In this document: positions 1-64,000 of the stretch, one piece after another | How positions within the stretch are numbered: the first letter of the stretch is position 1 | Layout: the number at the start of each line of letters is the position of its first letter | Notes under the pieces: generated by a model | Database searches by the model: none | What the model was told of the DNA's origin: nothing | What the model saw: only the letters and a program-made list of their open reading frames with translations | Translations under genes and position numbers: made by a program | Assembly: GCA_963691705.1 (NCBI GenBank) | Contig: OY829538.1 | Location: 81,102,781 to 81,166,780 of the forward strand | Reading direction: 5' to 3' | Source: Viola odorata | Taxonomy: Eukaryota; Streptophyta; Magnoliopsida; Malpighiales; Violaceae | DNA length: 64,000 nt

Positions 1-3000
1 CCTCAGACATGGTAGGTCTAATGGTTGGTGAGGCATTTGAGCACAAGAGAGCTACTTTTACCAGAGTTTCTGCTTCTTTTTTCTTGAAATCAAACCTTAA
101 CTTCTCGTCTATGAGCTCCATCAAGTTTCCGCTTTGTTGCACATGGCAGGCCTGCAATACAAACATTTATCAAAATTATTAATACAGGAAAACAAATCAG
201 TTTCTGATGCTCATTTCTGCAAAGCAAGTCCGGTAAACAATAAAAATAAATTGGAAGCACATTACCCAATCTAACAGACAAACACAATTGTTATTTGGCA
301 CATAATTGTTATTGCTCTTCCCGGTGACAATTTCCAATAGTAGAACTCCGAAACTGTACACGTCTGCTTTGTCAGTCAGGTAGCCCCACAGTGCATATTC
401 GGGTGCCATATATCCTCTGCAAATCAGGATTACGTTTTGTGTATGTCAGCATTTGAAGTAACACTATAGCCAAAGATGCAATTAAATGATATGGTTACTA
501 ACATAGTTCCAGCAACTCGGGTGCTGATGTGACTCTTCTCCTCTTCATCGAGCTTAGCCAATCCAAAATCGGATATTTTAGGGTTCAAATCCCCATCAAG
601 GAGTACATTAGTAGCTTTGATATCTCTGTGAACTATCTTAAGCCTTGATTCTTCATGAAGATAAGCTAAACCTCTAGCTATCCCGAGACAGATCTTAAGC
701 CTTGTAGGCCAGTCGAGTTTAAGCTGACTATCTTCATAGCCTGAATATTCCACAAAATATTATTTTATGAGAATTCAGATTACTTCTTCATATTTAAAAT
801 ATTTGGATCGACAAAATTCTAGCGAGAAAAGACACAAGACTCACCGAATAAAGCGCGAGCAAGACTGTTATTTTCCATGTACTCATAAACAAGTAATAAT
901 TGATCCCTTTCAACACAGCAACCATGCAGCTTGACAAGGTTGGGATGTTGTATACAAGAAATCACACCCATCTCATTCAAGAATTCACGATTTCCTTGCT
1001 TCGATTTAGAAGATAGTTGCTTCACTGCTATCACAGTACTATCTTGTAATACACCCTGCACCACGATATCTATTAAGAATATCGTAGAGTATGAAAAGGA
1101 AAAAGACAACAACAATACTCAAAACAAGGTAATTGGTGAAAGCGTAAGCTAAATACCTTGTACACAGGACCAAATCCCCCTTCTCCAATCTTGTTAGCTG
1201 AATCAAAGTCATTTGTAGCAGCTCTTATTTCTTTCAAGGAAAAAGTTCCCTTCATCGAATCAAGCCCTTCGGTATCTATTCAAACATGTTATGCAGAGGT
1301 GAGGGGGTGAAAACCGTACAGAAATGATCACACAGAAAAACCTTTGTTCTGTTTGAAATACAGAAGAAATGTCATCACCGGCATCGATTAGTTTAAGAGT
1401 AAATAATTGCGAAATAGTGTTCACCTTTCTCCCTGAGCCGTTTCCCAGGAACACATCCTTTCCACCATAGAATTCCTAGCAGAATTGAAATCAAGCAAAA
1501 TGCTAGAACAACTCCCACAATAATGCCAACAGTTCCATTCTTCTTACTGCCGTTAGAACAAGGATTTAAATCTGGCCATTTGCAGGAATAAGAAGTTAAA
1601 AAGAAAAATATTAACACAAAGAGAGTAATCTCCTTGGCATACTTATTTCAAAATATAACACTTTCTGGGATAACTAATGAAGCAACCAGATTATCACATA
1701 CTAAGTTATTTAAGCCTATAATATATCACCAACCATGTGTAATCATTTGCAACATAGACCTCATCCAGGAAAAGCAAAAAAATTCTGCCATAATATCTAT
1801 GTAGTTCATGTCAAAGGAAAACAGTTGTACACAAGGAATATCATACAAATGACTTACCAGAAATCACAGAGATGCCTGATATAATAGGACCATAAACTCC
1901 TCTAACAGGAATCCTCGTCGTTCCTTTGCCAGCAAAATAGAATCTTATCTCCAAGATATGGTTTGTCACATTTACATTCAACAATTGCTTTACTAATGGT
2001 TTTTGAACACTACGAACTTCATCTTCAATATTGAAATCTTCCCAAACTAGGCTTCCCTGTGAAGTAGTCTAATTAACTCATAGTATGAGTTTCAAAAAGA
2101 ATGTAATATTTCATAAGTGTGAATATTTACCTGAACATAAACATCAAACATGCGCTTCCCTAAGCTACCATATGTGTTATCATTCGTAAATTGTAGCTCT
2201 GCAAAATGAAGTTTTACACTGTACTGCCCATTTTCTAAACAGTAATGAAAGTAAGTGAGGGAAATTGGAGATATCCGTGCTGTAGAGTATAACTCGGGGA
2301 TGTTTGATGCTGGCACAGATACAGTATAGCGGGTATTTTGATAGTCAAAATCATCCATGAAATCTCCAGTACTACTAAATCCCCAGTAACTCTGGGGTTT
2401 AATGAAGTATTTCGCTGCACCACCTACAACATCTCCATCTCCTTCATATGTAAAGGATGTTTTGTTTTCCTTTACAGTTATGTCCTTGCCACCGCTGTTT
2501 ACAAGTAAGCAATTTGAATCTGCCATGAAAAAAATTTAAATTTAGCGGCAATAAATGTCAATCATTTACAAGATCTTCAAAGTTAGATAACCTTACACTT
2601 GGGGCAGCTGAAAGTCTTCATGCATGGAAGAATTCGTGTTCTATTACAACCATGGGAGAAAAAAATGTTTAGCTTTAGGTGACAGTTCAATTTTTCTTTT
2701 TCTTTTTTCCATTTGGCTCACTAGTGAAGAATATAACTAAATAAAAATGGAGAAAGCGTCTTACGTGGTGCTGTTTGCTGCTGAAGAGCTCTTGAACAAG
2801 TTCAGATTTAGATTCCTAATGAAATTTAGGGGAAAGAAGCAAAAAGAAATTGAGAGCTTTGATCTTAGAATCAATATGAAACTGGAAATGTAAAGGACAT
2901 TTGCAAGAAAAGATCCTTACAGGTTCTCTCTACACGCAGGTTGCTCAGGTCCTTGTAATGAAAAGTTATTGTATGACAGATCACTGATACAAGCATTAAA

Positions 3001-6000
3001 AGTGGAATTTTAAAATGAAGGTATACAAGTTGCAAGCAGAAGAATAGCCAACGTCAAGAAAAGGTGGATGTGCTGGTATAAGTAAAGAAAGAATTAAAAG
3101 AAACATCATGATTAAGATCCATACATGTTGCTTCCTTGCTTCAAAATCGACTCCGGTATATCTCCACTTAGCGAGTTCCCGGTTAAAAAGCTTAAAAAGT
3201 AAAATCAACTCTGATTAGTATACTGCTTCAGAAGTACACAAAGGCAATAACTAGCAAAATTGCACCACAAACTTACACAAATCTAAGACGCTGTGCAGTA
3301 ATGATGGCAGGAATTGTCCCAACTAGCTTGTTGAAACTGACATCTCTGTAGCCAAAAAGATTAGCAATATCATAAGCATTAGTCCGCCGAAGTAAACTTT
3401 TTTCCTTGTCAGAAAAAAAAAGGGAAGTAATCAATAATATAGATGAAGAATGAAGAAACACTGTAAGTACAAGAAGTTTTATGCAGCGTGCTTAGCATGG
3501 TGCACTTACAACATTTCCAAATTCTGAAGTTTCCACAAGTAGGAAGGGAGCTTCCCAGAAATGTTACAGTTCCTCAACACCCTAATAAGAATAACCAAAT
3601 CACATCAAATCATCAACATTTACTGAAAAAGAGTACAGTTCACAATAAAACCTGAAAATATTAGGTGCTGTTGCATTTCCACATACACTCTAATCAATCC
3701 TGTCGCGTTGCTCAACATAGGGAATGGCTGACTTGGTCCAATTATATCGCTGATTCTCCTGCATAGCCACAATAGGCCGAACTGTCAATGAAATCAGAAA
3801 AGTAGAAAATAGTTCTACCTCATAATAAAAGTTGACAGAGATGCATCGGCTTTATACTTACAACTCCTGTAAATTATTCAAAAGAGAAATGCTTGTTGGT
3901 ATGGGTCCCTCCAGTCCACTTGCATGCAGTTCTCTTCAGTGATCCAAACCGACGGGAATAATAATTATTACAGCATTGATATAAGGTTCTTGCTTTATCA
4001 AAAATAGGAAATCAAGAGTAAAGAAGATAGATCTTACAATCTTGTGAGCTTTTTCCAGTTCTGTATGAAGTCAGGAATGGTTCCACTGAAGTTGTTATCA
4101 TTTATCCTACTGCATTGTACAACGAAAAACTGTTGATTCAACACAGTTATACTAGTAACATAATATCAAATATTACTCCTAAGAGTTTATTTGGAAAAAC
4201 ATACAAATTTGTTAGGTTCGTTAGTCCAGCAAATGTCAGTGGCAACTTTCCAGTCAACTGGTTTGATGACAACATCCTGAAACAGAATTTCAAAGCAACA
4301 TACCATCAGAGGAAATACCTCTTCATCCACGAATTGCAATGTAAAATCAACATCAAAAACAGAAGATGAAAGAAAAAAAGCAAGATACCGTACAATGTGT
4401 CTAAATGAATTAGTTTCCCAAGGTCAGGAGGAATAACACCAGAGAACTGGTTTGCGTCAAGGCATCTGGTTAGAGAAGGAAAGGGAAAGAGAAACAAATT
4501 ATTATATTACTGGGCTCAAAACAGTGAAATGTCCTACAGTAGCAAAAACACTGAATATTCTCAAGTTTTCTCATTCTTGTACTGATTCAAATAGTTGAAA
4601 CCACCACAATAATGTCCCCAAAATAACCAAAATATAAGTAAATAAATAGAGTTCAAAACCTACATGTAGGTGAGGGTTGTAATGTTTCCCAATTCCTTTG
4701 GTATCTCCCCTGACAGGCGATTTACAAGAACTGAACTGCACGAAAATCGTTTATTATTAATCATGGAAGTAATAAACATCTCATAGCAGAAAATGACTAC
4801 TCTTAAAAATGGAAAGATGACATGAGCTCACATTGACGTCATTTGTGTTGCAGCCCATTCGCGTGGAATAGTACCATGGAGGTAGTTGAGGGCAAAATCA
4901 CTACATTTAGGAAGAAAACTAATTAAGAAAACGGATGGCCATTTTTTTTTCCCAACCTATTAAAATGTGTAAGAATATAACATCAAAGATGACATTAAAG
5001 CATTTCAAAAGACACTTACATTTCTTGAAGCTGAGGAAGCTTAACAAGTTGAGGAGGAAGGACTCCAGGAAGACTATAGCCCTTGAGTATTCTGAAGCAC
5101 ATGGGAAGTTAAATTCTCAGTTATAACTTATAAGAACAGGAGACAACCAATTATTGCACAGATCTAGCACAACAAGAATCATAAAATATAACTTTCTAAA
5201 TATTACTCCTTGAACTCGGATGTATCACATTGCATTAATAAAAATAGAAGAGTAAACAAAGTATGCAGGGGAACAATACATCTTTGTGACATGACAATCT
5301 GTATTATTGCAGTTGCAAGCTATGCTGGCTTCGGAATTGTTTGGTGGCAGTTCTGTAAGTCCAGCCATTTCAACTTGACAAGAATCGGCATTGAACTTCC
5401 AGTATTTCGAGCCCATTGTTTTAGCAATTTCTTCAAGGGCGTCAACTGAATATCACCATCAAACAAAAAACTGCATCACATAGGGAGTAACAAAGCTAAG
5501 GATATCATGGGATGCAATGCACTCCATATCAATCACCAGTGTTACACGGTTTAGTTTTCTGGCCTTTTTTGTCAAAAAAAAAAAAACAAAATGACCGCAA
5601 CAATTAAGGTAATTTCAGGCATTAAGCAACCAGCATTCTATAAGAAAAATATCAGCAGTAAGATAACTAAAAAGTCAAAATAGAGAGGGAAGAAGTGACT
5701 GTGAAGGACAGGAAACAGTAGTGGACAAGCAGATAACTATCAAGATTAACCAAACATGTCCAACTAAATGATGCACATAGAGTAAAAGAAACCCAATATT
5801 TGATGTTCCAAATAAACAAAGAAAAAACACAACTTTCTCTAACTTGCCCTCATTCTTTCAGCGCCAAACAAAGAAATAGCCAATATCCAAAATTCAAATC
5901 TCACTCTCTACATTTTCCACAGTAATTCCAAATTAACCAAAACCCATTTTCAAATGGTCTAATTCTTTCACTAATCTTCAGTTTCAACAAGTGAAATAAA

Positions 6001-6134
6001 GTTTACTACAAAAGAGAGGGAGAAAGAAATTCAATCTCACCTTCTTCTTGGACCACCCTTGCCTCAGCAAATCTAACCAAACTGGAGAAACTAAGATAAA
6101 CAGTCAGGAAAACAAAGAATTCCCCAGTGACCAT
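1..6134 (-). CDS. LRR-malectin receptor-like kinase (LRR-VIII-2 type), 3' end cut by window
   Basis: Plasma-membrane receptor kinase. The start is the ATG at 6132-6134, which opens a signal peptide ([16 protein letters not shown]...) ending near RFAEA. Many short LRR exons follow from about 5450 to 2900 (for example [18 protein letters not shown] at 3510-3590). Then come a malectin domain (about 2520-1880, with [22 protein letters not shown] and LHFAELQF), a TM segment (about 1550-1450, [19 protein letters not shown]) and a kinase domain. Kinase landmarks are [16 protein letters not shown] (about 1030), [11 protein letters not shown] (about 630), DFGLAKL (about 560) and [20 protein letters not shown] (about 400). 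HRD makes it an RD kinase. The last visible exon (1-151) stops inside the C-lobe, so the C-terminal tail lies outside the window. No frameshift or premature stop was seen in the exons read. Ligand unknown. It resembles Arabidopsis At1g53430/At3g14840-type kinases. Confidence 0.93.
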
Positions 6135-8477
6135 GTTCAAGAACTAAACTTGCAGAGAAATTTGGCTCCCCAAAAGGAATTAACCAAGGAGTTTTTAAGC
6201 TGACTTTTCACTAGAGTGAGGAAGATGAGTAAAGAAAGATGAAAGATGAAAGATAACAAGCTTTGGGTTTGACTAATCCAAAATGAGATGTGAAAATAAC
6301 GATTTTTTGCTTCTCGATTCTCATAGTATTCTTCTGCGTGGAAAATGGAGATAGTCCTAATAGTTCAACAACTAGGTCCTGTCTGATAATCTATGATGGA
6401 GGACAGTACGGAATGTCGGTGCATGTGTCTCTGTCAGAGTAAGATGAGAGCATTTGACTTCATCGATGTTTTTTTTTTCCACCGGCTTTTTTACAGTCGT
6501 GACCTAATTAAGCGGACCCTACCGCGCAAACCCGAAACGGTACATCGAACCGAAGATTTTATCGGTTCGATTTTCTAAGGCAGTTTTTAAGACAGTTAAA
6601 CTTCAGTTATTAAGACAGTTCTTTGCTTTTATCGATTCGCTTTTTTAATGTCCTAAATCGATTAGCCGAATGATTTTCTAACAAAAAATGTTAAAAAAAC
6701 TAACCGAACCAATTGATTGCTCACTAGTAAACTCATGGAGCCATGTTTTTCTAAGTTATTATGGGTTTCACTATCTCATTTTGGTAAATAATGCACAGAA
6801 AATCCACTCAATTGACAAGTTGGCAACTAGGGTAGTAAAAAAAAATAGTTTGATTAAGTCAATATTGGTAAATAGTTGCAGGCGGCCAATAGATTCCTCC
6901 ATGCTGCCGGCTCTTTCATTAATGCATGGCATTTATAAATTAATCTAGACTTTTTGTTTCTGTAATAATTTAATCTAGAAGTTGGTGTTAATTTGGACAC
7001 ACTTAGATTAGTCTATAAAAATATACAAATGTTTTGTGTAAACAACTCAAAATAGTTGAATAAAAGTGTCACGTTAATGTCAAATCATAAGAATTATTCA
7101 CTGATTAGATATTTACGTATAGAATAATTACCCAACGCGGGCTTTTTTATCTCTTAAATTACGATAGAAAGATAATTGATGAATAAAAACGACTCGATCA
7201 AACAAAAAAAAAGTCAAATGTTGAACTCTCGCAAGGTTATTAATTAGTGGCACATATATTAATCAATCTATAGTAAAATCGCTTAGTGTTGGAATCGTTC
7301 TTGTTGCTTGTCTTGACGAGCCATCTCTCTTTTCATGAAAGTTATTATTAGTAGAAATTTGGGCGCGTCCGTTAGAAAAATTGTACAGCACAGCAGCCTT
7401 GCTTTAAGCTTAGAGAAAAAAGGGCCTTAATTAATCCTTATTAGAATGCTACTTGTTCGTTGACATTTCGTTGCAAGCTGGAAAAATGATGAAGGTTACT
7501 TGGTCTCTACGTAATTTTTTTTTTAATTTTGTAAAGGTAAATAAAAGGTGGCCTATTCTTCACTTCTTCTTCTTCTTTTTTTACTTAACTTTTTTAAAAA
7601 GATTGATTACCTTTTTGTGAGCAAAGAGCATGAATTAGCGTTGGTAAAATACCCCAATTACGTCAATAGTACATTCAATCGGGTGGGATAGTTCATAGAT
7701 GGACGCCCGGCAAATTGGTACGTATTAACATAATATATTAATAATTGACTAATTTAGGAATGACAAATAATTATTTGATAAACTAGAGATTGTCTTGTCT
7801 ACCGCGTGTTATAGCATTTTTATGCATATAATTTGTAAACAATGAATCCTTTTAATTTTTTTAAATAAACTAAATTATTTTTTGTAATTAAACAATTTAA
7901 TCCTTTCAAAAATTAACTAATTTAATAAGAGAAAAACTTTCAATTTAGCTACAAATTTTTAGTTACTTTAAACTTAATTATTTAAATAAAAATGTTTTCA
8001 AAATAATTAATCTAATATCATAATATCACTTAATATTTTAAAAACTATACAAAAAAATATTTAATTTATCCAAAAAATTGAATACCATTATATAAATTCA
8101 ATATGGAGTATCAAACGACGTGTCAATTGTAGTTATTACCACAAGTTTTTTTTGTTTTGAAGGCTCTGAATGTATCCAAAGATCAGGTATAATGTTTGTG
8201 GTGCAAAATTAGAATTTTTTTCAAGTAAAATTTTTTTTTAAAAACTTGACAATAATTAGTAAATCATTGCTATTTGTAAAAACATGTCAATATTAATATA
8301 CACAAAACTGTAGGGGTGTAAAATCCCACAAATAATGATTTATACATAAAGATTACATGTCAGACCACGAAGATCTTTCAGTGTGGTTTTCTGTATTCTG
8401 AACATCAAACTCGAGCCGTGTTAAGGATGGACAAGTTCATCATCCCTTGAGCACATCCAACATCGGTTGTAGTTCCG
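6135..8477. other. Intergenic, between the two receptor kinases
   Basis: AT-rich sequence without a supportable gene. It holds the upstream region of the left kinase gene and the 3' flank of the right one. At about 6500-6720 there are several CGGTTCG/CCGAACC-type motifs, of the kind common in degraded plant transposons, but no clear ends or target-site duplication are visible. From about 7740 to 8100 it is very A+T-rich. Confidence 0.5.
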
Positions 8478-11400
8478 TTACATTGAACTTGATTTTAGAT
8501 CACAAACACCAGGAGCAGATGCTATGGAAGAGGCTTCCATTGAGGAGAATGTGGCTGAAACTTGGCTTTGGTTTTCCTGCTCTCCCCTGACTTTAGCTCT
8601 TTTTGAAGACGACTTGTAAGTTTCATAACGATCGTAGGAATAACCTGAAGAACTCTGTCCAGACACTACTGATGTTGAATTGGGGTCGCGAGAGCTTGCC
8701 TCCGTACTCTCTTTCTTTAACTGTTTTTGATGTCCTCGTATCGCTTTAAACCTGAGATCATCTTTATAGCTACTTGCTTCCGGGATCACATTTGGGACGG
8801 TCGCGGTTCCTTCTAGCATGTTAACCACTTCAGACATGGCTGGTCTTAACGAGGGCGAAACATTCGTGCATAGTAGAGCTACTTTGATCATCCTTTCTGC
8901 TTCAACCTTGTTAAATTTCGTTTCTAGCCTCTCATCCACTAGCTCCATCAGGTTCCCATTTTGTTGCAAATGACAAGCCTGGAACACGATGACATCAACA
9001 TATATGATCATGCATTTCTTGAAGAAAGTTCTTGTATGGAAATGCCGGTGCAGGTAGTTCATAGAAAATTTCTAGCAGAAAGGAATGCTTGTTGCTAATT
9101 ACTTACCCAGTCTAGCAGACAGGAAAAACTGTTCTCCGGCCCATAAGACATATTCTGCTTCCCACTAACAATTTCCAACGCGAGAATTCCGAAACTGTAA
9201 ACATCTGCTTTGTAGGTCAAATAACCCCATAAGGCATATTCAGGTGCTATATATCCCCTGCATGGCAATATCATCCGATGATATTCATCAAAATGTAAAC
9301 ATTACACTTCCTAACAATGCAACTTTGGAATAGGAAAACGGAAGCTCGCTTCACAAGCAAGAAACTGTGACTTACATGGTACCAGCTATTCTGGTGCTGA
9401 TGTGACTCTTTTCTATCTCGTCGAGTATAGCCAAGCCGAAGTCGGAGATTTTTGGGTTTAGATCCTTATCAAGGAGAACATTGGTAGCTTTGATGTCTCT
9501 ATGTACTATCCTGTGTCTTGACTCTTCATGCAGAAAAGCTAAACCCCTAGCTATCCCGACACAGATCCTCTTCCTTGTTTGCCAATCTAGTTCTAGTCGA
9601 AGGTCATCAGGCCCTACGAATAATAATCATCCAAATATGTCATGGTTTTTCCATTCTATATAGTCTGATTTATGGTAAATGATATAAGATTTTTACTCAC
9701 CAAACAGTGCGCGTGCTAGGCTGTTATTCTCCATGTACTCGTATACTAGCAACAATTGATCTTTTTCAATACAGCATCCATGAAGTTTCACAAGATTCGG
9801 GTGCTGCATACACGAAATTATGCCGATCTCATTCAGAAATTCGCGATTTCCCTGATTCGACTTGGATGAGAGTTGCTTGACAGCAACCACAGTACCATTA
9901 GGAAGTGTTCCCTATATCCCAATCACAAAAAAGAAAATTATCTTACTCATCTTTTGCAGAATACCGTAAAATCAAAGATAGCACTAGGTAAGCAAGAACA
10001 CCTTATAGACTGGTCCAAATCCACCTTCTCCAATTTTGTTTTCCGGATCAAAATCTTTTGTAGCAAGTTTAATTTGCCTTAAGGAATAAGATATTGTTCG
10101 GAGTTCTACACCTGCAAGATCTGTCCAAAAACACAGTGAAGAAAGCATTAGAAAGAAATATCTGAGCCACTCAAAATTTAAATGCTCTATTTCTGAAATT
10201 TCAGTCTATGTTAGAGAACAATGATTCGCTGAGAACAGTAGATCAGAAATGGTTCCGGAAAAGATCTAACCGTTTTGCCTCCTGCTTGTTGCTTTTGTAT
10301 AGTATCTCCACCAAAGGATTCCAATTACTGATAGTAGGAGGCATAATCCTACAACTCCAACGACGAGGAGTACTGTTGCAACCTTTTTATTTTTGCCGGC
10401 AAATTGAGGTTTGAAATCTGGAAAAAAATCCAGAAGAACTTGATGAAGCATTTCTCTTTGCATAAAAAAGCAAGAGGCATATAGCAGTAAATCACTCAGT
10501 ACAGTAACAGTGTACTTAAACTTTGAAGCTATTGGTTTGAAGCGGACGTTATCAGTGCAACCAAACATTTTACAAGAAAGATTGAGAAGAATCACTTACT
10601 AGATTTGACAGAAATAGCTGATATTAGAACACCATAGGCTCCATAGAAAGGAATTCTTGCAGTACCTTTGCCACCCCAATAAAAGCGGATCTCCAAGATG
10701 CCATTTTCAACAGTTGTGTTATATGTCTTCGTGATGGGTCTGAGGACGCCGGAAGCTTGGTCTTCAATGTTGAAATCCTTCTCTGCTAAATTGTCCTGCA
10801 ATAGACCAGCATTTCTTGCAAATCAACGTGAAGGAGAACATGCATCCGAGTTCATCGGTCAGCTTGGCTTGCGCCATATGCTTAGTGGAAATGAATTAGG
10901 AACCTCATTTATTTGAAGTCATCTTTCGTTTCGCAAACCAACAACCAGCTAAATTAGTTTTCCAAAAACATGACAGCAAACTAAGACCGGAACATAATGT
11001 GACAGAATACATTTCTGATGAATGATCCATTAGACCCCTTTTCAGATCCACACTTGTACAGAGATCACTCTCAACTCATTCAAATGAGAATTTCTATGGT
11101 GGTGATTAATTACCTGGATGTAGATATCAAATATTCGCCTTCCAAGGCGGTTGTATAGTATGTCATGTGTGAACTGTATCTCCGCGAAGTGTAGACTCAC
11201 GTTATAACTCCCATTTTCTAAACAGGACCGATAGTACGTAAGGGAAAGGGCTGAAAGGCGAGCTGTTTGATACAATACACTGAGATTGGATGATGGTAAA
11301 CTTAAATAGTTGGCTCTATTTCTGGCATCAATGTCATACAAAAAGTATCCAGTGCTACTAAATCCCCAATCACCATTTTGATAAAATGTTGCAGCACCAC

Positions 11401-14400
11401 CGGGTGCAATTGCATCTCCTTCATACATGATTCCATCTACCTTCCGAGAGTCACCACCGCAGTTGATATATAAAGAATGCCAATCTGCAAAGAGAGAATT
11501 TTTTGCTTATGATTAACTTGAAAGTCATATTCTTTCAAGAGAAAAAGTAATGTATTCATTTTTTCTGTTTGGAACTCCTTTTGAAGAAAATCAAAACTGA
11601 AGAACAGGTAACCGAAACTTGGAGATTCGCACTAGACCTTCTAGTTCTTTCACCGAAATATGAATGCCAGAGTAATTCAGTGTAAACAAATTTCTACTAA
11701 ATGTGCTTACATTGATCACATTTGGAATCCTTCATGCAAGCTCCACCTCTAGTTTCAGTAAAGAAAAGAAGAGATCAGCACCATGGCATTGCATTGTAAG
11801 CTCAAGACTAAGACTAACAGGAAACGACTGGTAAATAAGTTAACGTAGAATAACAGGCAAGAAACTCACAAGTCATTCCCCATTGATGAGCTCCGGAACA
11901 AGTTTAAATTAACATCCCTGTTGACATAACAAGGAAAAAACCAGAAGAAAACAAAAACATACGGTTTAGTACTTAGCCCACAATACACTGCCATGACCTG
12001 TAAAGGTTTTGTTACAGGAAAGGAGATGAGTACTGACACTGTTTGCTGACAAGCAGGTTGCTGGGGGTCTTGCCTTGTGAAATTATTATAGGAAAGATCA
12101 CTGCATGGAAAGAAATGGAAATGATGCCTGGAATTTTGATGTATGGTGACAAAAAAATAAGAACTTTGATACACTAAATCGACTTCTCTAAGGCCACCAG
12201 TAGCGTTCGATAGATCGAATGGGCGAAGTAAATTGATGACTATCCATTAACAGGAAGAGAGCTTTCACTCTCCCTTCCACTGTTTCCGCTCGGTAACATT
12301 CATTCTTACCGAGTAGAGTAAAATTTATAGATATCAACCATAATTGAGGACTATATACTAAAATAGAAGAAACTGTAAGCATCTAAGACGAGAGGTACAT
12401 ACACATCTATTCCTTTCCGAATTATTGGAATGTTTCCTGTGAGCATGTTGTGACTCAGAAAGCTGAACAAGAAAACATTAAGCAGCTAAATTCAGTACGC
12501 AAGACATTGTGAAATTCCAAACCAGAAACTCTGATCCACCACTTACACAAAGTCCAGATTTTGAGATAATAATATGGAACTGGGCAGCTCCCCGCTTAGC
12601 TTGTTATAAGTGAGATCCCTGTCCAAAATCACCATAGTTACATTCAAGTTAATTGCTGATGGGAATCTTCCACATCATCGAAAAGACATAGTAGCATATG
12701 ATAATCACAGGGGAAAATGAAAAACTTACAAAGTTTTCAGTTGACTATATCTAGCCCAGATGTATGAAGGAATCCTCCCTGATATGTTGCAATTCCTCAA
12801 AACCCTAATCATCCGACCGTGACCATGTCAAACATAGTAGCCATATGGCGATGTAAGCAAATTCATTCATAAACTCGAGAGAGAATAAATATCCAACATA
12901 CAATGTCTGAAGGCCAACTGTGTTGTTTAGGTTAGGAAAAGTTTGGTTTGTGACATTTATGTCACTAATCCTCCTGCATGCAAGAGTCAAGAACTTACTG
13001 AATATTCAGGATCCGAAATATAATGTTAAATCAATTGAAGTAGAATAATCAAGAACATTCTACTTACAGGTCAGTTAGTTTTTCCAAAACTGAGATGGAT
13101 GTTGGGATTGGTCCTACCAATCCACTAGCCTGCATTTCCCTGCATGAAATCAAATAATCAAAATCTATCAAGAAACTTTAAGAGACAGCTTGCTCTTCTC
13201 TTTCAAGTCTCAGATTTTGAAGGAAATCAAGATATCTGGAAAGAAAAGCTTACAGCCTATTAAGTTGCTTCCAGCTACCAATAAAATCTGGTAAACTCCC
13301 GTTGAACTTGCTGTCATTTATCCGACTGCAATATGGAATACAAATCATCTATCTTGTAGATCTGCCAAACTATGTTAATACTAAAACCATACTAAGTAAT
13401 GGAAAATCTTACAAGTCAGTCAGGTTTGATAACTGAGCAAGTTCTACAGGCAAATTTCCTTCCAATTTATTGGAGGATAGTATTCTGCAATGAAAATTTA
13501 ACTTGAATTATCTGTGAAGTACGTATGCCATGGCTAAATAGGAAAAGACGTGTGGGGGGGAAGCTAAGAAATATAAATTACTTACAGATTTTTCAGATTA
13601 ATTAACTTTCCAAGCTCCCGAGGGAGTACCCCAGAAAATTGATTTAGTTCAATGTTCCTGTTAAAACAATGCACTGAGATCGCTAACGGAACCCATAGCT
13701 TATATAATACATTAACAAAACCATATACACAGATATAAACATCAACAAACATATCAGGATCATTTGACACAACAAAACCAGTGACAGTAAGCTGCAGTAG
13801 ATAGAGTCATGGTATTTTATTCTAGGAATGGTAATATATGCAAGACAATATTTTCACATTGATTCTCAGATACAATATGGAGACATAGAGCTACAAGAAA
13901 ATCTGGATAAGCTGAAACTAGAAACTTACAAGTAGGTCAAATTGGTAAAGCTCCCCAAATAGCCAGGAATGCTCCCTGATAAACGGTTTGCGAGGAGAGA
14001 GCTGCAGTTGTAATTCTTGGTTAGCCATTAGGGGACACATTGCAATCCTATTCAACTAAAATGAGTGAATAAATTACTTACATGGAGTTGAGAGGCAAGG
14101 ATCCCAACTCACGCGGTATGGTTCCACTTAGGTAGTTGTAAGCAAAATCACTGCAAACAAGAAGAACAAGAATTCCAAACATCAAAATGTTTATAACCCT
14201 CTCTAGTTCTTAAGGAAATATAACAGAAAAGCAAATATGCATGTATATAGGCTCTTGTGTTCGGTAAGAACCCTAAAGTAAAAGCCTAACTCAACAATCA
14301 TCCGAAAAGGAAGAAAATGCAATCCATATACTTACATGCTTTCAAGATAAGGAAGCCGGATGAGTTCGACTGGAAGCTCTCCTGGAAGGCTATATCGTTT

Positions 14401-15193
14401 GATTTCCCTGAAATTCAAAGCAAACTCAATTTTGTTTCGAGCAAAGAAACATAAGAGGAAACTATACTACACACACATCCCACTCCACAAGTGCAAGTTA
14501 TGATGCGAAAGTAATTCTATAGCTTACGATCTGAGAAACATACAAGCCTATAATGTGGCATGTGTTGTTTGGAAACTGACAATTGCAAGTAATATTCCTC
14601 TCAGGATCTGTTATTTTTAGCGGCGAAACCCTATCTCCACAAGTGTTTGTAGCATTGAAATTCCAGTCAATAGCTCCCATTTTTCTAGTAATCAGGTTTA
14701 TAGCATCCACTGGCGCCAATACATGGGCATAAAACAGAAGCAAGGTAGACAAGTTAGTATCATACAATTGGCAAAAACAAAATTAGCGCAACAAAACATC
14801 CTTCTTTTGGGTTCCATTTTTCAAACAACCAAGCCAAAACAGAGCAGCTAGCCTCTACAAGTCAGTAAACCTAGGGAAAAAGAGGTTTTTCTAGGGTCTT
14901 AGCCTAGAATTTCATGTATGTCACCAAAAAACACTATCTTTTTATTTGAGAATTGAGAAAATCATGCCCGGAGACTTTTTTTTTACGGTCCAATAATGTT
15001 CAAACGAGATTGATCTCCCAGCGGATATAGTGGAAAAGAAAAACTCTTTATCTTCTACTAAAAGAATAGAGTAAGAAGAGAAATCAAACATACCCTCATC
15101 CTGGGGAAGGATTTCATCTGCAAATCCTTGACTGACCAGGTAACTAAAAGCAAGAACTGGTACAAGTAGCATTAGTTTCAGGGAGGAGACCAT
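8478..15193 (-). CDS. LRR-malectin receptor-like kinase (LRR-VIII-2 type), complete
   Basis: Tandem paralogue of the kinase to its left, complete in the window. The start is the ATG at 15191-15193 with a signal peptide ([20 protein letters not shown]...FADE). Exon 1 ends at 15094. An N-terminal cap ([11 protein letters not shown]) is followed by LRR exons from about 14400 to 11900, a malectin domain (about 11480-10600, with [25 protein letters not shown] and LHFAEIQF), a TM segment (about 10390-10290, [21 protein letters not shown]) and a kinase. Kinase landmarks are [17 protein letters not shown] (about 9880), [11 protein letters not shown] (about 9500), DFGLAILDE (about 9440) and [20 protein letters not shown] (about 9240). 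The last exon is 8478-8978 and carries a Ser-rich tail ending CDLKSSSM. It is an RD kinase and looks functional. In gene families of this kind, tandem arrays usually reflect recent duplication and diversification of ligand sensing; that is inference here. Confidence 0.94.
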
Positions 15194-15262
15194 ATTTCTC
15201 AATGCTAACTAATAACCACTTCTTCTTCTACAATTAAGAAAAAAGAGACCCACTAAGAAAAA

Positions 15263-15271
15263 CTATTTATA
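15263..15271 (-). promoter_or_regulatory. Putative TATA box of the complete LRR kinase gene
   Basis: TATAAATAG on the minus strand, 70 bp upstream of the ATG at 15193. Position and sequence fit a plant TATA box. No other evidence. Confidence 0.5.
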
Positions 15272-16749
15272 CTGCCATTTACGTAGTTACAATTTAATGA
15301 ATGAGTTGAAAATTCTACTCAAATTGCTCCAAACACATTTGGGTGTTTCTTTTCTTATCTTTCATTTCATTGACTGTGAACAGTGTGAAAAATAAAATAC
15401 TACTTTTATTTGAGAAAAAAATAATATTTCCAATATTGTTTTTGCATGTCTTGGCATTGAACTAATGTTTCGTACCTGTCGTACCGCAACTCTTTCTACG
15501 AAACGCGTCATAATTCTCCTAAACCACGTCATCTCCTTTGAACAAACAAAATATTCTCTTTTTTCCTTTGTTAATTAGTAAATTTTATGTTATTTTTCTT
15601 TTTTTTCCAATCTTTTCGAGTATCATATTATCGAGCTTATACGGAATAATTAATATCAATTGTTTTCGTGTAATAGATTAATAATGTTTGCTCTACTACC
15701 TTACCGAAATTTAAAATAATAATAATACAACTATTTTTCTAAGCTTATATTAGGAATATATAATTATTAAATACCCACAAATGCGTGCGCCGTACAAAAT
15801 AATGTACTCCCATTTTTGGCGCGTGAGTTTTCTCTAAAAATAGAAAAACGTTTTGCATCATTTTTTAGGTATACGGAGTCAATGTGCTTACACGGAGGTT
15901 GATGTGGATTTAAAGATAACGACTCTCTTTTTTCAACTAAGTTGTTGTGCATTTTTTCTTTTGGTAAGGCGTTCTCACCAAGCGAAATTATTTTTTTCTA
16001 AGGACTTAAAAAGAAGATTTTTTGAAAAAAAAACAGATAATTATTTACCGTATTTGCTTAGCTCGCTCACATGAATTCGATTCGATTCGAATTAATCAAT
16101 CTATTGAAAAATAACGTATGTGGCGTAACCGTGTTTGTATGTAATGTTCAAATTATTTATTGAGTTGTGTTCAAGAGATTAAACAAATTGATGAGTTAGC
16201 TTGAAAACTACTTCACTTTCATTTTTATTAGTGATCTTATAATTTTAGGGTATTAATTAATTATGTGAGTCTATGTCACTCCAAATATAACCTTTGTTTT
16301 TTTAAATGTGTAGAATTGATTTTAAGTTTATTTAGGTTTTATCAATCTCTCATAATAAAAGGTGAGAGTAAAATAAAAATAAAAAAAGACCAATTTTGAA
16401 ATGATGATGTAATTGCCTAATTAGTTCAGTTTTATAATCATAGTTAAAAATCAAGAGTGTGATTCGAACGTTAAATAATGCATATAAATATTATGTTAAA
16501 TTTACAGCTTAATTTCTCAATTAACTATTTTTTTTAGGACGTGTGAGACTCATGATATCGAATAGCTATATTGAACTCAACTAATTTGGAATATGAATTA
16601 CAACTTTCATGCCCCCGAGAGGGAGAGCTATCTCATTGATATAGAGCTACAAATGAGTAAGAAGGTTCAAACTAAAACTCATGACAATGCTTAAAATTTG
16701 ACATTTTTTTAAAATTTAAGTTAGGCTCAAACTCGACTTTAATCTAATA

Positions 16750-16844
16750 CTCTCTCTGGTCTCCAAAGAACGTCGTTTACTATTCCAGCTGCATTGAAAT
16801 GCGTGTCAGAATAGTAAACGACATTCTTTGGAGACCAGATGGAG
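16750..16844. mobile_element. Stowaway-like MITE (95 bp), near-perfect hairpin
   Basis: Starts CTCTCTCTGGTCTCCAAAG and ends CTTTGGAGACCAGATGGAG. The arms pair over roughly 35 bp with only a few mismatches around a short loop. TA dinucleotides flank both sides (16748-16749 and 16845-16846), as expected for Tc1/mariner-type Stowaway elements. There is no coding capacity. Confidence 0.75.
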
Positions 16845-17292
16845 TATGTTTATTTACTCGATATAAGTTTAATCGAATTTGACTCATTATTCCTTGGTTA
16901 ATATAAAATATAAACTGTTGTATAATGAAGTTTAATCAACAAAGTATGAATTTAACTCATGTTTTCAAACAAAACGAATTCAACTATACTTAAAACTCGA
17001 CTCATTATGTAATGAACTCCATTAATAAGTTTGAGTTTTATTTGTATGAATTTTAATGATTTATGATTTATTAACAGATAATCTTATTTGAAATGAGCTA
17101 TATTATACTTAAAAAATACCATTAAAACCTATGGGCTCTACTCTTGGGTTGGATGTTTTTTATCAAATTGGGTTGGGCTTTATTTACGATTTTTATCCAC
17201 AAAAAATTGCTTTACTTATATGAAACAAAAATACTACTACTAAAAATACCCATCCGTAACTTATAAGGGAATCATAACCGTTCGGATGCTAA

Positions 17293-17298
17293 CACGTG
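17293..17298. promoter_or_regulatory. G-box/ABRE-like CACGTG upstream of the seipin gene
   Basis: CACGTGGC lies about 115 bp before the seipin ATG. ACGTGGC is the core of ABA-response elements bound by bZIP factors. One copy alone is weak evidence for regulation. Confidence 0.35.
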
Positions 17299-17409
17299 GC
17301 TGATAAAGCTGTACGATTTTTAACGGTTTTGTTCGTCGAAGAGAACGAAAAGAACATTCGCCGGTTTCAGCCTCTAAATTTTGCTCCATATTTTGTCACG
17401 TAAAATCTA

Positions 17410-19471
17410 ATGGAGCCACCGAATCAAGATGACGCCCATGAAGATTCCTTCTTCGACGCCGGCGAAGACTTCCAATCTGACGATTGTGATGCAACTTCTG
17501 ACCAATCGGATCAACTCACCTCAGCTTCCACCCTATCTGAATCCTCGCCGTCGATTTCCTCTCCGGCCACCACTCTTCGGCGCCGTTCACGGGTTTCCAG
17601 TGCCTCTTCGAAAGAATTGGATGCGGATTCCTCTTCAATGAAGCCTGAGAGGTTTCATGACTGCAAAACCAGGTTTGTTAGAGGGAAAAGGTACAAGCTT
17701 AATCGAGATGGCAATGAATCGACTCGGCCGAGTTGGGATTTGGTCGACTCGGATAGGGTTGATTCAGTTGAGGATGAGAAGGAGGTGGGGGAGACAGAAA
17801 TTTCGACGGTGACGACGGAGAAGAATGATGAGCGGGGTAGTCATTCGGTTGACTCAGCTGTTGAACCTGGTGATTCTGCTGATTCTAGTTTTCTATTGTT
17901 TATTGCTGGATTAGTTATTAAGGCAGTTGGGCTTCAATTGAATTTATTTATTTATTTTATCAAACTTCCTGTGTTGGTTCTGTATTGGAGTTTCGTCTGT
18001 GTTACTGATCCATTTGGGGCTATACGGCGCAGTAGAGGGTTTATAATGGGAAAGATTGATTCTTTATGTAAATTGGTTGGCGGCGCTTTTGGTTTGTTCA
18101 TAAATGACTGGTTGAAGGAGCATGAACCAGTATGGAATTTTTTCGTGCGGTTCGGGTGGGGTTTGTTCTGGTCTGCTTATGTATGTATCGTTTTGTGTGG
18201 ATTATTGTTGTTTTCAATCATGCTTAGTGGGTTTTTGATGAGGTATTTGGTGGAGGAGCCAATGCAAGTGAAAGAAGTTCTGAATTTTGATTACACCAAG
18301 AACAGTCCGGCTGCACTCGTGCCAATAATATCTTGCAGTGGTGTAGGTTGTGGGGCGAATTGTATGGAAGAGGTTGGGGGTGTGAAGAGTTCACGTCATC
18401 GAGTTATACCAAATAATCACAAGCTGCAAACTACTATTTTGCTGACACTCCCAGAATCGGAGTATAACAAAAAACTTGGCATTTTTCAGGTACTCCTTTG
18501 TGTCATTGAAAATGAATTTTTCTGTGTTTTGGATTATATGTTACTTTTTCTAGTTTACATTTCATATGTGCTTTTATGAGTGAATGTACTTTGGCATGCT
18601 TCTTGAGATTTTGTGACTTTGGTTTCTGTAAGTTAGCTCTTGGCAAGGCTGTTGTAGTAACCTATGAAATTCTTGGATTATTACCTTGCATGACTGGGGC
18701 TGGTTGGTAGCTTTTTTGTGGGTGAAATTGCTGCTGAAACTATAGGGTAGGTGTTGTAATGCCCATATCTGCAAACTTTCTTATGTTAAGAACTCTTCTA
18801 TATAGGCATCAAAGCATAAACACTTAGAAGCTGCAAGAGTCGGGGTTTGAAATATTGATACAGAGAAGGAAGATGGTTATTTCTGTTTTAATGTTGTCCA
18901 TCTTTTTCATGCACTTTTAACCTATCCATCATGACCATGTATTATTACCCATTCTTATCTGACTCTGTTCATTGTTCATTCGAAGGTCCGAGTAGACTTT
19001 ATCTCAGTTGATGGTAAAATCCTAGCCAGCAAAAGCCATCCATGCATGTTAAAATTCAAAAGTGAGCCTATTCGCCTTCTGTTGACTCTATTCAAGATTG
19101 TGCCTCTTGTTGCTGGCTACATATCAGAATCGCAAAATGTGGAGTTGAAAATGAGAGGTTTTACTGAAGGGCATGTGCCGACGTCCTGCTTAAGAGTGTC
19201 AATTGAGCAACGAGCCGAGTTCCCAGATGGAGCAGGGATCCCTGAAATATACGATGCGTCCCTTAGACTAGAGTCTGAACTTCCTTTCTTTAAAAGGATT
19301 ATATGGTGTTGGAAGAAAACCTTGTTTGTATGGATAGCCATGGTATTGTTCACAGTGGAGCTTGTATTTGCTCTAATCTGTTGTGGAGCTATAATTATTC
19401 CAAGACGTAGGCGAGGAGATGGTTCTGCTTTCAACAATCCTACTCCAAACTATCTCCCACAACAGAGTTGA
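17410..19471 (+). CDS. SEI2: Seipin, SEIPIN2/3-like (lipid-droplet biogenesis)
   Basis: Two exons, 17410-18489 and 18986-19471, joined by a GT-AG intron in phase 0, give 521 aa. Seipins are ER membrane proteins that organise lipid-droplet formation at ER-droplet contact sites. The long acidic, Ser-rich N-terminus (about 1-155; EDSFFDAGEDF near residue 11) is the feature that separates plant SEIPIN2/3 from the shorter SEIPIN1. Hydrophobic segments lie near residues 160-198 and 253-280. A lumenal domain (about 285-465) follows, and a C-terminal TM is near 472-498, followed by a basic PRRRRG stretch. The ATG at 17410 opens the only long frame, and no upstream ATG competes close by. No defect seen. 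The intron is about 0.5 kb. Whether it is SEIPIN2 or 3 cannot be decided, because those names come from Arabidopsis duplicates. Confidence 0.9.
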
Positions 19472-20964
19472 TGACTTGGTTTCTATGTGCTTTGCTGACG
19501 ACGATAGAAGGAAAATTGGGATACCTAACTGCAGCACTAACTTGGTCATCACATTCACTCCTGTGATAGGTATGACATCCTTACATTAATGGTCCATCAA
19601 TTTTTTATTTCTTTATTTCTTGCATTTATATCATCATTGTTGCTGAAAAAGATTGTTTATTGATATCTCTGGCAACGATGTTCATGATAGAGATGTAGTT
19701 GATAATTTAGAAGATGCAGTGTGGAATTAGAACATTCTGAGAGATTCACTGTTGTTAAGCATGAAAACAGTATTTACTTTACGTTGATTCTTATTCGGTA
19801 GTGAATGGTCAATCATTATAATGACTGGAAGTTTCTATTTTTCCTTTTCCTTTTTTGGATGGGAAATAACACGATATTTGTAAAGAATTTTAGAACGGAC
19901 CACCAAGTTTTTTTCAGTTCTTTGATTGGTCTGAAAGCGGCATCAAAGTTGCATTTACTAGTTGTAGATCTGGAACTGGTTATAAAACCAAATAAATAGA
20001 CAAGGGAATAGATAGATTTCCTACAAGTATTAGACCCCCCTACAAATTTATGGTTCTCAGTATGAGTTCCATAAATTATGGTTTGCAGTTGCACTTAATG
20101 ATGGAACTACATTTTGATGGTCAAGTGATGAGGTGGATGAAGAGGACTTGCATGTGACTGCATTTAGAGCATCCAACCGGCATACGAGAGCTCCATTGGA
20201 TGGAAAGAAAGAATTGAAATGCCAACATCAAACCTCTGTTTGAGAATGTGAAACATTTTAAAGAAACATGACCTGGTACTCTGTTTTTCCTTCATTTTCT
20301 CTAATGTGATGCTTGTGAGTGTATGGATAACAAGAAAAATGTAACTTCTCTAGATGATGAATGCAGACTGATCATGTGATTTATGTTAAGTTTTGTTGGG
20401 AATTCCAAGTATTGTTTATCCATTTCATAGGATTGGCAGCGAGTATACCATGTATGCATCTTTTTTTCCCTTATGGATCACGACAGGACACAGGAAATAA
20501 GGAAACTGCCCAAAGAAAATAAAACAAGAGGCTAAAGTTTAAACCTTTTGATGTTGCTTTCTGTTAGTATTATGTTGTTGCTTTTTTAGTACCTATGATC
20601 TTTGAGAGTCGGGTCTTGAGTTCGAGTCTCCAGAGACTGTCAGCTTATTCTTACATTCTACTCACATAAATCTTGCGATCCACTCTAGGTCTTACTATTG
20701 GACATAAGTGCTCATGTGAACACTGAATAGGGTGCAAGTGTGCGAGGTGCTAGATGTTACTCTAAGAGTACCCAAGAAATTTCGGCCGTGTATGGCAAAA
20801 TGGGGTGTGAAAAGGGGAAGCATTTTGGATTGTTTTTGTCTAATCGAACTCCGGTAGAACAACAATGGAAGTCTTTCCCTTATAGAGTTCATTACATAGT
20901 ACAAACCATTTTTGTTGGTTGAAGCATAGAAACTAGGAAAATGAGAGAGAGCATAGTTTTGATT
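19472..20964. other. Intergenic between seipin and aquaporin (convergent 3' ends)
   Basis: Holds the 3' UTRs of two convergent genes. At about 20590-20700 the stretch with GAGTTCGAGTCTCC looks like a tRNA B-box and may be a decayed SINE, but no A-box or ends could be found. No gene supported. Confidence 0.4.
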
Positions 20965-22817
20965 TTAAGGACGTGCCCTTGTCTTTAGGAAAGAAGCACT
21001 CTTGGTGATCTCGCGCAAGGGCTTGTCTGTGTACCTAACCATGTTGTAGACCCATGCACCGACCTGAGCTCCGAGTACAGGCGATACCATGTAAACCCAT
21101 ATTCCTTTGTACTGGTGCCAAACAAATGCCGGCCCCAAAGTTCTTGCCGGGTTCATTGATGCCCCTGAAATGGGCCTGCAAAACAACCACACCAACACAA
21201 ATATATGGATTAGGACTTCATTTTCGGTCTTCCCAAGTGCTCTCTTTATGCTGTAAATACTAATCTCATTCGAATATAGTCAGGTTTTAAAAGGATAAAT
21301 TTCTTTTAGGGCTCGATAAGTTGAAAATTTCACTAGCACATCAACACAAATATACATATTACGACTTCCTTCTCTTTTTGATCTACCCAAGTGCTCTCTT
21401 TGCCCTTACGACGGATACTAATCTTATTTGAGAATGATCGAGCATTAAATGAGTGGTTCGGGGCCGATAAAGTGATAAATAATAATACCATTTTATTAGC
21501 ACATATAGCGTTTTTGTTAAGTTAATTACCCTGCAAATTGCACATTAAGAAGAACGGTTGAGCCAACAGCAAGACCAGCAAGTTCACCAATCTGCAAAAC
21601 CAAACACAGAAAAAAAAACAATGGAATAATTCAAATCTTCCAACAATATGATTAATTATTTTTTAATAAAGTAATACAAATGTCAATTGGTTGGCTACTG
21701 AATTACCAAACTTTATTAGGTAACAATATCCACTATTTACTTATTCAGGTCAAAATTGAGAATCGTGTATTTGAGCTAAGAATAGAAACTTACGGCTCTG
21801 TTATCAGTGGCTACTCCTGAGATGACAAACATGAGATAGAATGTGAGGATAAACTCAACCACAAAAGATTGCATGTTTGATCCGGCCGGAACTGTCCCGG
21901 TGAAGTGATTCTGCTCGCCGGTGAATATCAATCTGATCGTTCCGGCCGCTAGAGTTGATCCGATCACTTGGCAAGCTACATAAGCAGGAACCTACACAAG
22001 ACCCCAAAATATGCAAAAACAGGGGAAAACAGAGATTATGACACACAAGAATCCAAAATACAAATACAGGGGAAAACAGAGATTACAATGCACAGAAATA
22101 GATAAGAAAACCCAAATCAAAAACAGGGGAAAGCAGAGATTAAAAACCAAACCCGAATTCAAAAACAGGGGAAAACAGAGATTACAATACATAATACAGA
22201 GACCCAAAATGCAATAAAAACAGTGGAAAACAGAGATTATAATGCATAGACATTATCAAAATGGAAAGAGAAGGCAGGAAAAAACAGGAAAATTGTTTCT
22301 TTTTTTTGCTTACATGTTTCCATGGAAATCGTCTGCAAGTGGCAAATGCAAGGGTGACAGCTGGGTTGAAATGGGCACCAGAGATGTGACCAACAGAGTA
22401 GACCAGAACCACCACAGCCAATCCCCACACAATTGATATTCCGGTGAGCGATACAACTTTGTCGAAGTTCAGATTCGTCGCGACAGCCATACAACCAGCA
22501 AATATCAAGAAATAGGTTCCAAACAACTCCGCAACCAACTGCCAAAATCATTCATCAATCATCGCAATCCCTTTATAGAAATAAAATAAAATGGCTAAAA
22601 CTTTGTAAGGAAAGAAAAGATTGAGTCTTGTTGATGGTAACATCAAATTATACAAAAAGGGTATCGGTTAAATATAAAAAACACTCACTTTCTGCGCGAA
22701 TGGAACAGAGAAGGTCAAGACTGAAACTTCATTTTGGTTGGGGGAAGGAGGAAGAGGATTTTCATCTTCTATCTCCAGAACAACTCCATTGTTAGGATGA
22801 ACTGAGTTATCAGCCAT
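20965..22817 (-). CDS. NIP1: NIP1-type aquaporin (nodulin-26-like intrinsic protein), copy 1
   Basis: Five exons (22689-22817, 22314-22538, 21794-21991, 21530-21591, 20965-21175) with GT-AG introns give 274 aa. It is a six-TM major intrinsic protein that conducts water, glycerol or metalloids, in the plasma or ER membrane. Both half-helix motifs are NPA (SGAHFNPAVT at about residues 97-105; ASMNPAR at 210-216). The expected selectivity-filter residues are Trp in SIVWGLAV (residue 81), Ala in SGASM and Arg216. With a Val in FVVEF this fits the W/V/A/R filter of NIP subgroup I; the Val assignment is inferred. The C-terminus, YTDKPLREITKSASFLK, carries a Ser context typical of CDPK-phosphorylated NIP1 tails. 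The ATG at 22815-22817 is chosen because the conserved N-terminus starts there; an upstream in-frame start would add unconserved sequence. Tandem with the gene at 25687-27841. Confidence 0.93.
22010..22256. repeat. Intronic minisatellite in NIP copy 1 (about 5 units)
   Basis: Five spaced copies of a core close to ACAGGGGAAAACAGAGATTA lie in the second intron of the aquaporin gene, at about 22018, 22071, 22123, 22166 and 22219. Spacers of variable length contain TACAATGCA-like or similar sequence. It is absent from the corresponding intron of the neighbouring NIP gene as far as I can see, so it expanded after the duplication. Confidence 0.8.
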
Positions 22818-23958
22818 GGTTTCTTTTAGCAATTTTTCTCTCAGAAAAACAGAGTCCTTGAAAGCAAAAGGAAAGAGACAAGATAAGCAAGAAGATTGTA
22901 TTTTTTGGATTAGCTCTCGTGTGTTACACTTACACCTATGGAGCATGGAAGATAGAACCAGGCAAGAAAGATCAAACTCTTGGATTATATAAGAAAAGGC
23001 ACAACAACAAAAAAAGCTAATTGTCTTTGTTTATTTCCAAATTAGTTTTTCGATTTCATTCCTATCCAGTATCACGACACAATTTCCAAAATTCCTGATA
23101 GGTAGTATCTTTTTTCTGTTTTTCATCCCAATATAAAGTCTTAATTTCAATTTTTATGGTTATCAAAAGAAAAAATAATAATTTAATTTCTTTTAAATAG
23201 TTTTTCTTTTTTCTTTTTCTTTTATAGGGAGGGAGAGAGGACTCTATCCATGTGTCTTTAATTACCCTTGATTACGGATAAGATCATTTTAAGACTAACT
23301 ATTTAAAGAGTAGAATTAGGATAAATGACATTGTTAGTACAAAATTTTGACCAAAGTAATTGCAAGGATAAGATTATGTTGTTTTGAAAACAATTTGCAT
23401 TGATTGTGCACTTTGAATGATGCATATTAGGGGAGAAATGAGGCATACAAATGGTTTTTTTTAAATAGATTTGTCCGAATAACAAACTGAGTCGATGCAG
23501 TAATGAAAATTTTCATCATTTTAGATAGAGTTTTAATAACGTTATCACTATTAAAAAGGTTTTAATTTGATGTGATGAAATTGTAATGGTTTTACTTGAA
23601 GTGACGGGTCTTGATACTTCTGTAACAAAGGAATATTTTTTTTCTAGCATGGTTATATTGCATAAGTTTCATTGAGTGATTTGAAGGGCTTAATTGCGAC
23701 ATTTCTAATTAAAGGATGAAATTGAGAATCACGTACAAATTAAACGGTGAGGATTTGTGGGTTTTCCTCTAATCAATTATAAATCACACACATCTAATGA
23801 TAGACAAATCATGTAATTATGACTGAGGCAACAACGCTATTTGCGCACTTTATAGAGTACAAAATAAGTATTTGTTAATCAGATATTTATTTATATGATT
23901 TTTTTTTAGAGAATGCAAACATCAATAATAAAATTATTATGGAAGAATAAAAAATTTA
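22818..23958. other. Intergenic, upstream of NIP copy 1
   Basis: Promoter side of the left aquaporin gene. TTATATAA-like sequence at about 22984-22992 on the minus strand could be its TATA box, about 170 bp before the ATG. Nothing else supportable. Confidence 0.4.
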
Positions 23959-24951
23959 GGTAGCGTTTGATTGCCGGAATCAAGGAGGAAAGTGACTCGG
24001 GAATCTGAGATTCCGAAATTTATTGCGTTTGGTTGCAACAAGGAATCACTCTCCCCAGGAATCTAACTTTCCTTGACCGCCTTGACTTTCCAAAAAATAG
24101 GGGAAAGTGATTCCTTGGCTAGGGGGTGGGGAGAGTGATTCCCCCCTATAGGGAAAGTTATTTTTTTTGTTTGTTAAATGACATATTTGTCCAAAATTAA
24201 TTATAAAAAATAACCTAATAAAGCGTCTCTTCCTTCTCTATTTTCTAAAACTTCGACAAATTATATTAATTACATAAAAATTATAATTAATTACATAAAA
24301 ATTATTTTAATTACATAAAAATTATAATAATTACATAAAAATTAGAATAATCACATAAAAATTACATAGTAATGATGTAAATAATAATAGGTAGAAGAAA
24401 ATACGGTTAGGAACGGGAACAAATCATCCAAGAAATCCCGATCCTAAATTTGTCTATTGTTGCAGTTATATTTGTTTGCATTGCTAGAACAATGTGTCAT
24501 ATTTTGTTATAACAAGGACTCTAATACGAAGGTTATGTCATTTGTCATTTCTTTAACCTGCAAAAAAACCATAGTTATAAAACAAACTCATTTGATATTT
24601 TGATTGTTGAAAGATAAACAATTAAATAGAGAGAAAGTCTAACGTGTTTAGAGGAAATTGTGTAGCACAATATATATAGAAAATAATAATTATACACTTA
24701 ACAAGATAACAAAAGACACCTAACAAGATAACAAAGACACAAATATAGAAAATGATAAAGTAGTTATTTTCCTTACTTTTCTTGAGGATTCCCAAATACA
24801 AAACAAACACAATAATGTTACTTTTCATGGAATTTTAAATCTCAACCAAACACAAAAAACTAACATTCCCCTCAATCACTCTCCCGAGTATCATTCTCCC
24901 GGGAGAGTGATTCAAAGGGGGAAAGTAGCATTCTGTGAACCAAACGCTACC
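23959..24951. mobile_element. Non-autonomous PIF/Harbinger-like element, 993 bp
   Basis: The left end reads GGTAGCGTTTGATTG and the right end, inverted, GGTAGCGTTTGGTTC. The terminal inverted repeats are thus about 14 bp with one mismatch. The 3-bp TTA flanks both sides (23956-23958 and 24952-24954), the target-site duplication typical of PIF/Harbinger transposons. Subterminal blocks rich in GGAATCACTCTCCC and its complement occur near both ends. No transposase reading frame is present; the longest internal frame is a low-complexity 68-codon stretch. It must have been moved by a relative's transposase. Confidence 0.8.
24258..24366. repeat. AT-rich tandem repeat inside the PIF/Harbinger-like element
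   Basis: About six imperfect copies of an AATTACATAAAAATTA-like unit of roughly 18-21 bp, located in the centre of the element at 23959-24951. Confidence 0.8.
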
Positions 24952-24964
24952 TTAATGTGAAATT

Positions 24965-25145
24965 TGTTGGGGGTGTGCGAACTAAAATCCCACATCGGAA
25001 AGATGAGAGAAATAAAACTAAATATAAGAGGGGCGAATCTTCTTAATGGAATGAGGCCTTTTGTGAAAACCGTGCGGGTTTAGGCCCAAAGCAGACAGTA
25101 TCATTCCATTAAGAGAGATTCGAGTGAGTCTTTATTTCTCCAACA
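24965..25145. mobile_element. Solo LTR of a small LTR retrotransposon (TRIM-like), 181 bp
   Basis: Starts TGTTGG and ends CCAACA, the TG...CA termini of LTRs. It is flanked by identical 5-bp direct repeats AAATT (24960-24964 and 25146-25150), the target-site duplication made by integrase. No second LTR, primer-binding site or internal domain follows, so this is a solo LTR left by recombination. Inside, AATCTTCTTAATGGAATGA and a near-perfect inverted copy (about 25101-25123) can form a hairpin around a GC-richer loop. The sequence resembles the short LTRs of plant TRIM families (CCCACATCGGAAAGATGAGAG), recalled from memory and not searched. Confidence 0.82.
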
Positions 25146-25686
25146 AAATTAAGATAGTATTAAACTTGATAGTGTATTTCACACAAATTATTGACATATT
25201 GGAAGAAATTAAACTGATTCATAAATATTATGTCATTGTGTTTTTATAGTGGATTGGAAGAAATTAAACTCTATTTCACCAAGTTAATGAGGGTAAAAAA
25301 AAATTGTCCCTCGTTAGCCAGTGATCACTCATGTAATTATTTTTAGTTCATAATTTGTTAAGGTACTCCCTGTCAATGTTGGTATGGTTGTAATTTATTC
25401 TGTTTTTTATACTCGAGCTTAAAATTTATATTTAAAAATAGATGAAAATATTATTTTTCAAACTCGAATACGAGCACCTCTCGATAAGTTAAAACAGAGT
25501 TTTTGATTCCATTTTTTGAAACATGAAGCGAAGGGCTATTTTTTTTTTGTCCCTTCTACGTTACATTTTGATGAAGCATACGTTAGGAGATGTTATATTC
25601 TAGAAATGTAAAAAGTCCCTTTTGTATAATAAGGGAAACTAAATATACAAATACCGAAACATTATACTATATCTTAAAATGTATGT
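25146..25686. other. Intergenic, 3' of NIP copy 2
   Basis: AT-rich; holds the 3' UTR region of the right aquaporin gene. No gene or element supported. Confidence 0.4.
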
Positions 25687-27841
25687 TCAAGTACGTCCGT
25701 TGCTCTTGAGGAATGAAGCACTATTGGTGATCTCGCGCAGAGGCTTGTCTGTGTACCTAATCATGTTATAAACCCAAGCTCCAGCCTGTGCTCCAAGTAT
25801 AGGAGCTACAATGAAAATCCAAATCCCCTCGTACTTATGTGAAACGATGGCAGGCCCCAAACTTCGCGCCGGGTTCATCGACGCCCCTGAAATTGGCCTG
25901 CGACAAAGAACAAAAACCATACGAAAGTTAGATGAAACCCTCCTCAACAGATAGATGTTTGTGTCGGATCGAACTTTGGTTCTCAAGCGTGAACAACAAC
26001 CGATACCAAACAAACGCCTTACAACAAACTTAGGTCTTTAAAAATTATGGAAATGAAATTGTCTTATTATAATGCAAACTTGAATGATAAGTAAGAAATA
26101 GGCAATTATCTAATATATGTGGTGGATAACTTAGACATTTTGACCGTTGATTAGAACATGTGATTAGAATAATACCCTGCAAACATCACATTAATGAGCA
26201 CGGTTGCGCCAACAGCAAGTCCGGCAAGTTCACCAATCTGCATAATCAATCACAAGAATAATAAGAAAATGGAGATATGGTTCAAAACAGAATTTCGATT
26301 CGTTGTCGAGAATCTTTCTGACTAATCTAGTTAAACACCTTGTGATGCAGAAGTTTAAAATAATCTAGACAAAAATAATAAACAAGGCAAGAAAGGTCAA
26401 TAGGTAGGCCACTAATTAGATTAGATTAGCCAACCAAAGTGGTTAACCACACAACTAATTATTCTTTAATTATATGATTGAAGTTTCAAAACCAATGGCT
26501 AAGTTAACTTTTTTTAGTTCTGAATTAGAAGCATGCCTAAGTCCATAAGCCCGTAACTAATCCTGCTCGTATTGGGCAGCCAAACTAAGAGGTAATCTCA
26601 ACCGAACTTTTACTTAAGGGGTAAAAGCGTAGAGAAGCACATATTGACCACAATTAAGGAGAAGGGAAACTTACAGCTCTGTTATCAGTGGCAACTCCAG
26701 AAATGACGAACATAAGATAGAATGTGATTATGAACTCAACCACAAAGGATTGCAGGTTTGACCCTGCCGGCATTGTTCCTGTGAACCGATCTTGATCTCC
26801 CATAAATATCAGTCGAATCGTTCCGGCTGCGAGTGTTGATCCCATGACTTGACATGCTACATAAGCAGGCACCTAGACAACAAAATTGGTGAGGAAAAAC
26901 ATAAGTTTTCTACAGAATTTTCACAACAAAATGACTTTAATCAGTAAATTAGGCCTAAATTGTAAGTTTTCACTTGCAATGTGAGAACTGAAACCAAAAG
27001 CTTGAATCTTTAGAATAGAAATTTGATAGAAAAAGAAAAATACAAAGGTATGATTCAAGAAAGATTCTACTTCTCATTGAATCCAAATTAGTAATTCAAC
27101 GAGGAGAAGAAGGGCAGAAAGAGAGAGTCTTCTCTTTTCTTTCTTTTTGTCATGGATACTATTTCAAGTCAGACTCGAACTCAAAAAACTAGCAAATTCC
27201 ATTAAGCTACAAGCTCATTGGTAGAAAGCCATTTCTTGATTTTTGACATTTCCTTAAACCTCAGGGTTTCTTGTGTGTAAATTCACCTACTTTTTCAATG
27301 GTGGGTATAAAAAATTAGCAACTTTTCTTACCTGTTTCCATGGAAATCTCTTGCAGGTAGCAAAGGCAAGAGTGACTGCTGGGTTGAAATGGGCACCAGA
27401 AATGTGACCAACAGAGTAAACCAGAACCATCACAGCCAATCCCCAAACTATTGAAATCCCAGGAAGTGTCACCACTTTGTCGAAATTGAGATTCACAGCA
27501 ACAGATGAACAACCAGCAAATATCAAGAAATAAGTACCAAACAACTCTGCTATCAGCTGCAAAATTCATCAATTTTTCCCCATCAAATTCCAATCAAATC
27601 CAAAATCAAACACTAAGTTTCTTAATTAGCACAATTTGTGCAAAAGGGCACTAGAAGAAGAAAAAAAAACCAATCTCTGACATGAAAACAAAAAAAAATG
27701 GGTCACCTTCTGCGCAAAAGGAACAGAGAAGCTCAAGATTGAATTTTCCCTGGATAGTTTGGAGCTGGAAGATGGAGGAGTATCTTTAACCTCCAAAACA
27801 ACGGCTCCATGGTTACCATTACCTGAGATCTCAGTCGCCAT
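25687..27841 (-). CDS. NIP1: NIP1-type aquaporin, copy 2
   Basis: Five exons (27707-27841, 27332-27556, 26675-26872, 26176-26237, 25687-25897) give 276 aa. Exons 2, 3, 4 and 5 have exactly the same lengths as in the left NIP gene (225, 198, 62 and 211 nt), and the intron phases are identical, so the two are tandem duplicates. NPA motifs are at about residues 103-105 and 215-217, with the filter Arg218 and Trp83. The N-terminus (MATEISGNGNHGAVVLEV) and the last residues (SNGRT) differ most between copies. The C-terminus has TNSASFLK in place of TKSASFLK, so the residue before the possible phosphorylation site differs. No defect seen. The minus-strand sequence TTTAAATA near 28011-28020 may be the TATA region. 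Confidence 0.93.
27140..27225 (-). mobile_element. Possible tRNA-derived SINE remnant in NIP copy 2 intron
   Basis: On the minus strand, TAGCTTAATGG (27199-27209) matches a pol III A-box and GAGTTCGAGTC (about 27172-27182) matches a B-box. The spacing between them is shorter than usual, and no poly(A) tail or target-site duplication was found, so this is at best a decayed SINE head in the second intron. Confidence 0.35.
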
Positions 27842-30800
27842 CTCTAATTGATCTCACTACTAACTTGCAGACAAAAATACAATTACTGGAGTAACTAGGA
27901 AGAGAGGAAAAAACAAACAGAGCAAAAAACAAAGAAGCAGAGGAACTCTGTTTTTTCCCTTAGTTGAACTCTGTTACATATGTTGAACACGCAAGAAGCT
28001 GGTTGTAAGCTCTATTTAAAACAATTGGGGAGAGAGAACGCGGTTTGAATTTTTGCTAATTTTGCTGTTTATAAATTAAGAGAATAGATTGACTATATAA
28101 AAAAATCAGTTTTTTTTAATACCATCATTTGATAAAAAAACTTGTCACCTCTAATTTAAAAAAATACGCTAAATAATTTCTCTCTTTCGAGCCGGCCATA
28201 ATTTAAAAATTACCTATATATATATAGTTTGGGTAAAAAAAAAATAGCAAAAATATCCTAAAATTTACCCTTATTAGACTCGGCCATAGTTGAACAAAAT
28301 TAGTTTTCTGCCGAAAGTTAGAGAGAGCATCTCGAAAAAAAACGATATTTTATTTTATTTTATTTATTAGTATTATTTTGTGTTTAATTTTTGTGGTCTT
28401 TATATCATGTTCTTAATTATTTTTCATTGGAGATGTCGTTGAAAAATGTGAGATTTTCATACTACTAGCATTAAGGCATTTGTGAACAGAAGAAGGAAGC
28501 ATTGAAAGCCGCTTCAACTACCCACCGGCACCGGAAATACAGAGAAAGGGCCATGAATTTTTAATTCTAAAAGACTTTTTATTTTTATTTTTGGGAGATT
28601 CGTTTAGTTTGACTAGTTCAGTTTTAGGTAGTTGTCTAGTAGATGGAGTTTATACTACTACGTGTGATTAACGTGCCAAAACTTATGCTAATCAACTTTC
28701 CAAATTGGATAAGGATTTCTTTCTTGTTTTTTGTGTTCTTGTTATGCTAAAGAGACACAAGTCACAATTGTCCAGCCATGTATGACTGCGAAAAATGTCC
28801 AGCCAAGTATGACTTCAAGATGATGGCCACTAGTAGTTATTACTAGTTTCACTTTTTCAAGTACTAATTCTTAATTATTACCTTAATTAGCGTTGTTTTT
28901 CATATATTCTCGGGTATCCTCTCGATCATTTTTAGCAAAAAATTGATTGTATTCGAGCACTATGGTGATGTTTTCTTTGATGTATGGTTTGATTTCATTC
29001 GAGTACTCGAGCTCGAAACTTACTTAATCACTTTTGTTTAGAAAAAAGAAAAGGCTAATAATTAGCAGTATCGTCAGTTTATTAAAAAAAAAGACTCTTT
29101 TGGCACTGTTTACTAGTATCAGAGGAATTACAAAACTTGAATTAAAGATGAATAAATTCTTACTTTCATTTCTTTATAGGACTCAAGGTAATGCTCGAAC
29201 TAGATTAACCTTGAGAAAGAAAAAAAATCTATTCATGTAGCAAATTTTAGTTTTCGTGATTAATTCCTAATGAAGATTACCAACTTTTTTTAGTGTTGAT
29301 TGATCCGTGATTTAATATTTGGAGGTCTTTTTGCGTTGCGTGCAAAGTCCATGCCATGCCATGCATAGCTTTTTCAAAGCGACCATTTATTAGTCAATGA
29401 AATTAGCTCTAAATTATTGACCTAGAAAATTATAATTAAATGCAATCTAATTAATGCACAAAAATACTCAATTTGGTTAATTTCATGATCATTTCTGAAC
29501 AAAACAAGGGTAAAATAAAATAAATAAATAGAATTACTGTTCATCGTTGGAGACTACTGTTCAACTCAAAGGAATGTAACACTTTGTTTTTCTTCTTGCA
29601 TTGATAAGTTGAATTGGTCGTAATCAATTGGGTATAATTGTAGGTGTCACATGAACATTCAATGCAAGTTTTTATTTCTTTTTCCCTTTCCTATAGTATT
29701 TCTCAACATGTGTTCCTACTTAATAGAATCTCAGGCACAAGACTAATTATGTCAAGTCTCAAAAGGAAGGAGGACTCGTATGAACTGCTATATTTTTTTT
29801 ATTTTTATTTTATTTTTTTAATAAGCTGAAGAATTTTATTCACTCCTTCAAGGAAGGAGGCAAGTAGAGGATAAGAATATACAGAGGGTTCGCTCCTAAG
29901 AGAGGGAGCGACTAAACAAGACTAGAAAGAAAAACAGATTTGAAAAAAGAACCCAAACGGACATGCCTACTGGACTAACCTACCCCAAGAAGATAGCCTA
30001 TATTAATTTTCAAAACTCTAAATTTTAAATTCGAGACTTTCATTAACGATGAACAAGTTTTTTATATGTGACCATAATCGATAATGTCACCTATATTTTG
30101 TTTCATTAAGTATTCTCATTCGAGTACTGTTTGATTTTTATAAAAAAAAAAACTCTCTTAACATGATTTGTTACGTTTTCAAGACTCAAATTCGAGATTT
30201 TAAATCGGACAAATTCGGTGACCAAGTGGCGTTAAATTAGTAGCCACATAACACTGCGTGCAAGTGAGATAATTATTACGTCATAGCACAATAACAAAAG
30301 ATTTTTTTTTGACAACAAAATGAGCAATCATCCAGATTTAGTAAAATGCATTGCAAAGTTGACACTGCCGAGTCCCGACAGTAAAATTTTCAAGAAAAGA
30401 GAAATTATTGCATTACAGGAAAACATATACATATAAATGCATGCAAAAGTCCACCAAAGTAGTACATCATAAGAATCAAATCCACCTTTAAACACTTGTT
30501 GACAAAGTGATAAGCAACTAATCAACTTAGTTTTGACTAATATATTATTATTTTTAATTTATTTATTGAATAAAGTAAACCACGCTGGAAAAATTATTAT
30601 ATCATTTAATAACTTTTCGATAAAATTTATTGGGTTGATTTGGTGAGAGATTTGAATTTTTAAAAAAAAATTCGAGATTCTAAACAGCTTATTGGAAAAA
30701 AGAGAAAAAAAAAATAAGAAATTGATTTAACTAGAATGTATTAGTTTTTTTATAAGCAATTAGTATATGAATTTTATTTATTTATAGACAGGGGTAGAAT

Positions 30801-31008
30801 TTGAATTTAAATTCGAGACTATTGATATTTTTATCACCGGAAAAATAATAAATAAATTTATTATATAAAGTTGAAATAGGATATAAGCATGCAAAATCAA
30901 CCTACCACTAGTAAGTTAGTAACCCATTAAGTGCCACTTAAACATGTGCTTTTCTTTAGCATTGCACGCTCGTTAGACTAAGTCGCTAAAATCAGTTTCT
31001 TTTGGAAA
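27842..31008. other. Gene-poor intergenic region
   Basis: About 3.2 kb without a supportable gene. It contains the upstream region of the right aquaporin gene and then AT-rich sequence with poly(A)/poly(T) tracts. The segment 29830-29990 is less AT-rich (TTCACTCCTTCAAGGAAGGAG and following), but encodes nothing recognisable. Confidence 0.45.
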
Positions 31009-32191
31009 TTTCTAAAACCTTAATTAGTCAAAAAGGCAAATCATTATTGGGATGAACATTTCAGGATAGCTATTCCGACCATATAGTTTATTAATTGTCT
31101 TATTAATAGTAAAAATATGAATAAAATCTCGAGTTAAAATCTCAACCGGCCACCTATACAAATTAAAATTAAAATTGGAACTCCTCTGCCAAATTCTAGA
31201 ATTGAACTTGAGGCAGTAAAAATTAGAAGTAAACTCTCAACATTTGCTTGCATGATTATTATTAATTAATTATATATATATGTCACTAAATAAAGTATGC
31301 TTTTGTTGTATGTCACTAAAAGTTTTTTGTTCTGTAATTTTCAGAGATACTAAAAGGATCTTTGATTTCACATTGACTTGCACACATTTTTCTACATTAA
31401 AATAGTTTCTTGTTCTTGCAGAAATCAAGGACAGGATAAAGAGAAAGGCCTGCCAAAATTAAAGGAGAGCAGGTAGGAAGTTTGATCACAAATAGGGTTT
31501 TATTATTTAAGATTATGTCCAATCTGCTAGCACATTTAACTCGACCCGTTTAATTAACCAACCAACCAACTAACCTATTTGATCCGAATTGTAAGATGGT
31601 TGAATTGATTCACGAGTCTTATTTTCTTAAACTAAATACAACTTGGACCGGTTAATTTCTTTATCTAACAGAAAGATTTAAATTTGATTCTCATCTTCTC
31701 TCATATCATTTCTTTGTGCCCTAATTGCAAGCGGGAAACAAAGCCTCTTGTAAATCAATGAGCGGTGACACTTCCTTTACTCGTGGAAACAAATGCTTAA
31801 AAGGGCATTTTTGCAATTTTTTATATAAAAAAAAAATTATTTATTTATTTTATGTACTTGGGTGCTCTTTTTTCTCCAGAATATTAGTTTCTTATGAGTT
31901 GCCTCTCTTCTTCTTCTTATTTAGTCATCATTAATTTTGTTTCATGTCTCCCAAAAAATCATTGTTTTGTTTCTTGATACTTCTCATTGTGCTTATGCTC
32001 CAGATTAGTGGACTGGAGATTGTCTTTGAGGTGGTGAATATGGGCCGGCAGCCACCTGACCCTACATGATTTAACTCAAAATAAATAGCCTATAAAAAAT
32101 ACTCAAAATAAATATAGTTAATTTTTTTTTCCCGGATGTTCTTCAAATAAAACTAATTTAGTTCGAGTCTTATTTTCGGATTCTCAAAAAG

Positions 32192-32440
32192 AAAAAATTG
32201 AGGCATTCATTGAGTGATGGGAAATTCAGTGTCGTAGCTCCTCATCCATATGACGGGGATTTGGTGTACTTGAGGCTCGATAATATCATCACTTTGTGCA
32301 ACTTAGAAACTACAGAGCTACATGTAGTTGCTGCGTTTGATATACCACTCTCCAGGGTATTTGCTTATCTTGATACTTTTGGCTACCCTATTGTGACTCC
32401 TTGGTGGCCTACACCCATTCTTCCACTACAACAACACTAG
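32192..32440 (+). pseudogene. 3' fragment of an F-box gene
   Basis: Encodes DGKFSVVAPHPYDGDLVYLRL...YPIVTPWWPTPI, the C-terminal end of the At5g07610-like F-box family found next door, then a stop at 32438-32440. It is essentially identical to 41157-41405. The F-box domain and most of the gene are missing because copy A has lost the stretch corresponding to 39439-41156. It has no start of its own and is a gene remnant. Confidence 0.85.
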
Positions 32441-33256
32441 GAGGAGTCTAGGAAGGAGGCGTGTTTTTGGGTTTTTGGGTTATGGTTTCTGTTTGTTTTG
32501 CTCGTATCTGACTGGAATTATGTACAGACAAACCTTGGTACGTAGATAAGTAAAATGCATTACAAACTGTTTTTACCACTTGGAGGAAATGCATCTCTTG
32601 GTACATTAGCGAATCTTGTTTTTCGAAACAGAAATTATTCACTCTGGATAATTTCAGTTCACCACCAATCTACTGTTACCGTTCTTATCCGATTTAGTAC
32701 GTGCCTGCTTCCTCTTTCCCTCCAAAACATTAGTTAGTTTACCAAGTTACCTCTCTTTTTCTTCATGATCATAATAATAATCGTCAGATTCGTTCGCTGT
32801 AATCTTGTTTCTTCTTTTTAAGGGTTTCGGCCTCTCATTTTAGAGCTTTGGTGAACCCAAACCTACTAAAAATATGTAGTGCTTATTAAATTTTTATTAT
32901 AATATATATTTTTTAATTCATTTCACAAACTAAATACTTTTTTCTCTTAACTTTATTAGTATTTTTTAATTATTTTGAGATATTGCTCCTCTGTCTTGGG
33001 TTCTTATTGTTTTGGACTAAGATGGGATCTTCTTGTATTTGGGCTTCTTTTCCTAATGGGCCGTACTTTTTTATTCGTCACTCCTGCATGAGCTGGGCTT
33101 AACGTATGTACTTCGTTTTGCTTCAATGGAATTATATAATTCAGATAAAATAATAAATAATAAATCCAGTGCATAAGGAAGCTAAAAGAAACCAACACTC
33201 CCATTTCTCCTTTCAAAAAAAAAAAACACTCCCATTTCTTCTTGTTTCTTCGTCAG

Positions 33257-33264
33257 AACCCTAA
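33257..33264 (+). promoter_or_regulatory. Telo-box-like AACCCTAA upstream of the F-box gene
   Basis: AACCCTAA lies 32 bp before the ATG at 33296. Telo-boxes near plant transcription starts are known, but one copy is weak evidence. The same motif precedes the copy-B gene at about 42222. Confidence 0.3.
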
Positions 33265-33295
33265 TTATCATTTCACTCTTTGATTATCATCAGTA

Positions 33296-34753
33296 ATGGC
33301 CGATCATGGCGCGCCAAGCGACGCCATTGTTTCCACCCTTAGCCCTCAGAATCGTCACCGGAGGAGAAGATCAGAACAAGATTCATCTTCAAAGTCGTCT
33401 CTTACCGATTTGGGGGACGATTTATTGATGGAAATTCTTCAACGGCTGCGTACTGCAAAAGACTCGTTTCTTTGCTCATCGGTGTGCAAGAATTGGTACG
33501 ATATCATCTTTAGTCCCCGTTTTATTAGCCGATTCGTAACCTGTCATGCCAATCGTGTTGCTAGGAAGAACTACAGTAGTATTAGTTTGGGTGGATTTGA
33601 AAGTAGTATTTCTCTTGTGATACGGAATCGAGATTCTACGAACGAAGCTATTATACTCCCTGAGAACCCTCTCTCTGAATTTCAGACCTTGGATTTTACA
33701 AGTGTTTGCGAAGAAATTATGTGGGTTCGTATATTGTCTTCTTGCCACGATTTACTATTGTGCATAACATCGATTGAGCAGGGGCTTACGTTCTTCATTT
33801 GCAATCCCGTAACAATGAAAGGATTTTGTCTCTCTCTGCCCAAATTTGTGGAAGCATTCAACCGTTACGACGATAACCCTTTTGCTCTCGTGCTTGAACC
33901 TTACTGCTCTAGGGATTCACAGGGAGGGTGCATTCTAAATGCTGGATTTAGGTATCGAATCGTGCATGTTGACTCACATGAGTTACATGATAGTTCTACA
34001 CATTTACCGATAGAGATTTATTGCTCTGAGAGTGGGGAATTTATAGAGGATTCCTTGTTTGGTGAAGAATTTATGGAAGATGTATGCAGCAACCTTGTTG
34101 TGTACAATGGTAAGGTGCATTGGTGTAATGGGTGGAGTATTCTCGCTTATGATCCCTTTCGCATTAGAATTGATGGCATAAAAGAGGACAACACAGAAGC
34201 GGATGCTATAGGAGACCGTTGTTTCATCATTAAGTGTCCTGACTCTGTAAGAGAGAACCACAATTATACTGCTTCTTACAAACTTGGAGTATGTCGAGGA
34301 CTTTTGCGGTTGATTCATGTGGAATTTATCAACTCATCACCTAGGACCTTGACGGTCTGGGATTTGGAAGATTACAACCGAGGTAAATGGAGTGTAGAGC
34401 GCAAGTTTTGTCTGAACTCATTGGTTCCCGATGATCATCCACTTTCTGAAACATTGGAAGAGTCTTTGAATGAGAACTACCGTTTGTATGAGGATTTCGT
34501 GTACTTGAGCTTCAGTGTTGTAGCTCCACATCCATGTGATGAGGATTTGGTGTACTTGAGCTTCAATGGTATCGTCAGTTTGTGCAACTTAGAAAGGAAA
34601 GAGCTCAATGTAGTTGCTGAGTTTTCAAATCGTCGTGTAGTTGCTGAGTTTGCAAATCGTAGTCTTGACGACATAGGGAATGATGTGTTTGATAGAAATG
34701 GCAACCCTATTGTGATTCCTTGGTGGCCTACACCCATTTCTTCACTCCGATAA
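33296..34753 (+). CDS. F-box protein, At5g07610-like, intact copy
   Basis: Intronless frame of 485 aa. The F-box (about residues 34-80: LTDLGDDLLMEILQRLRTAK...SVCKNWYDIIFSPRFISRF) would bind an SKP1-like adaptor to form an SCF ubiquitin ligase; the rest is an F-box-associated region ending YPIVIPWWPTPI-like (NPIVIPWWPTPISSL). The substrate is unknown. The start is MADHGAPSDAIV, shared by all three copies in this block. Near the C-terminus a short internal duplication is visible (VYLSFSVVAPHP/VYLSFNGIV; VVAEFSNRR/VVAEFANRS), absent from the copy-B paralogue. This is the only intact member of the array, flanked by broken ones. Plant F-box genes of this type evolve by rapid birth and death. Confidence 0.88.
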   Translation: MADHGAPSDAIVSTLSPQNRHRRRRSEQDSSSKSSLTDLGDDLLMEILQRLRTAKDSFLCSSVCKNWYDIIFSPRFISRFVTCHANRVARKNYSSISLGGFESSISLVIRNRDSTNEAIILPENPLSEFQTLDFTSVCEEIMWVRILSSCHDLLLCITSIEQGLTFFICNPVTMKGFCLSLPKFVEAFNRYDDNPFALVLEPYCSRDSQGGCILNAGFRYRIVHVDSHELHDSSTHLPIEIYCSESGEFIEDSLFGEEFMEDVCSNLVVYNGKVHWCNGWSILAYDPFRIRIDGIKEDNTEADAIGDRCFIIKCPDSVRENHNYTASYKLGVCRGLLRLIHVEFINSSPRTLTVWDLEDYNRGKWSVERKFCLNSLVPDDHPLSETLEESLNENYRLYEDFVYLSFSVVAPHPCDEDLVYLSFNGIVSLCNLERKELNVVAEFSNRRVVAEFANRSLDDIGNDVFDRNGNPIVIPWWPTPISSLR

Positions 34754-34847
34754 GAGACATGTATTTCTCTTGGTTTATGGTTTTTGTATGAAACCTATAT
34801 TTTGTATTATGTTTTTACCACTACTGTAGTTCATCACTCCTTACTTT

Positions 34848-35000
34848 ACTAGCCGATTCCTAACTTATCATGCCAATCATGTTGCTAGGAAGAACTACAG
34901 AGTGTAATTTTGATGGTTTTGAAAACGGTATCCCTGTTGTCGTGATGAAACTAGATTCTTGTCCTGAAGCCATTATATTCCCCAATATATTCTCTCTTTA
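34848..35000 (+). pseudogene. F-box gene remnant
   Basis: Encodes, with interruptions, SRFLTYHANHVARKNY and then DGFENGIPVVVMK...PEAIIFPN. This aligns with the segment just after the F-box in the neighbouring genes (ISRFVTYHANHVANRN...ILPRNPF). No start and no frame; a short relic of another family member. Confidence 0.7.
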
Positions 35001-35122
35001 TAAATAGATAGATATAGGAAAAGGGTTGTGTTCTAAATGCAGTTGGAAAGTTATAAGTAACGCCAAAGGATAAAAACCAAATGATTTTCTATACGTTGTG
35101 ATATGATAGATGAAATCAATGC

Positions 35123-35160
35123 CACGTGTCCGCAATTTCAGGAATCCATTCCTATAAATA
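35123..35160 (+). promoter_or_regulatory. G-box and TATA box of the secreted-protein pseudogene
   Basis: CACGTG at 35123-35128 and CTATAAATA at about 35152-35160, 40-48 bp before the ATG at 35201. The same pair is preserved in copy B at about 43602-43641. The promoter therefore survives although both genes are broken. Confidence 0.5.
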
Positions 35161-35200
35161 CTTCAACATTTTGTGCACATCCTATAACCTGATTAACACA

Positions 35201-37166
35201 ATGGAGAAACTGATAAAGAATTCAATTAGTAGTTTCTTTCTTGTTCTTGGTTTGGTTTTAGTTTCAGGATTTTTACTTGTTAGAGCTCAAGAAGATGAGT
35301 ATGTATCTGTGGTAGGTGATCCAGGAATGCAAAGAGATGCTGCTAGGCTGGCAATAGAGTCATGGAATCAGTGCAATGAGGTAGGAGAAGAAGTTCCTGG
35401 CATGGGTAGCCCTCGAGCTGCAGATTGCTTCGACATATACAAAGCTTTTCCCGAGCGAAAAAGTAAGATTGTTTGATCTTTCTTTCCCCTTGTTTGATGC
35501 ATTTTTCTGCAAGAAGATGTGTTTGTTTCGTTTATTGAACATTTTTAGTTGTTTCTTGCGAAATTTGATGCCTGAAAAGTTTCAGAAAGCTGTGTTTATT
35601 TCATTTATTGAACTTTTTTCTGATAGGCGGAGGTGAGACTTGAACCATATCGAACCTTTATCAATAATGTCTTGTTTGAACTGCATTTTTTTGTTTTTCT
35701 ACTGACCTCCTTTCTTCCTGTTTGTAATATAGACAAGAAGTGTGCTCTCTGCCATTTGGTGCCTCATGTGTTGATCCATAGAGTGACAGAACAGGACAAC
35801 AAGTTAGGAGTTGGAGACCCTTTTCTTGGAATTCAACTAGAATCCTTATTCGATCCGGATCTCTATGCAGCGAACATGGAGATCTATTTAGGGTCAAAAT
35901 GTCAGGTTGATGACACCCCAAATCCATGGCATTTCTGGATGATCATGCTCAAAAGTGGCGACATGGACACTTCTGCAGCAAAGTGTCCTCATAACGGTCG
36001 CCGGCTCTGGCCTTACGGTTATGATGGTAGGTTCCCTTGTTTTGGAAAAGGGTGCATGAATCAACCATCAATCCTCCATGATTATACCACGTTGCATGGA
36101 GATAACAGGACCTCACTCAAGGGAAGATTTTATGGATCATGGGACTTGGATGCCGACTTGACAAATGGATCAATGGACAACATTTCTTACCATTCTGTTA
36201 CTTGGGAGAAGGAACTTGGACAAGGAAGTTGGGTTTTTCATCATATTTTAAGGACATCAACTAACTATCCATGGCTGATCCAACCGGCGGAGTTTCGGGT
36301 GGTTATCATTATTCGACGAGAGGAATGTTAAAACATGCGAGTCCTTTTTTCTCCCTTCTTATACCTAATTATTCTGTGATTTAAGTCGTTAATGCAGTTT
36401 ATTTAACGAAAGTACTAAAATAATGCAGTTACCGGAGTAGCCGAACTTTAAGGTCAGGTTTAAAATCCAAGGTGGTGGTAGTAGCAGTCAATTCTACCTG
36501 ATGGATATTGGTAGCTGTTGGAAGAACAACGGACAGCCTTGTGATGGAGATGTAACTACCGACGTCACTAGATACGGTGAAATTATCATAAATCCAAACA
36601 CTACTTCTTGGTGTAATCCAGGTAACCTACATCTATGCCCACCTTACCATACATTCCCCGACGGAACTCGAGTCCATCGCAACGACACTGGTCAATACCC
36701 TTTTGCAGCTTACCACATGTATTGTTCTCCAGGAACCGGAGAATATCTTGAGGCTCCTTATAATCTGTGTGATCCATATAGCAACTCTCAGGCTCAGGAG
36801 ATTCTGCAGATACTGCCGCATCCAGTTTGAGGCGATTATGGATATCCTACCGAGCAAGGTGGAGGTTGGATTGGCGATCCAAGAACATGGGAGCTTGATG
36901 TTGGGAGGTTGTCAGAATCACTTTACTTTTACCAGGCAAGTTGAAGTTGGTAAAATTTTGATACTTTTTTTCCCCGATAAGTGGAGAGCCTCGAACAGAA
37001 TCCTACTGGTACTAACATAGTTGTTTTTTTAATTTCTGCATGATCCTGGAACTCCACTAGGAGACAATGGAGGTCTATTGATTTGGGAACAGAAATTTAC
37101 AAAGATCCTAACCAAGTTGCGGAATGGACTGTCAGTGATTTTGACATCCTCATTCAGAAACAATGA
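35201..37166 (+). pseudogene. Large secreted plant protein of unknown function, broken copy A
   Basis: Exon 1 (35201-35462) encodes a signal peptide (FFLVLGLVLVSGFLLVRAQ) and a conserved start. Exon 2 begins at 35733 (phase fits: KKCALCHLVPHV) and runs to about 36330. Exon 3 is 36429-36935 and the last exon about 37042-37166, ending at TGA. The family is Cys- and Trp-rich and I know it only as uncharacterised (possibly DUF7705; not certain). Defects: a frameshift at about 36265-36275, where two short repeats of GCTGAT seem to have recombined; an in-frame TAG at 36438-36440; an in-frame TGA at 36828-36830 where HPV(W)GDYGYP expects Trp; a lost acceptor (CTGCAT for CTGCAG) at about 37040; and a frame change near 37068. 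Not functional as a full-length protein. Confidence 0.8.
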
Positions 37167-37564
37167 TCGGCGACAGGATGCAAATTTTGTTTCTTGACCA
37201 GAGATTTAGGATTTTAAGGAAGATAGAGTTTAAGTTTAGGAAGACAGGGTTAGTATGTATAAATTAGCTAGTGCCTGGAAACAAATTTCAGGCTTTCTTT
37301 CTCCAGCTAAATCAGGGATTTCTATCCTATGTATTGCTCTTTCTGTGTGCAAACAACCATGGATATGATTCAGTTAACTATGGAACTGAAGTCTAGACAT
37401 CTTTGATCTAGTGATGATATGATTCAGTTAAGACTAGACTACAAGTTGAATAAACATGCAACTATCGCAGAGGATAAGAAAAAAACAGAACAGAAAGAAC
37501 AGAAAATCGGTACTAAATTTGATCCTTGAAGTAAGCATTATTGTTCTGCAAAAGTTCTTTTCAT

Positions 37565-37865
37565 TTACCTGGGTCCTGATAAAATAGATGGCAGTAACGG
37601 GGCTGTTTCGCCTGGGTCTGCCTCACTTCTTATTGCAGCCATTGTTGTTGGGTTATGGATGCTAAAGTCTAGGTCAGCCCCAACATCCATCTTGCCTTCT
37701 AAAACTGAAACCACACTGTGCATTGTAGGTCTCCTGGTGAAATCACTCTGTAGACACCAAACCGCAGCTTTCATAGTTTCTGCAGTTTCTAATCCGTGCA
37801 GTTGCATATCCTCACTGAATTCGTCAACCATATCAGTCAATAGAGACTCTTCTGCCTTTCGGCCC
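37565..37865 (-). pseudogene. C-terminal fragment of an S-domain (SD-2 type) receptor kinase
   Basis: Encodes MQLHGLETAETMKAAVWCLQ...RRPTMHSVVSVLEGKMDVG and a tail ending ILSGPR before the stop at 37565. This is the kinase subdomain XI and C-terminal tail of a G-type lectin receptor kinase (WCLQ-RRP-VLEG pattern). The kinase body, TM and lectin domains are absent. The fragment stops abruptly at the repeat at 37865, so a duplication or deletion breakpoint cut it. Its minus orientation is opposite to all genes around it. Confidence 0.8.
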
Positions 37866-37950
37866 GTTTAATTAACCAACGGACTAACGTGTTTGATCCG
37901 AATTGTAGGATGGTTGAATCGATTCACGAGTCCCATTTTCTTAAACTAAA
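37865..37950 (+). repeat. Third partial copy of a spacer sequence
   Basis: CCCGTTTAATTAACC...ACTAAATACAACT also occurs at about 31546-31640 and 38795-38883. The copy here lies outside the two main duplication units, at the breakpoint with the kinase fragment. Confidence 0.75.
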
Positions 37951-38491
37951 TACAACTCGGGTTAAAATCTTATTAATTGGGATGAACATTTCTAAAACCT
38001 TAATTAGTCAAAAAGGCAAGTCATTATTGGGATAAACATTTCAGAATAGCTCCGATCATATAGTTTATTAATTGTCTTATTAATAATAAAAATATCAATA
38101 AAATCTCGAGTTAGAATCTGGCCGCCTATAAAAATTAAAATTAAAATTGGAACTCCTCTGCCAAATTCTAGAATTGAACTTGAGGCAGTAAAAATTAGAA
38201 GTAAACACTCAACATTTGCTTGCATGATTATTATTAATTAATTATATATAAATGTCACTAAATAAAGTATGTTTTTTTTTTTTGTATTTCACTTTTGTAT
38301 GTCACTAAAAGTTTTTTGTTCTGTAATTTTTAGAGATACTAAAAGGATCTTTGTTTTCACATTGACTTGCACACATTTTTCTACATTAAAATAGTTTCGT
38401 GTTCTTGTAGAAATTAAGGACAGGATAAAGAGAAAGGTCTGCCAAAATTAAAGGGGAGCAGGTAGGAAGTTTGATCACAAATAGGGCTTTA

Positions 38492-38751
38492 CTCCCTCCG
38501 TCCTCAAAACCTTGTCTTTCTCGCATCCCAATATTCAGTAGGGAACGCATATCGAGGAGGTCGGATGAGGCACTATTTGACCCCAAAAAAATCCGAAACT
38601 TTTTGTGAACATACGTTAATCCTTAACGTACTTCCCAGAAAAAATTTAGGGCAAAATTGTCTCAAATAGTGCGTCTGCCGGCCGTTTTAAGCTACGTGCC
38701 GAAACAGTAAAAGCAAAAGCTAAAACGACCTCATTTTGAGGACGGAGGGAG
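38492..38751. mobile_element. Stowaway-like MITE (260 bp) with a paralogous empty site
   Basis: Begins CTCCCTCCGTCCTCAAAA and ends TTTTGAGGACGGAGGGAG, the typical Stowaway terminus. TA flanks both sides. In copy A the matching position reads GGGTTTTATTATTTAAG with a single TA, which is the uninterrupted target site at about 31496-31512. The insertion therefore happened after, or in only one of, the duplicated segments. No coding capacity. Confidence 0.92.
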
Positions 38752-40019
38752 TATTATTTAAGACTATGTTCAATCTGCTAGCCCATCTAACTCGACCCGT
38801 TTAATTAACCAACCAACCTGTTTGATCTGAATTGTAAGATGGTTGAATCGATTCACAAATCTCATTTTCTTAAACTAAATACAATTAGGGCCGGTTAATT
38901 TTTTTATCTAACAGTAAGATTTAAATTTGAGTTTCATCTTCCCGGTATCATTTCTTTCTGCCCTAATTGCAAGTGGGAAACAAAGCCTCTTGTAAGTCAA
39001 TCAGTGGTGACGCATCCTTTACTTGTGGAAACAAATGCTTAAAAGGGCATTTTTGCAATTTTTATATAAAAAATAAATATTTATTTATTTGATGTACTTG
39101 GGTGCTCTTTTTTCTCCAGAATATTAGTTTCTTATGAGTTGCCTCTCTTCTTCTTCTTATTTAGTCATCATTAATTTTGTTTCATGTCTCCCAAAAAATC
39201 ATTGTTTTGTTTCTTGATACTTCTCATTGTGCTTATGCTCCAGATTAGTGGACTGGAGATTGTCTTTGAGGTGGTGAATATGGGCCGGCAGCCACCTGAC
39301 CTTACATGATTTAACTCAAAATAGATAGCCTATAAAAAATACTCAAAATAAATATAGTTCTTTTTTTTTTATCCCGGGTGTTCTTCAAATAAAACTAATT
39401 TAGTTCGAGTCTTATTTTCGGATTCTCAAAAAGAAAAAGTTATACACTACTCTTGGTTTTTCATCTCAGCATGTACACGAGAATCCCCCGACTAATAAAA
39501 TTGTTACATGTAGATACTAAGTGGCTACAGCCTACACATAATAAGATTGACAAAAATTGAAATTTTAAAATTTTAAAAACTTAGGGTGAACCCACAATAT
39601 ATTTGTTTATATGTAACCATCAATTAATGACGTGACATAATTTTATTAGTTGGACGATCTTTGTGTACATGTTGAGATATCCTTGTATACATGTTGAGAT
39701 TGAAATTCAGAGTAGTGCATAAGTTCTCCTCAAATATTGGTGGCTTTCCCCGCATAATTTTCTTCATTCCTAAAATTAAATAAAATAGTCCTTTTGAAAT
39801 AAATTCATGTTATTAAAATAATTAAATCAAAATAAAATTGTATAAATAGATTTTTCTACATTGCTTTTCCTAATTATTTTTTCCCAAAATAGTTTATTTT
39901 TTAAAACAAATTAGAAAATAATAAGGATAGACTAAATCCTAAATCCTCAGTTGACTTTTTTTTCCACTCTGCCACCAAGGATCTAAATCCTGAGTTGACT
40001 TTTATCATTTTAGTCAACG
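38752..40019. other. Spacer between MITE and F-box pseudogene
   Basis: Up to 39438 it matches 31505-32196 of copy A. From 39439 on it is unique in this window and AT-rich, leading into the ATG at 40020. No other feature seen. Confidence 0.5.
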
Positions 40020-41405
40020 ATGGCCGATCATGGCGCGCAGAGAAACGCCCTCGTCTTCATCCCTAGCCCTGAAAAGCATCTCCAGATGAGGAGATTAGAT
40101 CGAATTTCGTCTTCAGAGCGCTCTCTTAGCGACCTGGAGGACGATTTATTGATTAAAATTCTCCAACGCCTCCCTACTGCAAAAGACGCGTTTCTCTGCT
40201 CGTCGGTGTGCAAGCTCTGGTGCGGTATCATCTTCAGTCCCTATTTTATTAGCCGATTCGTAACTTATCATGCTAATCATGTTGCTAATAGGAATGACAG
40301 TAATGGTAATTTGGGTGAATTTGAAAGTAGCATCTCTATTGTCACCAAAGATCCAGATTTTTGGTATAGAGCCATTATTATACTCCCTCGAAACCCTTTC
40401 TCTAGAATTCAGGCTTTAAATTTGATAAGCTTTTGCCTAGGTGGTGAGGGGACTCGGATATTGTCTTCTTGGCATGATTTATTATTATGCGTAGCATCAA
40501 TGGGGGATGAGTACTGTAGGTTCTTCATTTGCAATCCCTTAACAATGCTATCAATTTCCATATTTGTTCCAAAATGCTCTCGTATGTGAACCTTACTGCT
40601 CTAAAGATTCGGAGGGAGGGTGCATTCGAAATGCTGGATTTCGGTACAGAATTGTGTGTGTTAGAGCTGATAAGTTATCTAGCGTGGATTATTTGCCAGT
40701 AGAGATTTATTGCTCCGAGAGAGGGGAACTTATTGAGGATTCTTTGTTTGGTGAAGAATTTTGGAGAGTACACATGTGTACAATGGGAAGGTTCACTGGT
40801 ATACTGGGGGAGTATTGCTGCTTATGATCCCTTCCGCATAGGAGTTGATGACATAAAAGAGGATTCCACAGGAGAGGCTGATGCCATCAGAAAAGAGAAT
40901 GGTTTCACCATCAAGCACTCTGACCAAGTTGTAACAGGTTGAATGCATATTGATGCTCCTTACAGACTTGGAGTATGTCGAGGACATTTGAAGTTGATCC
41001 ATGTGCGGTTTGAGATATTTTACCGCGATGATGCCACAAGGTCATTGATGATTTGGAATTTGGAAGACTATTGAATAGGTAAATGGAGTGTCGAGCGCAG
41101 GTTTTGTCTCGACAGATCAGTGTTCTCCTCCGCTTCCGGTGATCATCTACTTTATGAAAAAATTGAGGCATTCATTGAGTGATGGGAAATTCAGTGTCGT
41201 AGCTCCTCATCCATATGACGGGGATTTGGTGTACTTGAGGCTCGATAATATCATCACTTTGTGCAACTTAGAAACTACAGAGCTACATGTAGTTGCTGCG
41301 TTTGATATACCACTCTCCAGGGTATTTGCTTATCTTGATACTTTTGGCTACCCTATTGTGACTCCTTGGTGGCCTACACCCATTCTTCCACTACAACAAC
41401 ACTAG
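40020..41405 (+). pseudogene. F-box protein gene, At5g07610-like, frameshifted
   Basis: Starts MADHGAQRNALVF and keeps a good F-box (LSDLEDDLLIKILQRLPTAKDAFLCS is at about residues 35-60). The frame then breaks: shift near 40570 (KCS to ALVCEPYC), another near 40750-40800 (EEFWRVHMC against the paralogue's EEFMEDVCS), an in-frame TGA near 40940 and a second near 41071, and a further shift near 41160 before the conserved end YPIVTPWWPTPI at 41405. All pieces align in order to the intact gene at 33296. The 3' end (41157-41405) is the source of the fragment at 32192-32440. Confidence 0.88.
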
Positions 41406-42260
41406 GAGGAGTCTAGGAAGGAGGCGTGTTTTTGGGTTTTTGGGTTATGGTTTCTGTTTGTTTTGCTCGTATCTGACTGGAATTATGTACAGACAAACCT
41501 TGGTACGTAGATAAGTAAAATGCATTACAAACTGTTTTTACCACTTGGAGGAAATGCATCTCTTGGTACATTAGCGAATCTTGTTTTTCGAAACAGAAAT
41601 TATTCACTCTGGATAATTTCAGTTCACCACCAATCTACTGTTACCGTTCTTATCCGATTTAGTACGTGCCTGCTTCCTCTTTCCCTCCAAAACATTAGGT
41701 AGTTTACCAAGTTACCTCTCTTTTTCTTCATGATCATAATAATAATCGTCAGATTCGTTCGCTGTAATCTTGTTTCTTCTTTTTAAGGGTTTCGGCCTCT
41801 CATTTTAGAGCTTTGGTGAACCCAAACCTACTGAAAATATGTAGTGCTTATTAAATTTTTATTATAATATATATTTTTTAATTCATTTCACAAACTAAAT
41901 ACTTTTTTCTCTTAACTTTATTAGTATTTTTTAATTATTTTGAGATATTGCTCCTCTGTCTTGGGTTCTTATTGTTTTGGACTAAGATGGGATCTTCTTG
42001 TATTTGGGCTTCTTTTCCTAATGGGCCGTACTTTTTTATTCGTCACTCCTGCATGAGCTGGGCTTAACGTATGTACTTCGTTTTGCTTCAATGGAATTAT
42101 ATAATTCAGATAAAATAATAAATAATAAATCCAGTGCATAAGGAAGCTAAAAGAAACCAACACTCCCATTTCTCCTTTCAAAAAAAAAAAACACTCCCAT
42201 TTCTTCTTGTTTCTTCGTCAGAACCCTAATTATCATTTCACTCTTTGATTATCATCAGTA

Positions 42261-43234
42261 ATGGCCGATCATGGCGCGCCAAGCGACGCCATTGTTTCCA
42301 CCCTTAGCCCTCAGAATCGTCACCAGAGGAGAAGATCAGAACAAGATTCATCTTCAAAGTCGTCTCTTACCGATTTGGGGGACGATTTATTGATGGAAAT
42401 TCTTCAACGGCTGCGTACTGCAAAAGACGCGTTTCTTTGCTCATCGGTGTGCAAGAATTGGTACGATATCATCTTTAGTCCCCGTTTTATTAGCCGATTC
42501 GTAACCTGTCATGCCAATCGTGTTGCTAGGAAGAACTACAGTAGTATTAGTTTGGGTGGATTTGAAAGTAGTATTTCTCTTGTGATACGGAATCGAGATT
42601 CTACGAACGAAGCTATTATACTCCCTGAGAACCCTCTCTCTGAATTTCAGACCTTGGATTTTACAAGTGTTTGCGAAGAAATTATGTGGGTTCGTATATT
42701 GTCTTCTTGCCACGATTTACTATTGTGCATAGCATCGATTGAGCAGGGGCTTACGTTCTTCATTTGCAATCCCGTAACAATGAAAGTATTTTGTCTCTCT
42801 GTGCCCAAATTTGTGGAAGCATTCAACCATTACGATGATAACCCTTTTGCTCTCGTGCTTGAACCTTACTGCTCTGGGGATTCACAGGGAGGGTGCATTC
42901 TAAATGCTGGATTTAGGTATCGAATCGTGCATGTTGACTCACATGAGTTACATGATAGTTCTACACATTTACCGATAGGGATTTATTGCTCTGTTTGTAT
43001 GAGCACTACTTCAGTGTTGTAGCTCCACATCCATGTGATGAGGATTTGGTGTACTTGAGCTTCAATGGTATCGTCAGTTTGTGCAACTTAGAAAGGAAAG
43101 AGCTCAATGTAGTTGCCGAGTTTTTAAATCGTCGTCTCGACGACATGGACGACATGGGGTATGATGTGTTTGATAGAAATGGCAACCCTATTGTGATTCC
43201 GTGGTGGCCTACACCCATTTCTTCACTCCAATAA
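42261..43234 (+). pseudogene. F-box gene with internal deletion (copy B of 33296-34753)
   Basis: Nearly identical to the intact gene through residue 242 or so (MADHGAPSDAIV to LPIGIYCS). At 42993 about 450 bp present in copy A (34029-34482) is missing, and a few bases after the junction also differ (CACTAC in place of an 18-bp stretch). The frame shifts and stops at 43020-43022, giving 253 aa with a short false tail. The original C-terminal part continues in another frame to a stop at 43232-43234. The F-box domain itself survives, so a truncated F-box-only product is conceivable. Confidence 0.88.
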
Positions 43235-43334
43235 GAGACATGTATTTCTCTTGGTTTATGGTTTTTGTATGAAACCTATCTTTTGTATTATCTTTTTACC
43301 ACTACTGTAGTTCATCACTCCTTACTTTACTAGC

Positions 43335-43485
43335 CGATTCCTAACTTATCATGCCAATCATGTTGCTAAGAAGAACTACATAGTGGTAATTTTGGTGGTT
43401 TTGAAAACGGTATCCCTGTTGTGATGAAACTATATTCTTGGCCTGAGGCCATTATATTCCCCAATATATTCTCTCTTTATAAATA
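43335..43485 (+). pseudogene. F-box gene remnant, copy B
   Basis: Counterpart of 34848-35000, with the same YHANHV-like and ENGIPVVMK-like codons out of frame and a few more differences. Relic only. Confidence 0.65.
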
Positions 43486-43679
43486 GATAGATATAGGAAA
43501 AGGTTTGTGTTCTACATGCAGTTGGAAAGTTATAAGTAACGCCAAAGGATAAAAGCCAAATGATTTTCTATACGTTGTGATATGATAGATGAAATCAATG
43601 CCACGTGTCCGCAATTTCAGGAATCCATTCCTATAAATACTTCAACATTTTGTGCACATCCTATAACCTGATTAACACA

Positions 43680-44325
43680 ATGGAGAAACTGATAAAGAAT
43701 TCAATTAGTAGTTTCTTTCTTGTTCTTGGTTTGGTTTTAGTTTCAGGATTTTTTACTTGTTAGAGCTCAAGAAGATGTGTATGTATCTGTGGTAGGTGAT
43801 CCAGGAATGCAAAGAGATGCTGCTAGGCTGGCAAATAGAGTCATGGAATCTGTGCAATGAGGTAGGAGAAGAAGTTCCTGGCATGGGTAGCCCTCGAACT
43901 GCGGATTGCTTCGACATACAAAGCTTTTCCCGAGCGAAAAAGTAAGATTGTTTGATTTTTCTTTCCCCTTGTTTGATGCATTTTTCTGCAAGAAGATGTG
44001 TTTGTTTCATTTATTGAACATTTTTAGTTGTTTCTTGCGAAATTTGATGCCTGAAAAGTTTCAGAAAGCTGTGTTTATTTCATTTATCGAACGTTTTTCT
44101 GATAGGCGGAGGTGAGACTTGAACCATATCGAACCTTTATCAATAATGTCTTGTTTGAACTGCACTTTTTGGTTTTCCTACTGACCTCCTTTCTTCCTGT
44201 TTGTAATATAGACAAGAAGTTCTCTGCCATTTGGTGCCTCATGTGTTGATCCATAGAGTGACAGAACAGGACAACAAGTTAGGAGTTGGAGACCCTTTTC
44301 TTGGAATTCAACTAGAATCCTTATT
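43680..44325 (+). pseudogene. Secreted plant protein of unknown function, broken copy B (5' part)
   Basis: Same gene as 35201-37166. An extra T in the signal-peptide codons (about 43745-43755) shifts the frame to an immediate TAG. An extra A follows at about 43833, and five bases are missing at 44219-44221 (AAGAAGTTCTCTGCC against AAGAAGTGTGCTCTCTGCC). The gene ends abruptly at 44325, where the palindrome arm starts, so exons 3 and 4 are absent. Clearly dead. Confidence 0.85.
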
Positions 44326-44673
44326 TCGTGTAGTTTCATTTCGTATTTTTATCGCTTACGAGCGAATTTTTATAGACTATATATCAGCCTTTTCGTTTAC
44401 TAATTAATTTGTTTCTACATTTTAGCAATTTTTGGTTCGATTTTTATTCATTTCAGACGAGGATTGCTCGGATCATAGATTGAACCAAATAATATATGTT
44501 CGTCCACTTATCTTCTCCATATTTTTCTTTTCTCAGCACAACCACTGCATTAATACATCCAACCTTTTCCCTCACCTTCAATCTCCATCATTGCACTCCA
44601 AGTACCTTCTCACTCGCCACTTTTTCCTCATCTCCATATATGCATCTCACCTTCTCCCTTCATCCTCAACCTC

Positions 44674-44682
44674 TATAAATAG
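44674..44682 (+). promoter_or_regulatory. TATA box, left palindrome arm
   Basis: TATAAATAG, 277 bp before the ATG at 44951. Conserved in mirror image in the right arm. Confidence 0.6.
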
Positions 44683-44950
44683 CCGAAGAATTCCAACATT
44701 AAAGGGGGAGAAAACATTTTTAATCACTCTCATCCTCCTCAATCGCCACAGCCGAACCATCACCACAAAATCAACCATACTGCCATCACCACCAAACCGC
44801 CACTGCCCAAATCCAAGAAATCTCCACCCTCCTCAATCGGCCAACCACCAAACCGCCACCAAATCGCCTCAACTACCGTCAAACCCAAGATACCATCTCT
44901 CTTCTTATTACAAGCTAGAACCATTTTCTTTCCTTTTTTCGAACAAATCA

Positions 44951-45372
44951 ATGTTGTATGCATTTTGTAGGTGTAATAACTAGCAGGAACCAACTTATCA
45001 AACCTTTAAAGATGGGCTAGATCATGAGCCATGGTTTCGTTGCACTGAATGGAGTTTCTTTTGGCTCTCCATCTACCTATAGGTCTGCTAAACGGGCCCA
45101 AAACGAAGCCGCTAAGGTAGCTTATGAGCAAATTACTCTTGTGTCCAACGCCCCTTGCACCTCTCCGCTTCCAAGGAGAAGGATCAGTATTAGGAGTGCA
45201 GCCAACTGCCCCGGAAGACACCAACGGACCGCTACAGTATGCTATCAATGAGATCACTAATATACGTGCCTCCATCACTGATATGCGTGCCTTCATGGCT
45301 GATATGCGTACTTCCATGGCTGATATGCGTGCCTCCATGGCTCAATTGTACCAAAAAGTTGATGGCCTTGCA
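44951..45372 (+). pseudogene. dsRNA-binding-domain gene, left-arm copy, broken
   Basis: Same gene as the right arm, reading toward the loop. The first ATG of the right-arm copy is missing, so translation would start at MLYAFCRCNN, then hits TAG at 44981-44983 where the right arm has TTG (Leu). Eight bases are also missing near 45044 (GCACTGAATGG against GCACTGTGACAGTTAATGG), shifting the frame. Downstream the coding sequence is otherwise well kept (YRSAKRAQNEAAKVAYEQIT in the relevant frame). It cannot make the protein but is still a good antisense partner for the right arm. Confidence 0.85.
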
Positions 45373-45520
45373 ATCTCCTCTACTGTTACTGCAAGGCCAT
45401 CAACTTTTTGGTGCAATTTAGCCATGGAGTCACGCATATCAGCCATGGAAGCAAGCATATCAGCCATGAAGTCACGCATATCAGCCATGAAGTCACGCAT
45501 ATCAGTGATGGAGGCACGCA
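45262..45520. repeat. 21-bp coding repeats in both arms (MRxxMAD units)
   Basis: Tandem 21-bp units close to ATGCGTGCCTCCATGGCTGA encode the heptad-like repeat DMR(A/D)(S/F)MA. The left arm (about 45262-45345) has four units and the right arm (about 45415-45520, inverted) five, so the arms differ in repeat number. Confidence 0.75.
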
Positions 45521-45851
45521 TACTAGTGATCTCATTGATAGCATACTGTAGCAGTCCGTTGGTGTCTTCCGGGGCAGCTGACCGCACTCCTGATGCTGAT
45601 GCTTCTCCTTGGAAGCGGAGAGGTGCAAGGGGAGTTGGAACAAGAGTAATTTGCTCATAAGCCACTTTAGCGGCTTCATTTTGGGCCCGTTTAGCAGACC
45701 TATAGGTAGATGGAGAGCCAAAAGAAACTCCATTAACTGTCACAGTGCAACGAAACCATGGCTCATGATCTGGCCCATCTTTAAAGGTTTGATAAGTTGG
45801 TTCCTGCAAGTTATTACACCTACAAAATTCATACAGCATTGATTTGGACAT
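45342..45851 (-). CDS. dsRNA-binding-domain protein, right-arm copy, open frame across the palindrome centre
   Basis: 169 aa from ATG at 45849-45851. Residues about 4-72 form a dsRNA-binding domain (SMLYEFCRCNNLQEPTYQTF, then GPDHEPWFRCTVTVNG, then YRSAKRAQNEAAKVAYEQI), closest in pattern to plant DRB proteins (DRB4-like), which assist Dicer-like enzymes. A linker and the DMRxxMAD heptad repeats (possible coiled coil, about 112-148) follow, ending KVDGLA. From residue about 155 the frame passes through the loop and into the left arm read backwards (VTVEEIARPSTFWYN, stop at 45342), so the last 15 residues are an accident of the palindrome and the natural C-terminus is missing. A TATA box lies 278 bp upstream. 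A second dsRBD, usual in DRB proteins, is absent. Expression is uncertain. Confidence 0.65.
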   Translation of the reverse strand: MSKSMLYEFCRCNNLQEPTYQTFKDGPDHEPWFRCTVTVNGVSFGSPSTYRSAKRAQNEAAKVAYEQITLVPTPLAPLRFQGEASASGVRSAAPEDTNGLLQYAINEITSMRASITDMRDFMADMRDFMADMLASMADMRDSMAKLHQKVDGLAVTVEEIARPSTFWYN

Positions 45852-46128
45852 GATTTGTTCGAAGAAAGGAAAGAAAATGGTTCTAGCTTGTAATAAGAAG
45901 AGAGATGGTGTCTTAGGTTTGACGGTAGTTGAGGCGATTTGGTGGTTGAGGCGGTTTGGTGGTTGGCCGATTGAGGAGGGTGGAGATTTCTTGGATTTGG
46001 GCAGTGGCGGTTTGGTGGTGATGATGACAGTATGGTTGATTTGGTGGTTATGGTTCGACTGTGGCGATTGAGGAGGATGAGAGTGATTAAAAATGTTTTC
46101 TCCCCCCTTTAATGCTGGAATTCTTGGG

Positions 46129-46137
46129 CTATTTATA
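46129..46137 (-). promoter_or_regulatory. TATA box, right palindrome arm
   Basis: TATAAATAG on the minus strand, 278 bp before the ATG at 45851; mirror image of 44674-44682. Confidence 0.6.
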
Positions 46138-46568
46138 GAGGTTGAGGATGATAGGCAAGGTGATGGATTGAAGGGAGAAGGTGAGATGCATTGATGGAGA
46201 TGAGGAAAAAGTGGCGAGAGAGAAGGTACTTGGAGTGCAAGGATGGAGATTGAAGGTGAGGGAGAAGGTTTGATGTATTAAATGCAGTGGTTGTGCTGAG
46301 AAAAGAAAAACGTAGTAAAGATAAAGTGGACGAACATATATTATTTGGTTCAATCTATGATCCGAGCAATCTCACCTGAAATGAATAAAAATCGAACCGA
46401 AAATTGCTAAAATGTAGAATAAAATGAAACAAATTAATTAGTAAACAGCAAGCAACGAAAATTCCGATATATAGTCCATAAAAATTCGCTCGTAAGCGAT
46501 AAAAGTTCAAACGTAAAAAATGCAAAAATACGAACTGAACTAAATAAAAATGAAACTACACGAAATAA

Positions 46569-48657
46569 ACATAAAATAAATAGTAAATACACTGAAATAA
46601 TAATAAAAGGGAACGAGATTAAATAAAAACTACCAAGTTGATAACGGAACAAAAAAATATAAAAAGCGGGTAGGTTATGGTAAAAATGTCAAAAGTCGGG
46701 TAGCAACAAAAATATTGCAATTTTGTTGGCTGATTTTTTTAAAAAAATGACAGGTATTTCTTTAAAGAAAAAATGTTGCAATTTGGTTGAGCGAAAATTT
46801 AAGATATGATGCTAGGATGTTTTTGATAATTACTTCATAATTGATAACTAATAATTGCTTTGATTTCCAAAAAAAATTATAAAATGACAACTAAAAAGAT
46901 TTAGAGTAAACATTTTTAATTGTTAATATTCCAAACGTTGGTAATTATATCCGAGCAGCATTTACGCTAATTGGACCGTATATATATAAATAAGTCTAGG
47001 CACTTTACCATTTTTCCGGCCAACAGCTTTTTCATATGGTACCTGCAAACCAATAGCAAACCAAGCAAAGAAAAACAGATAGGGATGACAACGGGTATCC
47101 ATACCCGGATAATCGCCCATACCCATAGCTGTTTGATCGGGTAATACCCAAATCATATCCGATTTGACTGAATGTGGTTTGGATATTACCCATAGCCGTT
47201 CGGGTATGATCGGGTATGATACCTGAAAATACCCGAACGGGTATAACCTTTTTTTTTAAAAAAAATTCACTGCTTCTCCCCTCTCCCGTCCTCACCGCCA
47301 TCACCGCCACCCCATTCCATCCTAGCCTCTTAAACCCAGCACCATCCGAACCACCATCATCACCTCATCCAAACCACCACCTTCGCCGAACCAACAACCA
47401 AATCCTCACCGCCAACCCTCTCGGCCAAACCCATCATCACAACCAAATCCAACACCGAACCACCACCATCTCCCACTGCCGAAACAGCCCACTAAATCGC
47501 CAACCACCTGATTGTACTCCTAGATCTGGTAAGAAGGGATTGGGCTGTTGCAGCTATTGCAAAGAAGGAGGAGGTCGTTGCAATTGGCAGAGCAAGTCGT
47601 GTGGCCGTTGCTGCAGGGCAACCTGCCACTGCTGTTGAGAGGCAACACACTTGGATTTTAAGAAACAATGGTGGGTTTTGAATAGAGATGATGAGATGGA
47701 GTTAATGGATTTTTTTTTTTTTTTTTTGAAGGGGAATGGATTTAGAGAATAAAGGGGAAGATGAGAGAGAGAACAAATGAGACTTTGGTTTCTGAAATGG
47801 ATATTTTTTCTAAAGTACTATAAAAGTTTTCTAAAACAATTTTATTTTTTTAAAAACAGAAAATTGTTTTTTAAAACAAAATACTGTTTTTTACACCAAA
47901 AAACTATTTTTAAACTGACTCAATGTCAAAGTGGGCTCTTCCATAAAGTCCAGTATGGTATTGGGCCTAACCCCTGTAACAAAAAGCAGAAGATCGGTAT
48001 CATACAAAAATGCACAATCTTGTTTTTCGTATTATTTAAATCAAAAAGCTGAATATACATTGTTTGCATCTCCTCAAGGCCTCATTACTGTTTCAGGAAG
48101 AAAACACTCAGGTAGTTAAACTACATTATCCAAGAACTTCATGCATGATGAATAATGCTTCGCAAAATGTTGGAATGAGAGAACCCAACCTGGGATAGAA
48201 GAAGAAGAAGCATGAGAAAAAGTATTGGCTTACAAAAGGATGAGTAATTACAAAAAAAAAACCCAAGGAAGTGAGAGCAAGTCACTCACATCTTCTGTTG
48301 CTTTTGCTTGAATAAAATATTCAATGCAGAAAATAAAAGTAAAAAACTGAGCATGCAAACATTGATATGGAATCATTAGGTTTGAGCAAAAGATAAAAAA
48401 TTATATTAACATCTGCATCACCTCATTACAGGCAAAATATGTAAAAAAAAACTTTCATTTTTCAGACTTGGAGGAATTTTACATGATCAGCATTCCAAAA
48501 TATGCATGACTTCATCTATAATGGTACCATGGAAAAACAGCAAACGATACATTGGGCCTAGATCACAAGCTTTCAACATTTTTGCCAAAAAAAGCACTAC
48601 CAAAAATGGATTTGTGGGCAAATGTAAAATGATAAAGTTCTTTAATTCTCAAACTAC
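46569..48657. other. Intergenic between palindrome and ligase pseudogene
   Basis: Apart from the GGGTA-rich repeat at 47081-47250, there is a C-rich, proline-codon-rich stretch at about 47270-47530 that keeps an open frame without any recognisable domain, and AT-rich sequence to 48657. No gene supported. Confidence 0.45.
47081..47250. repeat. GGGTA/TACCC-rich degenerate repeat
   Basis: Begins AGGGATGACAACGGGTATCC and ends TACCCGAACGGGTATAACC. It is dense in GGGTA, TACCC and CGGGTAT motifs on both strands. Stretches like this are common in plant transposon debris, but no termini or target-site duplication could be fixed, so the class is unknown. Confidence 0.55.
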
Positions 48658-50955
48658 CTTTGAAGCTTGCTGAAACAGAAAGCTGGTCTGCTCCATTCCA
48701 CTGATCTGGCAGGATACAAAACAACATTACATATGCAAGAAGGGTGAATTATAAGCAACTCTAGTGGATGGGAATTCACTTACAAGGTTAATGTCAGTAA
48801 ATACTATTGCACCCGATTCAGTCCTTCCAAATTTTCCATCTGAGGATGAGAATGCATGTCTTGAAGCAGGCAAAAACCATCCATCAATGCGAGCAAAATC
48901 CCATAAGCCAAGCTTCTTGAATTAGAGAGCTGCTCCTTCTCGAATATTGTTAATTACATCAACTGGAAACTGAGGTGGTGTGTGATAAGCTACCTGTGAG
49001 AGAAATTTCCAGAAATAGAATGGTAAACAGAATTATGATGTACAGATCATAAAACACATGACATATCTAATAAATAATATATGCCTAGATTAACATGAAA
49101 AGGGAATAAAAAAGAAAGGGAAGTACAATGGGATGCTCTCATGTATTCCTGTACCTGTTGTGTGGGAAGATACTTTCTTCGGTAATTGAAAATGGCATCC
49201 TTTTCTCTCACATCAGTATCACCGTGAAATTGAAGCTCCACCTGAACAACAAAATATTATTAGAACCAAATTCTTCAATAGTTCTCTAATCCATGGAAGT
49301 ATCAACAGTGCACAAAGTTCTTCGTTAGACAAGTTCAAAATATAAAGGCTTGGATAAGTACAACAACCATGGAAGTCAAAATGAAATCAAATTGTAAACC
49401 GAGGATTTATACAAGTAGACAACAAACTCAAGCAGGAACATACCTCAGTTGGCAGTAGCACAACTGGCTGACTATCAGAACCAGAGCCCACATCAAGCAC
49501 AATGGCTGTAAACTCACTCCCTCCCTCGAGAAATATTTCAACAAGGACTTTGTCATCAATCTCCTTCCAACACATGAATCAAACATATAATTCATCAGTT
49601 GAACTTTCTCACCATAGTTTGAGGCTAAAATTGGCAATCAGTTATTTTCTTGCCCAAATGCAAAACTGATCTAGTTTGCTGAAATCAGATTTTCATTTCT
49701 TGCAACATTTTTCATAAGGTATATGATTCCAACTTCCCGTCCAATAAACATATGTTTCAAGATAACAGAGATATTTTAGAAGAGGGTCTTTAAAACCTTC
49801 CAGGATTGTTGGAATTAGGAGACTCAAACCTAAAGAAAACTTCAAGGTAATTTCCATAACTCCCCACGTCAACGTGCTCTTACATTTGGTATGTAGCAAA
49901 TTCAAAAATATATATTGGTACTAGCTATTGTGAAATAAATTGTACCTCCAGAATGATATCTTTTGCCTTCTTTAGAGAATCAGTAACTCCATAAGCAACT
50001 GAAACACCAGTACTTGATCCTGCTCTAGCTGGCTTCATCTGCAAAATATAAGGGCCAAACCATCTCAATATGACCATTTCTCTTACCAAACTCTTAAACC
50101 AGAATGAGAAATGTGTCTTACCACAACTTTCCCTGAGTAGGGGTCCAATTGGTTCTCTGAAAACCATTTAGAAATTTCTGATTCGTCTGTTTCATGTTCC
50201 TAAAATCAAATTTAGAAGCATAAAGACACAATCAGGACAAAATATACTGAAATAAGTAAATCTCATGATGTATTTAGTTATGAAATATATTGAAAATATA
50301 ATATCCATGTCGCATCCACATCCACTAATAGTCTGTTCAGCATTGCTATCAAAAGGTCCACATAACAATTTAGTTGCGAAAGATGAAAGCATCGCCATTA
50401 CTCCCTCAATGCTTCCATCAGCTGCACTTGTCGTCACTGAGCAGAGAATGCAATGCCAAAAATAGATCCAAATTGACCAAAATAAATATGGCAAAGAGAT
50501 GTATCCAATACATACCTGCACTGAAAGACTCGGAACGGTTATGAATCCTTGTTTTTTGAGCTCCAAGGATGCATCATACTGTCAATAGTTAAAGGAAAAC
50601 AGTCAATTCCACAAGCAACACAAAAGGGTGCACTGTATACCAACTAGGAAGGTGTGGAAGGCTTGAACACCGAAAAATGCAGTACAGCATAAGATAAGAA
50701 GCATCAGAAAACTTACTTTGTCAAATGCTATACGGCACTCACTTGATCCAGTACCAACGAATGGAACATTATACTTCTCCAAAACATCCTGGTAAAACCA
50801 CCAAAAGTAGCAAAACACATTTCATTAACAATTCCATCAAGTAAAAAGCTACAAAACTGTGTTCACAAACATGCAGAAAATCCAACAGCAGCGGCATCGT
50901 TTTTGCTGGTGCGAGAGAGCAGAGTGAGCTTTGAAGGAAAGCAGAGAGAAGCCAT
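48658..50955 (-). pseudogene. D-alanine-D-alanine ligase-like (ATP-grasp) pseudogene
   Basis: Exons read by eye: about 50865-50955 (MASLCFPSKLTLLSRTS, transit-peptide-like), 50717-50788 (DVLEKYNVPFVGTG), 50516-50578, 50122-50199, 49946-50038 (MKPARAGSSTGVSVAYG), 49444-49563 (VLVEIFLEGGSEFTAIVLD), 49155-49241, 48784-48993 and 48658-48705 (ISGMEQTSFLFQQASK). All internal exons are phase 0 and splice cleanly. The protein matches plant chloroplast DDL-type ligases (like At3g08840), which keep an ATP-grasp fold. It is broken: TAA in frame at 48922-48924 (AAL-stop-FKKLG), exons between the transit-peptide exon and DVLEK are missing (exon 1 does not join in phase), and exons after FQQASK are absent. 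Probably a partial gene copy. Why plants keep DDL is linked in the literature to peptidoglycan-like material in some plastids. Confidence 0.82.
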
Positions 50956-51522
50956 GGTGATTAGAGAGACTAAAGGAGTTATTTATTTGATTGAGAGTGA
51001 TCGTGCGATTAGTGTTAATTAACTTGTTTTTAAACAAAACGGTGTTATGTTTGTTTTTTTATAGGCGGGGCGAGCTTTCAGAAAAAGAAAAAGAAAAAGA
51101 GTTCGAGTTCGAGCATCGTAAAAATGTTTAAAAAGAGCTCGGACGGCACAGATTAGATCTGTTTTATTTGATGAAAAAGCAGTTGGTGTCGTTTAGTGGA
51201 AGGAAAAATATATTTAAAAAAAAAATAAAAAGTGGAGATGAGAATCGAATTAGGGTTTGAATTTTTATCAATAATTTTACCATAAATAAAATAACTAATA
51301 AGTAACATGTTCGTTAACTAAAAAGTATGTAAGAATTGGTTGAAAAACTCACGAAGTGTTACTTAACGTTTGATAATGACAATCTAGAAACTTAGAAGCA
51401 GCGAATGTTTCCAGGTTTGAGCGGCAAAATTACCCCCGCGTAAAGTTTCCAGGTTTCCAGACGATTTGACATCCATGTAATGAGGAGTAGAAGGCAGTTC
51501 AAGCAACAACCTAATTACTTAG

Positions 51523-51754
51523 AGGGGTGTGCAATCGAATCTTCGGAATTTCCGAGATCCGAATTTGATAATTTCAGATATTCCGAAATTTTGTTTTTGG
51601 TTCCCGATCCCGAAGTTTTAAATTCCTGTCCCGAACCCGAAATTTCGGGAAATATCGGGTACCCAAATTCCGGTATCCAAATTTACCGAACCGAAATTCC
51701 AAAATTGGGGGGGGAATTTCGAAATTTCGGTAAACGGGAAATTTGAACAGCCCT
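51523..51754. repeat. CCGAAATT-rich repeat with imperfect terminal inverted repeats
   Basis: Ends AGGGGTGTGCAA and, inverted, AGGGCTGTTCAA, flanked by TAG on both sides. The interior is dense in CCGAAATT, TTTCGG and CCCGAA motifs. It looks like a short non-autonomous transposon, but the termini are imperfect and a 3-bp flank can occur by chance. Confidence 0.45.
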
Positions 51755-52260
51755 TAGTGTTCATCATCATCTTACTACGATTTTCCTGTTCGAGAATCCC
51801 CGTTGAATGTGAAATCTGAGTTAGAATGAACAAATCATTTATGTTAAATTAGTGCGACTAAGTAAAAATAAAGGTAATAAATGTTAAGTTTGCATGTAAA
51901 AATTAAAAAATAAGGATCTTTTATACGTCATTAATAGCTAATTACATCTGTTCCCAGTAATTTAGGCATTAATCTCTCTCTCCTCCAATCATCAAATTAA
52001 GAAATGCAAACTGTTCTAGAAAAACCAGTTGGAGCCAGCCAAATCACTGTAATATCCCTCCCTACTAATTACTGTCCTTAACCAAAATTAAGCATTTTTT
52101 AATTTAAAACTGCACTAGCTTCGGCTCCGAACCTACCAATATTACCGTTACACAGAAGCAAAAATTTAAAATGATAACCCCCTCTCCTCCTCGTCAATCA
52201 TATCCCATAAAACAACACATTTTTCCATTTCCAATTTCCGTCTCTCAGAGAAACCTAAAA

Positions 52261-53154
52261 ATGGTGTCCAGGACACCCAAAAGAACCCCACCAAAATCCA
52301 TCAAAGACCGATCAACCCACCGCCATCGCCGTCGCCCCAAGAATAGATCTTCTCCTATCGCCTCTGCTCTTATCTCCTCCATCAACAAGACTATCTTCAC
52401 CTGCAAGCGCCGTCTCGCCAAGATCTTCACCAAATTGGCCCGGATCAGCACCCCAACCCCGACTCGCAGCCGATACAGAGGCTACAAGAGAATCCCCGAT
52501 ATCCAAATCGAACCCCTTGTGGAGAAGAAAGAGACAGACCCAGAAATCGGAAAAGAAGGAATTTGCAGGGTACTCTGTTTTGAAGATCAAAAGCTACCGC
52601 CTTTGATTTCTCCAACTAAAAAAACAATCTTTCTTGATCTTGATGAGACATTAGTCCATTCCAAAGCAGACCCACCTCCCCAAATGTTTGATTTTGTTGT
52701 GAGGCCAAAGATTGATGGAGAAACCATGAATTTCTATGTGTTGAAGCGGCCAGGGGTTGATGAATTTTTGCAGGCTTTAGGGGCGAAATATGAGGTTGTG
52801 GTGTTCACTGCTGGGTTGAAAGAATACGCGTCCTTGGTTCTTGATAAGCTTGATGTTAATGGAGTGATCACTCGCCGGCTTTACAGGGATTCTTGCAGGC
52901 AGATTGATGGCAAGTTTGTGAAAGATTTGTCAGAGATGGGGAGGGATTTGAACAGGGTTGTGATTGTTGATGACAATCCTAATTGCTACATTTTCCAACC
53001 GGAAAATGCGATTCCGATGAGGCCTTTTACTGATGATCTTGGGGATGTGGAGTTGAAGAAATTGGCTAGGTTCTTTGAAAGATGTGAAAGTTTTGAGGAT
53101 ATGAGGGATGCGGTGAAGCATTTTGTTAGAGAAGAAGGGATGGTGAAAGTGTAA
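52261..53154 (+). CDS. FCP1/SCP-like (CTD small phosphatase-type) HAD phosphatase
   Basis: Intronless, 297 aa from the ATG at 52261 (a longer frame opens at 52171, but AAAATGG at 52258-52264 has the better start context). The N-terminus is basic and Arg/Lys-rich (about 1-75). The HAD fold follows: motif I FLDLDETLVHS (DLDET at 126-130, Asp nucleophile), motif II VFTAGLKEYA (181-190), and motif III/IV with VIVDDNPNCY (about 234-243). These are the residues required for phospho-Ser/Thr phosphatase activity in the FCP1/SCP family, which in eukaryotes often acts on the RNA polymerase II tail; plant members of this group also have other targets. The substrate here is not known. The basic leader could be a nuclear or organellar signal. 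No defect. Confidence 0.9.
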   Translation: MVSRTPKRTPPKSIKDRSTHRHRRRPKNRSSPIASALISSINKTIFTCKRRLAKIFTKLARISTPTPTRSRYRGYKRIPDIQIEPLVEKKETDPEIGKEGICRVLCFEDQKLPPLISPTKKTIFLDLDETLVHSKADPPPQMFDFVVRPKIDGETMNFYVLKRPGVDEFLQALGAKYEVVVFTAGLKEYASLVLDKLDVNGVITRRLYRDSCRQIDGKFVKDLSEMGRDLNRVVIVDDNPNCYIFQPENAIPMRPFTDDLGDVELKKLARFFERCESFEDMRDAVKHFVREEGMVKV

Positions 53155-54946
53155 TTTGGTTTTTCCTAAAGTTTGTGATTTGGTTTTCTTTTAGGATTTG
53201 ATTTTCTGTTCCATGCAGGTGTGTTGAACAAACATTTTTGTTCAAATTTCAATTAGAAGAGCGTCAAAAGGAAGGAGAAAAATGAAGATTTGTTTGCTTG
53301 TAATTCAGTTCTCCATATTTTATTAGAAGTAGTAGAGTGAGTTTTGTTATGATGTTATCAATTATCATTGGAAAAATCTAAGACAATTTCAAGAATTTGG
53401 TCACTTTCATTACTTTTTCTTGTTTTGGAATTAAATAGTGTCCCATTTTCAGAACCTAAAATGATTGATTCGTAAGCATCTGTTCCTTTAACTTAAGATA
53501 GCCTTAATATTTGTTATCAAATGTCCAATGATGCCTTTAGTAAGTCTCTGTATTTCCTTCTTTCTGAACATTTTTGGGTGAATAAAAAAAATTGAGGTTT
53601 TTTCACACATTGTTTGACAGTGTACTGTAATTAGTTCAAATTGTTAATTTTCGTTTACGTCTTCTCGATTGTCTTTTTTACCCCTTCCGGGAATGATACT
53701 ACTACTATGGCTAGAACATAGTAGGGCTCCAAAAGGGATAGTTTTCCCAGCATTGTTTGATTCCATTCCTCGTACCCAAACCTAAGACTCGATTTTGTTT
53801 TTCTCTTTCTTACTACGGTTTCCTCACAATTGAGACAAGCAACCTACAAATGTGGACAATTTGGTCCTCCTATACATCCCTCAGCCACCTTACCATGTTA
53901 AGGTTTCAAATCATCTTCCCCTAGGATAAAAAGTTGTATCTTGATCATTTTCTCAGGGCCGCCTGTGGAGGCCTTCCACCGCGAAAATTATTGGGTACTT
54001 TCGAAATGCCAACTTAATCTGATTCGTTTTCTACCATCTCCTTCACCCAAGAGATAATCCAAGCAAGATCATCTTTTTAACAGCAGCACCCACAGCAAAA
54101 GGAAAAAGTCTTCTCCTTCCTTTTTTCAGCGAAAGATTAACATAATCAAGTGAAAAACACAGACACAGACGAGTTCTTGCTTTCAAGAGCCTGTGTAAGA
54201 TACCAAATTACCAGGAATACTCGATTATTCAGAGTAAATAACCAAAAAATACCATCTCCAGCTTACAAAGCAAACCCAAATCATCAGCTCTAAAAAGCAG
54301 CAGTCCCCTTATTCCCAAACTCAAACCCAGGCTTGGACCAAAAAGTTCCCAAACTTTAATGTTTGATTACCAAATTCATGTCTGAGGCAAGGAGCAATTG
54401 TCTCCTCAGTTTGGCATTACCATCACACTTGACAGAAGAAAAAGCTGAGCAAACATGTTACAAATGATTACAGATAATCTGATAAACAAAGCCATATATT
54501 AGCCTGCATGCTAAACAAGTTTGCAAGTCATAGGCATAGGCAAAGGAAACCAATCTTTATCCTAAATTCATCAAGGAATTGAGCAAAACCTTGGAATATC
54601 ACACCAACACTCTAATGAACAAACAAGAAAAATTTCCCCTTTTCTTGCAAACTACTTCATTGAATGAATGGATCCATCAAAACTCAAAACACACGCTTGT
54701 GTTGATAAAATCACAGTGCTTCAAGTTCATCAGTAAGATCCAAACTAACACAAAGCAAGAATCTTTCCATCTTTTCTATTAATCCACAACAAATTTCAAG
54801 AACTACAAACAAAACCCACATCACAAATCTAATTGGTAACTCATCACCAGCAAGCTACAACATTCCAACAACAAGACAGGAAAAAAAAAACCCAAAATTT
54901 TCTTCAAACCCAACTACCAAAATACCCAAAAACTACAGGGAACCAT
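53155..54946. other. Intergenic / 3' flanks
   Basis: Contains the 3' UTR of the phosphatase gene (to about 53300) and, on the other strand, the likely 3' UTR of the small secreted-protein gene. From about 54180 the plus strand is A/C-rich (T/G-rich on the minus strand). No gene supported. Confidence 0.4.
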
Positions 54947-55240
54947 TCATTCACAGACGAATACCTGCTCAGGCAACCTCCACGCCTCTGTTTTGCTGAA
55001 GCACATATCATCCAGATCCTGACTTTTACACCACCTGCACTTGGGGTTCACTGAGCACTGAGATCTCGACACCATTTCATAGCAGCTGGTAGCTTGGCGG
55101 CGCGTGCCTCTCTGTACGGCTAGTAACCCATGATGTGCAGCAATTGATGGTTGGGGCAGAGTTGGTAGGAGGATAAGGAGGATGGCAAATATGAGGGAAG
55201 TTCTGGTTTTTGAGCTGACGATGGTAATGGTAGATGGCAT
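54947..55240 (-). CDS. Small secreted six-cysteine protein, function unknown
   Basis: 97 aa, intronless frame. The start is the ATG at 55238-55240, followed by a hydrophobic signal segment (IFAILLILLPTL, about residues 17-28) and a likely cleavage near SIAA (about 32-35). The mature part has exactly six cysteines, spaced C-X8-C-X5-C-X2-C-X8-C-X15-C (CYEMVSRSQC, CRWC, then CFSKTEAWRLPEQVFVC). That is consistent with three disulphides. The pattern is not one of the defensin, LTP or thionin types I know. I recall similar short conserved plant proteins without an assigned role, but cannot name the family. The upstream region on the minus strand (55240-55480) should hold the promoter. Confidence 0.7.
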   Translation of the reverse strand: MPSTITIVSSKTRTSLIFAILLILLPTLPQPSIAAHHGLLAVQRGTRRQATSCYEMVSRSQCSVNPKCRWCKSQDLDDMCFSKTEAWRLPEQVFVCE

Positions 55241-56041
55241 ATTGAGAGACTTTCAGTTTAGGTGGATTTTGATGACGACTTTTTGTTTATTCTGTTGAGG
55301 TTTCACACTACTTGGGTGGATATTAGCAGCTTTGGATGAAAGAAGACTGCAAAGATTTTGTTTTTTCGATTGAAAACAATGAAAAGGAGAGAATTGTTGG
55401 AAAGACTCTTGCGGATCCAGAGAGAATTTTCACTAATGCCGCTGTCTTTGGACTTAAATGGAACCTTTTGTTGGAGAGTGTTTTTTTTTTCTTCCTGTTT
55501 TAATATAACCCATGTTTTGATGATTGCTTAAATTTTTGTTCAACAAATTAGTGGTTGTTAATACCTACTCCAACTTGCTTAATAGTAGTAGTAATATAAT
55601 ACCCCTCCAACTTGCAATAAAAAAGAAACAAAAAAAACTCATATAAAATCAATCATTTTCGAGGTCGAATATTCAACCGTACAAAATATACATATTTTAA
55701 TAGTTTTGTTTTATTTTTTATACTCAAAATTAAGAGTTTTTTCTTACAAATATAATATTTTCTGATTTTTTATTTCATTTATGTACAATAATCTTAAAAC
55801 ACTATATTAGAAAAATACTCTCTATTTTTGCCATTTTTTAGCATGATATTTAGATGTAGCATGAGAAAGAGATTTGGTTCAAGAAAATAAAATAAACCAA
55901 ATAATACACATTTTTAAAAATAATTTAAGAAATAAAAAAATAGAAGTCACATCTTTTGCTTTGTAAACTAATAAGGTAATCTTTCCAACATACTCAAGTA
56001 TAAAAGCTACAAAACAAGTAAGCTAAACTGGTACTATTAAC
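55241..56041. other. Intergenic
   Basis: AT-rich; nothing supportable apart from the promoter side of the small secreted-protein gene. Confidence 0.4.
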
Positions 56042-56125
56042 CTGTAAAGTGAAGAGCCTATCTTCAAACTGCACTTCCTTAGTCAATAAATCAGCTCCAA
56101 TTGTGGCCTCTATTGAGTTGTTGCA
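56042..56125 (-). pseudogene. Isolated Rab7 (RABG3)-type GTPase exon fragment
   Basis: Encodes SIEATIGADLLTKEVQFEDR plus LFTLQ, then a GT donor at 56041-56040. This is the segment around switch I of plant RABG3 (Rab7) proteins, where ATIGADFLTKEVQFEDRLF is nearly invariant and an exon ends after LFTLQ. The P-loop exon and the WDTAGQE exon are not seen nearby, and a Phe is replaced by Leu. Upstream is proline-codon-rich sequence unrelated to Rab. It is a captured or retained exon, not a working gene. Confidence 0.75.
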
Positions 56126-56552
56126 GTCTTGCACTGGCGGTGGCGGAGCAGAGCAGAAAAGGAGGATTTCAGACCAGAAAAGGGAGACTGGCGAAGCAGA
56201 GGGAGAGAGAGGTGGAGCGACGGCAGTGGCTTGGCTGGGCGGCGACGACGTGGCTAGGCTTGGTGAAAAATTGGGATGAGGCGAGGGGAAGAGGGATTTG
56301 GTCGAGGAGAGCATGGAGAGGGATGAGGCGAAGAGGGTTAGGCTTAGTAAAAAAAAAAAAACTCATTTGTTTTGTAGGAACCTAAGATGCTGGAGAAAGC
56401 GTAACCAAACAAGTTAGGAAAATGTTATATGAGAGTAACTTTTTTTTTTTTCATTTATAGACAGCTGCTGTTTTTGGGTTCTTAGCTTTCTTCTTAAACA
56501 TCATCTACCATAGCTGATTTATAATCTCTAGTGAATGAGTCTTGATTCACTT
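56126..56552. other. Unassigned sequence next to the Rab exon
   Basis: 56126-56370 is G-rich on the plus strand (GGCGGTGGCGG) and keeps open frames on both strands without any domain. A poly(A) run lies near 56347-56360. Nothing recognisable. Confidence 0.35.
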
Positions 56553-56801
56553 CTACTGTATTTGATCCCCAGTTTCCGGTATCTCCTTTTGAAGCAAACA
56601 AGTGGGCAATTTCGCTAGCAGGGGTAAGACAAGCGAAGTATCTGTTAACTTAAACCAATCATTACAGACGTACCTGCAACTGGATGATAGAGTCGTTATC
56701 GGCACTCTTGAAAGTATTTCCCTAACCAGAAAGGATGGCAGATCTGCCATTTGGGTCTTGAACCTTGCGCCTCTCTGCATTTTCTTCCGTTGAAATGACA
56801 T
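56553..56801 (-). pseudogene. F-box N-terminal fragment
   Basis: 82 codons from the ATG at 56799-56801: MADLPSFLVREILSRVPI then CRYVCNDWFKL, an F-box closely related to that of the gene at 57515-58933 (TDLPPCLVSDILSRLSI, CRYVCRDWFQ). The frame stops at 56553, before any substrate-binding region. Either a remnant of a duplicated gene or, less likely, a short F-box-only protein. Confidence 0.7.
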
Positions 56802-56879
56802 TCTAGGGAGATGTAACTGAGACAAGATAAGGTAGCCGACGAGATGAGTTCTATGGTTATAAAAACTTAAACCTACGTT

Positions 56880-56940
56880 TACATTTGCTATTGCTGAGCT
56901 GATGTTCTTATCACTCCACAAAGACAGTCCGGAATCCATA
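56880..56940 (-). pseudogene. Short F-box-associated remnant
   Basis: Encodes DSGLSLWSDKNIS, resembling GDSRLSSWSDNEIM near the C-terminus of the intact F-box protein at 57515-58933. It lies upstream of the fragment at 56553-56801, so a further family member was here. Too short to be sure. Confidence 0.4.
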
Positions 56941-57514
56941 ATTAAAATTTATTTAAATAGGATGGTCATCGGAATCCATGGAACTTATTCGAATAGTTAC
57001 GAATCGGAAAAAAAAATGCGATGAACAACCGTACACATCAATTCTAGTCGGTTTTATGCGAATAGAATCGGGTTACTATTAGAATTGGATGAGCTACACA
57101 GTTTGATTGAACACTTATAATTTTAGATGGTAAGCCCTCCAAACAAGCCCGAAACTAGAAAAGAATCATGATTCTTATAATCACATTTCCTAACAAATCC
57201 AGAAACGAATCTCAGTTTTTAAAGCAACTAAACTTGGAAACCTATTGTATCAAACATAAAATCCGAACAAACAAAAAACCACTCATATAGACTGAAAGCG
57301 AAAACGTTTGGACCATTGATCATTGCTGCTGCTGCTGCGCCGCTTGACTGTTTATGTGTATCCGAAGCTAAGAGGTAGGAATGTCGCTAGACAGTTCCAT
57401 TGATCATTCCTCGGTCGCTGAAACAAAATCAACCATTAGTGATAAGGAAATCCAAGGAGCATTTTTCTAACAACGAAAAGGCGACACAAAACTGGTAGTA
57501 TTAAAATTTGAGCA

Positions 57515-58933
57515 TCACCTCGAGACTGTTAGCAGTTCTGACTTTGCAACATCCTTGAGTGACACAAAACTTGGGTTGTACGCAGTCCATATACAGTTGC
57601 GTTGGTTTCGATGTGGTCCAAACACTTGAGGACGCCTATATGTCCTCCTTTTTAAATCATAACAAACAAAACTTCCATCGTCGAATACCAAGATCTTATC
57701 CTCATCATCCAGTGAACATAAGAGAGTATGCTCATGAGGGTCTCCGTCTTCATACACCATGATCTCGTTGTCACTCCACGAAGATAATCTTGAATCTCCA
57801 ATGCCCCTAGTAATGACAAGCATCAGGGTCCAGGATTCCTCAATGCCATACTCTTTCATAACCCATACTCTAGGATCCTGATTGCCCAAGGCACAGTCGA
57901 AACAGGACGCCCACAAACAACTTCTTAAAACTCCTAAGTAAAAATTGCCATCATAACGAATTTCAGGAAGTGGAAGTGTCGTAAACATCTCGTTGTCGAA
58001 ATTAAAAACGTATATACAATTCCAGTGAGCAGCCCAATGTACTGATCCATTCAAAAATGTATGGTAGCTTTCCATCATCATAAAAGGTTTTTCTCCAATC
58101 CTTCTCCACTGCCCTGTACCAACTGTATATATCTCATAGATATAAGAATGATAACTTTCATGATAAAAAGTGTGAAGCAATTTGTATTGATTGCTCATGG
58201 AACTGAATCCAAAGGCTACTTGATTCCCCTCCAAGTATCCAGTCTGTGATGCTCTTGAACGAGGTAGACTAGTGGGTGGAATGGTAATCCACTCCCCCAG
58301 GATTGGATTGCCCAAGCACACATACACATTTTCATTTTCAGTACCGTGTTCTGCTAATCTATATTTTAAGCAAACCAATCCATTGCAAGAATTGACAAAT
58401 ACAAAGTCCGAATTGGGTAATTTGAATTTGAAATCAAATTCCGCTGTTTGGATGTGGAAACTGCCACCACCAACACCATCTTCTTCCACGACACCATCTT
58501 CTTCCACAACACCCTCTTCTTCCACAACACCATCTTCTTCCACCACACCATCTTCTTCCACAACACGATCTTCATCTTCTTCCACCACACCATCTTCTTC
58601 CACCACACCATCTTCTTCCACAACACGATCTTCATCTTCTTCCACAACCCATCCAAGATGGAATTTTCCTGTCCCCGAAACCTTCGGATTCAGGAAGCAA
58701 TGGCCAAAACTTGAAAGCTTTGGTACCAAAAGGAAGCAAGGGCCTAAACTTGCAAACTTTGGTGCCAAAATCGAAGAACCTGAACATGACTGAAACCAAT
58801 CTCTACAAACGTACCTGCAGCAACCCAGCAGAGTCTTGATGGACAGTCTAGAGAGAATATCCGAAACCAAACAGGGTGGCAGATCCGTTATTTGGGTGTT
58901 GGAGCGTCTTGCCTGTCTCAGCGTTTCATCCAT
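57515..58933 (-). CDS. F-box protein with expanded acidic VVEED repeat
   Basis: 472 aa, intronless, from the ATG at 58931-58933 (the frame is open further upstream but without an ATG). F-box at about residues 15-50 (ITDLPPCLVSDILSRLSIKT and CRYVCRDWF), expected to bind SKP1 in an SCF ubiquitin ligase. Residues 96-154 are nine units of VVEEDG or VVEEDEDR. The F-box-associated region follows (NSCNGLVCL; YKLLHTFYHESYHSYIYEIY; NGSVHWAAHW; FDCALGNQDPRVWVMKEYG; SWTLMLVITR), which would bind substrate. In this family the acidic repeat is not a usual part, and it sits exactly between the F-box and the substrate region. The substrate is unknown. Fragments of relatives lie at 56553-56940. Confidence 0.87.
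   Translation of the reverse strand: MDETLRQARRSNTQITDLPPCLVSDILSRLSIKTLLGCCRYVCRDWFQSCSGSSILAPKFASLGPCFLLVPKLSSFGHCFLNPKVSGTGKFHLGWVVEEDEDRVVEEDGVVEEDGVVEEDEDRVVEEDGVVEEDGVVEEEGVVEEDGVVEEDGVGGGSFHIQTAEFDFKFKLPNSDFVFVNSCNGLVCLKYRLAEHGTENENVYVCLGNPILGEWITIPPTSLPRSRASQTGYLEGNQVAFGFSSMSNQYKLLHTFYHESYHSYIYEIYTVGTGQWRRIGEKPFMMMESYHTFLNGSVHWAAHWNCIYVFNFDNEMFTTLPLPEIRYDGNFYLGVLRSCLWASCFDCALGNQDPRVWVMKEYGIEESWTLMLVITRGIGDSRLSSWSDNEIMVYEDGDPHEHTLLCSLDDEDKILVFDDGSFVCYDLKRRTYRRPQVFGPHRNQRNCIWTAYNPSFVSLKDVAKSELLTVSR
58472..58648. repeat. Coding minisatellite (18/24-bp units) in the F-box gene
   Basis: Nine tandem units of GTGGTGGAAGAAGATGGT type on the minus strand (18 bp), two of them 24 bp long with an added DEDR block in the third position pattern. 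It keeps frame, so copy-number changes would lengthen or shorten the acidic linker without breaking the gene. Confidence 0.9.
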
Positions 58934-60518
58934 GGTGATACCCGTAACCCTACTGCTATAATTTTTTTGCAATTCGAAATCCTTAGATGTAATTGTTGTA
59001 AATAAATCAGAAGAGTTGGCTTATATAAACCTTATAACGAGATAAAATAGGAAAACAAACAGCCCAAGTTTACTGATTCTAATAACGTACTAATAAGTGG
59101 CTAAGGAAATAGTCAGACTCTACCTACATATCCTAACAAATAGGATTTTATTAACCTAATATGAACTTTTACAACTTTAACTATAACTCGACTAAAATCA
59201 AATCAAATCTTTCCAACACTGTTAGGAGATGGAGGTGGGCTTGGAGTTGGGCTTTCTAATCGAATGTAGTCATACATCAGCCGAGAGCCTGATGCGATCA
59301 TGCCCCCCTTCGAATTAGAACAACTTGACACCTTGCCAAGAGGATCGGTCACGGGCAGCCGAGCCTTACAAATGCGCATAAATCATGCCCAAGGTCGAGG
59401 ATCGAGTGCTAAATCTTCGCAATCCCTAGGCCTAGACACCCGGAACTCCCAAGATGACCGAGAAAGCCATGAAGTAGAGGCGCGTCTAACCCAAGCAAGT
59501 CACTAGGCCACGCTCACCCATCCCAAGGCCTTGACATCAAAAGCTCCATCCAATAGGTCCCAACTTGGCCCTCGGATTATATCTTGATCAAGCAATCGTT
59601 GTATGATTTTTCGCTACTTCGTGTGTGCTCATCTCCGACCTTTCCATCCATTTTCTAATTCCCGGGTAATTTCGTTCCTTTCCATCACTCTTTTGTGTTT
59701 CTTCCTCCGCTATACATTCTTATCTTGTTATTTTCCTCGTTGTGGTCATGTGTGTGCTAGTTAATTCGTTCGGCTAGATCCGATACACCTACACTGTACA
59801 ACCGATAAAGCCCATTAATCCCATGTCTTGCAATTGTGTTATCTTTCCTGATTACTCCCGTCGTAAATAGAGGTGGGTCCTCTTTCGGTTCTTTAACCCG
59901 GACCTAATTCCAGAAAATAAAAATAAAAAGTTTTAATTAGTTAACAAAACTAAATAAAAAAGAGTAAATGAGGATTAATTATTAATAGATTTATGAATTT
60001 TGAACCAGTAATTTTGCATTACTTGCAGTTGGGAAAGATTATACGTAAACAAATTTAACCAATTTGATACAAATAAAAAAATTCGAGACCTAACTTTTTT
60101 TTTAATAATAAATATTATTAAATTATAAACTCGTAGTCAAGATATTTTAAATATTCCTTAAATATCAATCAAGAGGGAAAAAATCAAAACCTAATTAATA
60201 GATAATTTTGCTTTGCATAATTATTTTTGTCTGTGTTGTTTTACTCATTCGGCAAATCAAGACGTAAACAAAATAAATGGAATAAAGTAGCTCAGAAGAC
60301 GGTGTTGTTGCCCATTATTACCCGAAACGGAGAACAGAAAGCCCGACCCTTTTTCCTCTCTATAATCAAAATCAATTCCCTTCCTCAAAATTAAAAACCC
60401 TTCTCTTTCTATCGGATTAAATTACAGAGTGCTTCTTCATTTACCTATGCTGAATCGTTCTTATTTTCTAAGCTGCCGCGGTTGCAGAATCGTTTTTAGC
60501 TTGTAATTATAATTATTA
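58934..60518. other. Intergenic, with possible retrotransposon debris
   Basis: 59220-59860 is GC-richer than its surroundings and has a short frame (59300-59506) with TLPRGSVTGSRALQMR, which vaguely resembles the basic GPITRSRAKQM-like motif at the end of some plant retrotransposon polyproteins. No other domain, LTR or target-site duplication found. 59870-60300 is AT-rich. 60330-60518 should hold the promoter and 5' UTR of the FYVE-SYLF gene. Confidence 0.4.
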
Positions 60519-63337
60519 ATGGAAGGCGAAGGAAACTTTGTAAATCCCTTTCATCAGCTTGAAGCAATCCAGAATTTGGATTATAAAGTTCCTGATTCTT
60601 CCAACGCAGATTCAAAGTTTCTCCCGGTAATTCTCTGATGAGCTGAATTCTTCCCTTGTTCTGATTGATTCTGTGATTGTTGGGTTTTGTTTGGGGATAT
60701 AATTATTAGTGATTATATGGGTTCTTGAGGTTTTGGTTGTGTAAGCTTATTCTGATGGGTATTCTTATGAACAGTGTTGTATAAGTTTAGAATTGGCAAT
60801 AACTATGAAGCCAGGACAAACCCTTTTTCGCAATATCAATAGAATTGCTGAAAGGATCGGTCCTTTGTTAGTTTTGATGATAATTTGATATGCCCCTATC
60901 GTAATTTTGTACTGAACTCATACTGGTTTGGTTTTATACTAATTGGCAGGAGGATAGGAGGTTTGGAAAACCTGGAGAGTGCCATGATTCTTCAACTGAT
61001 GTTTCAGCTGGGACACAAAGAATGACTATGTCGGGAGAAGATGATGCTTATGCTGAGTTGCCTCGAGCATCTGGGGAAGGGAATGGTGACAATAGAGAGA
61101 CAAAACCTAGCCACCAACAGTTAGGGAAGTATTTCTTTTATGATCCGCCGCTTGCAGAAGAAACTGGGGTTTGGATACCTGTTTCTGTTCCACCTATGTT
61201 TGAAAGCGATTATGAAGAGTGGGCCAGAGGTTTTCCATCGAATGGGGGTTATTTTCCTGAAAGTGACTTGTCATGGAGCCAGTGCTTTGAAGAAGAGAAG
61301 GAGTTGACTATGTGGGATGTGCTTGTTGAAATGTTACTCTCTGCTCGTGGCAAAGTAAGTGCCATTGCTTCTGGTGATCTAACTGGGTATACTTTGTCGT
61401 TGATGTCATGTCATTTAATGGAGCAAGCCTGGCAAGAGATGTCTCAAACTCTCACAGAGGCCAACTATAGCAATGTGAGTGAACTTCTTGACACAGAGGC
61501 ACCAAAATGGTTGGCGGACAGTGCTGCCTCTGCTTGTATGCTCTGTGGAGTGCGGTTTCATCCAATTATGTGCTCCAGGCATCACTGTAGGTTTTGTGGA
61601 GGAATATTTTGTGGAGAGTGCTCTAAAGGAAGGAGCTTGTTACCTGCTAAGTTCCGCGTTGCAGATCCCCAACGAGTCTGTGATGTATGCTATGTGCGGC
61701 TTGAGTCTATCCAGCCATACTTGATGAACCAAGTAAGCCATGCTGCCCAGTCACCAACCTGTGACGTGACGGATCTTAGTACTTTGAGATCCTGGGTTAA
61801 CTTTCCATGGGGACAGACCATGGAATACGAAATATACAAGGCAACAAATACCATTCGAGGTTATAATGATAAGGTAAACAGTCTGCATCCTTTGTTGATG
61901 AATATTGAGAAATTTTGCGAGTCATCAAATTGTGGATTTTTAAGATGCCCTTGTTAGTGAGAATTTAGTAAAAAAAATTGAATATTATGTATTATTCATC
62001 CTAAATTTCCTCCTTTTTCAAATGTACGTAACAAAGTGTGCATGAGATTTCTTAACGAAGTGAAAGATGAGAATGTGTGCATGGGCCCGTACTCTGCAAA
62101 GGGTGTAAGTGATTATGAAAGCAGGAACCCATGGATTAGTTTATTGCATACTGAAATCATTTTCTTATTGCATTTGACTCGTGTGATTTCTTACTCAATG
62201 CTTGTCATAACACAGGTCGGTTGTCTAAAAGCTGAGAAGTCTATTCCAGATGCCATTCTACGACAAGCAAAGGGCCTTGCCATAATTACAGTGGTAAAAG
62301 TTGGGGTGATGGTTACATATAATATTGGAACTGGAGTTGTAATTGCTCGGAGAGAAGATGGATCATGGTCTCCACCCTCTGCCGTAACCTCATTTGGTAT
62401 GGGATGGGGAGCACAGGTGAGCTGTTTGACCTATCAACTCTGCTTACTATTTAAGAAGGTGTTCCTTGAATATGTAAATAGAAACTTATTTTAGTACCCA
62501 AACAAACAGTTGATTGTTTAGTGTTTGAATGCTTTCATGCTTGAGCTAGCTTCTTGTTGGTTTATGTTGTTGAGATCTGTATATTATTGATGAAACATTT
62601 TAAGAATTGGTCAACACTGTCACGACTTTATTGAGTTTTCATAATTTGGTTCAAGTATTAAAGGGTTGATTTGCTTGCAGGCCGGTGGTGAATTGACAGA
62701 TTTCATAATTGTGTTGAGAACAAACGAGGCCATTGATACATTTTGTGGCAATGCACATCTTTCTCTCGGTGCTGGTTTGAGTGCAGCGTTTGGCAACGTT
62801 GGACGAGCAGTTGAAGCTGATCTACGAGCTGGTGATGGTGGTTACGCTGCTTGTTATACATACAGCTGTAGTAAAGGTACTTGGTTTTCCAACAGAAACT
62901 TTTGTTAGTTCATTCAGATTTTTGAAAAGTTATATTTTCTTGCCCTGGCTATTCACTTGTCACTGCCATGATGAAAGAAGGGGCCGAGAACTTATGTTTC
63001 CTATGCTTCTTGTGCTTGTCAACTTCCTGAATCTTTTGAGAAGCTCCTCACAGAATTTGTGTTTATTGATTAAATTTTGGTCCCAAATCAACTCAATCCC
63101 CCCTCCCTCTTCAATGTTCCTTTCTTTACAAGCTAACATGATGAATATGCAGGAGCATTCGTTGGATGTTCACTCGAAGGAAGTATTGTCACCACACGCA
63201 CAAAAGAGAACTCCAGATTCTACGGGAGCCAATCTCTAACTGCGTCAGACATACTTCTTGGGTCGATGCTGAGGCCTCCAGCTGCTGCAATTCTATACCG
63301 GGCACTTGCGGACCTGTACCAGAAGTTCGAGAAGTGA
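60519..63337 (+). CDS. FYVE-SYLF (Ysc84-like) membrane/actin-associated protein
   Basis: Five exons, 60519-60626, 60950-61873, 62216-62416, 62681-62876 and 63153-63337, GT-AG, give 537 aa. A FYVE zinc finger lies at about residues 223-295 (WLAD as WxxD; CMLCGVRF; SRHHCRFCGGIFCGECS; RVCDVCYVRL), which binds PI3P on endosomal membranes. The C-terminal SYLF/DUF500 domain (about 345-535: AEKSIPDAILRQAKGLAII; VVIARREDGSWSPPSA; GGELTDFIIVLRTNEAI; GAGLSAAFG; VGCSLEGSIV; FYGS) is the Ysc84-type module known to bind phosphoinositides and, in fungi, actin. The order matches Arabidopsis At3g43230/At1g29800-type proteins. The start (MEGEGNFVNPFHQLE) has no upstream competitor in frame. Retained introns would truncate it; frame and splice sites are otherwise clean. 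Probably an endosomal or vesicle-trafficking factor. Confidence 0.93.
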
Positions 63338-64000
63338 TTCATCGATGTAAAAAATCGACGCTCCTCTGACGTATATTCAAATGTAAAGAGTAGGGTATCC
63401 CCATTCTATTCTATGTACATCCTCTGTTTGCTGTTTTTACTTTAAAGTCATTCACTGTCATTCTTTTGCTCATGCCAAAGAGCTAAATATTGAAAGTTGT
63501 GCGAGAATTCTATCTGCTCCCTGCACTTCTGCAGAAAGTTGGTACATTTGTATATAATGGTGGAAACATACATCAACTTCCTATCAGATGTCTGGATCTT
63601 AATAAAACTGGTGAACATTAGAACAAAATTTAATTCACTTCTTCCATGGCAATAAAAAGTAGAAAACTATTCATCATAGTCACCTCACCACTTATTTGAG
63701 ATGTTTTGTTTTTTTGGGGGAAAAAAGATATTAGCCTCCTAACTACTATAAAATTTTCAATTAAGCCCTTATGTTCTGTGGTTACTACTCGGGTGTTCTC
63801 TTTCTCGATAATGTATTTATTCTCAGCTTTTTACCGTTTGACCTTGAATAAATTCAACACATATTTATAACCAAATCCGAAGAGAATCAAATCCGGGTCT
63901 CCGAAGAAATATCATTGACAACATAGTGCATGTTTTGTCCACTCAGCTTGACATGATTGAACCTAAAAACAAAGAGCTTGAGATGCACTCAATGTCACAT
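63338..64000. other. 3' flank of the FYVE-SYLF gene
   Basis: The first roughly 270 bp are probably 3' UTR (AATAAA at about 63600). The remainder to the window edge is AT-rich with no supportable feature. Confidence 0.45.

Follow-up and report, generated by a model that had tools for sequence, protein, structure and literature searches.

Analysis of a 64,000-nucleotide stretch of Viola odorata DNA, hereafter the window, revealed an imperfect palindrome in which the 5' portion of a gene for a dsRNA-binding-domain (dsRBD) protein stands in two facing copies. The palindrome is a partial inverted gene duplication, comprising the promoter region, the presumed 5'UTR and the 5' coding part. If transcribed, this fold-back locus would give a hairpin from either arm, with siRNAs that silence the dsRBD gene and its near-identical paralogues; this is the explanation that we favor, and we hold it to be rather probable. 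The likelihoods that we attach to the several explanations considered here are not mutually exclusive. The features to which the text refers are as follows.

43009..44325, plus strand: duplicated segment holding the end of an F-box gene and, truncated at the edge of the palindrome, the 5' part of a DUF7705 gene
44321..45372, plus strand: left arm (1052 nt), a decayed inverted copy of the dsRBD-gene promoter region, presumed 5'UTR and 5' coding part
44674..44682, plus strand: TATA-box-like TATAAATAG in the left arm, by sequence match only
45257..45342, plus strand: 21-nt tandem repeats (7-residue repeats) of the left arm
45342..45851, minus strand: open reading frame of 169 codons, with the dsRBD at residues 3-67, a linker, and 7-residue repeats in a long predicted helix at residues 95-160
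45373..45389, no strand: loop of 17 nt at the palindrome centre, whose minus strand carries the frame of the right-arm gene onward
45390..46568, minus strand: right arm (1179 nt), with the promoter region, presumed 5'UTR and 5' coding part, the frame still open
45413..45522, minus strand: 21-nt tandem repeats (7-residue repeats) of the right arm, 21 nt longer than the left-arm array
46129..46137, minus strand: TATA-box-like TATAAATAG in the right arm, by sequence match only

A preliminary description of this DNA had proposed a 2.25-kb palindrome with a 17-nt loop, and this structure proved real both by alignment and by a BLAST comparison of the window with its own minus strand. In a global alignment the two arms match at 1003 positions and differ at 47, with 131 gap columns spread over 17 gap events; in BLAST the arm pair scores 2772 bits (word size 11, E cut-off 1e-3, low-complexity regions filtered). 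The outer end of the palindrome is a perfect 21-nt inverted match. A chance origin of the pairing is excluded. Besides the arm pair, BLAST found only two inverted pairs in the whole window, of 102 and 53 nt. The first (16747-16847, 82%) has ends that resemble those of a Stowaway-type MITE, and the second (47192-47244, 83%) is rich in GGGTAT units.

Palindromic chimeras are a known assembly artefact, and a chimeric inverted read has therefore to be weighed. Such an artefact would be expected to give near-identical arms, so the mismatches and gap events that separate the two arms argue against it, and we find it scarcely credible. A transposable element, whether fold-back or MITE-like or a transposon with a captured gene fragment, would be consistent with the long inverted repeats and the perfect outer end. 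However, no flanking target-site duplication was apparent by eye, one end of the palindrome is also the end of a local duplicate (described below), and no copy of the arms was found inside the window beyond the two themselves. An origin of this kind is, in our estimation, improbable.

The preliminary description had also spoken of two copies of a dsRBD gene. The domain itself was confirmed by Pfam, with a dsrm match in the 169-codon frame at E 5.2e-12 (46.6 bits; cut-off 23), but the copies are unequal, and only the right arm is open through the domain. The left arm is without the first ATG, which was lost in an 11-nt gap edged by a 7-nt direct repeat, and is further damaged by an 8-nt gap, one extra base and an in-frame TAG. 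Indeed, 15 of the 17 gap events represent sequence absent from the left arm (p 0.002), and at 20 of 29 transitions it is the left arm that bears the A or T (p 0.06). Because the left copy has lost its ATG, carries frameshifts and a TAG, and accounts for most of the gaps, it is a pseudogene, and the right arm is the gene-like copy.

The 169-codon frame crosses the loop, with its last codons and stop lying in the loop and the left arm. The right-arm frame thus finishes in antisense left-arm sequence, and the gene has lost its 3' part. We infer that the right arm is the remnant of a gene now devoid of this part, and that it is the original copy of the two. Upstream, the minus-strand frame of the right arm stays open through the presumed 5'UTR (45345-46277, 311 codons in total), and this extension contains no ATG, GTG or TTG before 45851. 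A single-sequence AlphaFold model of the 169-codon product has a mean pLDDT of 57.6, with residues 101-150 at 88-96; the dsRBD part lies below 50, yet presents the helix-strand-strand-strand-helix order.

In order to place the encoded protein, its dsRBD was compared with the first domains of solved Arabidopsis structures. These comparisons gave 40.3 bits for DRB2, 39.5 for DRB4, 38.1 for DRB3, and 36.5 and 37.7 for HYL1/DRB1, against 17.9 bits for 8igd, which we take to be DRB7.2. By these scores the domain is distant from Arabidopsis DRB1-4, to about the same extent from each, with no clear closest member. An assignment to DRB4 was rejected, as the whole-chain score of 64.2 bits is the sum of two domains and the best single one is level with DRB2. 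Membership of the single-dsRBD DRB7 group was likewise rejected on the low 8igd score relative to the DRB1-4 first domains. DRB1-DRB4 proteins usually carry two tandem dsRNA-binding domains. The 169-aa frame shares with them a dsRNA-binding domain, alignable to their first, but Pfam finds a single domain in this frame, followed here by the 7-residue repeats. Since the gene is truncated, its ancestor may have had two.

A search of a protein collection returned no relative of the 169-aa frame at E 0.001 among 74 candidates of 0.55-1.75 times the query length, and no candidate for the dsRBD alone when longer proteins were admitted; this search requires shared 5-residue words, so that distant relatives can be missed. 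The same collection gave, for a neighboring phosphatase ORF at 52108-53151, matches led by Jatropha (70%), then Manihot (68%); Ricinus, Populus and Salix were also in the top seven (among the best 120 of 6404). Taken by themselves, these matches point to Malpighiales as the probable order of the plant. Plants are therefore present in the collection and none matched, which indicates that the dsRBD gene has no close relative of admitted length there.

The left end of the palindrome abuts the truncated F-box/DUF7705 copy. Its counterpart lies at 34510-35850 (95.2% identity, BLAST), and Pfam matches to DUF7705 extend over 35114-36827. The intact DUF7705 region and the left-arm junction agree up to TTATT (35850), and these 5 bp recur at the right arm's outer end, where, read toward the gene, they follow different upstream DNA. 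No convincing second copy of the remainder of the DUF7705 region was found within the window. The arrangement leads us to infer fold-back copying or template switching, with microhomology at the junction: in a local rearrangement, the dsRBD gene's promoter region and 5' part would have been copied back in inverted orientation after a 17-nt turn, and the far end of the copy would have been joined to the duplicated DUF7705 piece through the approximately 5 bp that the two have in common.

Divergence is greater between the arms than between the adjoining DUF7705 copies (K2P 0.046 versus 0.025), with an excess in transitions (p 0.005) and not in transversions (p 0.49). It follows that the palindrome and the junction may stem from separate events: either the palindrome predates the junction, or mutation was faster at its cytosines, as happens in methylated DNA. 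This greater divergence weighs against a single event, and in that respect against the favored explanation.

The local duplications around the F-box and DUF7705 genes (31008-44325) are complex, with blocks at 99.4, 95.2, 93.0 and 91.0% in BLAST. Judged by coordinates, the copy at 41156-44325 is without some 480 nt corresponding to 34029-34509 and without most of the DUF7705 gene. Elsewhere in the window, a malectin-domain gene is present as two diverged tandem copies (3-2448 and 8830-11425), a kinase domain being found in the first, and a further tandem pair (20964-22813 and 25686-27834) is 72-83% alike where BLAST aligns it, with a match to the MIP (aquaporin) family at 25690-26037, inside the second copy.

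Across 1050 sites the arms differ by 29 transitions and 18 transversions. C-to-T-type changes affect 14 of 122 CG and CHG sites as against 15 of 330 CHH sites (p 0.015). The same excess was seen in one of the three other duplicate pairs tested (p 0.04) and was absent from two, the F-box pair having been left out. The methylation-type signature in the arms is thus only suggestive, which tempers the case for the favored explanation, and its use as a footprint proving past siRNAs was set aside on the same grounds.

In total divergence the arms show no significant difference from two pooled neighboring duplicate pairs (p 0.54 for transitions and 0.74 for transversions) and lie above the DUF7705 and F-box pairs, none of these pairs being dated. 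On this comparison, selection preserving the pairing is unsupported. The same figures agree, albeit weakly, with the view that the palindrome is an inert relic, in which the arms are not transcribed through, or are silenced only as DNA, with little or no siRNA and no function. The one-sided erosion of the left arm points in the same direction, as does the truncation of the adjoining DUF7705 copy. Set against this is the survival of both TATA-like boxes and of long perfect paired runs, and we regard an inert relic as possible, although rather doubtful.

The frame statistics bear on another possibility, namely that the right arm is a working small gene with a single dsRBD, the left arm a neighboring pseudogene and the palindrome incidental, which would be compatible with the hairpin explanation. 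When the observed changes are spread evenly over both arms, the right-arm frame survives in 5.2% of 20,000 simulations. Synonymous differences make up 4 of 7 in the dsRBD part and 1 of 14 in the rest of the frame (p 0.025, for a split chosen after the differences had been inspected), but neither fraction is significant taken singly (p 0.087 and 0.083). Furthermore, of the 21 differences in the frame, 5 fall on first, 11 on second and 5 on third codon positions, with no third-position excess. The damage to the left arm could date from the copying event, and the loss of the 3' part to antisense left-arm sequence tells against a functional product. Support from the frame statistics for use as a protein gene therefore appears weak and mixed, and a working gene in the right arm seems unlikely.

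The capacity to form a hairpin is among the evidence for the favored explanation. The preliminary description had claimed a TATA box in each arm, and TATAAATAG is indeed found at 44674 (plus strand) and 46137 (minus strand), as a match in sequence. Both boxes point inward, so a transcript initiated in either arm would cross the centre and continue along the other. Such matches are weak evidence of promoters, and this counts against the favored explanation. We folded the 1402-nt piece between the presumed start sites, 44705 and 46106, which were assumed to lie about 30 nt past the TATA-like boxes. This piece folds at -1219 (plus strand) and -1233 (minus strand) kcal/mol, whereas ten of ten random pieces of equal length from the window folded at between -285 and -414 kcal/mol (mean -324). 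Alignment over the 1402-nt piece gave 22 uninterrupted paired runs of at least 21 nt, the longest being 72. The dsRNA folding that had been claimed is thereby upheld as the prediction of a very stable hairpin from either strand.

The locus has one property expected of an endogenous inverted-repeat siRNA locus (endoIR), a long near-perfect inverted repeat that can fold as one transcript. A read-through transcript of either strand would fold into a hairpin of approximately 670-720 bp, and, if it is transcribed, DCL4, DCL2 and DCL3 should process this hairpin into 21-, 22- and 24-nt siRNAs, which would silence the dsRBD gene itself together with its near-identical paralogues. A separate founder gene for the arms was not found within the window, and the right arm is itself gene-like. 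No known RNA family of Rfam, a collection in which a young MIRNA need not be represented, reached its gathering score in the window.

The preliminary description had gone further and proposed that the locus acts back on the dsRNA machinery. Its core, an inverted duplication of a promoter and 5' gene part that folds as a hairpin, stands, but the proposed feedback is weakened by the dsRBD scores of only 36.5-40.3 bits to the Arabidopsis DRB1-4 first domains. With a match so distant and so even, the siRNAs would probably hit only the dsRBD gene and close paralogues; judging from the Arabidopsis domain scores, they are probably too different to reach canonical DRB genes. Given the type of product, a feedback loop of some form is conceivable. 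DRB4 together with DRB7.1/DRB7.2 has been reported to sequester endogenous inverted-repeat precursors (PMC8138440). By analogy, the locus might be self-referential, with the dsRBD protein shielding its own hairpin from Dicer while the siRNAs lower its mRNA and that of close paralogues. We consider this decidedly improbable; if true, it would constitute an RNA-level autoregulatory loop within one locus. If transcribed, the palindrome would offer a natural example of a gene for a dsRNA-binding protein converted into a dsRNA source against itself, and with it a direct means of testing for hairpin feedback on silencing proteins.

The inverted gene duplication is genuine and of a known kind, while the gene itself is unusual. 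Among the titles of the literature matches listed, none describes a DRB gene duplicated in inverted orientation, an observation that concerns those titles and makes no claim of absence from print. With a gene-like arm, a decaying arm and a readable breakpoint, the palindrome, whether transcribed or not, represents an early step on the path from inverted duplication to small-RNA gene. The precursors of miRNAs are far shorter than the stem of approximately 670-720 bp predicted here. The origin of MIRNA genes by inverted duplication of a target gene is Model 1 of Allen et al. 2004, and where small-RNA genes are born by inverted duplication, with or without the promoter, early processing by DCL2, DCL3 and DCL4 is predicted (PMC10004981). 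The palindrome resembles this model in its near-perfect hairpin, a predicted substrate of the same enzymes at an early stage, but differs in having a dsRBD gene as founder and a stem far longer than a miRNA precursor.

Antirrhinum SULF derives from an inverted duplication. Its small RNAs target a gene, as is envisaged here, although for SULF, which has a phenotype, that gene is a pigment gene (PMC13378536). Some large inverted duplications of Arabidopsis have been described as sources of small RNAs, together with the proposal that negative regulators of close relatives in a gene family can arise from inverted duplications (PMC1820830). Endogenous inverted-repeat siRNAs of Arabidopsis are reported to arise from very long stem-loops via DCL4, DCL2 and DCL3, and the IR71 precursor to accumulate in dcl2 dcl3 dcl4 plants (PMC4687873). 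IR71-type repeats and the palindrome have in common a long near-perfect hairpin from a genomic inverted repeat; the arms here hold a protein-coding dsRBD gene, and transcription and processing would be a prediction for this locus. Finally, the hairpin of Teosinte Pollen Drive, Tpd1, yields 22-nt siRNAs against a pollen gene (PMC11390486). Both are long plant hairpins and possible sources of trans-acting siRNAs; for Tpd1 the 22-nt siRNAs and their target, Tdr1, have been demonstrated, whereas for the Viola palindrome siRNAs and their targets, the dsRBD gene and its close paralogues, are predicted.
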